Shown piece by piece: positions 1-64,000 of a DNA stretch of 64,000 bases. Every line of letters begins with the position of its first letter. The first letter of the stretch is position 1. The position numbers were made by a program, and so were the translations under genes. The DNA is from Franzmannia pantelleriensis (GTDB lineage: Bacteria; Pseudomonadota; Gammaproteobacteria; Pseudomonadales; Halomonadaceae), in NCBI RefSeq assembly GCF_900102875.1, contig NZ_FNGH01000001.1, forward strand, positions 1-64,000. Direction: 5' to 3'. Below the pieces are notes generated by a model that was given only the letters and a program-made list of their open reading frames with translations, did not search any database and was not told the DNA's origin.

Positions 1-95
1 GCGGCTTCAGCCGCGATGGGGCTGGCTGGGTCCGGCAGCGCTGCGCGCTGCATCGCGAATGAATTCGCTCCTACAGGGGCAGTCGCGCCAGTGGC
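1..95. repeat. REP/BIME-like element, cut by window edge
   Basis: The first bases (GCGGCTTCAGCCGCGATGGG) form one arm of a small palindrome. About 50 bases later TCGCGAATGAATTCGCTCC TAC is the inverted form of the GTAGGAGCGAATTC-type REP core. The pair in opposite orientation is the usual layout of a BIME. The same cores recur downstream of gyrA. The left part lies outside the window. Confidence 0.6.
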
Positions 96-100
96 CGGCG

Positions 101-209
101 GCTGCCTTTGGCCGGCGCTCGGTGATATACTCCGGCTCTGCTGTTACGCGGCTATACCAAAAGCATCCCGTAGCGCCAACCTGTCGCAGTGCAAAGGATT
201 TGACGACCC
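101..209 (+). promoter_or_regulatory. Probable gyrA promoter and leader
   Basis: TATACT at 126-131 is a good -10 hexamer. No strong -35 sits 16-18 bp upstream; the nearest candidate around 102-108 is weak. The leader to the gyrA start at 210 is about 75 bases and contains an AAGGAT-like ribosome site near 193-198. Confidence 0.4.
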
Positions 210-2873
210 ATGGGTGACATTGCCAGAGAGATTCTGCCAGTCAACATCGAGGACGAGCTGAAGCAGTCGTACCTCGATTACGCAATGAGCGTGATCATCG
301 GCCGAGCACTGCCTGACGTGCGTGATGGCCTCAAGCCGGTTCACCGTCGCGTGCTGTTCGCCATGAACGAGCTCAGCAACGACTGGAACAAACCCTACAA
401 GAAATCGGCGCGTGTCGTTGGCGACGTGATCGGTAAGTATCACCCCCATGGTGACAGTGCCGTCTACGACACCATCGTGCGTATGGCGCAGCATTTTTCG
501 ATGCGTCATGTGCTGGTCGACGGCCAGGGCAACTTCGGCTCCATCGACGGCGACAACGCCGCCGCCATGCGTTACACCGAGGTGCGCATGGCGCGCCTGG
601 CCCACGAGCTGCTGGCCGACCTCGACAAGGAGACCGTCGACTGGGTCGACAACTACGACGGCACCGAGCGTATCCCCGACGTGCTGCCGACCAAGGTGCC
701 CAACCTGCTGATCAACGGCTCCTCGGGCATCGCCGTGGGCATGGCGACCAACATCCCGCCCCACAACATGAACGAGATCATCAGCGCCTGCCTGGCGCTG
801 ATCGACGACTACACCCTGACGGTCGACGACCTGATGGAGCACGTCCCAGGCCCTGACTTCCCCACCGGGGGGATCATCAATGGCCGTGCCGGCATTCTCG
901 AGGCCTATCGCACCGGCCGCGGGCGCATCTATGTGCGCGCCCTGCACACCATCGAGCACGATGAGAAGACCGGCCGCGACCACATCATCGTCACCGAGCT
1001 GCCGTACCAGGTGAACAAGGCGCGGCTGATCGAGAAGATCGCCGAGCTGGTCAAGGACAAGAAGATCGACGGCATCGCCGAGCTGCGCGACGAGTCCGAC
1101 AAGGACGGCCTGCGGGTGGTGATAGAGGTCAAGCGCGGCGAGTCCGGCGAGGTGGTGGTCAATAACCTGTTCGCTCAGACCCAGCTGCAGAACGTCTTCG
1201 GCATCAACATGGTCGCCATCGAGGACGGCCAGCCGAAGATCCTCAACCTCAAGGAAGTGCTCGAGGCGTTCATTCGTCACCGCCGCGAAGTGGTCACCCG
1301 GCGCACCATCTTCGAGCTGCGCAAGGCCCGCGAGCGTGGCCATATTCTCGAGGGCTTGGCGGTTGCCATCTCCAACATCGACGAGGTGATCGAACTGATC
1401 AAGGCCTCGCCGAGCGCCGCTGAGGCCAAGGAGAAGCTGCTGGCTGCAGTGTGGCAGCCGGGGCAGGTCACCGGCATGCTCGAGCGCGCCGGCGCCACCT
1501 CGTGCAAGCCGGAAGACCTCGAGGAGGGCTTCGGGCTCGACCAGGCCGGCAAAGAGTATCGGCTGTCGCCGGCCCAGGCCCAGGCGATTCTCGAGTTGCG
1601 GCTGCACCGCCTGACCGGCCTCGAGACCGAGAAGCTGCTCGACGAGTACCTGAAGATCCTCGAGCAGATCGCCGAGCTCAGCGAGATCCTGGCCTCCGCC
1701 GACCGCCTGCTCGAGGTGATCCGTGAAGAGCTCACCGCGGTGCGCGACCAGTTCGGCGACGCACGCCGCACCGAGATTCAGGCCAGCCACCTCGACCTGC
1801 GCATCGAAGATCTGATCGCCGAGGAGGACATGGTGGTCACCCTGTCGCGCTCGGGCTATGCCAAGACCCAGCCGCTGTCGGACTACCAGGCCCAGCGCCG
1901 CGGCGGGCGCGGCAAGTCGGCCACCGCCATGAAGGACGAGGACGTCATCGAGCACCTGCTGGTGGCCTCGACCCACGACACCGTGCTGCTGTTCTCCAAC
2001 AAGGGCAAGGTCTACTGGCTCAAGGTCTACGAGATGCCCAACGCCAGCCGTGGCTCGCGGGGCAAACCGCTGGTCAACCTGCTGCCGCTGGACGAAGACG
2101 AGGCGATCAACGCCATCCTGCCGGTGCGCGACTACCGCGCCGACAGCTACATCTTCTTTGCCACCGCCAAGGGCACCGTCAAGCGTACCAGCCTCGACCA
2201 GTTCTCACGGCCGCGCAGCGTGGGCCTGATCGCCATCGACCTCGAAGAGGACGACCGCCTGGTCGGCGCCGCCATCACCTCCGGCAGCGACCACGCCATG
2301 CTGCTGTCGTCCAACGGCAAGGCGATCCGCTTCGAGGAAAGTAACGTACGTGCCATGGGCCGCACCGCCCGCGGCGTCCGCGGCATGCGTCTGCAGGGCG
2401 GTGCTCAGGTGATCAGCCTGATCATTCCCCAGAGCCAGCAGATCGACGCCGAGGCCGACCTCGAGGCCGAGGACGAGAATGGCGTGGTCAGCGAGAACGG
2501 CAACGGCGGCCAGATCTATATCCTCACCGCTTCCGAGAACGGCTATGGCAAGCGTACCCGTCTCGAGGAGTTCCCGCTGCGCGGGCGCGGCGGGCAGGGC
2601 GTGATCGCGATGCAGACCAGCGAGCGTAACGGCGCCCTGGTAGCGGCGATGCAGGTCTACTCCGCCGACGAGATGATGCTGATCACCGACCGAGGCACCC
2701 TGGTGCGCACCCGCGTCGACGAGGTCTCGATCACCTCGCGCAACACCCAGGGCGTGATGCTGATCCGCCTCGGCAACGACGAGAAACTGGTCAAGACCGT
2801 GCGAATCGACGAGCCGTCGGATGACATGGCTGACGAGGAGGCCGTCGACGCTGAAGGTGCTGGTGAAGAGTAG
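210..2873 (+). CDS. gyrA: DNA gyrase subunit A
   Basis: This is the breakage-reunion subunit of type II topoisomerase, which with GyrB introduces negative supercoils. The 887-residue product is close to the usual length (E. coli 875). The N-terminal half carries the winged-helix/tower domain with the AAMRYTE motif, placing catalytic tyrosine at residue 122. The quinolone-resistance region reads [10 protein letters not shown] with Ser83 and Asp87, the wild-type sensitive residues in E. coli numbering. The C-terminal half has the repeated beta-pinwheel blades and a GRGGQG-type GyrA box around residue 790. The tail is acidic. The chosen ATG gives the conserved start [18 protein letters not shown]. 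It is followed by a REP array and then serC, the common gammaproteobacterial order. Confidence 0.97.
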
Positions 2874-2880
2874 CGCCAAG

Positions 2881-3297
2881 GCCAATGTAGGAGCGACGTC
2901 AGTCGCGATGGGAGTGGTCTGCCTGGTAGCGCTGCGCGCTACATCGCGGTTAAAAACCGCTCCCATAGATCGCGAATGAATTCGCTCCCACAGGGGAGAG
3001 TCGCCCTGGCCAATGTAGGAGCGACGTCAGTCGCGATGGGAGTGGTCTGCTTGGTAGCGCTGCGCGCTACATCGCGGTTAAAAACCGCTCCCACAGATCG
3101 CGAATGAATTCGCTCCCACAGGGAGCGGCGCCATTGGCCAATGTAGGAGCGACGTCAGTCGCGATGGGAGTGGTCTGCCTGGTAGCGCTGCGCGCTACAT
3201 CGCGGTTAAAACCGCTCCCATAGATCGCGAATGGATTCGCTTCCACAGAGGAGAGTCGCCCCTGGCAAATGTAGGAGCGACTTCAGTCGCGAAGGGG
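2881..3297. repeat. Tandem 128-bp REP array (3 copies plus partial 4th)
   Basis: Near-identical units start at 2881, 3009 and 3137, exactly 128 bp apart, and a fourth copy begins at 3265 and breaks off after about 33 bases. Each unit contains three short palindromes: GCGACGTCAGTCGC, GCGGTTAAAAACCGC and GCGAATGAATTCGC. Cores start with GTAGGAGCG, the GTAG-type REP head known in Pseudomonas and relatives and associated with RAYT transposases. The copies differ at a handful of bases. The array fills almost the whole 468-base gyrA-serC gap; the rest (3298-3341) holds the serC leader. Confidence 0.85.
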
Positions 3298-3341
3298 TTG
3301 CCCCCACAAGGACCCATTACAGAGGATCTGGACTCACGCTG

Positions 3342-4424
3342 ATGACACGTCACTTCAACTTCTGCGCCGGTCCCGCGGCGCTACCCCAGGCGGTACTCGA
3401 ACGCGCCCGCGATGAGCTGCTCGATTACCAGGGCCGCGGCCTGTCGGTGATGGAGATGAGCCACCGCAGCCCAGAGTTCACGGCGATCGCCGAGCAGGCC
3501 GAGGCCGACCTTCGTGAACTGCTGGCGATCCCCGACGACTACCGGGTGCTGTTCCTGCAGGGCGGCGCCTCGATGCAGTTCGCCATGCTGCCCTACAACC
3601 TGCTGGGCCGCGGCGGCACGCCCAACTATCTGTACACCGGTATCTGGGGCAAGAAGGCGATCAGCGAGGCCCAGCACCTGGCCGGGGCGCATGTCGCGGC
3701 GTCAAGCGAAGGCAACGGCCTCACCGCCGTGCCGCGCCCCGAGGAGATCCAGCTCTCCTCCGATGCCGCCTACCTGCACTACACCGCCAACGAGACCATC
3801 GGCGGGCTCGAGTTCGACTATATCCCCGAGGTCAACGCGCCACTGGTGTGCGACATGTCGTCGTCGATCCTCTCCGGTCCGCTGGACGTGTCGAAATTCG
3901 GCGTGCTGTATGCCGGCGCGCAGAAGAACATCGGCCCGGCCGGGCTAACGCTGGTCATCGTGCGCGACGACCTGCTCGAGCGGGCGCGCCCCGAGACGCC
4001 GACCATGTTCAACTACAAGGTGATGGCCGAGAACGGCTCGATGTTCAACACCCCGGCGACCTACGCCTGGTACCTGGCCGGCCTGGTGTTCCAGTGGCTC
4101 AAGCAGGACATCGGCGGCCTGGCGGCGATGAACGCCATCAACGACCGCAAGGCAGCCAAGCTCTACGCCGCCATCGATGCCAGCGATTTCTATTCCAACC
4201 CGATAGCGCCGCACAACCGCTCGCGCATGAACGTGCCCTTCGTGCTCGCTGATGACGCGCTCAACGCGCCGTTCCTGGCCGAAGCCGATGCAGCCGGGCT
4301 GCTCAACCTCAAGGGCCATCGCAGCGTTGGCGGCATGCGCGCCAGCCTGTACAACGCGGTGCCGGAAGCGGGCGTCGATGCGCTGATCGACTTCATGACC
4401 GATTTCGAACACAGAAGGGGATGA
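3342..4424 (+). CDS. serC: Phosphoserine aminotransferase
   Basis: This cytosolic PLP enzyme converts 3-phosphohydroxypyruvate to phosphoserine in serine synthesis and also serves pyridoxine synthesis. The product has 360 residues (E. coli 362). The N-terminus MTRHFNFCAGPAALP is the family hallmark. The PLP lysine is in AGAQKNIGPAGLT at residue 195, and HRSPEF and NVPFVL follow the family pattern. An upstream in-frame extension would reach into the REP array and is rejected. The AGAGGATCTGG stretch upstream acts as the ribosome site. The stop overlaps the pheA start region by a few bases, which implies translational coupling. Confidence 0.96.
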   Translation: MTRHFNFCAGPAALPQAVLERARDELLDYQGRGLSVMEMSHRSPEFTAIAEQAEADLRELLAIPDDYRVLFLQGGASMQFAMLPYNLLGRGGTPNYLYTGIWGKKAISEAQHLAGAHVAASSEGNGLTAVPRPEEIQLSSDAAYLHYTANETIGGLEFDYIPEVNAPLVCDMSSSILSGPLDVSKFGVLYAGAQKNIGPAGLTLVIVRDDLLERARPETPTMFNYKVMAENGSMFNTPATYAWYLAGLVFQWLKQDIGGLAAMNAINDRKAAKLYAAIDASDFYSNPIAPHNRSRMNVPFVLADDALNAPFLAEADAAGLLNLKGHRSVGGMRASLYNAVPEAGVDALIDFMTDFEHRRG

Positions 4425-4426
4425 CA

Positions 4427-5518
4427 ATGAGCGACACCCCAAGCCAGCTCGAGGCGCTGCGTGAGCGCATCGACGCGCTGGACAGCGATATTCTGCGTCT
4501 GATCAGCGAGCGCGCCAGCTGTGCCAAGCAGGTGGCGGATATCAAGACCCAGCAGGACCCCGCCACGGTCTTCTACCGGCCCGAGCGCGAAGCCCAGGTG
4601 CTGCGACGCATCATGGCGCTCAACGACGGCCCGCTGGACAGCGAGGAAATGGCGCGGCTGTTCCGCGAGATCATGTCGGCCTGCCTGGCGCTGGAGCAGC
4701 CGGTCAAGGTCGCCTACCTCGGTCCCGAGGGCACCTTTACCCAGCAGGCCGCGCTCAAGCACTTCGGCCACAGCGCGGTGAGCCTGCCGATGGCGGCCAT
4801 CGACGAGGTGTTCCGCGAGGTCGAGGCGGGTGCCGTACACTACGGCGTGGTGCCGGTGGAGAACTCCACCGAGGGGGTGGTCAATCATACCCTCGACTCC
4901 TTCATGGATTCCTCGATGCGCATCTGCGGTGAAGCAGTGCTGCGCATTCACCACCACCTGCTGGTGTCGAGCAACACCCGCAAGGACAAGGTGTCGCGGA
5001 TCTACTCCCACCCGCAGTCCTTCGCCCAGTGCCGTAAGTGGCTGGATGCCCACTACCCTCATGCCGAGCGGGTGGCGGTGGCCTCCAACGCCGAGGCCGC
5101 CAAGCTGGTCAAAACCGAGTGGCACAGCGCGGCGATCGCCGGCGACATGGCAGCCAAGCTGTATGACCTGGAGCGCATCGCCGAGAAGATCGAGGACAGC
5201 CCCGACAACTCCACGCGCTTCCTGATCATCGGCAACCACGACGTACCCATGTCCGGCGAGGACAAGACCTCGGTGGTGGTGGCCATGCGCAACCAGCCGG
5301 GTGCGCTGCACGAGCTGCTCGAGCCGTTCCATCGCCACGCCATCGACCTGACCCGCCTCGAGACCCGGCCGTCGCGCAGTGGCGTGTGGAACTACGTGTT
5401 CTTCATCGACTTCAAGGGCCACCGCGACGAGCCGCGGGTCGCCGCGGTGCTCGAAGAAGTACGGCTGCGCGCCGCCGACCTCAAGGTGCTAGGCTCTTAC
5501 CCGATGGGCGTGCTCTAG
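4427..5518 (+). CDS. pheA: Chorismate mutase / prephenate dehydratase (P-protein)
   Basis: This bifunctional enzyme makes phenylpyruvate from chorismate in phenylalanine synthesis. In the 363-residue product, residues 1-90 are an AroQ chorismate mutase domain (LRERIDALDSDILRLISERA). Residues about 93-270 are prephenate dehydratase with YLGPEGTFTQQA, ENSTEGVVN and the STRFLIIG motif containing the catalytic Thr. The rest is an ACT domain with the ETRPSR effector motif, so feedback inhibition by phenylalanine is expected. Two ATGs lie close together at 4421 and 4427. The second is chosen because GAAGGGG ends 6 bases before it, whereas it abuts the first. Confidence 0.95.
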   Translation: MSDTPSQLEALRERIDALDSDILRLISERASCAKQVADIKTQQDPATVFYRPEREAQVLRRIMALNDGPLDSEEMARLFREIMSACLALEQPVKVAYLGPEGTFTQQAALKHFGHSAVSLPMAAIDEVFREVEAGAVHYGVVPVENSTEGVVNHTLDSFMDSSMRICGEAVLRIHHHLLVSSNTRKDKVSRIYSHPQSFAQCRKWLDAHYPHAERVAVASNAEAAKLVKTEWHSAAIAGDMAAKLYDLERIAEKIEDSPDNSTRFLIIGNHDVPMSGEDKTSVVVAMRNQPGALHELLEPFHRHAIDLTRLETRPSRSGVWNYVFFIDFKGHRDEPRVAAVLEEVRLRAADLKVLGSYPMGVL

Positions 5519-5520
5519 GC

Positions 5521-7815
5521 ATGCAGGAAACAGGCGTGCAGGAAACGCGGATCGTGATCGTCGGTCTCGGTCTGATCGGCGGCTCGCTGGCCGCGGCGCT
5601 CAAGGCCGCAGGTGCAGGCGGCGAGATCGTCGCCTGCGACCGCGACCCGGACGAGATCGCCCGCGGCATCGAGATGGGGTTGATCGACAGCGGCGGCGTG
5701 CGACTCGATGAGCAGCTCGAGGGGGCAAGCCTGGTGGTGCTGGCGGTGCCGGTGCTGGCCATGGATGCGGTGATGGCCACGCTTGCTGAGGCACTGGCCA
5801 AGCGCCCTGAGCACCGCTGGCCGGTGCTCACCGACGTCGGCAGCACCAAGGCGGCGATTCGCGACTGCGCCATCCGCGCCTTCGGGCGGGTGCCGCCGCA
5901 GCTGGTGCTGGGGCATCCCATCGCCGGCTCCGAGAAGAGCGGCGTGGCGGCCGCCAATCCGACCCTCTACCGTCATCACAAGGTCATCCTCACCCCGCAG
6001 CATGACACCGCGCCGCAGGCCCTGGCCCGGGTGCGTGCGCTGTGGCAGGCGTGCGGGGCAGAGGTGCTGGAGATGGAGGTCGCGCGTCACGACGAGGTGC
6101 TGGCACGCACCAGCCATCTGCCGCATCTGCTGGCCTTCTCGCTGGTCGATACCCTGGCGCGCCAGGACGATCGGCTGGAGATCTTTCGCTACGCCGCCGG
6201 CGGCTTTCGCGATTTCACCCGCATCGCCGGCAGCGACCCGGTAATGTGGCGCGACATCTTTACCGCCAACCGAGGTGCGGTGCTGGAGGCGCTGGACGAC
6301 TTCGAAGCCGGCCTGGCGAGGCTGCGCCGCGAGGTAGAGGCCAGTGACGGTGACGCCATGCTGGCCACCATCGACCGTGCCAGCCATGCCCGGCACTATT
6401 TCGATACGCTACTCAACAAGACCCGTTACCAGGTGAGTGATCACACCATGCAACAGCAAGCGCTTCGCTATCGGGCGGCTCCCGGTGGCTCCGTGTCCGG
6501 CCGCATTCGCGTGCCCGGCGACAAGTCGGTCTCGCACCGTTCGATCATGCTCGGCGCCCTGGCCGAGGGTGTCACCGAGATCAAGGGCTTCCTCGAGGGT
6601 GAGGACAGCCTGGCCACCCTGCAGGCCTTCCGCGAGATGGGGGTGGCCATCGAAGGGCCGCATCAGGGCCGGGTGACCATTCACGGGGTCGGCATGCACG
6701 GCCTCAAGGCGCCCGCCGGGCCGCTCTACGTTGGCAACGCCGGCACCGCCATGCGGCTTTTTGCGGGGCTGCTGGCCGGGCAGGCCTTCGACAGCGAACT
6801 GATTGGCGATGCCTCGCTGACCAAGCGGCCGATGGGTCGCGTGGCCGACCCGCTGCGCCTGATGGGCGCCGAGATCGACACCCAGGAGGGCGGGCGGCCG
6901 CCGCTCAAGATCAAGGGCGGGCGCACCCTGCGCGGCATCAGCTACGACATGCCGATGGCCAGCGCCCAGGTCAAGTCGTGCCTGCTGCTGGCGGGGATGT
7001 ACGCCGAGGGCGTGACCCGGGTGCGCGAGCCGGCGCCGACCCGCGACCACACCGAGCGCATGCTCAACGGCTTCGGCTACCCGGTCCACCGCGACGGCGA
7101 TACCTGCTGGCTGGAGGGCGGCGCTCGCCTGACCGCCGGCCCCATCGACGTGCCTTCGGACATCTCCTCGGCGACCTTCTTCCTGGTGGCGGCGGCGATC
7201 ACCCCAGGCGCCGACCTGACCCTCGAGCACGTCGGCATCAACCCGACCCGCATCGGCGTGATCAATATCCTCCAGGCCATGGGCGCCGACCTCGAGCTTA
7301 CCAATCAGGCCGAGGTGGGCGGCGAGCCGGTGGCCGACATTCGCGTGCGCTATACGCCGCTCAAGGGCATCGAGATTCCCCAGGACCAGGTGCCGCTGGC
7401 CATCGATGAGTTTCCGGCGCTGTTTATCGCCGCGGCCAATGCCGAAGGCACCACGCGCCTGCGCGGCGCCGAGGAGCTGCGGGTCAAGGAGTCGGACCGC
7501 CTGCAGGCGATGGCCGACGGCCTGACGGCGCTGGGCGTCGACAACACCCTGTATGACGACGGCATCGATATCGTTGGGCGTGCCGCCGGCGAGGGCAGCA
7601 ACGGCCCCAGCTACGGCGGTGGGCGCATCGACAGCCTCGGCGACCACCGCATCGCCATGGCCTTCAGCATCGCCGCGCTGCGCGCCGCAGACGATATCGT
7701 CATCGACGACTGTGCCAACGTGGCGACTTCTTTCCCCGGCTTTATCGATCTGGCCGCCAAGGTCGGCCTGAGCCTGACCGAGGAGCCAGCGGGAGAGCAC
7801 GGGGAGGGCGCATGA
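5521..7815 (+). CDS. tyrA-aroA: Fused prephenate dehydrogenase / EPSP synthase
   Basis: This 764-residue fusion joins two steps of aromatic synthesis. Residues 1 to about 300 are prephenate dehydrogenase, with the NAD-binding [10 protein letters not shown] motif, the LTDVGSTK and [11 protein letters not shown] motifs and a helical dimerisation half. From about residue 310 it is EPSP synthase (shikimate pathway), with the family start motif [16 protein letters not shown], the LTKRPMGR motif and RVKESDR-like [10 protein letters not shown]. TyrA-AroA fusions are known in several gammaproteobacteria. The start is only 2 bases after the pheA stop. The ATG at 5521 is used, but the GTG at 5536 has the better ribosome site (AGGAAA at 5525-5530). 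The end overlaps cmk by ATGA. Confidence 0.94.
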
Positions 7816-8519
7816 GCGATACCGCCACCCAGGCACCGGTGCTGACCATCGACGGCCCCGGTGGCGCCGGCAAGGGCACCATCAGTCGCCTGGTCGCCGA
7901 GCGTCTCGGCTGGCACCTGCTCGACTCGGGCGCGCTGTATCGCCTTACCGCCCAGGCCGCCGCCAAGCATGCGGTGGCGCTGGACGATGAAGCCGGCCTG
8001 GCGCGCCTGGCCGCTAGCCTCGACGTCGAATTCCTGGTTGCCGACGGCGAGCCCCAGGTGATGCTTGAGGGCGAGGACGTGACCCGCGCGATTCGCACCG
8101 AGCAGGCCGGCGATCGCGCCTCCCAGGTGGCGGCGCTCAACCCGGTGCGCGAGGCGCTGCTCACGCGCCAGAGCGACTTCGCCGTGGCGCCGGGACTGGT
8201 CGCCGACGGACGCGACATGGGCACCGTGGTATTCCCTGGCGCGCCGCTGAAGATTTTCCTCACGGCGTCCGCTGAGGAGCGCGCGCGACGCCGCCACTTG
8301 CAGTTGCAGGAAAGCGGTGTGAATGCTAGTCTATCGAGTCTTTTAAAAGAGATTCAGGCACGCGACGCACGCGACATGCAGCGCAGCGTGGCGCCGCTCA
8401 AGCCGGCAGATGATGCCATCACGCTTGACACCACGCGCCTGACCATACCGGAAGTGGTGGATCGGTTGACGCAGCTGCTCGCCCAGCGTGGCATCGGCGC
8501 GTCGCCTGACGATCCATGA
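7812..8519 (+). CDS. cmk: Cytidylate kinase
   Basis: Cytidylate kinase phosphorylates CMP and dCMP to the diphosphates in the cytosol. The 235-residue product begins with the P-loop GPGGAGKGT and continues with LDSGALYR, the CMP-binding region, and [15 protein letters not shown]. This is typical of the bacterial family (E. coli 227). The start overlaps the tyrA-aroA stop in an ATGA, so translation is coupled. The rpsA gene follows, as in E. coli, where rpsA promoters partly lie inside cmk. A short AT-rich patch at about 8330-8350 could serve that purpose here, but no clear promoter was recognised. Confidence 0.95.
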
Positions 8520-8688
8520 CGGAGCCCCCGGCAAGACGTCATGACGTGGCACGGCAGTCTCATTTCAGAAAGCCAGGCCAGGTCGAACCAGCGCCAACGT
8601 CCCCGGGGATCATTGCAGTAGGCCCGTACTCGCTGGTGGTACGGAGAAGGCGGTACGCCGCCATTAAAACGTTGATCACAGGAACATC
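8520..8688 (+). promoter_or_regulatory. rpsA leader region
   Basis: This 169-base gap contains GTACGG...GGTACGCCGCC self-complementary stretches around 8630-8662 and an AGGA ribosome site at 8680-8683. In E. coli the rpsA leader folds and mediates autoregulation by S1, and a similar role is plausible here. No firm -35/-10 pair was identified. Confidence 0.3.
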
Positions 8689-10365
8689 ATGAGCGAAAGC
8701 TTTGCTGAGTTATTTGAACAGTCTCTCCAGGACATCAACATGGAGGCGGGTGCCATCGTCATGGCCACCGTCGTCGACATCGAAGGTGACTGGGTCACCG
8801 TCAATGCCGGCCTGAAGTCCGAAGGTCAGATCCCCGTTTCCCAATTCCGTGACGACAATGGCGAACTGACCATTGCCGTCGGCGACGAAGTCAAGGTCGC
8901 CCTGGAAGCCGTCGAAGATGGCTTCGGCGAGACCCGCCTGTCCCGCGAGAAGGCCAAGCGTGCCGAAGCGTGGAAAGAGCTGGAAGCCGCCTTCGAGAAA
9001 GAAGAGATTGTCAAAGGCGTGATCAACGGCAAGGTCAAGGGTGGCTTCACCGTCGACGTCGCCTCCATCCGCGCCTTCCTGCCGGGTTCGCTGGTCGACG
9101 TGCGTCCGGTGCGCGACACCACGCACCTCGAGCACAAAGAGCTGGACTTCAAGGTCATCAAGCTCGACGCCAAGCGCAACAACGTGGTCGTGTCTCGCCG
9201 TGCCGTTCTCGAAGCCGAGAACAGCGCCGAGCGTGAAGCGCTGCTCGCCACCCTCCAGGAAGGCCAGCAGATCAAGGGTATCGTCAAGAACCTCACCGAC
9301 TACGGCGCCTTCGTCGACCTCGGCGGCGTTGACGGCCTGCTGCACATCACCGACATGGCTTGGAAGCGCATCAAGCATCCGTCCGAGATCGTCGCCGTGG
9401 GTGACGAGATCAACGTCAAGGTGCTGAAGTTCGACCGTGAGCGCAACCGCGTCTCGCTGGGCCTCAAGCAGCTCGGCGAAGATCCCTGGGTCAACATCAC
9501 CGGTCGCTACCCGGAAGGCACCAAGGTCAACGCCCGCGTTACCAACCTCACCGACTACGGCTGCTTCGCCGAGCTGGAAGAGGGCGTCGAGGGTCTGGTT
9601 CACGTCTCCGAAATGGACTGGACCAACAAGAACATCCACCCCTCCAAGGTCGTGCAGGTGGGTGACGATGTCGACGTCATGGTGCTGGATATCGACGAGG
9701 AGCGTCGTCGTATCTCCCTGGGTATCAAGCAGTGCACCACCAACCCGTGGGAAGACTTCAGCGCGCGCTACAACAAGGGTGACCGCGTTGCCGGCAGCAT
9801 CAAGTCGATCACCGACTTCGGCATCTTCATCGGCCTGGAAGGCGGCATCGATGGTCTGGTGCACCTGTCCGACATCTCCTGGACCGAGACCGGCGAAGAA
9901 GCCGTACGTCAGTTCAAGAAGGGCGACGAAGCCGAAGCGGTCATCCTCTCCATCGATCCGGAGCGTGAGCGCATCTCGCTGGGCATCAAGCAGCTCGAAA
10001 CCGATCCGGTCTCCGAGTTCCTGGCTGTCAATGACAAGGGCGCCGTGGTCACCGGCCGCGTGGTCGAAGTCGATGCCAAGGAAGCCCACGTCGAGCTGGC
10101 GACCGATGTCGTTGCCGTCCTCAAGGCCTCCGAGATCAGCGCCGACCGCGTCGAAGACGCGCGCAACGTGCTGAGCGAAGGCGACAGCGTCGAAGCCCGC
10201 ATCGTCGGTGTCGATCGTAAGAACCGTGCGATCAACCTGTCGATCAAGGCCAAGGATCAGGACGACACCCGTCAGAACCTCAAGAAGCTGCGCGAAGAGA
10301 GTCCCGAGAGCGGTGGCGCGACCACCATCGGCGACCTGATCAAGCAGCAGATGGGTCAGGACTGA
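8689..10365 (+). CDS. rpsA: 30S ribosomal protein S1
   Basis: S1 binds mRNA leaders and helps load them on the 30S subunit. The 558-residue product matches the usual six-domain form (E. coli 557). S1-type OB folds occupy about residues 20-87, 105-171, 190-260, 277-347, 364-434 and 451-520. Repeats of the form [20 protein letters not shown] and RVSLGLKQL mark the RNA-binding domains 3-6. The start [13 protein letters not shown] is standard. A strong intrinsic terminator follows at once. In many gammaproteobacteria ihfB comes next, but it is absent here, so synteny breaks at this point. Confidence 0.97.
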
Positions 10366-10406
10366 TCGCCTAGCGCGATAGTCCTTCGATCAGCCAGATC
10401 GAAAGA

Positions 10407-10437
10407 CGCCGCCTCCTTCGGGAGGCGGCGTTTTTTT
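10407..10437 (+). terminator. Intrinsic terminator after rpsA
   Basis: A perfect 10-bp stem (CGCCGCCTCC / GGAGGCGGCG) is closed by a TTCG tetraloop and followed by seven T residues. It starts 41 bases after the rpsA stop. It separates the core operon from the accessory cassette. Confidence 0.95.
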
Positions 10438-10459
10438 ATGCCTGGACGATGCCCACGTA

Positions 10460-11497
10460 TCACGTCTGGCGGTACCTGGACCAGTAGAGCAGGGTCTCCT
10501 GAATCGCGATGGCCGGTGAGGTGCGTTGCAGCAGCAGGTCACCCTGTTCGCGGGCCTCTATCGGCGACATGCCGAAGTGCGCCTGAAAGGCGCGCTGGAA
10601 CTGCCGCTCGTTGGCGAACCCCCAGCGGAAGGCGACCTGGCTGACCGGCTCCTGGGGCTGGTTGCGCATGTCGCGCAGCGCCGATTCGAGCCGCCGATAG
10701 CGGATATAGTCGCTGACGCCCGGCTTGCCGAAGGCGCGATACAGGGTAGTGCGCGAGATGCTGAAGGCATCGAGCAGCATGGCCGGTCCCAGCCCTGGGT
10801 CGGTCAGGTGGCGGTCGATGAAGGCGTGCAGGCGCTGCTTGAGGCTCTGGGCCGAGGGCGACAGGTGCCCTGAGGTGCATTCTGCCGGATCGATGCCCGA
10901 GGCGAGCAGATTGCGAGTGCAGGGCTGCAGGCGCGGGACGTCGCGCTGTGTCAGTTGCGGCAGCTGCGCGCAGAGCGCTTCGAGGTGGGCCGTGATCAAC
11001 TTGGTCAGCGGCTGCTCCCGGGGCAGTAGCGTACCGTGCAGATCCGTCTCATTGACGTCGAGCCCCAGATCGTAGCGCGGCAGGATCAAGGTCAGGCTCT
11101 CCATTGACGTGGCTTCGAGATCGATCAGCTGTCGGGTATCGAGAAAGCTGACGTCGCCCGGGCGTGCGTTCAGGTTGGTGTCGCCGCATTGCCCCTCGAG
11201 CCGGCCGTAGCGGTAGACCTGAATGAAGTAGTAATTGAGTCCCTCGCTGGGCGCCAGCGACGCCTGACGAAAGAAGCGATGACTGTTGCAGCGAATCGTG
11301 CCCAGCATCCAGTCGCCGAACAGGTAGGAGTCGATCTCCCCCTCGATGATATCGCTGCTGTCTGGATCGACGTGAAAGAAGGGGTCGGCGATATCACGCC
11401 AGGCTTGTGATCTGTGCTCGCGGTCCAGATCGCGGGTGCTGAAGTGAACATGCGGTAACGATTGGTCGAGATAGTTCGTGTTATTGGATCCTGGCAC
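10460..11497 (-). CDS. AraC-family transcriptional regulator
   Basis: This 345-residue protein has a C-terminal AraC/XylS DNA-binding region with two helix-turn-helix units. The first is around AMLLDAFSISRTTLYRAFG and the second around VSQVAFRWGFANERQFQ, ending in the family signature FQRAFQAHFGMSP. The N-terminal 200 residues form a ligand or sensing domain without a motif I can name. The start is a GTG with AGGAGAA six bases upstream. The gene is divergent from the TolC-like gene with a 204-bp shared region. It is therefore the best local candidate to control the export cassette, although this is only positional inference. The effector is unknown. Confidence 0.88.
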   Translation of the reverse strand: MPGSNNTNYLDQSLPHVHFSTRDLDREHRSQAWRDIADPFFHVDPDSSDIIEGEIDSYLFGDWMLGTIRCNSHRFFRQASLAPSEGLNYYFIQVYRYGRLEGQCGDTNLNARPGDVSFLDTRQLIDLEATSMESLTLILPRYDLGLDVNETDLHGTLLPREQPLTKLITAHLEALCAQLPQLTQRDVPRLQPCTRNLLASGIDPAECTSGHLSPSAQSLKQRLHAFIDRHLTDPGLGPAMLLDAFSISRTTLYRAFGKPGVSDYIRYRRLESALRDMRNQPQEPVSQVAFRWGFANERQFQRAFQAHFGMSPIEAREQGDLLLQRTSPAIAIQETLLYWSRYRQT

Positions 11498-11701
11498 GCC
11501 GCTTCTCCTGCGTATCGGTCACATGCTCGCTGCCATGCTTGGCTCCCGCGCTGCGGACAATCTGGCGTGATGTTTGGAACAGAGTGTCGCGCCGACGGGT
11601 ATCTCAGTCGTTAGAATGACGGAAATAGCTAATTTGTAAAACCGTGTTACTTACACGCGCGCTCCAACGCAGGGAGCCTCGTCTCGAGGAGTGGTACAAC
11701 A
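11498..11701. promoter_or_regulatory. Divergent promoter region, regulator / export cassette
   Basis: This 204-bp region lies between the two divergent starts. It is AT-richer near 11610-11655. An inverted pair TGTAA (11635-11639) and TTACA (11651-11655) could be an operator. A GAGGAGTGG ribosome site sits at about 11685-11693 before the ATG at 11702. No confident -35/-10 pair was assigned. Confidence 0.35.
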
Positions 11702-13075
11702 ATGAGCAGGGCACACCCCCGCCGTTATCTGCTGACGCTAGCGGTGGCCTCACTACTGGCTGCGCCGACGGCATCGGCAACCAGTCTGATGCAGGCCCAT
11801 GAGCTGGCAAGGCAGAACGACCCGCAGTTCCAGGCGGACTTCTTCGGCAAGCTCGCCACCGACGAACGCTACGACCAGGCCCGCGCTGCACTGTTGCCGC
11901 AGGTCTCGGCCAATGCCAGCTATACCGACACCTCCCAGAATATCGTCAGCACCGATAATGAGGTGTTTGACAGCGGGAGCACTAGCTTTCCTACCACCGT
12001 CTACGGTATCTCCCTCGAACAATCTGTTTACGACTACTCGCGCTGGGCAGCGTTCCGCCAGGCCGACACCGAAACCCAGCAGGCGGCATCCGAGCTGGAA
12101 GTGGCGCGCCAGGATCTGGTGCTGCGCGTTGCCGAGCGCTACTTCGATGCCCTGGCACTCTACGAGAACCTGACCTTCCTGCAGGCCGAAAAGGAGCAGG
12201 TCGAAACCAACCTGTCCGAGGCCCGCGCGCGCTACGAGGATGGCCTGTCCCGCGAGGTCGATCTGCTCGACGCCGAGTCGCGGCTGCTGCAGGTGGAGTC
12301 GCGCGAGCTCGAGGTCGAAAACTCGCTGCGCGATGCCTTGAACGGCCTGGAAGAGGTGACCGGCTCCTTGCCGGACCGTCTCAAGCCAGTGCGTGACGAT
12401 CTCGAGCTGGAGCGCCCCGACCCTGACGACCAGGATGAGTGGACGCGCCTGGGGCTGGAGCGCAACCCCCGCCTGCAGGCCGCGGAACTAGCGATGGAGG
12501 TCGCCAACCAGGAGGTGCGGGTACGGCGCGGCGGTCACCTGCCGACGCTGGGGCTGACCGTCAGCTACGAAAACGACGATACCGAGGGCTCGCTGTTCGG
12601 CGGCGGCAGCCAGGTGGAAACCCAAATTGCGCGTCTCGACCTGAATATTCCCATCTACAGCGGTGGCATGGTGTCTTCTCAGGTGCGCGAGGGTGAACAG
12701 CTGATCGAGGTGAGCCGCTCCCGGTACGATCAGGTACGTCGTGAACTCAGCCGCGAAGTGCGCGCCGGCTATCAGGGGATCCTCACCGCCATGTCCCGTG
12801 AGCGCGCGCTGAGCGAATCGCTGCGCACCAACCAGCGCATCGTCGAGTCACGTCAGGTGGGGTATGAATCCGGCGTGACGCCGCTGCTCGACCTGCTCGA
12901 TGCCGAGCGCGAGCTGTTCTTTGCCCGCAGCGAACTGGCGGGTGCCCGCTACGACTACCTGCTGGGTGTGCTGCGCTTGCGGCATGCCGCGGGGGTCATC
13001 AATGCAGACGATCTGCAGCAGGTTGATGCCTTGCTGGATGACCCGGTAGATATGCATGTCCACAACCGTTTCTAA
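11702..13075 (+). CDS. TolC-family outer-membrane channel protein
   Basis: This 457-residue protein belongs to the TolC/outer-membrane efflux family, whose trimers form the outer-membrane duct of type I secretion and efflux systems. The N-terminus is a Sec signal peptide (basic start, LLTLAVASLLAAPTASA, cleavage near residue 26). Mature protein starts TSLMQAHELARQNDPQ, the common TolC beginning. Two OEP repeats follow with long coiled-coil stretches (ARYEDGLSREVDLLDAESRLL and VGYESGVTPLLDLLDAERELF). The gene heads the cassette that contains three HlyD-type adaptors, so it is probably the exit channel for the giant protein. Its stop overlaps the next gene by 20 bp. Confidence 0.9.
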   Translation: MSRAHPRRYLLTLAVASLLAAPTASATSLMQAHELARQNDPQFQADFFGKLATDERYDQARAALLPQVSANASYTDTSQNIVSTDNEVFDSGSTSFPTTVYGISLEQSVYDYSRWAAFRQADTETQQAASELEVARQDLVLRVAERYFDALALYENLTFLQAEKEQVETNLSEARARYEDGLSREVDLLDAESRLLQVESRELEVENSLRDALNGLEEVTGSLPDRLKPVRDDLELERPDPDDQDEWTRLGLERNPRLQAAELAMEVANQEVRVRRGGHLPTLGLTVSYENDDTEGSLFGGGSQVETQIARLDLNIPIYSGGMVSSQVREGEQLIEVSRSRYDQVRRELSREVRAGYQGILTAMSRERALSESLRTNQRIVESRQVGYESGVTPLLDLLDAERELFFARSELAGARYDYLLGVLRLRHAAGVINADDLQQVDALLDDPVDMHVHNRF

Positions 13076-13931
13076 GCCAAGCGGCCCTTCTTCGCCAGAG
13101 CTCCAGGCTTGCATCCTGGACTTTCTCGTCGGGCTGCGGGTGCCATATTTTCATGAGCATTCGGTGAAGTGCGCTCCGGTGAGGTGGCAGAGCGAGCGAG
13201 CGCTCTTTGGCGTACCGGGCAGCGTGCTCGGTACCCCAGGTACGTTGGAGGCATTGGGGCGTCTGCTTTGCCGCCTGGACATGCCGGCGGCGGATCTTGA
13301 GACCTTCATGGCCGACTATGACCCCGTACATGTGCAATACCTGCATCTTGGCTTGGAGGGGCAGCGCTGCAAGGTGTACTGGGAGTTTCCTATGCCGGAA
13401 CGGCTCGATGGCAGCACCTCGCACCACGTGCAGTATCGTGCCTGGAAGTGGCATGCCGGTGAGCCTGCTGCGGCCTGCTCTGACTACGTCATCCTACCCT
13501 CGGCCGGGGCAGCACGCGCCGCCATACGTCAGACGACCCAGGCCATGCCAGCGCTGGTGGGTGAGTTAATAGAGCAGCTCGAGATCAGCGCAGCCCTCAA
13601 GCATTACCCGTGGCCGCCCATGACGGTAGCGATCGACGAGTGGCTAGCCAGGCAGTCGACGCCGCGGAGATCCCTCAACGTGCACCTGCACGAGGCAGAT
13701 CTTCCTCTGGGCACCATCGCCGGGCTGATGATGGCCTTGGCGCGTGAGTGGCAAGCGGCACCGCAGCAGACACTGGTGGACTGGGTCGCTCGTCATGGCG
13801 CTGAGCGTCTGAGCAACGTCTCCCTCGGCCTGGGGCACGATAGCCAACCCTTCTTCACCTGTTACTACGGCGGGCGTGTACTGTCGCCCGACTCAAAGGC
13901 TGACGAGAGTGGTCAGGCGCAGCAGCCCTGA
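13056..13931 (+). CDS. Unrecognised cassette protein with internally repeated motif
   Basis: I do not recognise this 291-residue protein. It has no signal peptide or membrane segment, so it is probably cytosolic. Two similar beta-type stretches occur, VQYLHLGLEGQRCKVYW near residues 89-107 and SNVSLGLGHDSQP...CYYGG near 250-270. Both have the form LGL followed by an aromatic-rich strand, which suggests an internal duplication. The pattern loosely recalls ABBA-type (prenyltransferase-like) barrels, but this is a guess. The gene overlaps the TolC-like gene by 20 bp and precedes sapC, which ties it to the export cassette. A role as chaperone or modifying enzyme of the giant substrate is possible. 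Confidence 0.75.
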   Translation: MSTTVSKPSGPSSPELQACILDFLVGLRVPYFHEHSVKCAPVRWQSERALFGVPGSVLGTPGTLEALGRLLCRLDMPAADLETFMADYDPVHVQYLHLGLEGQRCKVYWEFPMPERLDGSTSHHVQYRAWKWHAGEPAAACSDYVILPSAGAARAAIRQTTQAMPALVGELIEQLEISAALKHYPWPPMTVAIDEWLARQSTPRRSLNVHLHEADLPLGTIAGLMMALAREWQAAPQQTLVDWVARHGAERLSNVSLGLGHDSQPFFTCYYGGRVLSPDSKADESGQAQQP

Positions 13932-13953
13932 ACGCGATCGAGAGCTAGTATCA

Positions 13954-13973
13954 GCCGGAAGCATGATTCCGGC
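13954..13973 (+). other. Short hairpin before sapC-like gene
   Basis: GCCGGAA and TTCCGGC pair across a six-base loop in the 71-bp gap. There is no T-run, so this is not a clear terminator. It may affect mRNA stability or partial termination. Confidence 0.3.
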
Positions 13974-14002
13974 CACTGACCATTAAAAAGGAAGCGGACC
14001 AC

Positions 14003-14806
14003 ATGGCAACGCAACTTCTTATCTACCGCAACGTGCAACCCATCACCCGCGACAAGCACGGTGACCTGTCACTCAAGGTCAGCCAGGACTTCGGCTTCGC
14101 CGCCGAGGTCAATTCGGTGCCGTTGATGGCTGGCGAATTTCCCGCCGCCGGCACCGATCTGCCGATCGTCTTCACCGACACCGACGACGGCGTGCTTCCG
14201 GTGGCGGTGCTGGGCCTGGCCCAGGACAGCAATCTGATGGTGGACGCCGATGGCCAATGGCGTGGTGAGTACGTGCCGGCCTTCCTGCGCCGCTATCCGT
14301 TCGTGTTTGCCTCGAGCGAAGAGGGCAAGACCTTCACCCTGTGCATCGATGCCTCCTACGAAGGCATCAACGCCGAGGGCAAGGGGGAGCGTTTCTTCGA
14401 CAGTGACGGTCAGCGCACCCAGTACCTGGAGCGGGTGCTCAGCTTCCTTCAGGACTACCAGGCGCACTTTCAACGCACCCGTGCCTTTGGCAAGCGTCTG
14501 CTGGAGCTCGACCTGCTCGAGGATGTCCAGGCCCAGGTGCGCCAGGGCGAGGGTGGTTCGCGCACCCTGACCGGCTTCAAGGCGGTCAATCGCGCCAAGC
14601 TCAAGGGCATAGACGACAATGCCTTGAAGGCGATGCTGGCCAACGACGAGCTGGAGCTGCTGTATATCCACCTGCAGTCGATGCGCAATTTCAATCGCCT
14701 CAGCCGACTGGCCCGCGGTGGCGAGCGCGTCGGCGCCCAGCCCAAGGGCGACCCGGCCGAGCAGCGCGTCGAGAGCACTAGCGAGGATGATGCGCCGGTG
14801 CACTGA
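14003..14806 (+). CDS. SapC-family protein
   Basis: The 267-residue product matches the SapC family, named after a gene in the Campylobacter fetus S-layer locus and repeatedly seen beside giant repeat proteins. Its biochemical role is not established. Typical features are the N-terminal HGDLSLKVSQDFGFAAEVNSVPLMAGEF, the PVAVLGL strand, LRRYPFVFA, and a C-terminal helical part with ELLYIHLQSMRNF. There is no signal peptide or membrane span, so it probably acts in the cytosol. A GGAAG ribosome site lies 8 bases before the ATG. Position directly before the giant gene suggests an export chaperone or a folding factor for it, by inference only. Confidence 0.88.
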   Translation: MATQLLIYRNVQPITRDKHGDLSLKVSQDFGFAAEVNSVPLMAGEFPAAGTDLPIVFTDTDDGVLPVAVLGLAQDSNLMVDADGQWRGEYVPAFLRRYPFVFASSEEGKTFTLCIDASYEGINAEGKGERFFDSDGQRTQYLERVLSFLQDYQAHFQRTRAFGKRLLELDLLEDVQAQVRQGEGGSRTLTGFKAVNRAKLKGIDDNALKAMLANDELELLYIHLQSMRNFNRLSRLARGGERVGAQPKGDPAEQRVESTSEDDAPVH

Positions 14807-14850
14807 GGCACCGGACAACCCCTCGCGTCACCGAGTCACGCTTCCGTCGG

Positions 14851-14878
14851 CCGATGTGCTCTCCCCCGGAGACATCGG
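14851..14878 (+). promoter_or_regulatory. Hairpin in the leader of the giant gene
   Basis: CCGATGT (14851-14857) and ACATCGG (14872-14878) form a 7-bp stem, extended inward by CTC/GAG. It lies in the 97-bp gap after the sapC-like gene, 13 bases before the AGGAGAA ribosome site of the giant gene. It could modulate translation or mRNA stability. No T-run follows. Confidence 0.4.
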
Positions 14879-14903
14879 GCCGCGGTCAGCCAGGAGAACC
14901 GCC

Positions 14904-17900
14904 ATGAACCGTCCCTTCCAGCCCACCCGCACGCCGTTGGCCACCCTGGTCGCCAAGCTGACGCGCAAGCGCAGCCGCGCCCAGGCGCAGAAGTCGCGCT
15001 TCGTCTTCGAAGGCCTCGAGCCGCGCATGCTGCTCTCCGCCGATCCCTTGTCGGTAGCGCTGGAGGCAGCCACCGATCTCGAAGTAAGGGTGGTGGAAGA
15101 GGGTAACCAGAAGCAGCTGCAGTTCCTCGACCTCAACGGTGAAAACGGCCCGGAGCTGATCGATGGTATGGCGCTGGATGACGTGATCAGCGTCGAGGTT
15201 GAGGCCAGCAATGAGGATGACCGGTTCAGCTTCAATGACGACAACGGACTGCTCGGCAACGCCGAGCATCTGACGTTCACCTTCCTGGGGGAGGAAGGGG
15301 GTAACAACATTCTCGATCTGACCGGTGCGGAAGCTCTCGACATCGTGTTCGAAGGTGGCGAAGGCGATGATCGGATCGTGTATGGCGGTGAGCAGGGCGG
15401 TGACTGGGTGCTCGACGGAGACGAGAGCGGCACCGGTAGCTTTCATCAGCTGTCATTCAGCGGCGTGGTCGAGGTCGAGCTCGACGACAGCGACGCCGAG
15501 CATCGCGTGGCCTCGGTCAACGCCGGCAGTTTCTTCGCGGTATTGAATGAAGGCAGCGTGCTGGTGGGCGAGGAGCCCGAGGACGACGAGTACCAGGGCA
15601 TCACCCTGAGCGGTATTCACGGCCTCGACGGCCGTGCCGACGACACCCTGAGCTACATCGAGTACGACGAGGGCGTCGAGGTGGACCTCGGCAGCGGCAC
15701 GGCCACCGGATTTTCCGGCGACGTCAGCGGCTTCGGTATCCTCGAGGGGTCGAATGCCGATGACATCCTGGTGGCAGGCGATGAGGGCGTCACCCTGCGC
15801 GGCCTGGGAGGCAACGACATCCTCGAGAGCGGCAGCGGCGACGACACCCTCGAGGGCGGTAGCGGCGAGAACCTGCTGATCTCCCGCGGCGGCCAGGACA
15901 CCTTCGTCAGCGACGACGACGCCCTGGACAGCTATCTGGTCGAGCGTGATAGCGGCGATATCGTCCTCAGCAGCAGCGGTGACGAGGCCACTGTCAACGT
16001 CGGTGACACCACGGTACTGAGCTTCTCCCACCACCCCGAGGAGATGATCCTCGGCGCCTCCGCCGAGAGCGAGGACATGACCCTGGACGCCAGCGACTAC
16101 GGCCTGGGTGGAGTGACCTTCCAGCTCCAGGGTGCCAACGTCACCGCCATCGGCAGCAACCAGGACGACTTCTTCCTGCTCTCCGCCAGCGGCAGCGGTG
16201 AGATCCACGGCGGCGAAAACAGCGCCGAGGATCAACTGCGCGTCGAGGCCGACGTCGACATGACGTTGACCGACACCACGCTCAGTGTTGATGGCGATGT
16301 GCTGTATGTGCTCGAGAACGTCGAGCTGGCGATCCTGATCGGCGGCGAGGGCGACAATGAACTCGACGCCAGCGCCTTCTCCGGCGACGTGCGCCTGGAG
16401 GGCGTGGCAGGGGCCAATGTGCTGCGTGGCGGCGACGGCGACGACCTGTTGATCGGCGGTACCGGCGACGATTACCTCCACGGCGGCGGTGGCAACGACG
16501 TGCTGTTCGGCAACACCGGCAGCAACACCCTCGACGGTGGCGGCGGTGAGAACCGCGTGATGGGCGCCTCGAGCAGTTTTCTCGAACTCGACGACGACCA
16601 ACTGCTGCACGCTGATGCGGTGGCCGAGTACGAGCTGGTGTGGGGCGGCGATCCCGGTGAGGGAATCCAGTTCTTCTACGATGACGGGGTCAGCGAAACG
16701 ATTGCTGCCGACGCTGAGGCGCTGCAGATCCAGCGTGTCCTCGAGGCAACCCCGGGAATTGGCGAGGGCAATGTCCAGGTCGCTAGCGGGTTGAATGAAG
16801 ACGGCAATCGGTTCTGGACGGTGCGCTTCCTCAACGACTTTATGGCCGTTGACGATCAGGGCGATTTCGCCCTGGCGCTGGCAACCCTGGGCGTGGCCCA
16901 GGCCGGCGCCGGCAGCGCCAGTCACGACGCGGTCAAGAAGCAGTCGCGGCAGGTCGGACGCGACTCGCTGGAGAACATTTACGGCGGCATCCTGCAGGCC
17001 ATCGAGGGCGGCAACACCCGCCTCGATGCCAGTGCCTTCACGGGCGAGGTGTATCTGGAGGGTGGCAGCGGCAACGACACCCTGATCGGCGGGCAGGGCG
17101 TCAGCGAGTTCAACGCCCAGGCCGGCGACAATCACCTGATCGCCGGGGCCGGCGAGAACATCGTGATCGGCGGCAGCGGCGAGGACCACCTCGAGCTGCG
17201 CCTCGAAGACGCCATCGACTCGGTCACCCTCGACGGCGACACCTTCACCCTCGAAGAGGATGATGCGTCTACCGAGTCCCGCTATGAAGCAGTGGAGCGG
17301 GTCTCGATCATTCGCCAGGGCGATGCCGACCTGGAGGTCGACGCCGGCGGCTACCACGGCGTCTCGGCGGCCACTGCGCTAGCCGACCTGCTCAGCGAGG
17401 AGGACTTTGCGGCGATCTTCTCCGCCGAGGACGAGCCCGGCGAGATCGAGGAGGAGAGCGGCGATATCCAGGGGGCACTGCGGCTCGGTGTGAATGTCGG
17501 GGAGGATGGCCCGCAGCAGATACTCTCACTGGATGGCGTGCGCACCCTGGGCAACCTGGCCGAGGTGCTGGGCAGTGCCGACGGCGTCGAGGCGAAGATC
17601 GACCTGGCCAACGGCACGCTGGTACTCGATGCCGCTGACGACATGACCCTCGAGGCCCTCGGCGAGGGTGACCAGCACGACGCCGTCGAGACGCTGATGA
17701 ACGCGCTCGACCTGTCGCTTGGCGACGTGGGTCGCGAGGTGGTCAGTGCTCAGCTGCAGGCCGGCGGGGTGCTGGTCGCCATGCAGGGGGCGGGCAACCT
17801 CACGGCTACCGGCAGTGGCGGCAACGACCGTTTCGAGCTGGCCGCGGCGGGCGAGCACGACCTCAACGGTGGCGGGGGCGACAACACCCTGGTGGCCCAT

Positions 17901-20900
17901 CATGTCGGCGATATGACCCTGGATGCCGATAGCCTGAGCTATGTCGTCGAGGGCAGCGATGACGACGAGCTGGTTACTTCGCTCGACAGCATCGCCAGCG
18001 TGGTGCTGGAAGTGGCCGACGGCGCGGAGGCGGCGAATATCGACGCCAGCGCCTTTGATGGCGACTCCCTGACCCTGCGCAGCAGCGTGGCCGGCGAGCT
18101 GATCGGATCGAGCCATGTCGCCACCGACTTCATGATCGAGTTCACCGATGGTGATCTCGACGACGGCGATATCGAAGTCGACAGCCGCCAGTCGGACAGT
18201 CGCGTCGAGGCGATGGTGGATGCTGGCGATAGCGTCGACGATCTGTCGGCCTTCAATCCCCTGACCCTGCGCGGCAACGCCGAGCTCAACTATATCTGGT
18301 TCGGCGACGTGACCCTGAGCGATGACGCCGATATCACCCTCAGCGAGAGCGTCACCCTGGCCGCCAGCGGCATCCTGACCCTGGACGGCGCCAGCATCGC
18401 AACCAGTGGTGGTCACGACCTGCGAATGGTCGCCGATGGCGTAGTGCTCGACGGCGCCGATCTCGATATCGACGGCGACCTGAGCATCGAGGCCGCGGGG
18501 ATCGAGATCCATGGCGGCAGCCACCTCCAGGTCGACGGCGCCCTGGGCCTTTACGCCCAGCCGATGGGTTTCTTCAACGGCTCGCCGGCCAACGGCTTCG
18601 TCGACGTGGGCCTGTTCGACCTGTCGGTGGTGATCGGCGATGCCCGCCTCGAAGCCGCGCAGATCGAGATCGAGTCACGCATCGACAATCCCGACCGCTC
18701 GCTGATCTCGTTCGAGAGTGGCAACAGCTGGGTCGACATGGGCTTGGAGGCGGCCACCGACTTCGTCGAGGGCCTGTCGCTGTTCGGCAGTATCTCGACG
18801 CTGATCGCCGAGAGCCTGATCGATATTGGCGTTGACGCGGAGCTGATCGCCGAAGGCGATATCAGCATCGATAGCGTGATCGTGCTCGAGGCCTCGGTGG
18901 AACCCACCAAGTCCTGGGGCGTAGGCGTCTCGGTCAGTACCCTGATCGCTCACTCCAACGTGCATGTTCATGGGGCGCTTCACGCCAAGCAGGGCGATAT
19001 CAACATCAACAGCCGTGTCGATACCACCCAGTCGGTGACCTCGGCGCCCTCGGCGGTCAAGGGGTTTGCCGGCTCGGCGGCAGTGGCGGTGCTCGACACC
19101 CAGTCCCGTGCCATGGTGTGGGACGATGCGCGGTTCACCGCCGAGACCGATGACGACGGCAACGGCGGCACTATCAGCGTCGATGCGCGCACCCTCGAGC
19201 GCAGTGCGGTGTCGTCGACCTCGGCGGCCAAGAAGGGCAAGGTCGGCGTGGCCATTGCGGTGGGCGTGGAAAATGGCATTACCGAGGCGCAGCTGGCCGG
19301 CGACGTGAATGCCGACAACGCCGTGCGCGTCAACGCCGACACCCGTCGCGAGGCGATCTCCGGCACCTTCTTTGCCTACATTCCCAAGAGCGCCAACGGC
19401 GTCAGCGCATCTGCCGGTACCGCCGCTGCCAGCCCCTCCGGGGTGGTGGACGGGCTGGAGAAGAGCGCCAAGGATCTCGGCAAGTCGCCACTGGTGCTGC
19501 TCGAACCGATCTCCTCCAAGCTCAAGGGCGTGGTCTCCGGGCTGTTTGGCGATGACGACGACAAGGATAGCGCCGCCAAGACCGCCGATAGCGGTGAGAA
19601 GCTCGACCTGGCCGCGGCGGTTGCGGTGATGGTCGACAACAACGTCGCCGAAGCGCGTCTGGGGCTGGATGAAGGCCGCAACCGTGATGGCGAGATCGTC
19701 GGCTCGCGCACCACCATCGAGGCTGGCGGGGACGTCGAGGTGGAGGCGGTCAGCGCCCACCGTCCCAGCGTCAACGCCAGTGGCTCGGCGGCCAAGGACA
19801 GCAGTGCCGGCACCGACAGTGACAATCCGCTCAAGCGCTGGTTGAAGTCGAAGGTCACCGATTCCAAGGAGTCCAGCGGCAGCAGTGAGGGCAGCGCCAA
19901 GGACAAGAAGAGCGACAACAACAGCAAGGATAAGGAGGACAAGACCGCGACCGTGGCGATCTCTGGTGCGGTCAGCGTAGGCATCCAGGACAACGTGGCC
20001 AACGCCAGCATCGAGGGTAACGTCGATCTGGACGCCAGCGGACGCATCGACGTTTCTGCCGACAGCCTCAACGAAATCGATCCCACCAGCCTGTTCCATG
20101 CCGGCCTCTACGGCGAGATTCGTGCCCTGGCCGATGGCGATAGCGACGCCGACCACGACAGCAGCGATGTCGTCAACTCGCTCGACAATGGCAACACGGT
20201 CATGGTCGAGGAGGGGCATGCCGCCGGGGGCGAGGTGGGCATCCTCTATGAGTTCCTGGGTGAAAGCCGCAGTGACGTCGACCTCAGCGAGGAGGATTTC
20301 GGCGACGAGGAGCGCTGGGAGCGGCTGGGCGCGCCGCTTGAGCAGCAGATCCCCGAGCTGATCGCCTCGATCGGCAACTTCTTTACCAGCAATTTCGGCC
20401 TCAAGGGCAGCTTCGATAGCTGGACCCAGGCCACCGCCGAAGGCGAGAAGCTGGCGCTGGCCGGTGCCGGCAACGTCTTCCTGCTGGGGCAGGACAGCGA
20501 TGCGCGGATCCGCGACGGCGCGCGCCTCAACGTCGACGGTCAGGACGACCTGACTGCGCTGGAGGATCTCGCCCCCAACGGCGAGCAGCACGTCTCGGTC
20601 AATGCCCGCAGCGCCAACGACCTGTTCAATCTGGTCGGCAACATCAAGCTTGGTGGCATCGGTGGGTCGGGCTCGTTCAACGCCGAGAAGTGGCAGAAGG
20701 CGATCTTCAGCTCGCCGAGCCTTGGCAGCAAAGCCGAGGGTGTGGCGATCGGTGCGGCGGTTACCACCAATCTGCTCTCCAGCAGCACGTCAGCAGAGAT
20801 CGAGTCCGGGGTGGTGCTGCTCGCCGATAGTCTGGATGTCAGCGCCGACACCTCCAGCCTGGTGCTCGGCATCGGTGCCTCCGGCGGGAAGGCGGAGAAG

Positions 20901-23900
20901 CTTGCCTTCAATGCCTCGGCGGTAGCCAACGTCATCGACAATCTGACCCATGCCAGTATTGGCGACGGCGCCCTGATCAAGGTCGGCGACGGTCAGGTCG
21001 ATGAAGACGGGCCGGCGCTGCGGGTCAGCGCCAACGACGAGACCTACGCCATCAATATCACCGGTAGCTTCTCGACCTCCGGCCAGGCCGCGGTGGGTGC
21101 CTCGGCGGCGGTCAGCGTGGTGGATCGCGATACACGTGCGTGGATCGGTGCCGACAGCGGCGATCCGATCGTCTCGGGCCCGACTGGCACGCTGCTGGTC
21201 GGTGGCGACCTGGAGGTCAGCGCCGCCAACAGCGGCGTGGTGGTGGACCTTGCCGTGGCCGGTACCAAGGCCGGTGGCAAGGACAGCAACTCAGGCGGTG
21301 GCAGCAGTGGCAGTAGCGGCGATGATCCCGGCAAGTGGCCCAATAACCAGGCCAACTATGACAACGTCATCGCCGAGTTCAGCGGCAAGGCCGGTCAGGG
21401 CGGCGGCAGCGGCGGCGGTGGCGGCGAGAAGGGGGTGGCGATCTCCGGCTCGGCCATCGTTCACGTGGGCGAGGACAACGCCGTCGCGGCGATCCGCGGC
21501 TTGGATAAAGTCGCCGTGGACGGCGACGTGGCGGTGACCGCCTATGATTCGACGCATATCGGTATGCTCGCCGGGGGCGCTGCGATATCCACTTCGAGCA
21601 AGTCGGTCGCGGTGGCCGGCGCCGCGGCAGTGGCCATCCAGGGCGGCGAGACCACCGCCGAGGTCGCCGATATCGGCGACTGGCGTAGCGGCAACCTTTC
21701 CATAGACGCCGAGCTGGATGGTTGGAGCGTGGTGGCCGCTGCCGGCCTGGCGGTGGCCACCGGCAAGAAGGGCGCCGGTGTGGCAGGTTCAGCCGCGGCG
21801 CTGGTCTCCCAGCGCAGCGTCGATGCGCGCCTGCTGCGCCTCGAGTCTGGTCAGCTCGGCGAACTGGGTATCAGCGCCATGGACGCGTCGAATACCATCC
21901 TGATCGCTGGCGCCGTGGCCGCCGGCGGCAATGCCGGCATCGGTGCTGGCGCGGCGGTGAGCTTCATCAATCATCAGGTCGAGGCCCTCAGCGAGGGCGT
22001 CGGCAGTGAGAGCGACGATGGGCGCGTCGAGGTCGATTCCCTCTCGGTAGTCGCCGAGAGCGAAGCGCTGGTGATCTCGATGGCCGCCTCCGTTGGGGTA
22101 GCCACCGGTGGCAAGGGCTTTGGCCTGTCGGGCTCGGTGGGGGTCAATCTGATCAGCAGTCTGACCCAGGCTGCGGTGGTCGAGAGTCACTACCAGCTGC
22201 AGGGCGACGACCCCGACGTCGAGGTGCTGGCCACCGATCGTGCCAGCCTGTTTACCCTCTCCGGTGCCGTCGGGGTAGGCACCACCGCCGGCGTCGGTGC
22301 CGGCATCAGCATCAACTACGTGGGTGGCAATAGCGCGGTGCTCGGCGGCGACGAGGACGCCGAGGCCGGGGTGATCGCGCGGATCGAGGACAGCTCGCTG
22401 CGCGGCGCCCAGGAGGTCAGTGTAGCGGGCCGTACCACCGGGCTAAATCGCAGCCTGTCGATCGGTGCCGGGGCCAGCAAGCAGGTCGCCGGTGCCGGCA
22501 GCGTGGCGGTCAACTGGCTCGAGAACAGCGTTGCCGCTTATGTGGCCAACAGCGATATCGTCGCCGATGGCGACGTCAGCGTGGCGTCGCATCAGCAGGG
22601 CCAGCTGATTTCGATCACCGGCGCGGCGTCCGGCGCCGGCAAGGTGGCGATCGCCGGCAGCGTCAGTGTCAACCTGATCGACACGTCCGGCCTGTCGATG
22701 ATCAGCGGCGGTTCGATCGTCAGCGGTGGTGACATCGACGTGGTGGCGGTCTCCGACACCCTGGTGGTCTCGGTGGCCTTTGGCGGCTCTGCCGCCGGCA
22801 AGGTGGGCCTGGCCGGGGCGGTCACCGTCAATTTGATCTCCGGTCAGGCGGCGGCCATGGTCAATGACGGCGCCAAGCTCGAGGCCGACGGTGATATCCG
22901 CGTTGCCGCCGAGGACCGCGCCCGGGTGGTGGTGATCTCCATTGGTGCCGCCGGCGCCGGCAAGGTGGCCGGTGGCATCAGCGCCAGCACGGTGCAGACC
23001 GATAGTCTGATCATGGCCAGCGTCAGCGGCGCCACCCTCGATGCCGGTGGCGACGTGAAGGTGCTGGCGGAGCTGGCCGACGACGATGAGGAGTTCGACC
23101 TCGCCAGTGTCGGGCTCGGCGATGTCGACCTCGAGAGTGAAGGCGTCGACGGCGAGGACGATCTCGAGGAGGACGAAGAGTCGGATATCGCCCCGCGGGA
23201 CACGTCGAATCTCGACTTCTCCTCGGGGGTGATCAATATCAGCATCGCCGGTGCCGCTGGAGGTAGCGCGGCCGGCTCGGCCGCCGTGGGTCTCAACTGG
23301 ATGCGCTCCTCGGTGCGCGCGGAAATCGTCAACGGCGCCGACGTCACCGCGGGGGGTGACGTGAAGGTCGTGGCCGACGATAGCAAGGGCCTGGTCAATT
23401 TCGCCTTCGGCGTTGCCGGTGCCGGCAAAGTGGCCGGCGGTGGGGCGATCGCCTTCAACTACCTCGGCGGCGACCCCACGGATCCGTCGCGCACCATTGA
23501 AAATACCAGCGACGACGACGTCGATGCATCGGAAGACATGTTGATGCTCGACATGGGCGGTGATCCAGTCGCCTATGAGTTGGGCCAGATTGCCGCGGTC
23601 ATTGACGATGCTACGGTCACTGCCAACGCGGGTAACGTGGTCGTCGAGGCACATTCCGAAGCGCAGCTGCTGAATATTACCGCCGGGGGCGCCGCAGCGG
23701 GCAAGGTCGCGCTGGCCGGTTCGATCGGCATCAACTTCATGCAGAACGATGTGCTGGCGTCGATCCGTAACGATGCCGTCGTGACCGCCAAGGCGGGAGC
23801 AGCGGCCGACACGGGACACGTGATCGTCAGTGCGTCGGTTGCCCCGATCATGATCAACGTGTCGGGTGCCGCCGCCGGGGCCGGTGCCGCCGGTCTGGCT

Positions 23901-26900
23901 GGCGCCTCGGCGACCAACGATATGGCCTCGATTCTCAGCGCCAGGATTGACGGTGCCGATACCCGGGTAAGCGCGGATGGCGATATTCACGTCGAGGCGG
24001 CGCTGCTGCGAGTCACCGACGTACCCACCATCGACGTCGACGAGGATCTGATTCCAGACGAGAAAGACGATGAAGATCGCCCCGCCACGCCAGAGCCGGG
24101 CGACCAGATCTGGAGCTTTGCCATGTCAGGGGCGGGCGGTGGCAAGCTGGCTGTCGCCGGCGGCCTGTCGCTGAACTGGATGCGCACCAACCTCGAGGCG
24201 GTAGTAGCAGACGGTGCCGAGCTTGATGCAGGTGGCGATATTCGTCTGCAGGCCACCGATGATCTGGCCATGAACGCCTTCACGGTGGGCGGCGCCGGTG
24301 CCGGGGCCGTGGCGCTGGCGGGCTACTTCGCCTACAACTATATCGGCGGCGATCCGGATGACCCGACCAGCGCAGCGCCCAACCGGCTGCGCGCGGTTAT
24401 CGAAGGCTCGGCCACCCAGGTGACGGCGGGGGGCAACGTGGGGCTGCTGGCCGAATCGACCTCGCAGATCAATGCCTACACCTTGGGCGCCTCAGTGGCC
24501 GGCGTGGCCGCCCTGAGTGGTACGGTGTCGCTGAACTTTACCCGCAAGGAGATTCTGGCCGACGTCCAGGGGGCAACGGTTACGGCGGATGGCAGCATCG
24601 CCATCGTGGCGCAAGACGAAAGCCGCATCGACTCGGCCAGTGCACAGCTCACGGTCGCCGTCAAAGGCGGTGCGGCTGGCCTGTCGGTAGCCTATCACGA
24701 TATCCAGAACAGCATCGTCGCCGGCAGCCACAATGCCACCCTGGAAACCACCCAGGCGGGCGCCGGTGGCGGCGATATCGTTATCCTGGCGGACTCCCGC
24801 TCCTCCAACTGGGCGGTGCTGGCGGGGGTCACCTACGGCACGTTTGGCGCGGGTGCCGGCATTACCGGCAGTTCCTTGATCAATAACACCACCCAGGCAC
24901 GCATCGATGGCGGCACGGTGACCGCCGATGGCAACCTGGTGGTGCATGCGGATACCCACGACACCAGCAGCGTCAAGCTGGGAGCCGTTGCAGCCGGCGC
25001 CGTGGCCATCGGTGGCAGCGTCGGCGTCGATCTGATGGGCAGCAATTCGGAGGCCTGGATTGGCGGTGGCGCCGTGGTGCTGGCGAGGGCCAACGGCAGT
25101 GCACGCGATGTGGCCTTTGCCTGGGATGGTGCTCCGTCGGAAGTGGGTAGCAGTGACGACGATGGCCGTGAGCGTAACCTCAACTGGGGAGAGGGCGACT
25201 GGGACACCGAAGCGCGCAGCGGTGTGGTGGTGCTGGCCACCAGCCATATGGAGTTTCTGACCCTGGCCGTGGCGGTCGCCGGCGGTGTTGTCGGCGCCGT
25301 GGCGGCCAACGTCACAGTGGATGGCATCAACGGGCATACCCAGGCCTGGGTCGACGATGCCGAGGTGACCAGCGAGGCGGATGTAGTGGTGCGTGCCCTG
25401 CACCATGCCGATGCCGATAGCGGCGGCGGCTCAGCAGCGCTGGACCTTACCGCTGCGGCGACTGCCGGGGTGGACGTCAATCTGTTTGGTCATCGTACTC
25501 ACGCCTGGATCGATGGATCCGATTTTGCGGCCGATACGGTCATGATCAAGGCTGATGGGGATATCGATGTCGATGCGCGGGCGAGCGTCGATTTCCTGTC
25601 GGTGGTGATTGGCGCCAGTGTCGGCGGGGCAGGTGTTGCGGCATCTGGCTCGGCCAGTGCGGTGAGCATGGCGCTGGATACGCGCGCTTACGTGAAGAAC
25701 GTGACGCTGGAAGCACGCGACATCAACGTCAACGCCGACAATGACATCAGTGGGCGCTTTATCGCCGGGGCGGCCGCTGGCAGCGGCGGCGTGGGGATTG
25801 GTGCCAGCCTGGCCGTGGGCCTGTTCAACTCCAACGCCAGCGCCGAGGTGCTGGGGGCGACGCTGGACGCCGCACGAGATATCCAGGTCACTGCCAACCA
25901 GCAGATGGACATGGGCATTACCGTGGCGACTGGCGCGGCGGGGCTTGGTGCAGTGGCCGGCGCGGTATCGGTGATGATGGCCGATGCCGAAACCGTCGCC
26001 AGGGTCGTCAGCATGGACGGGCGCCATAGTGTGCTCGAGGCCGGTCGCGATGTCGCGGTGACGGCCACCACGACCACGCAGATCAACGAACGCGGATCGC
26101 CGGGGGACTATCTGCAGGCCGTGGGGGCTGCGGCGGTGGGGGGCGCCGGTGCGGGTGCCGCCGTGGACGTCATGGTGCTGCGTGAGCGGACCAGTGCCAC
26201 CGTTGGCAGCCACTCTCAGATCACCGCCGGGCGTCATCTGGATGTGCAGGCCGAGCTTAACCGGGTGCTGAATTCCACGGCGGTGGCCTTCTCGGCCACG
26301 GCAGCGCTGAGTATCAGCGGTGCCATCTCGGTGGTCAGCCTGGGCAGCGGGCTCAGTCAGGAAAACCAGGAGGAAGTCGAAGAACTCGGTACGCTGGTCC
26401 ACGACACCTTCGCCGACCTGCAGAACGGTGACTACGCGATGCAGGAGGAGAGCTCGGAGGGCGACTCCGGCGTTGATGATGAAGACGCCTTCGACGAGGA
26501 GGAACAGGCCCAGTTCGACGACGAGTTCGACACCCCGAGCAATGCCGGCAATCAAAATCAGGCCAATCGGGAGAGCACCAATGCGGCGCTCGATGACCTG
26601 ACCTTCGATATCGACTTCGACGCGGCATCGGGGCAGACCGTGGGTGATACCGCGGCGACGGTAGGGCGCAACGTCACCCTGACGGCAGGTGGTGACATCC
26701 GCGTGGAGGCCGAAGAGCAACTAACCATCCAGGCGATTACCGGCAGTGGTGCGGTCAGCGGTGTTGCCAGTGTGGGGGCCGCTATCACCGTTCTGGAGCT
26801 CAATGGTGCGGTGACAGCAACGGTTGGTTTCGGCAGCGAGCTCAGTGCTGGAGGGACGGTCCGGGTCAGCAGCGGTTTCGATGCCAATGCCGATCTGAAA

Positions 26901-29900
26901 GGCTATGGCGGTTCTGCGGCGCTGTCCGTCGCGGTTGGCGGCCAGGCGGTGACACTGATTGATCGCACCGAGCAGTTGAGCTATCTCGAGAGCGGTAATG
27001 CGCCGCACCAGGGGGTATCGATCCTCGCGGCGTCTCACCTCGAGGTGTTGGCGCACGCCGAACGGGATTACACCTTGACGGCAGCGGGCGGCGCCATTGG
27101 CCAGGTGGCGGCGGGTGTCTCTATCGGGATCGCCAAGCTCGAGGGCAATACCCAGGCCTATCTTGGCAGTCATACTCAGGTGGGCGACCGCTCTTATGAG
27201 CACGGCACGGTGCTGGCGTCTGTCAGTGTCTCTGCCACCAGTGAAGATTCTGTCAGCCTAAGTGTGACGGCAGTGGCGGCAGGCATTGGTGCCGGTGCCG
27301 GCAATCGCTCCCAGATCGACCTGATGACGGGCGTGAATGCCTGGGTCGATCAACATAGCTCACTCTATGCCGGTGCCGTGACGGTATCTGCCACCTCAAG
27401 ACCCGAACTTGACTCCAGGACCCTGGGTATTTCGGCCGGCGGGCTAGCCGTAGGCGTTTCGGAAACCCTCATCACCATGGGGATGGAGATCCAGGCGCGC
27501 ATCGGCGACATGCAGGGTGATGCGTCGGGGATCGATATCCTGGCGGAAACACTCGATGTTCGCGCCGCGCTGGAGCGGCCGGGGAGTGGCCACAACATCA
27601 ATGCCAAATCGACCGGTGCCAGTGGTGCCCTGGTGGGGGTCGATGCCACCGTGGTCAGGCTGCGTGATACTACCGAGGTCCTGGCCGAATTGGGCAGTGC
27701 CGCGGTAGTGACGCTGGCGGCCAACAGCACCCTCCAGGCGCGTCGTGAACAGGCGCTTCGCGACAGCCTCGACGGCACCATCGATCCCGACCAGTGGGAG
27801 GGCTGGATCGGCTCACCGTTGGAGGGGCTTTTCGAGCTGCCCGATCCTGACGTCTGGCTGAAGGTGACCGCTGTTCAGGAAAGTAGCATGAATGCGGCAT
27901 CCGACAGCTATGCCGGCGGTCTACTGGCCGCCGGGGCGTCGATCAACCGCTTGAACCAGGCGACTGAGACGACGGCGCGCATCGGTGAAGGAGCCGATGT
28001 GGTCAGCTTCGGCAGAGTGGACGTCATCGCTCGTACCGACCAGGTCAGTCGCATGGACACCTTGGCGGGTTCGGGCGGTCTGGTCAGTGGTGTCGGAGTC
28101 GGCGTTCGCGCCATCGCTGATTCCAGCGTCTTGGCGGAAGTGGCCGATGAGGCGTCGCTGACGCTGGTGGATACGCCGGATAGCATTTCCATCTCGGCGC
28201 TGCAGCGGGTCGATGTCGATGGTCAGATGCGTGCCGTGACCGGTGGCTTGATTGCCGGCGCCGGGGCTGAAGGCATCTATCATCTGACGCTCCAGACTCA
28301 TGCTCGGGTTGCCCAGGGAGCGGGCCTGCTGGCGTCGGAAATCAATGCCACCGCCACTACGCAAGCCATCAAGAGTGATAGGGTGAGTAACGATCAGGAC
28401 AACAGCCGTGGCGAGGTTTACGGCGTTGTCGCAGGCGGTGGTGCCTCAGTCGAGATTAGCGTCGATCTGGACACTCAGGTGCAGATCGATGATGACGCCA
28501 GCTTACGCACCAGTGTTTCGGTGAGCCCGGATGGCAGCGGCGGCAGCCTGGGCAGTGGCGATATCGTGCTGCGGGCGCTTAATGTGCTCGATCTGCAGGA
28601 TCGCGCTAGCCTTACCTCCGGTGGCTTGGGGGCTGGTGGCGGCATCACGACGCATATCGACGCCGACCAGGTGCTGGCACAGGTCCAACTGGGCAATGCC
28701 GAGATCGATGCCTTCGGTCAGTTCATCGCCTCAGCCAATAGCCAGGCGGACCTGAATGCCGTTATCAACATGGATGTGTATGGAGGCGCCAGTGTCAGCG
28801 TGGGGCTGGCGGAGATAGAGTTCCGTCCCGATAACCGGGTGATGATCAATAGCGCCAATATTCGCGCCGATGGCAACATCTGGCTGCTCGCCGGACGTGA
28901 CTCTCAGTTCGGCTATGATGAACACCGCATCGCCGCTGCCGTGGATACCTTTGCCGGCAGTGCATTGCCCTTCGATGACGTCGACGCGACGATTTCCGTA
29001 CTGCAAAACAATCAGATTTTGGTCGGTGGAGCGGCTGCAGTGCGTGGCGGGGGCGACATCAACCTGTTTGCCAATGACTATGATGCGGTACCCATGCTGG
29101 CCAGGGCCAAGGCGGTGAACTGGGTCAACTCATCCCTGGGGGCCATCGACAGCCTGCTGGGTGGTGGGGGCTTCGAGAATACCGGCGGCTCGACCAGCGC
29201 GGAATCGATTGGCGGGGTAACCGTCAATGGCCTGGTAGAGACAGGCATAAGCCGCGACCAGCGGCTGGTGATCACCCTGGCGGATGGCGTTGACCTGGAT
29301 GCCTTGGCGGCACTGGATCCAACGGACCCGGATGACTTCCAGGCGTTTCGAGATGCCATCGTAGCCGAGGGAGACTTCGACGATATCGGTTTCTCGGTTG
29401 GCTTCGGCCGCACCGATTCCGAACTGTTCCAGGCGCTGTATGAAGCGGAAGAGCGGTTGCAAGCCTACGTCGGGATCGGCTCGTCTCGTGCTGTAGAGCA
29501 GTTCCAGAGCGAAGTGGAGCGACTCAAGCAGAAGCTTGTCGATCTAGGCCTGGGCAGTACAACCGATCAGGGCCAGATCGTTCCGGAAAATCGCGAGGTG
29601 GTGGAGATCCAACTCGATGATATCGACGCGACGGCAGGCCGTATCCGGGTCTTGGCAGACTACCTGGTGGGCGACGGTGAGCTTATCTCTCCCACGGATT
29701 CCAATATCACCGTTCTCAACAAGTTGCCGGCTCGCCTGGTGGTCAACGACATCACCATCAACGAGCAGCTGGGTGGGGTCTATCTCAACGGCAGCATCAT
29801 GGCCGACGATGACGATATCAACGAACGCAACCAGCTGCCCGTTGGCATGATCGGCACCCACTTGGCTGATTTTGAGTATAACGGTGACCCCAATGCCCAG

Positions 29901-32900
29901 CCGTCTCCACAGATTACCATCGTCAACAGCTATGCCAATGCGGGCCAGATCGGTGATCTGGATGCCGCAGATATGGTCTATGCTGGCCTCGACGTGGATT
30001 CAGGCTATGACCTCTACCTGACGGAATTCGATCGTGACTTCGTCGACCCCAGTGTGCTGGTGCAGGGCAGCGTCTACGCCCCCCTGGCAGACGCGCTTAT
30101 CGCGGCGGGGCAGGACTTCGAGCTGGATGCTGAGGAAGGTAATCCCGACGCCTCCATCGTAGTGCGCGGGCTGGCGTTGCAAGCCACCGACAACATCACC
30201 ATCAACAGCAGCCGTTACACCGTAGGACCACTGCCGGAAGCGGTGATCCGAGACTTCACCTATGGCTGGGTGGAATCGGCGGATGGCAGTTTCTACAATT
30301 CGCCCAACTTCTCACTCCCCAGCTGGTTGAGCAACATTTTTGATGGGTTCGGATTTCTCGAAGAGTTGGAAGATGACGAGGATGATCTCCAAGAACTGTT
30401 CGATGCCCTGGAGAATTGGACCTATACCTCGGCGGCTCGCTCGCCGAGTCTGCAGGCGGCAAATATCTCTATCAATGCGGACTGGGTCAACGTCAACGGC
30501 CATATCAAGAGCGGGATCGACGAGTTTGATATCGTCATCACCCAGGCCGATGCCGACCAGATCCGCAATGCCAATCGCGGCAGTACCTTCCTTCTAACGG
30601 AGGCGTCCCAGAACAGCGGCGTCAACGTGGCCTACAATCCCGAGACGGGTCGCATCGAAGTTGACGACGTCATCGTGCGGGGGGGCAATGTCCATATCGA
30701 GGGACAGGTCCTCAACACAGGCGATGGCCTGATTGACGTGATGGCCGGTCATGGTCATATCAACATCGATAACCAGACCGACTATGCGCTGGACCTCGCC
30801 GAACTCAATGTGGTGAATACCGGTGCCGGCAACCTGACGATTATCGACCGTAGCCTGGAGACCGGTGAAGAGAGCCGGTTCGAGACCGGGTTCGATGAAG
30901 AGAGCGGTCTTTTCGTGGTCAAACGCACCGGTGAAGACGACGTTACCTTCACTCGTGATGAGTTGATCGCGCATGATGACTTCGCTTTCTCTCCCGAGGA
31001 AGGGCTACGCTACGCCTTCGAAGTCATGCAGGTAAAAGAAACTCGTTCCGAGTACACCATCAAGAGTTCCAGTTGGGCAGGGCTCGATGCTCTGGCGTCC
31101 GATCCGCCGGATGATTCCAGTAGCGATACGACGGAATTGGATCGCTATATCAAACCGGCGGGCTCCAACGAGAAAGGCTATGTCTACCGTGACAGCGATG
31201 AGGAGAGCCGTTACACGTATAGCCGAGATAGCCAAAACGAAGTGTCTACGCCTACCGCTGAAGAAGAAGGAAATGGCGTGGTGTATGTGGTGGGGCATAG
31301 CGGAGATCCTGATGATGCGCCGGATGGCGCTATCATGCTCGATGACGATAGCTATATTCCCGAAGGCTACTATGCCACTTCTGGCATGAACCATGTGAGT
31401 ACCAACTGGATCGGGACCAAAACCTACGAGCAGACCTTCTCGCGTAGCACGGTGAGTCACGTTACCCATCAGCATGATATCGCCGCCGACCGCGTAGTAG
31501 ATATCAACTTCTTCGGTAAGTCAGAGGGGCTTATTCAGGTCGAGTCGAAGGGTGACGTGGTGCTCTCTGACTCGCTGCAGAATACTACCGGTGAAACGCG
31601 CATCGATACTCAGGGCAGCATACGCTTCGCCAGCGACAACCCTGGCAACTGGCAGGTCAGCGGTGTCGACGTCATCCTCGAGGCCGACCAGGGGATCGGC
31701 AGGATGCAGCCTGGGCTGGATGACGAACCCGACATCGAGACTCTCGACGTGCTGACCCACGGTGGTCTGGTCAATGCCAGCAGTGAGCGTGGTGATATCC
31801 TGCTGGCCAACGCGATATCCGAACCGGCTGATCTGCGAATCGGCAATATTAGCGCCGAGCGTGGCGATGTCTATCTCGAGAGCTCACGCAGCATTCTCGG
31901 TGATGCCGGCGCCAGCACTCATATCAATGCCCAGTCCATCACCCTGCAGACGGATGGCGATATCGGCTCCGAAGGTGGTGATCTGAGTCCCTTGCGTATC
32001 AACAGCAGCGACCGTGGCAGCAACGTAGCTGCCACGGAGCGCATGGCGGACGTGCTGACGGTTCAAGCAGGCGGTGACGTGCATCTGGAAGAGGTGGAGG
32101 GTGACCTTCGCGTCTTCAGTCTGGTCGCTTCTGGCGACGTCCATCTAACGATCGATAGCAGCTTGATCGATGTCAACGAGATCGTCGAAATCGACGAGCG
32201 TACCTACGATGAGCTAAAGGATGGCGTATGGCAGGCGCTGTCGCTGACCAGCGATGACCGGGCCAATGATGCCATCGAGAATTTGGTGGCGCGGCGCACG
32301 TCCGAATACCAGGCCTATTGGGAGTATCGGCTTGCTACGTCCGATGATCGAATTGGTGACCTGGTGTATGGCGCCGAGTATGAACTGATTCAGTTGAACG
32401 ATGACGTTTCGGTATTGGTTCAGCGTAATGATGATGGCGATATCGTCAGTGCGGCCGACCTGGCGCCCAGTGGTAGCGAGGATAGCGCCACCATGCATCA
32501 GTTCCTGGGAGCAGGCAGCACTGCTATCACTACGCTTGAGCGCGGCGATGTATTACAAAATCCGAGCATCGACCTCGATAGCCTGGACGGGGACCTGCGT
32601 TTCGCGGTGGAAGCCCTGCTGGCCCAGGGCGGCGGGTTGATGGCGGCCAATGCCTTGGCTGGCGTGGCCTCGGGAGAGACACTTACCTACCGTAAGGTCG
32701 TGGGCTATGATCCCGACAGCTCGATTACCCTGAATGCTCAGGAGCGTGAGGCAACGGCGGCGTCGCTGCGCCAGAATCTGCGCGATGATGGCGTGCCGGA
32801 AGAGCAGATTGAGGCCGGTGTGGCGGCGGGTATCGAGACCATCGAGCAGTCCCGAACGGTCCGCTATCACGAGCTTCACGCCACTTTCTACGGTGCTGAG

Positions 32901-35900
32901 GTGCCAGATGACGAGCGTCCTCCTGAATATTACGACCAGAGCTGGCAGGCCAGCATCGATGAGGATGCCGTCCGCAGCAGCGTCAAGGTCTGGACCGAGC
33001 AGGAACTGCTCAGTCTGGTAGGCGAGGGGCTGCTTAAAGAAACCACTAGCACCCAGTTCGAGGTCCAGGAGCCTAATATCGAGGCGGGCGGTGACGTCCA
33101 TATTCAGGCGGGTGTCAATATCGGGTCCATTGATGATTATGTGGTCATCGATCTTTCGCGTGGAGACGATCAAGACGCCTCATTCGGCGCGCTCACCGAG
33201 CAAGAGCGGGTGCTGCTCTCCGCCGCCGAACGCAATGACATTAGCTACCTGGAAGGGCCGCTGATCGATGCCCAAGCCAGCTTCCGCAACCTCCAGGAAA
33301 CCAGCAGTGGCGATACCGAGCTCGAGCTGGTGCGCAGCGATGGTGGCGATTGGGGAGAGCTGACCCTCGACGCTGGAGACTGGCTCTATCTCAATGGGGA
33401 TACCCTCAATTATACCGCCAACGGCATCTACTTCGAAGTGGTGGCGGTGGACGGTAGTACCCTGTCATTGAGGACGGCCGCGGCAGAGGTTATCGCCGAA
33501 GAGCAGCGTGATATTCAGGTCGGTCAGGTCATGCTTGACCCCACCGACCAGGTGAATGATGGCAAAACGCTTAGCCATGTGGTGATTGACCAGCGCTCGG
33601 ACATTCAGATGGCGCTGTCCGCTACCTCGGCGGTCTATCTTGCCGCCGGTGGTTCGATCTATGTCGGCTCCGAGGGCGATATGACGATTGCTGAGCTGGA
33701 AGCGGGTCAGTCCGACGCGCTGGACGGCAATATTCGTATCAAGGTTCGCGGTGAGATTCTCTCACGAGATGCCTCGCTAATCGGTAACGGCGCCATCCTC
33801 GAGGCGGCTACCGGCGCGATAGGCACCGAGCAGCAGCGAGTCGAACTCGACCTGGGCAGCGGCTTGATAACGGCGCGAGCTCAGGAAGCGATCTGGTTGC
33901 ATGCCGTAGAATCCGCCAATATTGCGTCGATCTTCTCCGAGCGCGGTGACATTTCCGTGAGTGCGGTAAACCATATTGTCGATGGCCTGAGTCACGATCT
34001 GCTCAAAGTGCTCGCCCAGCAGGGCGATATCCATTTGGATGCCCAAGAAGGCAGTGTGGGGTCCATCGATGCGAATAACCCACTGGAATTGGAGGCGCGC
34101 CTAGGGGCTATTTACGTTAACTCTGCACAGGATGTCGCGCTGTGGACGCCTGACGCCGATATGCGTGTTGGGAAGATCGACGCGGCGAGCGGACGCGTAG
34201 AGCTGGGTGCCGATCTTTCTATCGTCAGCGCCAATCCGCATCATGATGCGTCCGAGCATGGCTACGACCCGCTGGCCGAGAACATCCATGCCGACGAGAT
34301 TTTGATGCAAACCGTGCTGGGCGGCATTGGCACGGTGTCGCAGGATCTGATCACTCGCAGCCAGGGCCGGCTAGACGTGGAAGCCGATAGCGGCGGCAGC
34401 GGGGCAGGATCGGTTTACATCACCGAGCTAAGTGACCAGCTGCTCCTGGGTACCGTTAGCGCCAGTGGTGGCGTGGCCGGCGGCGCTCTGGCCTTTATCA
34501 CCTCACTGGGCAGCATCCAGAATGGCCTGAGGGAGGACGAGAGCTATAATCTACTGTCTGCCAATGTCCATCTGATTGCCGCGGACGATATTGGCCGTCC
34601 GGACAAGGTGATCACCAGTCGAATAGGCAATCTTCAGGGGAGCTCCACTACGGGGGTTGTCTACTTGGATAATGCCGGTCATCTGACGGTAAATGAAGGT
34701 GGTGTCCAGGCCGGTGGCGACATCGTCTTGACCAGTAACAGCCCAATGACCATTTCCTCTGAGGGTGATGTGGTCTCGGAAAATGGCACCATTCGCCTGT
34801 ATGCCATGGAAAGCGCTGACCCCGACGATGGTACCGACACCATTACCTTCACCAATGATGTTCAACTCGTTGCCGAGAAGGCCATCCTAGTATATGCAGC
34901 CGACGGTATTATCGTCGAGCACGGCGTCACGCTGGAAGCGAAGGAGCGCATCGAGTTCGGCGTGGAGACCCATGAGTCCACACATGGTGCCCCCGACGAT
35001 ACGTTGGCGGTGAGCCATATCAACGGCACACTACTCGCCCCCGAGCTCAAGCTGGTTGGTGGAAATGAAAAGGGCCAAGTGTGGGAGCTTGGAGAGGACC
35101 TCCTGATACAAGTGCCGGTGGTTAGTATCGATACCGGCGACGGTGACAACGTCCTGACGCTGGGTGGTCGCATCGAGGCCGATGAGCTGACGCTGAGCGG
35201 CGGCCAGGACGATGATCATGTCACCTTCGACGGCGATCATCGCATTCGCGAACAGCTGGATGTCCAGCTCGGCGAGGGCGATGACGTGCTGCGCGTGCAC
35301 GGCAGCATCGATGCCACGGGCGGCAAGATGATCTTCGACGGCAATGCCGGCGACGACGACCTGATGCTGCACGCCGATGCGCTGCTCGGCGAGATCGCGC
35401 TGCTCGGCGGTGGCGGCGACAACCTGCTCACGGTGGTCGAGCTCAACGACCGCGATGAGCTGGTGACCCTGGACGGCGGCGACGGCAGCGATGTCTACCG
35501 TATCGTCACCCGCCAGGATGCCAACGCCAACTACGAGATCACCGTCAAAGATAGCGGTGCGATCAATGACGGCGTCGACTACCTCTACATCGAGGGCCGT
35601 GGCTATGACGGCTACGACGGCAACCTCGACCGGGATCTGAACCACGTTGGCAACGATGCCGAGGACCTGTTCCTGATCCGGCGCAACTTCATCGCCCGGA
35701 TGGAGGGCGATGGCGACAGCGGCGTCGAGGAAGGTGCCGCGGTGGAGCGCATCAACTACGACGACACCATGAACGGTCGGGTCACCGTCAACGGCCACGA
35801 GGGCAACGATGTGTTCGTGGTCGACGACACCTCGGCGCTGATGACCCTCGACGGCGGCAACGGCAACGACCGTTTCCAGATCGGCCAGATCTTCACCGAT

Positions 35901-38900
35901 GACCCCAATGCCACCGACGAAGAGGGCAACTACCTCTCCGGCATCCGCGGGCCCGAAGACGAGATCAACGTCACGCAAACCACCCAGGGTTACCTCAGCT
36001 ACGGCAACAGCGAGTCGCTGGTGATCTACGGTGGCGACGGCGACGACGAGTTCATCGTCTACAGCAACAAGGCGCTGCTGCGCATGGAGGGCGAAGACGG
36101 CAACGACGACTTCATCATCCGCGCCTTCGTCGCCGAGGATGATATCGAGGTCTACGGCGGCGGCGGTGATGACAACATCGAGTACAACATCAATGCCCCG
36201 GTGAACATCGACGGCGGGGCCGGCTACAACACCATCACCGTGCTGGGTACCGAGCTCGACGACAACTTCGTGATCACCGAGGACGGGGTGTTCGGCGCCG
36301 GTCTCAATATCGGCTTCGACAACATCCAGCGGGTGCGCGTCGACTCCCTGGAGGGTGACGACACCTTCTTCGTGCTCAGCACCAGCCCGGATGTGGTCAC
36401 CGAGCTGATCGGCGGCGTCGGCAGCAGCAGCTTCGTGGTCGGCGGCGACGTCACCGGGCGCGTGGTCTCTGCCGATCCGGAAGGCCGCAGCAGCCTGGTC
36501 ACCCACACCATCAACTCCGAGGATGACGAGTACAACAGCCTGCTGGCGGACGGCTTGCCGGTAACCGTGGCCGACCCCTCCCGCGGCGCGGTGGTGGTCG
36601 ACGAGCCCGGCGGCGGTACCCGCGTGGTGCAGGGCGGCCCGGCGGATTTCTTCGACCTGTCGCTGGCGCTGCCCAAGGGTGACGAGTTCAAGGGGGCGGT
36701 CGTAACACTGACCGTGTCGGCGGCGATGGCCTCGACCAACCTGCGCAACAAGAGCGCCGATGCCGAGACCGTCAAGCTGGCTCTGGAAGAGGACGGCGAC
36801 TACCAGCAGGCGCTCACCGTCGACTTCGAATATCGCGGTGACGATGAGGGCTGGGTGGCCGTCGACGGCGATGGCAACCAGCAAAGCCTCTACGTCAAGG
36901 CCCCCGAGGACAGCCTGGCCAGCGGTACCCGCGAAGTGACGGTGAGCTACCTGGCGCGGGCGCAGATGGAGAACGACGGCGAGCTGCCCGAAGAACTCCA
37001 GGCGCTGGAGCAGCAGGCCATCAACAACACCATGGTGACCGTCTACGACAGCAGCCAGGGCGACCTGGTGTTCGGCGTGCCCAACGACGACCGGGTACAG
37101 GTGATCGAGGGTGACGACTTCGGTGAGCCGGGCAGCAGCTTCGAACTGCGCCTCTCGTCGGCACCTGAAGCGGGCGAGACCGTGACCGTCCACCTGGAGA
37201 TGGATGAGCGCCTGGAAGCGCAACTGCCGGATGGCACGTCGGTCTCTGACGGCATCGAGTTCACCGCTGATAACTGGGACCAGGCGCGCACCATCGAGCT
37301 CAGGGCGGTTGACGACGATGAGCGCCAGAACCGCCTGGATACCCGGGTCGGCTTCTCGGTCGAGTCCAGCGAGGGCAAGGATTCCGCCTTCCACGACGTC
37401 GAGTTCGGCAGCGTGCGGGTCAGCGTCTACGACAACGACAGCCCCTCGCTGGTGGTGCAGCAGACCGACGGCAGCACCCGGGTGACCACCGAAGGCGGCA
37501 GCGACAGCTACTTCCTGCGGCTCTCCCAGCAGCCCGACGACGAGGTCATGGTGCGTCTCAACAGCGACGGCCTGACCCGCTTCGACTGGCAGGACAATGC
37601 GCGCATTATCATGGACAGCGTGCTCGACGAGGATGTCGAGGTGACCGCGCTGCCAGGGGCCCACGCCGGCCCGCGGCTGGTGCTCGAGGAAGGCACCTGG
37701 CAGGACCTGGGGCTCAACGTGGGCATGTACCTGTCGCTCAGCGACGCCGAGGGAGCCCCCCTCGACGGTACCTTCCGGGTCAACAACGTCGAGGACGGCA
37801 CCCTGCACCTCACCAATGAGGCGCAGATCGACTTCGATGGACTGGATGAGCAAGCGCTGACCCTGACCCAGGCCGAGGCGCCGGCGGTGGTGTTCGATGC
37901 CGACAACTGGCATGAGCGCATCGAGATCGGCATCAGCGCCGATACCTACTACGTGCCGGCGGAGAATACCCTCAACGACATGAGCTTCCCGCCCCAGCTC
38001 AATGTCCTGGATCGCATCCAGGGGCCGCTGATCCTCGAGGGCGGCACCAGCAATACCGACCGCTCGCTCAACGAGGCGATCATGCTGCCCTATGAGCGAG
38101 CCGAGTACGTTGAGCGCGATGATGACGACACTGGCGTCGAGGAGGTGGAACCCGAGAACGAGGACACCAATACCCTGACGCTGCACGCCGACGCCAGCGT
38201 GGCAGACCTCGACGGCGTGCTGACCAGCACCTTCCTCAGCGGCCTCGGCATGGGCGAGGGCGATCCCCTCGAGCAGCGCTATCTCAATGCCCAGGGCGAG
38301 GAAGTCACCATTACCACCGAGCGCGGTATCGCCTACCACGGCTTCTCGGTGGTGGAACTGCTGCTGGGCACCGGCGACAACACCCTGGAGATCGATCTCG
38401 ACGTCGATGCCGTGGTCTACGACGGCGCCTATACGCTCGGTGAGAACAGCGCCGGTGAGGCCCTGCTGGTCCGCGACGACGGCGGCGACTGGTTCGACGA
38501 CGGCTTCCGCCGCGGCGACACCCTGCTGCTGGACGATCAGCGCGTCGATATCATGGATATCGATATCAATGGCAACCTGGTGCTGGATCGCCCCATGGCG
38601 GATGTGCCCCAGGCCTCGCGGGTCATCCGCGAGATGCCGCTCACCGCGGTACACGGCGGTGGCAACTCCTCGGGTAGCATGGGCGGCGACCATATCACCG
38701 TCAGCGGCGGTTACGATGCCCAGCTGCCGCTGATCGTGTTCGGCAATACCGAGCGCAGCGGTGAGCGCTACAGCGCCGATGGCAAAGGACCCAGCGAGCT
38801 GGCCCAGCCCTTTACCGAGGTTGGCAACAACGTGCTGGATGCCAGTGCCGCCACCGGCGGCGTGGTACTGGTAGGCGGTAGCGGCGATGACACGCTGATC

Positions 38901-41900
38901 GGCGGCAGCGGCAACGACCAGCTGTTCGGTGGCGGTGGCAACAACCTGCTGGACGCCAGCGCCGGTGGCAACAACCACCTCTACGGCAGCGGCAGCATCG
39001 ACGTCGATCTGTCATCGCGCCTCAGCCTGGCCGAGCGGGTCATCACGCTCTACAGCGCCGAAGCCGACGTCGAGCATGACGCCGGCGACCGCCTGGAGGC
39101 CGGTGATAGCACCCTGATCGGCGGCCACGGCGACGATATCCTGATTGGCGATCACGGCGAGATCCTGCTCGAGCCCGGCGCGGGGCCAAACGACCTGCGG
39201 CTGCTCGATAGCCAGCGAGTGATCGAAGTGCGCAGCACCGACCCTGCCAGCTATGGCAATAACCTCCTCGAGGTGCAGGGTGGTGACAACCTGCTGATCG
39301 GCGGTAGCGGCGCCAACCAGCTGTTCGGCGCCGAAGGCAATGACACCCTGGTCGGCAACCATGCCCGTGTGACCCTGGCCGAGACCAACCGGCTCACGGC
39401 GCTGGCCGAGTTGGTGACCCTGCCTAGCGAGCACGGTCGTGGTAGCGAACTGCACGGCGGCGGTGGCAGCAATGTGCTGGTTGGGGGCGAAGGCGGCGAT
39501 ATCATCACCGCGGGGCCGGCGGGCGGCGTCGATCCCGCGCTCGATCCGGCATTGCTGAGCTCGGTGGTGTTAGCCAATCACGGCACCCTGACCTGGGAGC
39601 AGGATGTGTTGGTCGAGGCCACCTCGCGCCTCGAGGCAGAGCAAGACGCGCCGCCCACGGACGCTGAGCTCAGGGCGCGTACCGGGGATAGCGACATCAC
39701 CCTGCACGGTGGCCACAACTTGGTGTTGGGTGGTGCCGGTAATGATCGTATCGAGATCCGTGACGCCGGCGACGACGCAGACAACATCGTGTTGGGCGGC
39801 CGAGGTGAAGCGCAGTGGGATGCCCACGGCACCCTGCGTTCGCTGGTGACGCTGACCCCCACCCTCGCCACACATAACAGCGTCAGCCTCGAGAGCGGCA
39901 ACCTGCTGTTCGCCGGTGGTAGCGGTAATGACAGCGTTAGCGTTACCCACGCCTCGACCACCAGTCGCCAACAGCTATTCGGCAACAACGTGGCGTTGGA
40001 CTGGAACGCTGACGGCATCTTGACCCGGGCGGAGAGCATCGCGACGGATCGCGGCGGCGATATGACGGCCGCGGTGAATGCCGGTGACGTGCTGCTGGTG
40101 GGCGGCAGCGGCGATCTCGACCTCGAGATCGACGCGGCGTCGCAGCACAGCCAGCATCGCATTCTGGCCGACAACGGTGTCATGCACTGGGATGACCACG
40201 GCACCCTGCGCGAGATGATCACCAGTCGTCCAGATCTGGTCGCTACGTCGACGATTGACATCAACGCCGGTGACACGACCCTGCTCTCCGGGGCGGGCGA
40301 TAGCGATATCACCATTGGCGATCAGGCCAGCGTGGTCGTCAGCCAGCCGGGGGAACTGGCGTGGAATGCGGCGGGCCACTTGGTCCGCGCAACCAGCACT
40401 GATCCTGGGGCTGCCGGCGATGCCGATGTCACCCTGGGGCACGGTGACAACCTGGTGATCGGCGGCGACGGGGATAACGTCATCACGGTGGGTGATGGCG
40501 ACAACCTGGTCGCCGGCGACCACGCCGAGGCGCTGTTCGACGCTCAAGGCACCATCGTCAGCTTCACCTCTATCCACCACGCCCACGGCGGTGATGACAC
40601 CATCACCACCGGTAGCGGCAATGACTGGGTGCTTGGTGGCTATGGTGGCGATACCATTACCGCCGCGGGTGGCGACAACGTCATCGTTGGCGACAACGGC
40701 CGCATCACGGCCCACGCCGACGGCACCCGCGCGCTGGTCGAGAGCCTCGATACGCGCCGTGCCACCGGTGGCTCTGATGTCATCACCACCGGCCACGGCG
40801 ACGACCAGATCATCGCCGGGGTGGGCAACGACGAGACAGAGAATGCCGGCGGCGAGACCGTGGTGATCGGCGATCTGGGCCATATCCGCAGCAATGCCGA
40901 TGGCCGCTATATCGAGGCCGAAACCGAGGCCAGCAACCTGGGTGGCAACAACACCCTGGTGGGCGGGGTGGATCGCGATATCCTGCTCGGCGGGCCGGGG
41001 AATGACTATCTCGACGGTGGCCAGGGCAACAATATCCTGCTCGGCGACTTCGGCCTCGTGACTCGCTTGGCCAGTGAGATCGTGGTCGAGACCAACAACC
41101 ACTTCGAGGGTGGTAACGACACCCTGATCCTGGGGCCGGGGCGCAGCGTCGCCATCGGCGGCGGCGGCAACGACGCCTTCGACGGTAACTTCGACCGCGA
41201 CACCATGATCGGCGACTTCGGTCGGGTGCGCATCGAGGTCAGCGGTGCCAGCGAGGCCGAGCAGGTCCAGGCCGTGGTGTCCCTGGCCCAGGGCCGCCTC
41301 GACCTGATCCGTCAGGTGCAGCAGGAGGTCTACACCGAGAATCAGTTCGAGGACGACACCGAGGAGCAGACGTCATCCTGGCAGGACCTGACGCCAGACG
41401 GCTTGTTCGGCGGTCGCTCGGTGGACAGCGTCGCTGCCGCGCGCACGGCTCAGCCGATCCAGGGACTGCAAGGGCTGCGCGAGCTGATCGACGACTGGGT
41501 CGAGCGTCAGCAGGGCGTTGGCCAGAGCAGCATGCGCGCGGCGATCGCCTCGGACGTGGCCGCCGAGATGGCCGAACCGGCAGCGCCAGACGCCTCACCC
41601 GGCGATGGCGATGCGGCGGTGACTGACGAGGCTGAGCAGCAAGAGACGCCGCCGGATGAGTCGGCTAGCGAGACGCCGGAGGACGTGCCCGCGGACGAGC
41701 AGCCCCAGGAGGAGCCGGTGCCGGACGCGGAAGATGACGTGATCGCCGAGTCGGACGACGCCAGCGCCGATGACCAGGACGAAGCAGCCCTCGAGGTGTC
41801 GTCTGCTGCACTGGGCAGCGGTCTGGCGGCGGCGCTGGCCTCAGCCAGTGGCTGGGGGATAGCCCGTCACGCGGGAGCCGGTGCACGTCATGGCGAGGCG

Positions 41901-41990
41901 CTCGCCGAGCTGCGGCGCCAGTGCGCTGCCAGCGACTGGCAGCGCGTATGCGAGTCCGACATTGATACCCACGATGAGGAGGAACAATGA
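14904..41990 (+). CDS. Giant LEPR-XLL / RTX-type repeat surface protein (9,028 aa)
   Basis: One uninterrupted frame covers 42% of the window. The ATG at 14904 is preceded by AGGAGAA at 14892-14898, and a longer upstream frame would overlap the sapC-like gene. No Sec signal peptide is visible. Instead a basic segment (residues 21-32) precedes FEGLEPRMLLSADP at 35-48, the LEPR-XLL motif of giant repeat proteins. Then follow RTX-like GGxGxDxL repeats (about 298-553), long Gly/Ala-rich repeats (about 2,200-4,600), a less repetitive lower-GC part to about 6,750, more RTX-like and Calx-beta-like sequence, and a C-terminal RTX module array (about 7,987-8,780). The end has an acidic linker, a short Ala/Gly-rich apolar stretch and two cysteines, the only ones in the protein. 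It is probably an exported adhesin or matrix protein that binds calcium; function is inferred. Confidence 0.93.
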   Translation: MNRPFQPTRTPLATLVAKLTRKRSRAQAQKSRFVFEGLEPRMLLSADPLSVALEAATDLEVRVVEEGNQKQLQFLDLNGENGPELIDGMALDDVISVEVEASNEDDRFSFNDDNGLLGNAEHLTFTFLGEEGGNNILDLTGAEALDIVFEGGEGDDRIVYGGEQGGDWVLDGDESGTGSFHQLSFSGVVEVELDDSDAEHRVASVNAGSFFAVLNEGSVLVGEEPEDDEYQGITLSGIHGLDGRADDTLSYIEYDEGVEVDLGSGTATGFSGDVSGFGILEGSNADDILVAGDEGVTLRGLGGNDILESGSGDDTLEGGSGENLLISRGGQDTFVSDDDALDSYLVERDSGDIVLSSSGDEATVNVGDTTVLSFSHHPEEMILGASAESEDMTLDASDYGLGGVTFQLQGANVTAIGSNQDDFFLLSASGSGEIHGGENSAEDQLRVEADVDMTLTDTTLSVDGDVLYVLENVELAILIGGEGDNELDASAFSGDVRLEGVAGANVLRGGDGDDLLIGGTGDDYLHGGGGNDVLFGNTGSNTLDGGGGENRVMGASSSFLELDDDQLLHADAVAEYELVWGGDPGEGIQFFYDDGVSETIAADAEALQIQRVLEATPGIGEGNVQVASGLNEDGNRFWTVRFLNDFMAVDDQGDFALALATLGVAQAGAGSASHDAVKKQSRQVGRDSLENIYGGILQAIEGGNTRLDASAFTGEVYLEGGSGNDTLIGGQGVSEFNAQAGDNHLIAGAGENIVIGGSGEDHLELRLEDAIDSVTLDGDTFTLEEDDASTESRYEAVERVSIIRQGDADLEVDAGGYHGVSAATALADLLSEEDFAAIFSAEDEPGEIEEESGDIQGALRLGVNVGEDGPQQILSLDGVRTLGNLAEVLGSADGVEAKIDLANGTLVLDAADDMTLEALGEGDQHDAVETLMNALDLSLGDVGREVVSAQLQAGGVLVAMQGAGNLTATGSGGNDRFELAAAGEHDLNGGGGDNTLVAHHVGDMTLDADSLSYVVEGSDDDELVTSLDSIASVVLEVADGAEAANIDASAFDGDSLTLRSSVAGELIGSSHVATDFMIEFTDGDLDDGDIEVDSRQSDSRVEAMVDAGDSVDDLSAFNPLTLRGNAELNYIWFGDVTLSDDADITLSESVTLAASGILTLDGASIATSGGHDLRMVADGVVLDGADLDIDGDLSIEAAGIEIHGGSHLQVDGALGLYAQPMGFFNGSPANGFVDVGLFDLSVVIGDARLEAAQIEIESRIDNPDRSLISFESGNSWVDMGLEAATDFVEGLSLFGSISTLIAESLIDIGVDAELIAEGDISIDSVIVLEASVEPTKSWGVGVSVSTLIAHSNVHVHGALHAKQGDININSRVDTTQSVTSAPSAVKGFAGSAAVAVLDTQSRAMVWDDARFTAETDDDGNGGTISVDARTLERSAVSSTSAAKKGKVGVAIAVGVENGITEAQLAGDVNADNAVRVNADTRREAISGTFFAYIPKSANGVSASAGTAAASPSGVVDGLEKSAKDLGKSPLVLLEPISSKLKGVVSGLFGDDDDKDSAAKTADSGEKLDLAAAVAVMVDNNVAEARLGLDEGRNRDGEIVGSRTTIEAGGDVEVEAVSAHRPSVNASGSAAKDSSAGTDSDNPLKRWLKSKVTDSKESSGSSEGSAKDKKSDNNSKDKEDKTATVAISGAVSVGIQDNVANASIEGNVDLDASGRIDVSADSLNEIDPTSLFHAGLYGEIRALADGDSDADHDSSDVVNSLDNGNTVMVEEGHAAGGEVGILYEFLGESRSDVDLSEEDFGDEERWERLGAPLEQQIPELIASIGNFFTSNFGLKGSFDSWTQATAEGEKLALAGAGNVFLLGQDSDARIRDGARLNVDGQDDLTALEDLAPNGEQHVSVNARSANDLFNLVGNIKLGGIGGSGSFNAEKWQKAIFSSPSLGSKAEGVAIGAAVTTNLLSSSTSAEIESGVVLLADSLDVSADTSSLVLGIGASGGKAEKLAFNASAVANVIDNLTHASIGDGALIKVGDGQVDEDGPALRVSANDETYAINITGSFSTSGQAAVGASAAVSVVDRDTRAWIGADSGDPIVSGPTGTLLVGGDLEVSAANSGVVVDLAVAGTKAGGKDSNSGGGSSGSSGDDPGKWPNNQANYDNVIAEFSGKAGQGGGSGGGGGEKGVAISGSAIVHVGEDNAVAAIRGLDKVAVDGDVAVTAYDSTHIGMLAGGAAISTSSKSVAVAGAAAVAIQGGETTAEVADIGDWRSGNLSIDAELDGWSVVAAAGLAVATGKKGAGVAGSAAALVSQRSVDARLLRLESGQLGELGISAMDASNTILIAGAVAAGGNAGIGAGAAVSFINHQVEALSEGVGSESDDGRVEVDSLSVVAESEALVISMAASVGVATGGKGFGLSGSVGVNLISSLTQAAVVESHYQLQGDDPDVEVLATDRASLFTLSGAVGVGTTAGVGAGISINYVGGNSAVLGGDEDAEAGVIARIEDSSLRGAQEVSVAGRTTGLNRSLSIGAGASKQVAGAGSVAVNWLENSVAAYVANSDIVADGDVSVASHQQGQLISITGAASGAGKVAIAGSVSVNLIDTSGLSMISGGSIVSGGDIDVVAVSDTLVVSVAFGGSAAGKVGLAGAVTVNLISGQAAAMVNDGAKLEADGDIRVAAEDRARVVVISIGAAGAGKVAGGISASTVQTDSLIMASVSGATLDAGGDVKVLAELADDDEEFDLASVGLGDVDLESEGVDGEDDLEEDEESDIAPRDTSNLDFSSGVINISIAGAAGGSAAGSAAVGLNWMRSSVRAEIVNGADVTAGGDVKVVADDSKGLVNFAFGVAGAGKVAGGGAIAFNYLGGDPTDPSRTIENTSDDDVDASEDMLMLDMGGDPVAYELGQIAAVIDDATVTANAGNVVVEAHSEAQLLNITAGGAAAGKVALAGSIGINFMQNDVLASIRNDAVVTAKAGAAADTGHVIVSASVAPIMINVSGAAAGAGAAGLAGASATNDMASILSARIDGADTRVSADGDIHVEAALLRVTDVPTIDVDEDLIPDEKDDEDRPATPEPGDQIWSFAMSGAGGGKLAVAGGLSLNWMRTNLEAVVADGAELDAGGDIRLQATDDLAMNAFTVGGAGAGAVALAGYFAYNYIGGDPDDPTSAAPNRLRAVIEGSATQVTAGGNVGLLAESTSQINAYTLGASVAGVAALSGTVSLNFTRKEILADVQGATVTADGSIAIVAQDESRIDSASAQLTVAVKGGAAGLSVAYHDIQNSIVAGSHNATLETTQAGAGGGDIVILADSRSSNWAVLAGVTYGTFGAGAGITGSSLINNTTQARIDGGTVTADGNLVVHADTHDTSSVKLGAVAAGAVAIGGSVGVDLMGSNSEAWIGGGAVVLARANGSARDVAFAWDGAPSEVGSSDDDGRERNLNWGEGDWDTEARSGVVVLATSHMEFLTLAVAVAGGVVGAVAANVTVDGINGHTQAWVDDAEVTSEADVVVRALHHADADSGGGSAALDLTAAATAGVDVNLFGHRTHAWIDGSDFAADTVMIKADGDIDVDARASVDFLSVVIGASVGGAGVAASGSASAVSMALDTRAYVKNVTLEARDINVNADNDISGRFIAGAAAGSGGVGIGASLAVGLFNSNASAEVLGATLDAARDIQVTANQQMDMGITVATGAAGLGAVAGAVSVMMADAETVARVVSMDGRHSVLEAGRDVAVTATTTTQINERGSPGDYLQAVGAAAVGGAGAGAAVDVMVLRERTSATVGSHSQITAGRHLDVQAELNRVLNSTAVAFSATAALSISGAISVVSLGSGLSQENQEEVEELGTLVHDTFADLQNGDYAMQEESSEGDSGVDDEDAFDEEEQAQFDDEFDTPSNAGNQNQANRESTNAALDDLTFDIDFDAASGQTVGDTAATVGRNVTLTAGGDIRVEAEEQLTIQAITGSGAVSGVASVGAAITVLELNGAVTATVGFGSELSAGGTVRVSSGFDANADLKGYGGSAALSVAVGGQAVTLIDRTEQLSYLESGNAPHQGVSILAASHLEVLAHAERDYTLTAAGGAIGQVAAGVSIGIAKLEGNTQAYLGSHTQVGDRSYEHGTVLASVSVSATSEDSVSLSVTAVAAGIGAGAGNRSQIDLMTGVNAWVDQHSSLYAGAVTVSATSRPELDSRTLGISAGGLAVGVSETLITMGMEIQARIGDMQGDASGIDILAETLDVRAALERPGSGHNINAKSTGASGALVGVDATVVRLRDTTEVLAELGSAAVVTLAANSTLQARREQALRDSLDGTIDPDQWEGWIGSPLEGLFELPDPDVWLKVTAVQESSMNAASDSYAGGLLAAGASINRLNQATETTARIGEGADVVSFGRVDVIARTDQVSRMDTLAGSGGLVSGVGVGVRAIADSSVLAEVADEASLTLVDTPDSISISALQRVDVDGQMRAVTGGLIAGAGAEGIYHLTLQTHARVAQGAGLLASEINATATTQAIKSDRVSNDQDNSRGEVYGVVAGGGASVEISVDLDTQVQIDDDASLRTSVSVSPDGSGGSLGSGDIVLRALNVLDLQDRASLTSGGLGAGGGITTHIDADQVLAQVQLGNAEIDAFGQFIASANSQADLNAVINMDVYGGASVSVGLAEIEFRPDNRVMINSANIRADGNIWLLAGRDSQFGYDEHRIAAAVDTFAGSALPFDDVDATISVLQNNQILVGGAAAVRGGGDINLFANDYDAVPMLARAKAVNWVNSSLGAIDSLLGGGGFENTGGSTSAESIGGVTVNGLVETGISRDQRLVITLADGVDLDALAALDPTDPDDFQAFRDAIVAEGDFDDIGFSVGFGRTDSELFQALYEAEERLQAYVGIGSSRAVEQFQSEVERLKQKLVDLGLGSTTDQGQIVPENREVVEIQLDDIDATAGRIRVLADYLVGDGELISPTDSNITVLNKLPARLVVNDITINEQLGGVYLNGSIMADDDDINERNQLPVGMIGTHLADFEYNGDPNAQPSPQITIVNSYANAGQIGDLDAADMVYAGLDVDSGYDLYLTEFDRDFVDPSVLVQGSVYAPLADALIAAGQDFELDAEEGNPDASIVVRGLALQATDNITINSSRYTVGPLPEAVIRDFTYGWVESADGSFYNSPNFSLPSWLSNIFDGFGFLEELEDDEDDLQELFDALENWTYTSAARSPSLQAANISINADWVNVNGHIKSGIDEFDIVITQADADQIRNANRGSTFLLTEASQNSGVNVAYNPETGRIEVDDVIVRGGNVHIEGQVLNTGDGLIDVMAGHGHINIDNQTDYALDLAELNVVNTGAGNLTIIDRSLETGEESRFETGFDEESGLFVVKRTGEDDVTFTRDELIAHDDFAFSPEEGLRYAFEVMQVKETRSEYTIKSSSWAGLDALASDPPDDSSSDTTELDRYIKPAGSNEKGYVYRDSDEESRYTYSRDSQNEVSTPTAEEEGNGVVYVVGHSGDPDDAPDGAIMLDDDSYIPEGYYATSGMNHVSTNWIGTKTYEQTFSRSTVSHVTHQHDIAADRVVDINFFGKSEGLIQVESKGDVVLSDSLQNTTGETRIDTQGSIRFASDNPGNWQVSGVDVILEADQGIGRMQPGLDDEPDIETLDVLTHGGLVNASSERGDILLANAISEPADLRIGNISAERGDVYLESSRSILGDAGASTHINAQSITLQTDGDIGSEGGDLSPLRINSSDRGSNVAATERMADVLTVQAGGDVHLEEVEGDLRVFSLVASGDVHLTIDSSLIDVNEIVEIDERTYDELKDGVWQALSLTSDDRANDAIENLVARRTSEYQAYWEYRLATSDDRIGDLVYGAEYELIQLNDDVSVLVQRNDDGDIVSAADLAPSGSEDSATMHQFLGAGSTAITTLERGDVLQNPSIDLDSLDGDLRFAVEALLAQGGGLMAANALAGVASGETLTYRKVVGYDPDSSITLNAQEREATAASLRQNLRDDGVPEEQIEAGVAAGIETIEQSRTVRYHELHATFYGAEVPDDERPPEYYDQSWQASIDEDAVRSSVKVWTEQELLSLVGEGLLKETTSTQFEVQEPNIEAGGDVHIQAGVNIGSIDDYVVIDLSRGDDQDASFGALTEQERVLLSAAERNDISYLEGPLIDAQASFRNLQETSSGDTELELVRSDGGDWGELTLDAGDWLYLNGDTLNYTANGIYFEVVAVDGSTLSLRTAAAEVIAEEQRDIQVGQVMLDPTDQVNDGKTLSHVVIDQRSDIQMALSATSAVYLAAGGSIYVGSEGDMTIAELEAGQSDALDGNIRIKVRGEILSRDASLIGNGAILEAATGAIGTEQQRVELDLGSGLITARAQEAIWLHAVESANIASIFSERGDISVSAVNHIVDGLSHDLLKVLAQQGDIHLDAQEGSVGSIDANNPLELEARLGAIYVNSAQDVALWTPDADMRVGKIDAASGRVELGADLSIVSANPHHDASEHGYDPLAENIHADEILMQTVLGGIGTVSQDLITRSQGRLDVEADSGGSGAGSVYITELSDQLLLGTVSASGGVAGGALAFITSLGSIQNGLREDESYNLLSANVHLIAADDIGRPDKVITSRIGNLQGSSTTGVVYLDNAGHLTVNEGGVQAGGDIVLTSNSPMTISSEGDVVSENGTIRLYAMESADPDDGTDTITFTNDVQLVAEKAILVYAADGIIVEHGVTLEAKERIEFGVETHESTHGAPDDTLAVSHINGTLLAPELKLVGGNEKGQVWELGEDLLIQVPVVSIDTGDGDNVLTLGGRIEADELTLSGGQDDDHVTFDGDHRIREQLDVQLGEGDDVLRVHGSIDATGGKMIFDGNAGDDDLMLHADALLGEIALLGGGGDNLLTVVELNDRDELVTLDGGDGSDVYRIVTRQDANANYEITVKDSGAINDGVDYLYIEGRGYDGYDGNLDRDLNHVGNDAEDLFLIRRNFIARMEGDGDSGVEEGAAVERINYDDTMNGRVTVNGHEGNDVFVVDDTSALMTLDGGNGNDRFQIGQIFTDDPNATDEEGNYLSGIRGPEDEINVTQTTQGYLSYGNSESLVIYGGDGDDEFIVYSNKALLRMEGEDGNDDFIIRAFVAEDDIEVYGGGGDDNIEYNINAPVNIDGGAGYNTITVLGTELDDNFVITEDGVFGAGLNIGFDNIQRVRVDSLEGDDTFFVLSTSPDVVTELIGGVGSSSFVVGGDVTGRVVSADPEGRSSLVTHTINSEDDEYNSLLADGLPVTVADPSRGAVVVDEPGGGTRVVQGGPADFFDLSLALPKGDEFKGAVVTLTVSAAMASTNLRNKSADAETVKLALEEDGDYQQALTVDFEYRGDDEGWVAVDGDGNQQSLYVKAPEDSLASGTREVTVSYLARAQMENDGELPEELQALEQQAINNTMVTVYDSSQGDLVFGVPNDDRVQVIEGDDFGEPGSSFELRLSSAPEAGETVTVHLEMDERLEAQLPDGTSVSDGIEFTADNWDQARTIELRAVDDDERQNRLDTRVGFSVESSEGKDSAFHDVEFGSVRVSVYDNDSPSLVVQQTDGSTRVTTEGGSDSYFLRLSQQPDDEVMVRLNSDGLTRFDWQDNARIIMDSVLDEDVEVTALPGAHAGPRLVLEEGTWQDLGLNVGMYLSLSDAEGAPLDGTFRVNNVEDGTLHLTNEAQIDFDGLDEQALTLTQAEAPAVVFDADNWHERIEIGISADTYYVPAENTLNDMSFPPQLNVLDRIQGPLILEGGTSNTDRSLNEAIMLPYERAEYVERDDDDTGVEEVEPENEDTNTLTLHADASVADLDGVLTSTFLSGLGMGEGDPLEQRYLNAQGEEVTITTERGIAYHGFSVVELLLGTGDNTLEIDLDVDAVVYDGAYTLGENSAGEALLVRDDGGDWFDDGFRRGDTLLLDDQRVDIMDIDINGNLVLDRPMADVPQASRVIREMPLTAVHGGGNSSGSMGGDHITVSGGYDAQLPLIVFGNTERSGERYSADGKGPSELAQPFTEVGNNVLDASAATGGVVLVGGSGDDTLIGGSGNDQLFGGGGNNLLDASAGGNNHLYGSGSIDVDLSSRLSLAERVITLYSAEADVEHDAGDRLEAGDSTLIGGHGDDILIGDHGEILLEPGAGPNDLRLLDSQRVIEVRSTDPASYGNNLLEVQGGDNLLIGGSGANQLFGAEGNDTLVGNHARVTLAETNRLTALAELVTLPSEHGRGSELHGGGGSNVLVGGEGGDIITAGPAGGVDPALDPALLSSVVLANHGTLTWEQDVLVEATSRLEAEQDAPPTDAELRARTGDSDITLHGGHNLVLGGAGNDRIEIRDAGDDADNIVLGGRGEAQWDAHGTLRSLVTLTPTLATHNSVSLESGNLLFAGGSGNDSVSVTHASTTSRQQLFGNNVALDWNADGILTRAESIATDRGGDMTAAVNAGDVLLVGGSGDLDLEIDAASQHSQHRILADNGVMHWDDHGTLREMITSRPDLVATSTIDINAGDTTLLSGAGDSDITIGDQASVVVSQPGELAWNAAGHLVRATSTDPGAAGDADVTLGHGDNLVIGGDGDNVITVGDGDNLVAGDHAEALFDAQGTIVSFTSIHHAHGGDDTITTGSGNDWVLGGYGGDTITAAGGDNVIVGDNGRITAHADGTRALVESLDTRRATGGSDVITTGHGDDQIIAGVGNDETENAGGETVVIGDLGHIRSNADGRYIEAETEASNLGGNNTLVGGVDRDILLGGPGNDYLDGGQGNNILLGDFGLVTRLASEIVVETNNHFEGGNDTLILGPGRSVAIGGGGNDAFDGNFDRDTMIGDFGRVRIEVSGASEAEQVQAVVSLAQGRLDLIRQVQQEVYTENQFEDDTEEQTSSWQDLTPDGLFGGRSVDSVAAARTAQPIQGLQGLRELIDDWVERQQGVGQSSMRAAIASDVAAEMAEPAAPDASPGDGDAAVTDEAEQQETPPDESASETPEDVPADEQPQEEPVPDAEDDVIAESDDASADDQDEAALEVSSAALGSGLAAALASASGWGIARHAGAGARHGEALAELRRQCAASDWQRVCESDIDTHDEEEQ
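15795..16563 (+). repeat. N-terminal RTX-like blocks in the giant gene
   Basis: Two clusters of Gly/Asp nonapeptides encode GGNDILESGSGDDTLEGGSG (from 15795) and GGDGDDLLIGGTGDDYLHGG (from 16419). A third short cluster, GGSGNDTLIGG, is near 17065. These match the GGxGxDxUx pattern that binds calcium in beta-rolls of exported RTX proteins. Confidence 0.75.
21540..28760 (+). repeat. Gly/Ala-rich tandem protein repeats, about 54 aa each
   Basis: The encoded sequence repeats a unit of the form GAAGAGKVAxAGSxSxNxx...GAxxxAGGDIxVxA. In the clearest stretch (about 22620-23070) successive units are about 54 residues (162 bp). Units diverge and gain insertions elsewhere, including an acidic TSP3-like stretch DVDEDLIPDEKDDEDR starting at 24033. 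The pattern suggests a long beta-solenoid fibre. Limits are approximate. Confidence 0.65.
38862..41240 (+). repeat. C-terminal RTX module array of the giant gene
   Basis: Starting with GGSGDDTLIGGSGNDQLFGG, RTX nonapeptides alternate with a second motif of the form GDxGxhxxDxxGxhxxhxS. About 12 copies of the second motif are visible, for example GDNGRITAHADGTRALVES, GDHAEALFDAQGTIVSFTS and GDLGHIRSNADGRYIEAET. Spacing is irregular, about 55-80 residues. The array ends in GDFGRVRIEV before the acidic tail. Confidence 0.75.
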
Positions 41991-42028
41991 GCCAGCAAGG
42001 CAGGTATCGGGAGCGCCGATGCAGCTAG
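41987..42028 (+). CDS. Possible 13-residue relay ORF
   Basis: An ATG overlaps the giant gene's stop as ATGA and has the strongest ribosome site in the neighbourhood (GAGGAGGAACA just upstream). The frame encodes MSQQGRYRERRCS and stops at 42028, ten bases past the start of the GAF-HlyD gene. It may serve only to hand ribosomes from the giant gene to the next one. Whether the peptide has a role is unknown. Confidence 0.35.
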   Translation: MSQQGRYRERRCS

Positions 42029-43878
42029 ACGATCAGGCAACGCGGGCGATTCAGGCCTGGCACGCCCAGGCCGAGAATGCCCAGGCATGGCTCGCCCGCC
42101 ACTGCGCCTCGGCGCCGCAGCCGGAAGGCGCCCGCATCAGCGAAGGTGTCGTGCTGTGGCGCCAGGAGAGCGACTGGCTCCCGGTGGCGCTATGGCCAAG
42201 CGGCGCCGAGGGGCAGACGCTGCTGGGACTGGCCGATGATGTGCGCCAGGCGGCACGCGGGCTGGTCAGCCAGCTCGATGATGGGCATCTGGGTATCGGC
42301 TATCCGGTGCGTGATCCGGCGGATGACCAGCAGGGCACAGGCGCCTTGGTCGGCGCCGTGGCGCTTCGCGTGGCGTTACCGGCCTCACTGCACGACGACC
42401 AGCGCGCCCAGGCCGCCTTGATGCCGTTGATGCAGCGCCTAGAGGAGGGCGTGGCAGTACTCGAGCGCGATCTGGTTCAGCGCACCCATCGCGATACCCG
42501 ACGGCGCCAGCAGACGCTGGCCAGGCAGCTCGAGTTGCTCGCGGCGGTGCTTGCCGAAAATCGCTTCAAGGCCGCCAGCATGCAGCTGGTGACACGCCTT
42601 GCGACCCTGTTCAACGCCGAGCGAGTGACTCTGGGCTGGCAGCGTGGCGCACGCTGCCGCGTGGTGCAGATCTCCCACAGCGCACAGTTCAACCGCAAGA
42701 TGAACCGCATCCGTGCCACCGAGCTCGCCATGAGCGAGTGCCTCGATCAGCGCGCCAGCGTTGCCGTACCGCCCCCCGAGGAGGCCGCCGACCATGCCCG
42801 TCGAGTCAGCCACGCGCACCGTCGACTGCAGGAGATGACCGGCCTGCCCAGTGTGCTGACGCTGCCCTGTCTCGACGACGGCAAGCCGCTTGGCGCGGTC
42901 ACCCTGGAGCGTGAAGCGGCATTCAGCGCGGAGGAGGCGGATGCCCTCGAGAGCCTGATGGCGCTGTGCACTCGCGCGCTGGAGGAGAAGCGTCTCAACG
43001 ACCGGCCGCTGCCGGTCAAGGCGGCGGTGGCGGTGGGCCAGCAGTGCGCGCGGCTGGTCGGTCCGGGTTATCTCGGCTACAAGCTCACGGCGATCGTGCT
43101 GGGCGCGGCGGTGGCCTTCGCGACCCTGGCCACCGGGACGGAGCGGGTGGCGGCCGACGCCACCCTGGAGAGCCTCGAGCAGCAGGTGCTGGCAGCACCG
43201 TTTCGCGGCTATATCGATGCGGCGCTGGTGCGTCCCGGCGATACCGTGGCGATGGGCGAGGTGCTGGCCGAGATGGACACCCGCGAGCTGGTGCTCGAGC
43301 AGTTGCAGTGGCAGAGCGAGCTGGCCAAGCTGGCGCGTCAGGAACAGCAGCAGCGCGCCGCCGGCGAGCGTGCCGCGGTCAATGTGATCGGTGCTCAGCA
43401 GGATCAGGCCCAAGCGCGCCTGGAGCTGGTCGAATCGCGCCTGCAGCGCGCCTCACTGCAGGCACCGTTCGCCGGGCGTGTGCTCAGTGGCGACCTTACC
43501 CAGCGACTCGGCGGCGTGGTCGAGCAGGGCGAAGAACTGTTTCGTCTCTCGCCGCTGGACGCCTACCGCATCGAGCTCGAGGTGCCCGAAGGGCGCATCG
43601 ATGCGCTGCGCGAAGGGCAGAAGGGCGAGCTGGTGCTGGCGGCAATGACCGGCGAGCGTTTCGCCTTCGAGGTCGAGCGCCTGACCCCGCAGACCCGCAG
43701 CGTCGATGGCAGCAATCGTTTCGTGGTCGAAGCCAGCCTGGAGAGCGACGACCGCGAGCTGCGGCCCGGCATGCAGGGGGTGGGCAGGATCGAGGTGGGC
43801 GAGGCGCGCCTGATCAGCATCTGGACCCGCGAACTGGTCGACTGGCTGCGGCTGACGCTATGGCGATGGTGGGGATAA
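42019..43878 (+). CDS. GAF domain / membrane anchor / HlyD-type adaptor fusion
   Basis: The 619-residue product joins a cytosolic sensor-like half to a periplasmic adaptor. Residues about 168-325 fit a GAF domain (LEREAAFSAEEADALESL at its end). One membrane helix is at about 355-373 (LTAIVLGAAVAFATLA). From 375 on it has the barrel-sandwich and hairpin layout of HlyD/RND membrane-fusion proteins (APFRGYIDAALVRPGDTV and SLQAPFAGRVLSGDLTQRLGG). The ATG at 42019 is used because GGGAG lies 5 bases upstream; the longer frame would run inside the giant gene. It sits between the giant gene and the M50 gene. It may link a cytosolic signal or the motor to the TolC-like channel, by inference. Confidence 0.87.
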   Translation: MQLDDQATRAIQAWHAQAENAQAWLARHCASAPQPEGARISEGVVLWRQESDWLPVALWPSGAEGQTLLGLADDVRQAARGLVSQLDDGHLGIGYPVRDPADDQQGTGALVGAVALRVALPASLHDDQRAQAALMPLMQRLEEGVAVLERDLVQRTHRDTRRRQQTLARQLELLAAVLAENRFKAASMQLVTRLATLFNAERVTLGWQRGARCRVVQISHSAQFNRKMNRIRATELAMSECLDQRASVAVPPPEEAADHARRVSHAHRRLQEMTGLPSVLTLPCLDDGKPLGAVTLEREAAFSAEEADALESLMALCTRALEEKRLNDRPLPVKAAVAVGQQCARLVGPGYLGYKLTAIVLGAAVAFATLATGTERVAADATLESLEQQVLAAPFRGYIDAALVRPGDTVAMGEVLAEMDTRELVLEQLQWQSELAKLARQEQQQRAAGERAAVNVIGAQQDQAQARLELVESRLQRASLQAPFAGRVLSGDLTQRLGGVVEQGEELFRLSPLDAYRIELEVPEGRIDALREGQKGELVLAAMTGERFAFEVERLTPQTRSVDGSNRFVVEASLESDDRELRPGMQGVGRIEVGEARLISIWTRELVDWLRLTLWRWWG

Positions 43879-43881
43879 CGC

Positions 43882-46032
43882 ATGGCCGGTCCGCTATTCA
43901 GCCAGCAGTGGCACCGCGTCGCCGAACTGCGGTTGCGGCTGCGTCAGCACACCAGCCTGCACCGCCACGAGTACCGCGGCGAACCCTGGTACGTGCTCTA
44001 CGACAACATCACCGGCCAGGTGCATCGCTTCACCCCGGAGGCCTATCAGATCATCGGACGGCTGGACGGGCGCCGAACCCTGGGCGAGATCTGGGAGCAG
44101 GTCAGCCACTCGCTGGGCGATGCCATGCCTACCCAGCACGAGCTGGTACAGCTGATTGGCCGTCTCCACGGGGCCAACGTGCTGGCCGGCGACGGCGAGG
44201 TGGATGTCGACGAGCTGGCGCGGCGGCAGACTCGGCAGCGTCGCAGCAAGTGGCTGCAGATGCTGCGCTCTCCGCTGGGCATCCGCATTCCGCTGCTCGA
44301 CCCGGAGCGCTTCGTGGCAGCGACCTACCCGCTGGTCAGGCCGTTGATCAGTCCGATCGGGGCGCTGCTGTGGCTGATCACGGTCGCCGCCGCCCTGGTG
44401 CTGGCTGCGATGCACTGGTCGTCACTCACCGACAACCTGGCCGACCGCGTGCTGAGCGTCGGCAACATTCTGCTGCTGGCGCTGATCTACCCGCTGATCA
44501 AGGCCATCCACGAGCTCGGCCACGCCTGGACCACCAAGGACGCCGGCGGCGAGGTGCACGAGATCGGCATCATGCTACTGGTGTTCTTCCCGGTGCCCTA
44601 CGTCGACGCCAGTGCGGCGGCGGCCTGCCCCGACAAGTCGCGGCGCATGCTGGTGGGCGCGGCGGGCATCCTGGTGGAAGTCTTTCTGGCGGCGCTGGCG
44701 ATGTTCGTATGGGCCATGGCCGAGCCCGGCATGCTGCGGGCGCTGGCCTTCAACGTGATGCTGATTGCCGGGGTCTCGACGCTGTTGTTCAACGGCAATC
44801 CGCTGCTGCGCTTCGATGCCTACTACGTGCTGGCCGACTACCTCGAGATCCCCAACCTGTTCAACCGCGCCAACCAGCAGGTCACCTATCTGGTCAAGCG
44901 CTACCTGCTCGGCCGCCGCGAGGTCACCAGTCAGGCCGAGTCGCGTCGCGAGAGTGCCTGGCTGGTAGTCTATGCGCTGGCGTCGTTCGCCTATCGGCTG
45001 GTGATCATGGTGTTCATCGCGGTGTTCGTCGCCACCCGCTATCTGTTCGTGGGGATCCTGCTGGCCCTCTGGTCGATCTCCATGACCCTGCTGTTACCTC
45101 TGCTCAAGATGCTCAAGACCATGATGGCCGATGATGCTTTGGAAGGCTCGCGTGGCAAGGCCTGGGGATGGCTGCTGGCCGCGCTGACGGCGGTGGGGGT
45201 AGCGCTGTTCGCCGTGCCGGCGCCCTATGCCACCAACGTGCATGGCGTGGTGGATACCGCCACGCCCAATCAACTGAGGCTGGGCGCCAGCGGTGAGCTC
45301 ATCGCGCGCCATGTCGACAACGGCGCCGAGGTGCAGCGCGGTGAGAGGCTGATGGAGCTGGCCGCGCCGGAGCTGAGTACCGAGGTGGCACTGCTCGAGG
45401 CACAGCGCCGTGAGACACGGGAGCAGCTTACCGCCAGCGTCGGCGATGCCGGGGAGTTGGCGATCCTGCGCGAGACCCTGGCGCTGGTGGAGCGTCAGCT
45501 CGAGGATGCCGAGCAGCGCGTCGAGGCCACCCGCGTGGTCAGCCCGCGGGACGGCCTGCTGCTGATGCCCGAGGGTGAACCGCCGCTGGGCATGCACCTG
45601 GAGCGCGGCGCCGAGGTCGGGGTGGTGGCACGCCCCGAGGATCTGCGCATCCGCGCGCTGTTGCCGACCCATCGTGCCGAAACGGTGCGCGACGATGCCG
45701 AGACGGTCTCTCTGCGCCTGCCCGGCAGCGCCGAGACGCTGGCCTCGCGCCTGCAGTGGGTGTCACCCAGCTCGACGTTCGAGGTGCCAAGCGAAGTACT
45801 GACCCGCGACGGCGGTGGTCAGGTCGCCCTCGATCCCCAGGCCGAGCAGCCGCTGACGGCTTTTCGGCGCCACTACCTGGCTGATTTCAGCGCCGACGCG
45901 CTGGTCGAGCATGTGGCAATGCCCTCGCTGGGCAGCCGCGTACACGTGCGCATCGAGCATCCTGCCGAGCCGTTGGGCTACCGGCTGTGGCGCGGACTAC
46001 GCCGGGCCTTCCTGAGGCTGTTCGATGTGTGA
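43882..46032 (+). CDS. PqqD-like / M50 metalloprotease / HlyD fusion
   Basis: The 716-residue product has three parts. Residues about 28-105 resemble a PqqD/RRE fold (YVLYDNITGQVHRFTPEAY, LDGRRTLGEIWEQV), which in RiPP pathways binds leader peptides. The middle is a polytopic membrane domain with the zinc protease motif HELGH at 210-214 and a second motif NPLLRFDAYY with Asp312, the M50/site-2-protease arrangement. The C-terminal third (from about 445) is a HlyD-type barrel-sandwich with coiled coil. The domain order agrees with M50-HlyD proteins known from peptide-export loci. It could recognise and clip the LEPR leader of the giant protein. The gene starts 3 bases after the previous stop. 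Confidence 0.88.
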   Translation: MAGPLFSQQWHRVAELRLRLRQHTSLHRHEYRGEPWYVLYDNITGQVHRFTPEAYQIIGRLDGRRTLGEIWEQVSHSLGDAMPTQHELVQLIGRLHGANVLAGDGEVDVDELARRQTRQRRSKWLQMLRSPLGIRIPLLDPERFVAATYPLVRPLISPIGALLWLITVAAALVLAAMHWSSLTDNLADRVLSVGNILLLALIYPLIKAIHELGHAWTTKDAGGEVHEIGIMLLVFFPVPYVDASAAAACPDKSRRMLVGAAGILVEVFLAALAMFVWAMAEPGMLRALAFNVMLIAGVSTLLFNGNPLLRFDAYYVLADYLEIPNLFNRANQQVTYLVKRYLLGRREVTSQAESRRESAWLVVYALASFAYRLVIMVFIAVFVATRYLFVGILLALWSISMTLLLPLLKMLKTMMADDALEGSRGKAWGWLLAALTAVGVALFAVPAPYATNVHGVVDTATPNQLRLGASGELIARHVDNGAEVQRGERLMELAAPELSTEVALLEAQRRETREQLTASVGDAGELAILRETLALVERQLEDAEQRVEATRVVSPRDGLLLMPEGEPPLGMHLERGAEVGVVARPEDLRIRALLPTHRAETVRDDAETVSLRLPGSAETLASRLQWVSPSSTFEVPSEVLTRDGGGQVALDPQAEQPLTAFRRHYLADFSADALVEHVAMPSLGSRVHVRIEHPAEPLGYRLWRGLRRAFLRLFDV

Positions 46033-46044
46033 GGAGGCTGGCAC

Positions 46045-48003
46045 ATGGCGCTAGTCAAGCTGCCCGGGGATGTGATCGCGCGTCCCGAACGACGTATCCA
46101 GCCGCCGGGTGCGCTGGAGCCGGCCTGGCAGCGGCTCAGCGCGCGGCTGGCCCTGCCCGGCTGGCTGCGACTGTTGGTGCGGCGGGCCGCACTGCCGATG
46201 ATCCACCGCCACGCACGGCGTTTACGCGAGCTGGACCCGGCGGCGTTAAACGCCTACCGCGATGACCTGCGGCGGCGGCTGCTGGCCGGTGGACTCTCGT
46301 GGCGCCGCACCCTCGAGGCGTTCGCACTGGTGCGTGAGGTGGCTAGACGCGAGCTGGGTATGGCCCATCACGACGTCCAGCTGCTGGGCGGTCTCACCCT
46401 GCTGGCCGGTCAGGTGGCAGAGATGCACACCGGCGAGGGCAAGACCCTCACCGCGACCCTGCCGGCGGCCACCGCGGCACTGGCCGGCATTCCGGTACAC
46501 GTGGTCACCGTCAATGACTACCTGGCCGCGCGTGACGCCGAATCGATGCGCCCGGTGTATGCCGCATTGGGGCTCAGCGTCGGCGATATCGTCCACGAGC
46601 TGAGCCCGGCGCAGCGGCGCGACGCCTATGCCGCCGACGTGGTCTACTGCACCAACAAGGAGCTGCTGTTCGACTACCTGCGCGACACCCAGCAGCTAGG
46701 CCGCGATCGCCACCCGCTGATGGCCCATGCCGCCAGGCTCGAAGGGCGCCTGGAGCGCCGTCGGCTGCTGCTGCGCGGCCTGCACTTTGCCATCGTCGAT
46801 GAGGCCGACAGCGTGATGCTCGACGAGGCGGGAACGCCGCTGATCCTGTCCGGCCCGGCGCCCCAGGATGCCCTCGACGTGGCGTTGCTCGACGAGCTCC
46901 TGGCCCTGGCTGGCGATTTCGAGGACGGCCGCGATTTCGTCCGCGAGCAGGGGGGGATTCACCTCACCGAGGCTGGTCGTCAGCGCCTCGAGCAGCAGGC
47001 CGAGACCCTGCTTGCCGGCCGCGGCAACCGCAGCGGCTGGCTGGGCCGCTCTCGGCGCGAATGGCTGCTGCAACAGGCACTGGTGGCCCGCTACCACTTC
47101 CAGCGTGACCATCACTACCTGGTGCGCGACGGCAAGGTGCTGATCATTGACGAGCATACCGGCCGGGTGATGGCCGATCGCAGCTGGGAGAAGGGGCTGC
47201 AGCAGATGATCGAGCGCCTCGAGGGCTGTGCGCCCAGCGATCCCAACGTCACCTTGGCTCGCCTTACCTACCAGCGCTTCTTTTGTCGCTACCAGCACCT
47301 TGCCGGGATGACCGGCACCGCTCATGAGGTGCGCCATGAGCTGTGGCGCAGCTATCGCCTTAGGGTGGTACCGATCCCCCCGCATCGGCCTAGTCGCCGG
47401 CGCTGGCTGGGGCACACCTGCGTCGACAGCGTGAGCCGCAAATGGCAGCGCGTGGCGGCGCATGCGCGTCGCCGCGCCGAGGCCGGACAGCCGGTGCTGA
47501 TTGCCACCGTGACCCTCGGCGAGTCGGAAGCGCTGAGTGCCGAACTGTCCGACCAGAGCATTGCACACACCGTGCTCAACGCGCGCCAGGATGCCGAGGA
47601 AGCGGCAGTGGTGGCCAGCGCCGGCGAGTCAGGCGTGATTACCGTGGCCACCAGCATGGCCGGGCGCGGCACCGACATCGCCCTCGACGCGGCGGCCAGG
47701 GATGCCGGCGGCCTGCATGTGATCATCGCCGGACACCACGACGCCGCGCGGGTCGACCGCCAGATCGCCGGGCGCTGCGCCCGCCAGGGGGATCCTGGCA
47801 GCGTCGAATTCATCGTCTGCGGCGAGGAGGCACTGCTCGACGAGCTGGAGGATGACTGGCAGCCGGTAGCGGGGCGCCTGGTGAAGCGGCTGAGGCGTGC
47901 CCAGGCGCGACGCGAGGCGCGCCAGGCCCGTGCGCGGGCGCGCTTGACGCGTAGCGACTGGCGTGAAGACGATCTGCTGGGATTCAGCGGAAAAGGCGAA
48001 TAA
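46045..48003 (+). CDS. SecA-like preprotein translocase ATPase (accessory, reduced)
   Basis: The 652-residue protein is a clear SecA relative but shorter than housekeeping SecA (about 900). Seen are the Walker A motif MHTGEGKT (127-134), VTVNDYLAARDAE, VDEADSVMLDEAGTPLILSG (Walker B at 251-255), IDEHTGRVM, MTGTA, TSMAGRGTDIAL and IAGRCARQGDPGS. Canonical SecA has DEARTPLIISG and GRSGRQGDPGS, so two conserved stretches are altered. The protein ends soon after the second ATPase domain, with a basic tail, and lacks the C-terminal zinc-binding segment. GAGGAGG lies before the ATG. Lying among adaptor genes, it is probably the dedicated motor for the giant protein. Confidence 0.92.
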   Translation: MALVKLPGDVIARPERRIQPPGALEPAWQRLSARLALPGWLRLLVRRAALPMIHRHARRLRELDPAALNAYRDDLRRRLLAGGLSWRRTLEAFALVREVARRELGMAHHDVQLLGGLTLLAGQVAEMHTGEGKTLTATLPAATAALAGIPVHVVTVNDYLAARDAESMRPVYAALGLSVGDIVHELSPAQRRDAYAADVVYCTNKELLFDYLRDTQQLGRDRHPLMAHAARLEGRLERRRLLLRGLHFAIVDEADSVMLDEAGTPLILSGPAPQDALDVALLDELLALAGDFEDGRDFVREQGGIHLTEAGRQRLEQQAETLLAGRGNRSGWLGRSRREWLLQQALVARYHFQRDHHYLVRDGKVLIIDEHTGRVMADRSWEKGLQQMIERLEGCAPSDPNVTLARLTYQRFFCRYQHLAGMTGTAHEVRHELWRSYRLRVVPIPPHRPSRRRWLGHTCVDSVSRKWQRVAAHARRRAEAGQPVLIATVTLGESEALSAELSDQSIAHTVLNARQDAEEAAVVASAGESGVITVATSMAGRGTDIALDAAARDAGGLHVIIAGHHDAARVDRQIAGRCARQGDPGSVEFIVCGEEALLDELEDDWQPVAGRLVKRLRRAQARREARQARARARLTRSDWREDDLLGFSGKGE

Positions 48004-48020
48004 CCCGAGGAGCCAATCAG

Positions 48021-48758
48021 GTGAAGGCAACGCACAGCACTCTCAAATATTGGGTCTTGTCATTGGCGGCGCTGGCCGCTGCCCCCGTGGTACACGCCGA
48101 ATCGCTGGGCGTGGAGGACGTCAGCTGCCTGGTCGAGCCGGGTCGTCTGGCGACCCTCTCCAGTCAGCTGCCCGGCGTGATCGACGAGATTCAGGTCGCC
48201 CCCGGCGAAAGCGTCAGCCGTGGCGATACGCTGTTCACCCTCAAGCGCGAAGTGGAGCAGGCCAGCCGCAACCTGGAGCTGGCGCGCGCCGAGTATGCCG
48301 CGCGGCGCCTGCAGCGCAACCAGCGCATGATCGAGCAGGGCATGCTCAGCGACAGCGAGGCTGATGAACTCAACACCGACCTGCGCGTGGCTCGGCTGCA
48401 GGGAGAGCTGGCGGCCGCCCAGTTCGACCAGCGCACCAGCCAGGCCCCCTTCGACGGCGTGATTACCCAGCAGCACGCTGAAGAGGGGGAGTATATCGAT
48501 GCCACGCCGGTACTCGAGCTGGCCCAGCTCGACCCGCTGCAGATCGAGGCGGTGCTGCCGCTGGCGGCCTACGGCACGGTGGCGGTGGGAGACGTCTACG
48601 AGGTGGCGCTGGCGAGCCCCGTGGAGCGGCGGATCAGCGCCGAGGTATCGCAGGTCGACAGCATCATCGATGCGTCCAGTGGCACCTTCGTGATTCAGCT
48701 GCGTCTCGACAACCCGGATGGCGAGATTCCCGCCGGCATCAACTGTCGGCTGTCATGA
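48021..48758 (+). CDS. Periplasmic HlyD/RND-type adaptor protein
   Basis: The 245-residue product starts at GTG with GAGGAG eight bases upstream. Residues 1-25 are a Sec signal peptide (YWVLSLAALAAAPVVHA, cleavage near 25). The mature part has the biotinyl-lipoyl-like hairpin GVIDEIQVAPGESVSRGDTLF, a short coiled coil (residues about 70-135), SQAPFDGVITQQHAEEGEYI and a beta-barrel. This is a short membrane-fusion protein. It is the third adaptor-type protein in the cassette and the only fully periplasmic one, so it may bridge the membrane-anchored adaptors to the TolC-like channel. It ends the + strand cassette, 18 bp from the convergent lacI-family gene. Confidence 0.88.
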   Translation: MKATHSTLKYWVLSLAALAAAPVVHAESLGVEDVSCLVEPGRLATLSSQLPGVIDEIQVAPGESVSRGDTLFTLKREVEQASRNLELARAEYAARRLQRNQRMIEQGMLSDSEADELNTDLRVARLQGELAAAQFDQRTSQAPFDGVITQQHAEEGEYIDATPVLELAQLDPLQIEAVLPLAAYGTVAVGDVYEVALASPVERRISAEVSQVDSIIDASSGTFVIQLRLDNPDGEIPAGINCRLS

Positions 48759-48776
48759 CGCGGGTCTCGTCGCGGT

Positions 48777-49802
48777 CTAGCTGCTGTCACCGGGCAGCAG
48801 CGTGAACCCTACGTCCTGTCTCAGCGTCACCGGCTCGCCGGCCAGGCGGGCCAGCAGCTGCTCGGCGGCCAGCTGGCCCATGCGCTGTCGCGGTGAACGG
48901 ATGGTGGTGAGCCGCGGCGTGACCTGCTGACCCAGCGGCAGGCCGTTGAAGCCGGCGATGGCGATGTCCTTGGGCACGCCGATGCCGAGCCGCTGGGCGT
49001 GGAGCAGGGCGCCGGTAGCCAGGTCGTCGTTGGCGAAGTGGATCGCATCGGCGCGGGGGTGGGTCGCCAGCACCTGGTCGAGGGCCAGCGCTCCCAGCTC
49101 GAGGCTGCCCAGGCGCGCCAGGTCGAGCAGCGGCGCCGCCAGCTCCGCGTCCTCCAGGACCTCGCGGTGCCCCGCGTAGCGCATGCCGGCACGGTAGTCC
49201 TCGGCCATGCGTGCCCCCACATAGACGATCTGGCGATAGCCGCGGCTGAGCAGGTGGTGAGTCATGCAGCGCCCGGCCGCGGTGTGATCCAGCCCGACGT
49301 TGAGATCCAGTGCCTCGCCCAGTTCCATCATCTCCATGATCGGATGATCCCACTGCTGCAGCAGCGAGCGGCAAGCGCTGCTGTGGCGCAGTCCGGCGGT
49401 GACCAGCGCCGAGCACGACCAGCCCAGGAAGGTGCGCACCAGCTGGGCCTCGCGATCGAGGTCGTAGTCGGTGTTGCCGAGCAGGATCTGGTAGCCGGCG
49501 TCCTCGAAGGTCTCCTGCAGGCCCTGGATCACCTCGATGAACACCGCGTTGGCCAGCGACGGCACGATGACCGCGATAAAGCGTGTGCTGGCCGAGGCCA
49601 GGCTGCCGGCCACCAGATTGGGCACATAGCCGAGCCGCTCGACGGTGGCGAGGATATGCCGGCGGGTCTCGGGATTGACGCGCTCCGGCGTATTCAGCGC
49701 CCGCGACACCGTGATCGACGAGACCCCCGCGGCCTCGGCGACCTGGGTCAGGGTAGGGCGTGCCGAGCCGCGGCGCCGCCGTGGGGTGGATGACTTAGAC
49801 AT
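48777..49802 (-). CDS. LacI-family repressor of the four-carbon acid catabolic cluster
   Basis: The 341-residue product has the LacI-type helix-turn-helix at its N-terminus (LTQVAEAAGVSSITVSRALN), the hinge region and a periplasmic-binding-protein-like effector domain (IAVIVPSLANAVFIEVIQGL, FANDDLATGALLHAQ, IAGFNGLPLGQQVTPRLTTI). The closest general pattern is the gluconate-repressor (GntR of E. coli) branch. It is divergent from ltnD, and a perfect 16-bp palindrome with central AGCGCT lies 56 bp upstream of its start. It probably represses itself and the ltnD operon until a tetronate or a derivative is present. The effector is inferred from the genes nearby. Confidence 0.9.
   Translation of the reverse strand: MSKSSTPRRRRGSARPTLTQVAEAAGVSSITVSRALNTPERVNPETRRHILATVERLGYVPNLVAGSLASASTRFIAVIVPSLANAVFIEVIQGLQETFEDAGYQILLGNTDYDLDREAQLVRTFLGWSCSALVTAGLRHSSACRSLLQQWDHPIMEMMELGEALDLNVGLDHTAAGRCMTHHLLSRGYRQIVYVGARMAEDYRAGMRYAGHREVLEDAELAAPLLDLARLGSLELGALALDQVLATHPRADAIHFANDDLATGALLHAQRLGIGVPKDIAIAGFNGLPLGQQVTPRLTTIRSPRQRMGQLAAEQLLARLAGEPVTLRQDVGFTLLPGDSS
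48780..48801. terminator. Weak hairpin between convergent genes
   Basis: GCTGCTG (48780-48786) and CAGCAGC (48795-48801) pair across an 8-base loop within the last codons of the lacI-family gene. There is no clear T-run on either strand, so termination here is uncertain. Confidence 0.3.
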
Positions 49803-49857
49803 TGGTCGCGTCCTTACACACCTGTCTTGCTGATGGCCGGTGACTCTACTAAAAAGG

Positions 49858-49873
49858 ATGTTAGCGCTAACAT
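49858..49873. promoter_or_regulatory. LacI-family operator palindrome
   Basis: ATGTTAGCGCTAACAT is a perfect 16-bp palindrome in the 366-bp gap between the repressor and ltnD. Its form (TGTTA-NN-TAACA with central CG) is that of LacI/GntR-family operators. A second AGCGCT hexamer lies 14 bp further on (49877-49882) without flanking symmetry. Confidence 0.8.
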
Positions 49874-49903
49874 GACAGCGCTGCTAGACGTCTTCGCTGG
49901 ATA

Positions 49904-49937
49904 GCAGTCATTGCAAAAGAGCAGTCATCGCGAAAGA
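49904..49937. repeat. 17-bp tandem direct repeat
   Basis: GCAGTCATTGCAAAAGA is followed directly by GCAGTCATCGCGAAAGA, with two mismatches. It lies between the operator and the structured repeat upstream of ltnD. Its role is unknown; it could be a second protein-binding site. Confidence 0.55.
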
Positions 49938-49984
49938 GCGGTGCAATCGTTGAGCCGAGCAAACGCATGGCAGCGGCACCGCTC

Positions 49985-50086
49985 GGGACTGATCCGGCGG
50001 CAGGCCTGCGAGGAGGCGCTGTAAACCCATCCATGGGCGCTACCTTGCGCCATCCATGGCGCAAACCTCCTCTTCGGCCTGCCCCC
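49985..50086 (+). repeat. Structured intergenic repeat, copy A
   Basis: This 102-bp element shares about 66 bp at one end (GGACTGATCCGGCGGCAGGC ... GGGCGCTACCTTGCGCC) and about 20 bp at the other (ATGGCGCAAACCTCCTCT) with an inverted copy at 54948-55130. GCGCCATCCATGGCGC forms a hairpin, and GAGGAGG and CCTCCTC pair over a longer distance. It lies in the leader of ltnD. Confidence 0.75.
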
Positions 50087-50168
50087 GGCGTCCCTCGCTG
50101 AAGCGATGGCCCATTCGGCACGAGCAGATCAAGCGTGGACCCATACCACGGCAAGGGGAGAGTAACCG

Positions 50169-51113
50169 GTGAGCCAGACCAGTAAGAGAACAGCTCCACG
50201 CGTCGGCGTCGTCGGCCTCGGCGCCATGGGCATGGGCAGCGCCCTGGCGCTCCACGAGCGTGGCCTGACGGTCACCGGCTGCGACGTGTCGCCCAGCGCC
50301 CGTGAGGCCTTCGTGGCCAAGGGCGGCAACAGTGTCGCGAGCCCGGCCGAGCTGGCCGACTGCGAGGTCGTGGTGCTGCTGGTGGTCAACGGCGAGCAGG
50401 TCGAGCAGGTGCTGTTCGGCGAGCACGGCCTGGTGGGCAAGCTCGCCGCAGGCAGCCTGGTCATCCAGTGTGCCACCGTGGCACCGAGCCAGGCCCGCGG
50501 CCTCGGCGAGCGCCTGGCCGCCGAGGGTCTGGCGATGCTCGATGCCCCGGTCAGCGGCGGGGCGGCCAAGGCGCACAGCGGTGACCTCTCGGTGATGGCC
50601 TCCGGCGATGCGGCGGCCTTCGACAAGGCCCAGCCGGTGCTCGACGCCATGGCCGCCACCGTCTACCGCCTGGGAGATAGCGCGGGTGTCGGCTCGAGCA
50701 TGAAGCTGGTCAACCAGCTGTTGGCCGGGGTGCATATCGCCACCGCCGCCGAGGCCATGGCGCTGGGCATCCGCATGGGCCTCGACCCGGACACCGTGTA
50801 TGAGGTGATCACCCACTCGGCGGGTAACTCCTGGATGTTCGAGAACCGCGTGCCGCATATCCTCGAAGGCGATTACACCCCGCTCTCGGCGGTGGACATC
50901 TTCGTCAAGGATCTCAATATCGTGCATCAGACCGGCCGCGAGCTGGCCATGCCCACGCCGGTGGCGGCGAGCGCCCTGCAGCAGTTCACCGCCGCCAAGG
51001 GCGCCGGCTTCGGCCGCGAGGACGACGCGGCGGTGATCAAGGTCTACCAGCGGCTGTCGGGCATCGCGCTGCCCGAGGCCGCCAATGACGCCGACGCAGG
51101 AGGTGACGCATGA
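50169..51113 (+). CDS. ltnD: L-threonate dehydrogenase (LtnD-like)
   Basis: The 314-residue product belongs to the 3-hydroxyacid dehydrogenase superfamily and probably oxidises L-threonate to 2-oxo-tetronate with NAD. It shows the dinucleotide motif GVVGLGAMGMGSA (13-25), the substrate motif DAPVSGGAAKAHSG (125-138) and the catalytic lysine K179 in GSSMKLVNQLLAG. The start is GTG with GGGGAGAG upstream. Assignment to LtnD rather than another 3-hydroxyisobutyrate-type enzyme rests on the neighbours: otnK-otnC, otnI and denD follow, the set defined for threonate and erythronate use. It overlaps the next gene as ATGA, with AGGAGG six bases before that start. Confidence 0.88.
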   Translation: MSQTSKRTAPRVGVVGLGAMGMGSALALHERGLTVTGCDVSPSAREAFVAKGGNSVASPAELADCEVVVLLVVNGEQVEQVLFGEHGLVGKLAAGSLVIQCATVAPSQARGLGERLAAEGLAMLDAPVSGGAAKAHSGDLSVMASGDAAAFDKAQPVLDAMAATVYRLGDSAGVGSSMKLVNQLLAGVHIATAAEAMALGIRMGLDPDTVYEVITHSAGNSWMFENRVPHILEGDYTPLSAVDIFVKDLNIVHQTGRELAMPTPVAASALQQFTAAKGAGFGREDDAAVIKVYQRLSGIALPEAANDADAGGDA

Positions 51114-53080
51114 GCCTGGTACTGGGTGCCATCGCCGACGACTTCACCGGCGCGACCGATCTCGCCAATAACCTGGTGCGCGCCGGCATGCGCTGTGTGC
51201 AGCTGATCGGCGTGCCCGACGACGCGCTCGACCTGGGCGACGTGGACGCGGTAGTGGTGGCGCTGAAATCGCGCTCCTGCCCGGTGGACGAGGCGGTGGC
51301 CGACTCCGTGGCCGCGCTCGAGTGGCTCCAGGCGCGCGGCGCACGTCAGTGCTTCTTCAAGTACTGCTCGACCTTCGACTCCACCGACGCGGGCAATATC
51401 GGCCCGGTGGCCGATGCCCTGATAGAACAGCTGGGCGGCGGTCAGACCGTGATGGTGCCGGCGTTTCCGACCAACGGCCGCAGCGTCTATCAAGGCCATC
51501 TGTTCGTCGGCGACCGGCTGCTCAACGACAGCGGCATGCAGCATCACCCGCTCAATCCGATGACCGATGCCGACCTGGTCAGGGTGCTGGGGCGCCAGAC
51601 GCCGCATGCTGTTGGCCTGGCAGCGCGACCGACACTCGCGCGAGGCAGCGACGCGACGCGTGCCCACCTGGCCGACCTGGCAGCAGACGGCGTGCGCCAT
51701 GTGATCTGCGACAGCCTGGACGAGCAGGATCTCGAGGTGCTGGCCGAGGCAGTGGTCGACTATCCGTTGGTTACCGGTGGCTCTGGCCTGGGGCAGGCGC
51801 TGCCAGAGCAGTATCGCCGCCGCGGCTGGCTGGCCGAGGTGAGCGAGCCGGGCCGGCTGGCGCCGGCCGCGGGGGGCGCGCTGGTGCTGTCGGGGAGCTG
51901 CTCGCGGGCAACCCTGGGCCAGGTGGCCGAGTTCCTCGCGCATCATCCCGGCATGGCCCTCGACCCCCTGCAGCTCGCCGAAGGCGAAGCCCATTTCGAC
52001 GCCGCCCTGGCCTTTGCCCGTGAGCAGCTCGCCAGCGGCGGCCCGGTGCTGGTCTACGCCTCCGCCGACCCCGAGCAGGTCAAGGCCGCCCAGCAGTCGC
52101 TGGGCGTGGCGCGTGCCGGCGAGCTGGTGGAGCAGGCCCTGGGCAAGCTGGCGCGGACGCTGGTCGATGAAGGCGTCGGGCGCCTGGTGGTGGCCGGCGG
52201 CGAGAGCTCGGGGGCGGTGGTCTCGGCGCTGGGCATTCGCCAACTGCGCATCGGCGGCCAGATCGACCCCGGCGTGCCCTGGACTCAGACGCCGCTGCCG
52301 GGGCGCGAAGCGCCACTATCGCTGGCGCTCAAGTCGGGCAACTTCGGCGCTCAGGACTTCTTCACCCGCGCCTTCACGGTGCTCGACGAACTGACCGGAG
52401 GCCGACGCATGAGCGATCACAAGGCCCCCAGCGCGCATCTGGGACAGGAGAGCCAGCTGCGCGAACAGATCGCCACCCTGGGCAAGTCGCTGTTCGACCG
52501 CGGCCTGACCATGGGCTCCAGCGGCAATATCAGCGTGCGCCTCGACGACGGCGGCTGGCTGATGACGCCCACCAACGCCTGCCTGGGGCGGCTGGACCCG
52601 GGGAGCATCTCGCGCCTCGACGTCAACGGCGATTGGCAGGGCGGCGACAAGCCCACCAAGGAACACTTCCTGCACATGGCGATGTACGCCGAGCGGCCAC
52701 GCTCCGGGGCCATTGTGCACCTGCACTCGACCCACTCGGTGGCGGTCTCCTGCCTGCCGGGCATCGACCCCTGCGACTGCATCCCGCCGCTGACTGCCTA
52801 TTATGTCATGCGGGTGGGCAAGCTGCCGCTGGTGCCCTACCACATCCCCGGCGACCCCAGCCTGGGCGACGCGGTACGCGGCCTGGCGGGCCAGCACAGC
52901 GCGGTGCTGTTGGCCAACCACGGCCCGGTGGTGGCCGGCAAGAACCTCGAGGCCGCGGTGTATGCCACCGAGGAGCTGGAAGAGACCGCCAAGCTGTTCC
53001 TGATGCTGCGCGGCGAGAACCCGCGGGCGCTGACGCCGGAGCAGGTCGCCGAACTCGAAGCACGGTTTCCCCGAGACTGA
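51110..53080 (+). CDS. otnK-otnC: Fused 3-oxo-tetronate kinase / 4-phosphate decarboxylase
   Basis: The 656-residue product joins two enzymes that are normally separate. Residues 1 to about 430 are a four-carbon acid sugar kinase (OtnK; GAIADDFTGATDLANNLV start, STDAGNIGPV, LVVAGGESSGAVVSAL nucleotide motif). From residue 434 it is a class II aldolase/decarboxylase (OtnC) with GSSGNISVRL, zinc-ligand histidines in HLHSTHS, and ANHGPVVAG. Together they phosphorylate 3-oxo-tetronate and decarboxylate it to dihydroxyacetone phosphate. The junction lacks a linker: an internal ATG at 52409 (MSDHKAPSAH) has GGAGG seven bases upstream, so separate OtnC could still be made. The joint is an unbroken frame. 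Confidence 0.92.
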   Translation: MSLVLGAIADDFTGATDLANNLVRAGMRCVQLIGVPDDALDLGDVDAVVVALKSRSCPVDEAVADSVAALEWLQARGARQCFFKYCSTFDSTDAGNIGPVADALIEQLGGGQTVMVPAFPTNGRSVYQGHLFVGDRLLNDSGMQHHPLNPMTDADLVRVLGRQTPHAVGLAARPTLARGSDATRAHLADLAADGVRHVICDSLDEQDLEVLAEAVVDYPLVTGGSGLGQALPEQYRRRGWLAEVSEPGRLAPAAGGALVLSGSCSRATLGQVAEFLAHHPGMALDPLQLAEGEAHFDAALAFAREQLASGGPVLVYASADPEQVKAAQQSLGVARAGELVEQALGKLARTLVDEGVGRLVVAGGESSGAVVSALGIRQLRIGGQIDPGVPWTQTPLPGREAPLSLALKSGNFGAQDFFTRAFTVLDELTGGRRMSDHKAPSAHLGQESQLREQIATLGKSLFDRGLTMGSSGNISVRLDDGGWLMTPTNACLGRLDPGSISRLDVNGDWQGGDKPTKEHFLHMAMYAERPRSGAIVHLHSTHSVAVSCLPGIDPCDCIPPLTAYYVMRVGKLPLVPYHIPGDPSLGDAVRGLAGQHSAVLLANHGPVVAGKNLEAAVYATEELEETAKLFLMLRGENPRALTPEQVAELEARFPRD

Positions 53081-53104
53081 CCCGAAACGCACTGGATACC
53101 CATC

Positions 53105-53905
53105 ATGATTCGACTGGCCGCCAACCTCAGCATGCTGTTCAACGAGCACGACTTCCTCGACCGCTTCGCGGCGGCGGCGCAGGCGGGCTTCCGCGGCGTT
53201 GAGTACCTGTTTCCCTATGAGCATGCCGCCGACACCCTGCGCGCACAGCTCGACCAGTACGGCCTCGAACAGGTGCTGTTCAACCTGCCGCCGGGGGACT
53301 GGGCGGCCGGCGAGCGCGGCCTGGCCAGCCTGCCGGGACGCGAAGCCGAGTTTCGCGACTCGGTGGCCGAGGCGCTGCGCTACGCCGAGGCGCTCAACTG
53401 CCCGCGGGTGCACGCCATGGCCGGGCTGCTGCCGACGGATGCCGACGAGGCGACCCGCGCTGCCCACCACGCCACCTATATCGACAACCTGCGCTTCGCC
53501 GCCCGCGAGGCCGCCAGGGTAGGGCGCGAGGTGCTGATCGAGCCGATCAACACCCGCGACATGCCGGGCTTCTTCCTCTCGCGCCAGGCCCAGGCCATGG
53601 CGGTGCTCGACGAGGTCGGCGAACCCAACCTGCGGCTGCAGTTCGACCTCTACCACTGCCAGATCATGGACGGCGACCTGACGCGCCACCTGGAGCGCCA
53701 GTTCCCCGCCGTCGGCCACGTGCAGATCGCCGGGGTGCCGGAGCGCCACGAGCCGGATGTAGGCGAGGTGTACTACCCGGCACTGTTCGCGCGCCTCGAG
53801 GCGCTGGGCTATGCCGGCTGGATCGGCTGCGAGTATCGTCCGGCGGGCGATACCCGTCGGGGCCTGGGCTGGGGCCAGGAGTACGGGCTTCAGCCACAGG
53901 GCTAA
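53105..53905 (+). CDS. otnI: 2-oxo-tetronate isomerase (hydroxypyruvate-isomerase family)
   Basis: The 266-residue TIM-barrel protein fits the OtnI/Hyi group that converts 2-oxo-tetronate to 3-oxo-tetronate, linking the dehydrogenases to the kinase. Seen are the start [33 protein letters not shown], the metal-ligand strand [30 protein letters not shown] and [14 protein letters not shown], plus the terminal [17 protein letters not shown]. The length matches the family (about 260). It starts 24 bp after otnK-otnC, without an obvious ribosome site, so it may depend on upstream translation. Confidence 0.92.
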
Positions 53906-53940
53906 GGTCACACACAACGACAACCAGGACGCTACGCTTC

Positions 53941-54903
53941 ATGCATATACTGATTACCGGCGCCGCCGGCTTTCTCGGCCAGCGCCTGCTGCAGCAACTG
54001 GTCGCCCGCGGTGAGCTGTGCGGCCAGCCGATCTCCCGCTTCACGCTGGTCGACCAGAGCGAGGCCGCCGTACCCGAGACCTCGGGGATTGCCTTCGATT
54101 GCCAGGCGCTGGATATCACCGCCCCCGGCGCCTGGGACGCTGTACTCGAGGGTCGCCCCGACGTCATCTACCACCTGGCGGCGGTGGTGAGTTCCGCCGC
54201 CGAGGCGGATCTCGACCTCGGCATGGCGGTGAACTTCGACGCCACCCGGGCGCTGCTGGAGGCCTGCCGTGCCCGCGAGCTCGGCGCGACCCGGCTGGTG
54301 ATGGCCAGCTCGGTGGCCGCCTACGGCGGCGACCTGCCCGAGACCCTCGACGACATGACCGCGCTGCAGCCGCAGAACTCCTACGGCGCGCAGAAGGCGA
54401 TGTGCGAGCTGCTGATCAACGACTACAGCCGGCGCGGCCTGGTCGATGGCCGGGTGCTGCGCCTGCCGACCATCGTGATTCGTCCCGGGCGGCCCAACGC
54501 CGCGGCGTCGAGCTTCGCCTCCAGCATCCTGCGCGAGCCGCTGGGCGGCGAGGAAGCGATCTGCCCGGTGCCGGTCGAGCAGCCGCTGTTCGTGATGTCG
54601 CCGGGCAAGGTGGTCGAGGCGCTGGTGCACGGCGCCGAGGTCGACGGCGAGGCGCTGGGCAAGTTCCGCGCCTTCATGCTGCCGGGGATCACGGTCACGG
54701 TTGCCGAGATGCTCGAGGGGCTGCGCCAGGTGGCCGGCGACGAGGCGGTAGCGCGAGTGCGCCACGAGCCCGACCCGCGCATCCAGGCCATCATCGCCAG
54801 CTGGCCGGCCCGCTTCGATACCGCCAAGGCCGACCGCCTGGGCTTCCCCGGCGATGACGATTTCAAGCAGATCATCGATGCGTTTGTGGCAGAACAACAG
54901 TGA
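53941..54903 (+). CDS. denD: D-erythronate dehydrogenase
   Basis: This 320-residue extended short-chain dehydrogenase fits DenD, which oxidises D-erythronate to 2-oxo-tetronate for OtnI. It has the NAD motif TGAAGFLG (6-13), DVIYHLAAVVSSAAE, the active-site MASSVAAYGG and YGAQK with Y148 and K152, and RLPTIVIRPGRPNAAASSFAS. The neighbours in the operon support this over other UDP-sugar-type SDRs. A weak CCAGGAC precedes the ATG. The gene ends the first catabolic block; a structured inverted repeat follows within 45 bp. Confidence 0.9.
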   Translation: MHILITGAAGFLGQRLLQQLVARGELCGQPISRFTLVDQSEAAVPETSGIAFDCQALDITAPGAWDAVLEGRPDVIYHLAAVVSSAAEADLDLGMAVNFDATRALLEACRARELGATRLVMASSVAAYGGDLPETLDDMTALQPQNSYGAQKAMCELLINDYSRRGLVDGRVLRLPTIVIRPGRPNAAASSFASSILREPLGGEEAICPVPVEQPLFVMSPGKVVEALVHGAEVDGEALGKFRAFMLPGITVTVAEMLEGLRQVAGDEAVARVRHEPDPRIQAIIASWPARFDTAKADRLGFPGDDDFKQIIDAFVAEQQ

Positions 54904-54947
54904 CCAGGCAACCAGTGCACCGGCGGTGACGCATAACGAGGGGTGAC

Positions 54948-55130
54948 GGGGACAGGTCGTAGAGGAGGTTTGCGCCATGGGTTCGGAGCACTGCTCCGAA
55001 CGAGCTGGCCATGGATGGCCAGCTCCGGTCCTGCAAGCGAAGCAGGATGCGAGAGCGCAGCAGGGCGCAAGGTAGCGCCCAGGGATGGGTTTACAGCGCC
55101 TCCTCGCAGGCCTGTCGCCGGATCAGCCCC
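54948..55130 (-). repeat. Structured intergenic repeat, copy B (inverted)
   Basis: This is the reverse-complement relative of the element at 49985-50086, with about 85 extra bases in the middle. The insert holds two strong hairpins: GTTCGGAGC / GCTCCGAAC (54981-55001) and GAGCTGGCC / GGCCAGCTC (55002-55025), plus a weaker TCCTGC / GCAGGA pair. It lies between denD and the TRAP binding protein and may terminate or attenuate transcription. The rest of the 374-bp gap (to 55277) holds only a leader region. Confidence 0.75.
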
Positions 55131-55136
55131 GAGTGT

Positions 55137-55150
55137 TGCAAGCGCTGAAC
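55137..55150. promoter_or_regulatory. Candidate degenerate LacI-type operator
   Basis: TGCAAGCGCTGAAC shares the central AGCGCT and the TG start with the perfect palindrome at 49858-49873 but is not itself symmetric in the outer arms. Its place just after repeat copy B and 128 bp before the TRAP gene start would suit control by the same repressor. Support is weak. Confidence 0.25.
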
Positions 55151-55277
55151 GGTGTTCTTGAACCTGAGTGAAGTAGGGCCTCTTCGACCACTGCGGCCCA
55201 TGAGCAACCGACGCACTCCATGCGTCATCAATGGCACGGCGCCAAACGTCGTATCGACAACAATAGAGGAATACCAA

Positions 55278-56285
55278 ATGACTCCACGCCTAGCTCGTCG
55301 TCCCCTGGTCACCGCCATCGGCGGTGCCGTCACACTCGGTCTGGCCAGCGTAGCCCTGCAGGCCCAGGCCGCCACCGAAATCAGCCTCGGCCATACGCTC
55401 TCCTCCACCTCCCACTATGCGGTAGGGGCCCAAGCCTTCAAGGAGACCCTGGAAGAACTCTCCGACGGCGCCTTCACCGTCACCGAGCACACCTCCGGCT
55501 CGCTGGGCGGTGAGCGCGAGATGATCGAAGGCCTGCAGATCGGCACCGTGGACATCGTGATCACCTCCACCGGGCCGCTCGGCAACTTCGTCCCCGAGAC
55601 CTACGTGCTCGACCTGCCGTTCCTGTTCGAAGACTACGACCAGGCGCGCTGCGTGCTCGACGGTGAGCTCGGCGACGAGCTGCTGGCCAAGATGAGCGAC
55701 CACGACCTGGTCGGCCTGGCCTGGTCCGAGAACGGCTTCCGCCACATGACCAACAGCCGCCGCGAGATCGCCTCACCGGCCGACGCCGATGGCCTGCGGG
55801 TGCGCACCATGGAGAACGAGGTTCACCAGGAAGCCTTCCGCCAGATGGGCGCGCGGCCCACGCCGATGGCATTCCCCGAGCTGTTCACCGCCCTGCAGCA
55901 GGGCACCGTGGACGGTCAGGAGAACCCCATCACGGTGATCGTGGCCACCAACTTCTGGGAAGTGCAGGACTACCTGTCGCTGACCGGCCACGTCTACTCG
56001 CCCTCCGCGGTGCTGGGGTCGCCGATCCTGCTCGACGGCCTCAGCGACGAGGAGCGTGAGTGGTTCCACGAGGCCGCCCGCGCCTCCGCAGAAGCCACCC
56101 GCGGAGAAGTCTCGCGCCTCGAAGAAGAGGGCGTGGCACTGCTCGAAGAGAACGGCATGACGGTCAAGACCGATATCGATATCGGCCCCTTCCAGGAAGC
56201 CGTTGAGCCGGCCTACGAGATCTTCACCGCCGAGCATGGCAGCGAGATGCTGGAGCGCATCCAGGCACAAGCCGCCAGCTGCTGA
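55278..56285 (+). CDS. TRAP transporter substrate-binding protein (DctP family)
   Basis: The 335-residue product is a periplasmic solute receptor for a TRAP transporter. Residues 1-31 are a Sec signal peptide (LVTAIGGAVTLGLASVALQAQA). The mature part has ISLGHTLSSTSHYAVGAQAF, GEREMIEGLQIGTVDIVITS, LPFLFEDY, the ligand-arginine region GLRVRTMENEVHQEAFRQMGARPTPM and ALQQGTVDGQENP. The ATG at 55278 has AGAGGA seven bases upstream; the longer frame would run into the repeat. Genomic context suggests a threonate, erythronate or related sugar-acid ligand. A stable hairpin follows the stop. Confidence 0.92.
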   Translation: MTPRLARRPLVTAIGGAVTLGLASVALQAQAATEISLGHTLSSTSHYAVGAQAFKETLEELSDGAFTVTEHTSGSLGGEREMIEGLQIGTVDIVITSTGPLGNFVPETYVLDLPFLFEDYDQARCVLDGELGDELLAKMSDHDLVGLAWSENGFRHMTNSRREIASPADADGLRVRTMENEVHQEAFRQMGARPTPMAFPELFTALQQGTVDGQENPITVIVATNFWEVQDYLSLTGHVYSPSAVLGSPILLDGLSDEEREWFHEAARASAEATRGEVSRLEEEGVALLEENGMTVKTDIDIGPFQEAVEPAYEIFTAEHGSEMLERIQAQAASC

Positions 56286-56297
56286 TTCGACCCGCTA

Positions 56298-56319
56298 GCC
56301 CCCGGCACATGCCGGGGGC
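56298..56319 (+). terminator. Intercistronic hairpin after the TRAP binding-protein gene
   Basis: GCCCCCGGC and GCCGGGGGC form a perfect 9-bp stem with loop ACAT, 12 bases after the stop. It lacks a T-run. Such a hairpin is expected to protect the upstream mRNA end or reduce read-through, raising receptor over permease levels. Confidence 0.6.
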
Positions 56320-56340
56320 ATCTTCGCTCTTGGTGATCCT

Positions 56341-56937
56341 ATGCTCGCTGCATTTCTGCGCTTCGAGCACCAGCTGACGCGTCTGGCCATGGCCGTTGCG
56401 ATTGTCATGCTGGTGATCTCGGTGACGCTCAGTTTCTATCAGGTGTTGACCCGCTTCGTGTTCAACGCCCCCTCGACCTGGACCGAAGTCGCCTCGCGGG
56501 CGGCGATGATCTGGTGCGTCTTCATGGCCGCGGCGGCCACCTTCCGCGGCGGCTACATGATGGCCGTGGAGGCCATCTACAAGGTCATACCCACACGTTT
56601 TGCGCTATGGCTGGAAACCGCCATCGTGCTGTGCTGCCTGCTGGTGCTGGGGGTGTTGATCTACTTCGGCATCCTGATGACCGGACGGGTCAGCAATCAG
56701 ACCATGTCGGGGATGAACATCTCGATGTCCTACGCCTATGCGGCGATCCCCACCGGGTCGGCGTTCGCCATCGTGGCGGCCCTGGCGCGACTGTTTGCCC
56801 AGCTCAGCGGGCGCGAGCCGGTGGGGCCCGACAACAGCGAGGTCAGCCCCGAGGTCGAGCTGCAGCAGGTACAAGAGGCTCAGCACGACATCGCCGCTGG
56901 TGATGAACCTGGTGGCAAGGGAGGGTCGCGCTCATGA
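56341..56937 (+). CDS. TRAP transporter small permease (DctQ family)
   Basis: The 198-residue protein has four predicted membrane spans (about residues 18-40, 53-73, 92-114 and 137-158). It contains SFYQVLTRFVFNAPSTWTEVASRAAMIW, typical of DctQ, the small subunit that pairs with the large permease in sodium-driven uptake. The C-terminal tail of about 30 residues is polar and longer than usual. It overlaps the large-permease gene as ATGA, so the two are co-translated. Confidence 0.92.
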   Translation: MLAAFLRFEHQLTRLAMAVAIVMLVISVTLSFYQVLTRFVFNAPSTWTEVASRAAMIWCVFMAAAATFRGGYMMAVEAIYKVIPTRFALWLETAIVLCCLLVLGVLIYFGILMTGRVSNQTMSGMNISMSYAYAAIPTGSAFAIVAALARLFAQLSGREPVGPDNSEVSPEVELQQVQEAQHDIAAGDEPGGKGGSRS

Positions 56938-58211
56938 ACCTGGTTATCGGACTCTCGCTGCTGATCCTGTTCGCCTTCGGCGTGCCGATCGCCATCTCGA
57001 TCATGCTGGCCTCGATCATCGGCATCGAATTCTTCACCCGGCTGCCGCTGCTGCTGGTGCCGCAGCAGATGTTCATCGGCATCGACAAGTTTCCGCTGAT
57101 GGCCATCCCGTTCTTCATCCTGGCCGGCAACCTGATGGCCGCCGGCGGGATCTCCCAGCGCCTGGTCGACCTGGCCAAGTCGATCGTCGGCCAGGTGCAG
57201 GGGGGCCTGGCGATGTCCTGCGTGCTGACCTGCATGATGTTCGCCGCGGTCTCCGGCTCCAGCGTGGCGACCACCTTCGCCATCGGCGCGATCCTGATCC
57301 CGGCGATGGTCAAGCACGGCTACCCGCGGCCGCTGGCGGCCTCGATCCAGGCCTCTTCGGCGGAGCTCGGGGTGCTGATTCCGCCGTCGATCCCGCTGAT
57401 CCTCTACGGGGTCAGCACCGATACCTCCATTGGCCAGCTGTTCCTGGCCGGCGTGGGGCCGGGGTTCCTGATCGGCGGGGCGCTGATCCTGTTCCTCTAC
57501 CTGTTCTGCAAGGCGCGCGGCTTCGGCAAGGAGGACTACAAGGACAGCACCGGCTTCGTCACCTCCTTCCAGCGCGCCTGGGCGGCGATGCTGATGCCGG
57601 TGGTGGTGATCGGCGGCATCTACGGCGGCGTATTCACCCCCACCGAGGCCTCGGCGGTGGCGGTGTTCTATGCACTGATCGTCGGCGGCTTCTACTACCG
57701 TGAACTGAAGCTGGGCGACCTGGTGCCGATCCTGCGCCAGAGCGTGATCTCCACCGCCGCGGTGATGCTGATCATCGCCGCCGCTTCGCTGTTCAGCTTC
57801 CTGCTCAGCCGCATCGGCCTGCCGGCGCAGATTGCCAATGCGGTCACCGCCGCCATCGACAACCCGCTGATGTTCCTGCTGGTGGTCAATGCCTTGCTGC
57901 TGGTGGTGGGCATGTTCATCGAGACCTCCGCCGCGATCCTGGTGCTGGCGCCGATTCTGACGCCGATCGCCATGCAGTTCGGCATTCATCCGGTACATTT
58001 CGGCCTGGTGATGGTGGTCAACCTGGCGCTGGGCATGATCACGCCGCCGCTGGGCGTGAACCTGTTTGCCGCCTGCGCGGTGGCCAAGATCTCACTGGAC
58101 CAGATGCTGCCCTGGCTGCTGCGTTTCGTGCTGGTGGTCATGGCCTGTCTGATGCTGATCACCTATATGCCATGGATCTCCATGGGGTTGGTCAATCTGG
58201 TATATGGATAA
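56934..58211 (+). CDS. TRAP transporter large permease (DctM family)
   Basis: The 425-residue product is a highly hydrophobic polytopic protein of the DctM family, the transport subunit of TRAP systems. Typical stretches are FPLMAIPFFILAGNLMAAGGI, MMFAAVSGSSVATTFAIGAI, ELGVLIPPSIPLILYG and the C-terminal MFIETSAAILVLAPILTPIA with NLALGMITPPLGVNLF. The start overlaps dctQ. The stop lies within the ribosome-site region of the aldehyde dehydrogenase gene, suggesting one transcript. Confidence 0.94.
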   Translation: MNLVIGLSLLILFAFGVPIAISIMLASIIGIEFFTRLPLLLVPQQMFIGIDKFPLMAIPFFILAGNLMAAGGISQRLVDLAKSIVGQVQGGLAMSCVLTCMMFAAVSGSSVATTFAIGAILIPAMVKHGYPRPLAASIQASSAELGVLIPPSIPLILYGVSTDTSIGQLFLAGVGPGFLIGGALILFLYLFCKARGFGKEDYKDSTGFVTSFQRAWAAMLMPVVVIGGIYGGVFTPTEASAVAVFYALIVGGFYYRELKLGDLVPILRQSVISTAAVMLIIAAASLFSFLLSRIGLPAQIANAVTAAIDNPLMFLLVVNALLLVVGMFIETSAAILVLAPILTPIAMQFGIHPVHFGLVMVVNLALGMITPPLGVNLFAACAVAKISLDQMLPWLLRFVLVVMACLMLITYMPWISMGLVNLVYG

Positions 58212-58223
58212 AGGAGAATGACA

Positions 58224-59675
58224 ATGATGGAGAGCCCTGCGATGCCGCCCCAGGCGGCGCTGATCGGCGGCGAATGGCAGGCCACCCCGGCCACCCTGGA
58301 TATGGAAGCCCCGGCCAGCGGGCGGGTCACCACGCGTATCGCGCGCTGCCAGGCAGCGGACGTGGACGCCGCGGTGAGCGCCGCGCGCCGTGCCTTCGAG
58401 GGCGACTGGTCGCGCTGGAGTACCCGTGAACGCGGCGCCTGGTTGCTGGCCATGGCCGCCGTCATCGAGGCCGATCACGAGCACCTAGCGGCGCTGGAGT
58501 GCCTCGACACCGGCAAGCCGCTGACCCAGGCCCGTGCCGATATCACTGCCTGTGCGCGCTACTTCCGCTTCTACGGCGGCGGTGCCGACAAGCTGCACGG
58601 CGAGACCATCCCCTACGAGACCGGCGTCACGGTGATGACCCTGCGCGAACCCCATGGGGTCTGCGGCCAGATCATCCCCTGGAACTACCCGTCGCAGATT
58701 TTCGGCCGCTGCATTGCCGCGGCGCTGGCCACCGGCAATACGGTGGTGCTCAAGCCCGCCGAGGACGCCTGCCTGAGCGTGCTGCGACTGGCCGAGCTGG
58801 CCATGCAGCAGGGCCTGCCGGCTGGCGTTCTCAACGTGGTGCCGGGGCTCGGCCGCGAGGCCGGTGCGGCGCTGGCCTCGCACCCGGGAATCGATCATCT
58901 CTCCTTTACCGGCTCTCCGGAGACCGGCACCCAGGTGACCCAGGCGGCGGCGGTGCACCATGTGCCGGTGACCCTGGAGCTGGGTGGCAAGTCGCCGCAG
59001 ATCGTGTTCGCCGATGCCGACCTCGACGCCGCCTTCGACAGCGTAGTGAAGGGGATCATCCAGAACGCCGGTCAGACCTGCTCGGCGGGCAGCCGGCTGC
59101 TGGTGCAGCGCGAGATCGCCGAGGCCTTCACCGGGCGCCTGGTGGAGCGCTTCGCGGCGCTGCGCTGCGATGCCGGTGAGGCCGACGCCGACTGCGGGCC
59201 GCTGATCAACGCCCGCCAGAAGTCGCGGCTCGAGGCACGCCTGGCCGCCGCCGAGGCCGATGGCATCCGCATCGCCGCCCGCGGCCAACTGGCCGAGGGG
59301 GCATCACAGGAGGGGCACTTCGTGGTGCCGCACCTGCTCAGCGAGATCCCCGCGGGGCATGCGGTGCTGCACGAGGAACTGTTCGGCCCGGTGCTGGCGG
59401 TGCAGGTCTTCGATGACGAAGCCGAAGCGCTGCGCCTGGCCAACGCCACCGACTTCGGCCTGTGTGCCGGGGTCTGGACCCGCGACGGCGGCCGCCAGCT
59501 GCGCCTGGCCCGCGGCATCCGCAGCGGCCAGGTGTTCGTCAACAACTACGGCGCCGGTGGCGGCATCGAGCTGCCGTTCGGCGGGGTGGGGCGCTCCGGC
59601 CACGGTCGCGAGAAGGGCTTCGAGGGGCTGCGCAGCTACACGAGGATCAAGACCGTGGCCATCAAGCATGACTGA
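58224..59675 (+). CDS. NAD(P)-dependent aldehyde dehydrogenase
   Basis: The 483-residue product is a class I/II-type aldehyde dehydrogenase. Visible are IIPWNYPSQIFGRCIAAALA, the cofactor motif FTGSPETGTQV, the catalytic Glu in LELGGKSPQIV and the catalytic Cys in QNAGQTCSAGSRL, and LPFGGVGRSGHGREKGFEGL near the end. It resembles betaine-aldehyde and related dehydrogenases, but the exact substrate cannot be told. Three ATGs lie in a row (58218, 58224, 58227). The second is chosen because AAGGAG ends 7 bases before it. The neighbours suggest oxidation of an aldehyde made by sugar-acid breakdown. Confidence 0.9.
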   Translation: MMESPAMPPQAALIGGEWQATPATLDMEAPASGRVTTRIARCQAADVDAAVSAARRAFEGDWSRWSTRERGAWLLAMAAVIEADHEHLAALECLDTGKPLTQARADITACARYFRFYGGGADKLHGETIPYETGVTVMTLREPHGVCGQIIPWNYPSQIFGRCIAAALATGNTVVLKPAEDACLSVLRLAELAMQQGLPAGVLNVVPGLGREAGAALASHPGIDHLSFTGSPETGTQVTQAAAVHHVPVTLELGGKSPQIVFADADLDAAFDSVVKGIIQNAGQTCSAGSRLLVQREIAEAFTGRLVERFAALRCDAGEADADCGPLINARQKSRLEARLAAAEADGIRIAARGQLAEGASQEGHFVVPHLLSEIPAGHAVLHEELFGPVLAVQVFDDEAEALRLANATDFGLCAGVWTRDGGRQLRLARGIRSGQVFVNNYGAGGGIELPFGGVGRSGHGREKGFEGLRSYTRIKTVAIKHD

Positions 59676-59717
59676 TGGGGCCCTTTTTTATACCGTTATC
59701 TTGCCATGGAGGCCACT

Positions 59718-60614
59718 ATGAGCCGCTCTCCTGAATCATCTGATCGCATGTTTCGCATCGGTATTGTCGGCGTCGGGCTGATGGGCCACGGCATTGCCAA
59801 GAACCTGCTCCAGGCCGGGCATTCGCTGGCCTTTCTCGATCATCCTGGCAATCAACCGGTGGATGACCTGCTGGCGGCGGGCGCCCAGTCCCGGGCAAGC
59901 GCCCGCGAGGTGGCCGAATCGGCCGAGCTGGTACTGCTGTGCGTGACCGGCTCGCCGCAGGTCGAGGCGGTACTGTTCGAGCCCGGCGGCGTGCTGGAGG
60001 GCCTGGCCCCCGGGGCGGTGGTGGTCGACTGCTCCACCGCGCTGCCGAGTTCCACGCAACAGGTCGCGGCGCGCGTCACCCAGGCCGGCGGCCGCTTTAT
60101 GGACGCCGCCATGACCCGCACTCCCAAGGAGGCCGAGGAGGGGCGCCTCAACCTGATCGTCGGCGCGCCCCAGGCGCTGTTCGACGAGGTGCGGCCGGTA
60201 CTGGCGTGCTTCGCCGAGAATATCGCCCATGCGGGTGATGTCAGCGCCGGTCATACCCTCAAGCTGCTGCATAACTTCGTCTCGCTGGGTTTCTCGGCGG
60301 TACTCGCCGAAGCCGCGGCGGCGTCGCGGCGGGCCGGCATCGACGACGCCGCGCTGCTCGAGGTGCTCGGCAAGGGCGGCGGCGGCGGGGTGGTGTTCGA
60401 ACGCCTGCGCCCCTATATCGCCGACGGTGACCCAGGCGGCTTCCGCTTCAGTGTCGCCAACGCCAGCAAGGACCTGGGCTACTATCACACCATGACCGAC
60501 GAGCTCGGCGTCGAGCGCGGGGTCGCCGCGGCGGTCAATGCGCTTTACCAGAGCATCGACGATCCGGCGCTGACGGTGCCGGAGGTGATAGGCGAGCTCG
60601 AGCGCCGCGGTTAA
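59718..60614 (+). CDS. 3-hydroxyisobutyrate-dehydrogenase-like reductase
   Basis: The 298-residue product is a second member of the LtnD/GarR superfamily. It has the NAD(P) motif IGIVGVGLMGHGIAKNL and the catalytic lysine in GHTLKLLHNFVSLGF. The substrate loop, normally DAPVSGG, reads DAAMTRTPKEAEEG, so the substrate differs from classical GarR or LtnD. The ATG at 59718 has GGAGG five bases upstream and is preferred over 59706. Lying before an HpaI-type aldolase, it could reduce the aldehyde half of the aldol product, as GarR does after GarL. That role is inferred. Confidence 0.85.
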   Translation: MSRSPESSDRMFRIGIVGVGLMGHGIAKNLLQAGHSLAFLDHPGNQPVDDLLAAGAQSRASAREVAESAELVLLCVTGSPQVEAVLFEPGGVLEGLAPGAVVVDCSTALPSSTQQVAARVTQAGGRFMDAAMTRTPKEAEEGRLNLIVGAPQALFDEVRPVLACFAENIAHAGDVSAGHTLKLLHNFVSLGFSAVLAEAAAASRRAGIDDAALLEVLGKGGGGGVVFERLRPYIADGDPGGFRFSVANASKDLGYYHTMTDELGVERGVAAAVNALYQSIDDPALTVPEVIGELERRG

Positions 60615-60647
60615 ACGCCAAGAAAGCGTCTACATAAGGGAAGCGTG

Positions 60648-61412
60648 ATGCAGGAAAACGTCTTCAAGACCCGGCTGCTGGCGGGAGAGCCGCAGACCGG
60701 GATCTGGCTCGGCATGGCCAGCCCCTACGTTACCGAGATGGCCGCCACGGCGGGTTTCGACTGGCTGCTGCTCGACGCCGAGCACGCCCCCAACGATGTC
60801 GCCAGCCTGCTGGCCCAGCTGCAGGCCATGGCGCCCTACGTCAGCGCCCCGGTGGTACGCCCGCCGGTGGGCGACCCGGTGCTGATCAAACGCTATCTGG
60901 ACATCGGCGTACAGAACCTGCTGGTGCCGATGGTCGAGTCGGCCGAGCAGGCCGCCGCGCTGGTGGCGGCGATGCGCTATCCCCCCGAGGGGATGCGCGG
61001 GGTGGGCCACGTGCTGTCGCGGGCGGCGCGCTGGGGGCAGGTAGCCGACTATCCGCAGCAGGCCAACCGCCAGATGTGCCTGCTGGTCCAGGTCGAGACC
61101 CTGCGTGGCCTGGAGAATCTCGAGGCGATTGCCGCGGTGGAAGGCGTCGACGGGGTCTTCATCGGGCCGGCGGATCTCTCCGCGGCGATGGGGCACCTCG
61201 GCGACCTGGGGCACCCCGACGTGGTGGCAGCGGTCGACGACGGCGTCGCGCGCATTCGCGCCGCCGGTAAGGCGGCGGGCATCGTCACCGTCGATGAAAG
61301 CGAGGCGCAGCGCTATCTCGATGCCGGCTGCACCTTCGTCGGCGTGGGGGTCGATACCGTGCTGTTCGTCGAGGCGCTGCGCGGCCTGGCGGGGCGTTTC
61401 GCGACGCGCTAG
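60648..61412 (+). CDS. HpaI/HpcH-family aldolase
   Basis: The 254-residue product is a class II metal aldolase of the HpaI/GarL family, which cleaves 2-oxo-3-deoxy sugar acids to pyruvate and an aldehyde. Family features are GIWLGMASPYVTEMAA, LLLDAEHAPND with the catalytic histidine, VVRPPVGDPVLIKRYLDIGVQ, the metal-binding glutamate in VQVETLRGLENL, and GVFIGPADLSAAMG. GTG at 60645 and ATG at 60648 are both possible; AGGG at 60637-60640 favours the ATG. It ends the + strand catabolic block. The exact substrate is not visible. Confidence 0.9.
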   Translation: MQENVFKTRLLAGEPQTGIWLGMASPYVTEMAATAGFDWLLLDAEHAPNDVASLLAQLQAMAPYVSAPVVRPPVGDPVLIKRYLDIGVQNLLVPMVESAEQAAALVAAMRYPPEGMRGVGHVLSRAARWGQVADYPQQANRQMCLLVQVETLRGLENLEAIAAVEGVDGVFIGPADLSAAMGHLGDLGHPDVVAAVDDGVARIRAAGKAAGIVTVDESEAQRYLDAGCTFVGVGVDTVLFVEALRGLAGRFATR

Positions 61413-61546
61413 TCGGTGATGCAATCTCAATAGCGATTGGGGGCGTTCCAGGTTAAGAAAAAAACGGCGTTGCGTTGCCAGCTGAAAATTTTCTTGGTGT
61501 AGTCAACAAAATATTCTGGCAACTGGGCGGTGTGCTCAAAATTTCG

Positions 61547-61562
61547 GCTATACTTGTATAGC
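61547..61562 (+). promoter_or_regulatory. Toxin-antitoxin promoter and operator
   Basis: GCTATAC TT GTATAGC has perfect 7-bp arms. It overlaps a good -10 hexamer TATACT (61549-61554). Binding by the antitoxin here would block transcription, the usual autoregulation of such pairs. The -35 region is weak. Confidence 0.65.
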
Positions 61563-61587
61563 AAATCGCCTAGTGGAGGATTTTGGT

Positions 61588-61812
61588 ATGTTGGCGTTGC
61601 GTCTACCGATCGAGATTGAAGAGCGCCTAGAGGCGCTGGCAAAGGCGACTGGCCGTACCAAGAGCTTCTACGCACGTGAGGCGATCCTCGAGCACCTGGA
61701 TGATCTTGAGGATATCTACCTGGCCGAGAAGACCCTGGAGCAGGTGCGCCTCGGCGAGATGGAGACTCATAGCCTGGATGACGTGGAGCGCGAGCTTGGC
61801 CTGGAGGATTGA
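61588..61812 (+). CDS. RelB/DinJ-type antitoxin (ribbon-helix-helix)
   Basis: The 74-residue protein starts MLALRLPIEIEERLEALAKATGRTK, a ribbon-helix-helix DNA-binding segment, followed by a short helix and an acidic C-terminal part (LDDVERELGLED) that would wrap the toxin. The ATG at 61588 has GGAGGA seven bases upstream. The gene overlaps the toxin gene by 17 bases. The surrounding DNA (61413-61587) is AT-richer than the neighbours, in line with an acquired module. Confidence 0.88.
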   Translation: MLALRLPIEIEERLEALAKATGRTKSFYAREAILEHLDDLEDIYLAEKTLEQVRLGEMETHSLDDVERELGLED

Positions 61813-62062
61813 GCTCACGGACGAAGCGGTCAAGCAACTCAAGGCTATTGGCCATACGGATGCCCAGCGCATTCGGAACTTTCTGCGCCGACGCATCCAG
61901 CCATTGGATGATCCACGCCAGCTCGGCAAGCCCCTGACGGGTCGGCTGAGTCAGGTGTGGCGGTACCGTGTCGGCAACTACCGGATCATTGCCGATATTG
62001 ACGACGCTACCATCCGCATCCTGGTCGTGCGCATCGCTCACCGTAGCAAGGTGTATCGGTAG
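61796..62062 (+). CDS. RelE/ParE-family toxin
   Basis: The 88-residue protein fits RelE-type mRNA interferases that cut mRNA at the ribosome. It has the typical start MAWRIELTDEAVKQL and the C-terminal strands VWRYRVGNYRIIADIDD and ILVVRIAHRSKVYR. The start is taken as TTG at 61796 because GGAG lies 7 bases upstream and the protein then begins exactly like the family. No ATG lies in a suitable place; the first in-frame ATG-initiated ORF starts far upstream inside the antitoxin gene. The stop is at 62060-62062, 45 bp before the convergent oxidoreductase gene. Confidence 0.88.
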   Translation: MAWRIELTDEAVKQLKAIGHTDAQRIRNFLRRRIQPLDDPRQLGKPLTGRLSQVWRYRVGNYRIIADIDDATIRILVVRIAHRSKVYR

Positions 62063-62107
62063 CGAGACATCAGCGTTCAACGGATGGGGCATTAGGTTAG
62101 CCGAGCA

Positions 62108-63526
62108 TCAGGACTGCGGCAGAATTCGCCCTGGGTTGAGCCCGTGCTCGGGATCGAACAGCGTCTTGATGCCGTCTGCCAGCTCGCGCTCCAGCGGCGA
62201 CAGTCGCGCCAGGTAGGCGGCCTGCTTGGTGCGGCCGATGCCGTGCTCGGCGCTGATGCTGCCGCCGACCTCATCCACCACCTCGAACAGCAGAGCCTCC
62301 AGCTCATGCAGGTGGTCGTGCTTGTCGGCGTCTGCCATACCCCTGGGGGGCAGGACATTGACGTGCAGGTTGCCGTCGCCGACGTGGCCGTAGGCGATGA
62401 TCTCGCAGTCCGGCGACGCCGCCATGATGGCGGTCGAGGCGCGCTCGACGACATCCGGAATCCGCGAAATGGGCACCGAGACATCGGTACGCAGGTGCTC
62501 GCCGTAGCGCCGCTGGCCCTCCAGCATGCTCTCGCGGAACTGCCACAGCTGCTGGCCCTGGGTGTCGCTGGCGGCCAGGGCGCCATCGAGCACCAGCTCG
62601 CGTTCCATGCCCTGTTCGAGCAGGTGTTCGAGCATCGCGCCGAGGTCCAATGGTCCACTGGCGGCGACCTCCATCAGCACATACCAGGGGTAAGCGTCGT
62701 CAAGTGGGTCGTTGAGTGTCGGCGTGGCTTCCATGGCCAGTTCCAGGCAGCGCCGCGGGATCAGCTCGAAGGCGCTAAGCAGGTCGCTGCAGTCGCGGCG
62801 CGCCAGCCCGTAGAGGGCAATCACCGCCTCCACCGAGGGCAGGCCGAGCAGCGCGGTGCGGCTCTGGGTCGCCCGCGGCGAGAGCTTGAGCACTGCGCCG
62901 GTGACGATCCCCAGGGTACCTTCACTGCCCAGCAGCAGCTGCTGCAGCGGGTAGCCGCGGTTGTCCTTATGCAGCGCCTTGAGGCCGTGCCAGATGCGTC
63001 CGTCGGCAAGCACCACCTCCAGCCCCAGTACCAGCTCGCGCATCATGCCGTAGCGCAGCACGTTGAGGCCGCCGGCGTTGGTGGCAATATTGCCACCGAT
63101 CTGACAGCTGCCCTGGGCGCCCAGAGAGAGCGGGAAATCGCAGTCATGCTCGGCCGCCGCCTGCTTGACGTTGTCGAGGATACAGCCGGCGTCGACGGTC
63201 ATGCTGAAGTTGATCGGATCGATGTCGCGGACCCGGTCCATGCGCTCCAGGCTGATCACCAGTTCACCGCCGTCGGCCGCCGGCAGGGCACCGGCTACCA
63301 GGCCGCTATGGCCGCCCTGTGGCGACACCGCCACGCCGTGCTGCCGGCACAGCCGCAGCGTCTCGGCGACCTCATCGGTGCTGGCCGGGCGGGCCACCGC
63401 CAGCGGCTGGCCGAGCCGTTCACCGGCCCAGTCGACGGTATAGCGGGTCATATCCTCGGGGTCGCGGAGCAGGCCGCGCTGGCCAAGGCGCTGGTGCAGG
63501 GCATCGAGTAGCGTGTCTGTGCTCAT
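62108..63526 (-). CDS. FAD-linked D-2-hydroxyacid dehydrogenase
   Basis: The 472-residue product belongs to the FAD-binding PCMH-type oxidoreductases (D-lactate, glycolate and D-2-hydroxyglutarate dehydrogenases). The FAD domain shows SPQGGHSGLVAGAL, GAQGSCQIGGNIATNAGGLNVLRYG and LLLGSEGTLGIVTGAVLKLSP. The C-terminal substrate half has AYGHVGDGNLHVNVL and GSISAEHGIGRTKQAAY with metal-ligand histidines. The exact substrate cannot be told; D-2-hydroxyglutarate or another 2-hydroxyacid is likely. GGAGAA lies about 8 bases before the ATG. The gene follows the FAA-family gene by 14 bp on the same strand, suggesting one transcript. Confidence 0.9.
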   Translation of the reverse strand: MSTDTLLDALHQRLGQRGLLRDPEDMTRYTVDWAGERLGQPLAVARPASTDEVAETLRLCRQHGVAVSPQGGHSGLVAGALPAADGGELVISLERMDRVRDIDPINFSMTVDAGCILDNVKQAAAEHDCDFPLSLGAQGSCQIGGNIATNAGGLNVLRYGMMRELVLGLEVVLADGRIWHGLKALHKDNRGYPLQQLLLGSEGTLGIVTGAVLKLSPRATQSRTALLGLPSVEAVIALYGLARRDCSDLLSAFELIPRRCLELAMEATPTLNDPLDDAYPWYVLMEVAASGPLDLGAMLEHLLEQGMERELVLDGALAASDTQGQQLWQFRESMLEGQRRYGEHLRTDVSVPISRIPDVVERASTAIMAASPDCEIIAYGHVGDGNLHVNVLPPRGMADADKHDHLHELEALLFEVVDEVGGSISAEHGIGRTKQAAYLARLSPLERELADGIKTLFDPEHGLNPGRILPQS

Positions 63527-63540
63527 GAGCGTTGTTCTCC

Positions 63541-64000
63541 TTACCGCTGGCCGAGATCGCGCATCAGTTGGCGAATGCCGTAGGTCCAGGGCGGCAGCTG
63601 GTCGCTGCGACCGACCCGGTTGACCAGGGCCCCCAGTGCCGGGGTGGCAATGGTCACCGTGTCGCCCAGGTGGTGGGTAAAGCCCTGACCCTGGCCGTCG
63701 CGATCCTGGATCGGCGAGAACATGGTGCCGAGGTAGAGCATGACGCCATCCGGGTACTGGTGGTGGGCGCCGATGGTCTGGCGTACCAGGTCGAGGGGGT
63801 CGCGACTGATCTCGGCCATGTCGCTCTCGCCCTCGAGCAGGAAGTCGTCGTCTTGCCCTTCGATACGCAGCGAGACCTTGGCGCGGCGTACGTCGTCGAT
63901 GCCGAAGCCGTCGTCGAACACGCGAATGAACGGGCCGATGGCGCTGGAGGCGTTGTTGTCCTTGGCCTTGCCCAGCAGCAGGGCGCTGCGGCCTTCGACG
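63541..64000 (-). CDS. FAA-hydrolase-family protein (5' part outside window)
   Basis: This is the C-terminal part of a gene that enters from the right edge. The visible 152 residues begin VEGRSALLLGKAKDNNASSA and continue with GPFIRVFDDGFGIDDVRRAKV, then LDLVRQTIGAHHQYPDGVMLY, LGTMFSPIQDRDG, HHLGDTVTIATPALGALVNRV. This pattern fits fumarylacetoacetate-hydrolase-type proteins, which cut or decarboxylate 2-oxo acids. The substrate is unknown. The frame stays open to base 64000, so the internal GTG near 63921 is not the start. It probably shares a transcript with the downstream oxidoreductase. Confidence 0.8.
   Translation of the reverse strand, partial: VEGRSALLLGKAKDNNASSAIGPFIRVFDDGFGIDDVRRAKVSLRIEGQDDDFLLEGESDMAEISRDPLDLVRQTIGAHHQYPDGVMLYLGTMFSPIQDRDGQGQGFTHHLGDTVTIATPALGALVNRVGRSDQLPPWTYGIRQLMRDLGQR

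Follow-up and report, generated by a model that had tools for sequence, protein, structure and literature searches.

Parts of the system described here are known from elsewhere. The daptide and epipeptide proteases (NF041824, NF058609) carry a PqqD-like region followed by an M50 core and presumably remove the leader from small RiPP peptides; their model has no HlyD half. RTX adhesins are exported by type I secretion (HlyB-HlyD-TolC), which employs HlyD adaptors and TolC for a huge RTX-repeat substrate, and in the accessory Sec system (SecA2/SecY2) of the serine-rich giant adhesins, a second SecA is reserved for a surface protein of very large size. A planctomycete cell-surface signal (PF07595; Studholme 2004), a short N-terminal ExLExRxLLA motif, is thought to be an export signal, according to the pertinent passage of a later paper (PMC8567305). 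In the literature searched (preprints and most subscription journals were outside the search), the N-terminal domain LEPR-XLL is mentioned without an export function, and we found no description of the present system or of how giant proteins with a LEPR leader exit the cell.

The window, i.e., the whole stretch of DNA analysed (64,000 nt of the Franzmannia pantelleriensis contig NZ_FNGH01000001.1), contains an ORF at 43882..46032 (+), confirmed exactly, which encodes a protein of 716 aa from an ATG start. The sequence-only reading had assigned to this one chain a PqqD-like fold, an M50 membrane protease with HELGH and NPLLRFD motifs, and a HlyD-type part, and all three assignments were borne out. 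The HlyD_3 profile matches aa 552-632 above cut-off (E=1.4e-5), while the M50 profile (aa 206-308, E=3.7e-6) just misses its cut-off with 26.9 bits (cut-off 27.2). For PqqD (PF05402), the match to the window protein is weak (aa 37-100, E=0.06, 14.1 bits, cut-off 23.4); TIGR04353, of the PqqD family, matches with E=0.003. Among 57 aligned homologues, Pfam matches were obtained for PqqD in 28 (E<=0.01, best 1.3e-8), for M50 in 52 and for HlyD_3 in 48. A profile of the family matches the solved PqqD structure 3g2b over positions 18-102 (E=0.0011) and, in the same search of PDB structures, many adaptor proteins. Judged by these profiles, the PqqD-like N-terminus of the window protein appears weak but real, the match being solid in its relatives. 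The NCBIfam model of the daptide intramembrane protease, NF041824, aligns with aa 21-414 (E=3.7e-42) at 144.8 bits (cut-off 300).

The HELGH zinc/catalytic motif occupies aa 210-214 (44509..44523, +) and the NPLLRFD motif, the third zinc-ligand motif of M50, aa 306-312 (44797..44817, +). H210, E211, H214, N306, P307, F311 and D312 are invariant in the 57-sequence alignment, and the protease site is therefore under selection. What defines an M50 or site-2 protease, a membrane-located HExxH (here in the predicted TM2) and a downstream aspartate of the NPxxxFD type (D312), is present, with its key residues invariant.

Alignment-averaged hydropathy and charge, read together with the helices of an AlphaFold2 model, predict seven TM segments with the N-terminus inside and the C-terminus outside. 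The segments lie near residues 156-176, 193-212, 259-281, 284-305, 365-385, 387-408 and 430-448, where two long hydrophobic stretches were split into TM pairs by judgement, guided by the AlphaFold2 helices. Counts of K and R place the N-terminus inside, together with the loops that follow TM2, TM4 and TM6; all that comes after residue 448 is placed outside. The predicted arrangement is, accordingly, a cytosolic PqqD-like domain (aa 18-105; 43933..44196, +; supported by the family profile, Pfam and AlphaFold2 secondary structure), an M50 membrane core (aa 141-445; 44302..45216, +) with HELGH at the cytosolic end of TM2, and a periplasmic HlyD/MFP part (aa 446-712; 45217..46017, +). In the AlphaFold2 model (57 sequences; mean pLDDT 87.7, pTM 0.63), aa 18-103 show the PqqD-like order of strands and helices, the membrane core is helical, and the best Foldseek matches of the HlyD part in the PDB are MexA-type adaptors (E ~1e-12). 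The HlyD_3 score, the MexA-like fold and the C-out topology together are those of a membrane fusion protein, a family defined by periplasmic lipoyl, hairpin and barrel domains. Two outcomes that would speak against the sequence-only reading, a cytosolic HlyD part and the lack of any profile match to PqqD, were not what we obtained: HELGH was placed at the membrane and the HlyD side in the periplasm.

Upstream of this gene lies an ORF for a giant RTX-repeat protein (14904..41990, +), about 9028 aa from ATG 14904. Its full frame of 9090 codons encodes three cysteines, and the protein is the presumed substrate. After a basic, non-hydrophobic N-terminus, the giant carries the LEPR-XLL leader domain NF012209, a 24-residue N-terminal domain, with the sequence LEPRMLLSAD (15000..15071, +). 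The profile scores E=1.9e-8 and 33.6 bits on the giant, and E=1.6e-8 and 37 bits in a search of the genome (cut-off 17 bits), in which this match is the only one. The giant proteins that adjoin M50-HlyD genes often have 7,000-14,000 residues and one common start signal, (basic stretch)-E/F-x-LEPR-[MLVIYF]-LLSAD, without a hydrophobic core (maximal 17-residue hydropathy at most 1.3). Their C-termini, where a type I substrate would carry its secretion signal, vary. In several of them (e.g., window 41700-41990; L075, L078, L079, L087), the last part is a charged tail preceded by a brief hydrophobic segment that is rich in A/G and contains a G-W pair; this recurrent end is possibly an anchor or a second signal. 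In one gammaproteobacterial genome (G343; contigs C44, C56, C84), two M50-HlyD loci accompany five LEPR open frames, the shortest of 5,806 aa and the longest of 14,112 aa.

Between the giant gene and the PqqD-M50-HlyD gene, a GAF domain, a TM segment and a HlyD adaptor are encoded in a single gene (42019..43878, +; 619 aa from ATG 42019, which is the best start; the longer GTG start overlaps the giant). Downstream follow a SecA-like ATPase of 652 aa (46045..48003, +) and a HlyD-type adaptor of 245 aa, HlyD2 (48021..48758, +), in which an N-terminal export signal was recognised by eye. On the other side of the giant gene are a TolC outer-membrane channel (11702..13075, +; TIGR01844, E=1.6e-93), a SapC-family protein (14003..14806, +; PF07277, E=3e-70) and an unannotated protein of 291 aa (13056..13931, +) with no Pfam or NCBIfam match. 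The AlphaFold2 model of the latter (pLDDT 84.5) predicts a PT-barrel fold: it matches ABBA/PT-barrel prenyltransferases, including the peptide prenyltransferases PagF, LimF, PatF and KgpF, and K106-x-Y108, R48 and R204 are conserved. This protein may modify the giant, or may be a re-used fold. Scanning the main ORFs of the window between 0.2 and 59.7 kb turned up no ABC exporter. The locus is flanked by an operon for sugar-acid catabolism and by housekeeping genes (gyrA-like, aroA-like, cmk-like and one for an S1-like protein).

When one genome per species was scanned (84,980 species), more matches were obtained than are used here; the best 80 loci come from Halomonadaceae, Vibrio, Oceanospirillales, Rhodobacteraceae, Bradyrhizobium, Betaproteobacteria, Desulfobacterota, Nitrospiraceae and a Phycisphaeraceae MAG. 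The order giant, GAF-HlyD, PqqD-M50-HlyD, SecA-like and HlyD is conserved in Gamma-, Alpha- and Betaproteobacteria, Desulfobacterota and others. Among these best 80 loci, GAF-HlyD occurs in 77, SecA-like in 69 (directly downstream of the M50 gene or about one gene off), HlyD2 in 56, SapC in 14 and a nearby TolC in five; no recurrent ABC exporter was seen in them. The distances between partner proteins follow those between the M50 proteins (Mantel r=0.91 for GAF-HlyD, 0.67 for HlyD2 and 0.64 for SecA-like; all p=0.001), part of which is shared species history. The expectation that M50-HlyD relatives are confined to RiPP or bacteriocin loci and do not act on proteins of giant size was not borne out, since the best 80 relatives are found in an operon adjoining giant-protein genes, and since LEPR proteins co-occur with M50-HlyD in two phyla, as detailed below.

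A tree of 66 M50-HlyD proteins resolves two well-supported clades, A (including the window protein) and B. SecA-like is present in 48 of 55 scored clade A rows versus none of nine clade B rows. In clade B loci, the giants begin with LEPRMMFDGA, LEPRVMLDGA or LEPRLLLDAA; clade B is a second version of the same putative leader-receptor pairing. Individual clade B loci (L059, L063, L065, L067 and others) lack SecA-like and lie near giants starting with LEPRMMFDGA or LEPRLLLDAA. Within the genus of the window, the locus is patchy, because three of four congeners (G002, G003, G004) have no M50-HlyD; the fourth (G001) has one, with 93% identity. In about 30 related loci, a small DUF3467 gene (PF11950) intervenes between giant and GAF-HlyD (e.g., L087:7583-7915 and L138:7709-8089), and in L090, DUF3467 is fused to a PT-barrel-like domain; DUF3467 is absent from the genome of the window. 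A SecB-like chaperone role for DUF3467 was considered and rejected (hhalign against 24 SecB sequences, probability 0.2%).

The association of LEPR giants with M50-HlyD is evident from the conserved operon and from co-occurrence in two phyla, which agree with each other. NF012209 matches (E<=0.01) were obtained in 42 of 47 genomes with a clade A locus, mostly in ORFs of 4,000-13,000 aa. In an even draw of 321 gammaproteobacterial genomes (thresholds: LEPR E<=0.001, M50 protein E<=1e-30), LEPR was detected in 24, the M50 protein in 48 and both in 22 (Fisher p=1e-18, kinship ignored). Among 149 Planctomycetota, 32 have the M50 protein and seven have LEPR, all seven being among the 32 (p=1.2e-5, kinship ignored). 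In 11 genomes, including the window's, both occur on one contig; the ORFs lie within about 5 kb of each other in ten and about 13 kb apart in one. Clustering and co-occurrence alone do not establish the leader as the substrate of M50-HlyD.

The SecA-like partner is a paralogue of SecA; a normal SecA is encoded elsewhere in the same genome. Walker A (GEGKT), DEAD and motif VI (QIAGRCARQG) are intact and nearly invariant across the family, and 41 SecA-like proteins form one clade apart from canonical gammaproteobacterial SecA (support 100). The family profile aligns solely to residues ~13-607 of Bacillus subtilis SecA, retaining both nucleotide-binding folds, the preprotein cross-linking domain and the beginning of the scaffold helix. 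The two-helix finger, the helical wing and the C-terminal linker, placed by the general domain borders of SecA, are lacking; similarly short C-termini are found throughout the SecA-like proteins. With its profile ending at residue ~607, the protein is not a full SecA translocase. It is missing from seven of the 76 loci (among the best 80) that are not cut by a contig end and from the whole sister clade, and it is therefore best seen as an accessory, not an obligatory, motor. The idea that its presence tracks substrate size was dropped: in three genomes whose loci are without SecA-like, the LEPR proteins have 1.5-2.3 kaa, but G293, likewise without SecA-like, has one of 7.5 kaa.

We think that PqqD-M50-HlyD is probably the inner-membrane subunit that recognises, processes and docks LEPR-XLL giants in a TolC-type export route dedicated to them. 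Binding of the giant's N-terminal leader, which is basic and non-hydrophobic, would fall to the cytosolic PqqD-like domain, and the M50 site would cut this leader at or near LEPR-x-LLSAD upon membrane entry. Together with TolC and the other two HlyD adaptors, the periplasmic HlyD part would lead the chain outward. In most members, the SecA-like ATPase, which lacks the finger that pushes into SecY, would serve as a motor or keep the chain unfolded; SecYEG and the membrane core of M50-HlyD itself are both candidates for the inner-membrane pore. That recognition, cleavage and hand-over are united in one polypeptide, as had been suggested, fits the architecture, the predicted topology and the dedicated LEPR-XLL leader on the adjoining giant; the hand-over, however, would not be the work of this chain alone, as its fixed partners comprise two further HlyD proteins and, in most loci, a truncated SecA paralogue, with genes for TolC and SapC close by in some loci. 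Cleavage of the leader is our deduction. More tentatively, the locus may stand for a new class of TolC/HlyD-dependent protein secretion in Gram-negatives that operates without an ABC, RND or MFS transporter and is driven, where it is present, by a finger-less SecA paralogue; PqqD-M50-HlyD would gate it by reading and cutting the LEPR leader, and the same pair of signal and receptor would explain the planctomycete signal.

The SecA paralogue could also be taken to indicate export in two steps, in which the giant passes SecYEG with SecA-like as an accessory SecA, M50-HlyD only trims a signal remnant, and HlyD and TolC carry the protein on from the periplasm to the exterior. Such a route agrees with the presence, in 69 of the best 80 loci, of a paralogue whose Walker A, DEAD and motif VI are preserved, and with the resemblance of HlyD2 to an RND-type soluble adaptor; we consider it unlikely nevertheless, as the giants have no hydrophobic Sec-type signal and SecA-like ends before the two-helix finger and wing that are used on SecY.

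Many M50 proteases, of the RseP type, work in signalling, and the partner gene's GAF domain hints at sensing; M50-HlyD might thus be a regulator, i.e., an intramembrane protease that responds to export stress and frees a factor, its HlyD part serving as periplasmic sensor. This is improbable in view of the tight co-occurrence with leader-bearing giants, the nature of PqqD-like domains, which are peptide chaperones, and the best 80 loci, in which no anti-sigma or membrane-bound factor recurs. The resemblance of the PqqD and M50 part to daptide proteases, along with the PT-barrel prenyltransferase-like protein in the locus, would rather evoke a protease that matures a modified peptide, or a domain cut out of the giant, as in RiPP pathways, leaving transport to other genes. 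We regard this as likewise improbable: no small precursor (daptide precursors included) or typical RiPP enzyme recurs as a neighbour in the best 80 loci, the PT-barrel gene occurs in only six loci among the matches listed, and the HlyD fusion plus two more HlyD genes point to export.

If the role that we favour for PqqD-M50-HlyD is correct, the LEPR giants of 8,000-14,000 residues in many of the genomes searched gain a candidate leader receptor and protease, and a testable export route. A SecA-like motor working without the SecY-contacting parts would be a new way of powering export through TolC, and PqqD-M50-HlyD would also be a candidate receptor of the ExLExRxLLA surface signal known from planctomycetes. 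The LEPR leader resembles this signal but scores sub-threshold in Pfam (E 0.03-0.18), and a check in one Phycisphaeraceae genome gave no match over cut-off. We therefore rejected the notion that PF07595 and LEPR-XLL are the same family; the sub-threshold matches make a common origin a lead.

Compared with the systems introduced above, the locus shares with accessory Sec a second SecA next to a very large protein, whereas no SecY2 or Asp proteins were seen here, SecA-like lacks the helical scaffold/wing region, and the hosts are Gram-negatives with HlyD and TolC. It shares with the daptide and epipeptide proteases the PqqD-M50 order, but the window protein scores below both curated cut-offs, bears a HlyD half and has a giant protein as its neighbour. 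From type I secretion it differs by the N-terminal leader, the SecA-like ATPase, the three HlyD-type proteins, one of them fused to a protease, and the lack of an ABC exporter (main window ORFs, best 80 loci). Since there is no daptide-level score and no ABC exporter in the locus, it lacks the defining features tested of both RiPP and type I classes, and would work like a cross between type I secretion and the leader processing of RiPPs.
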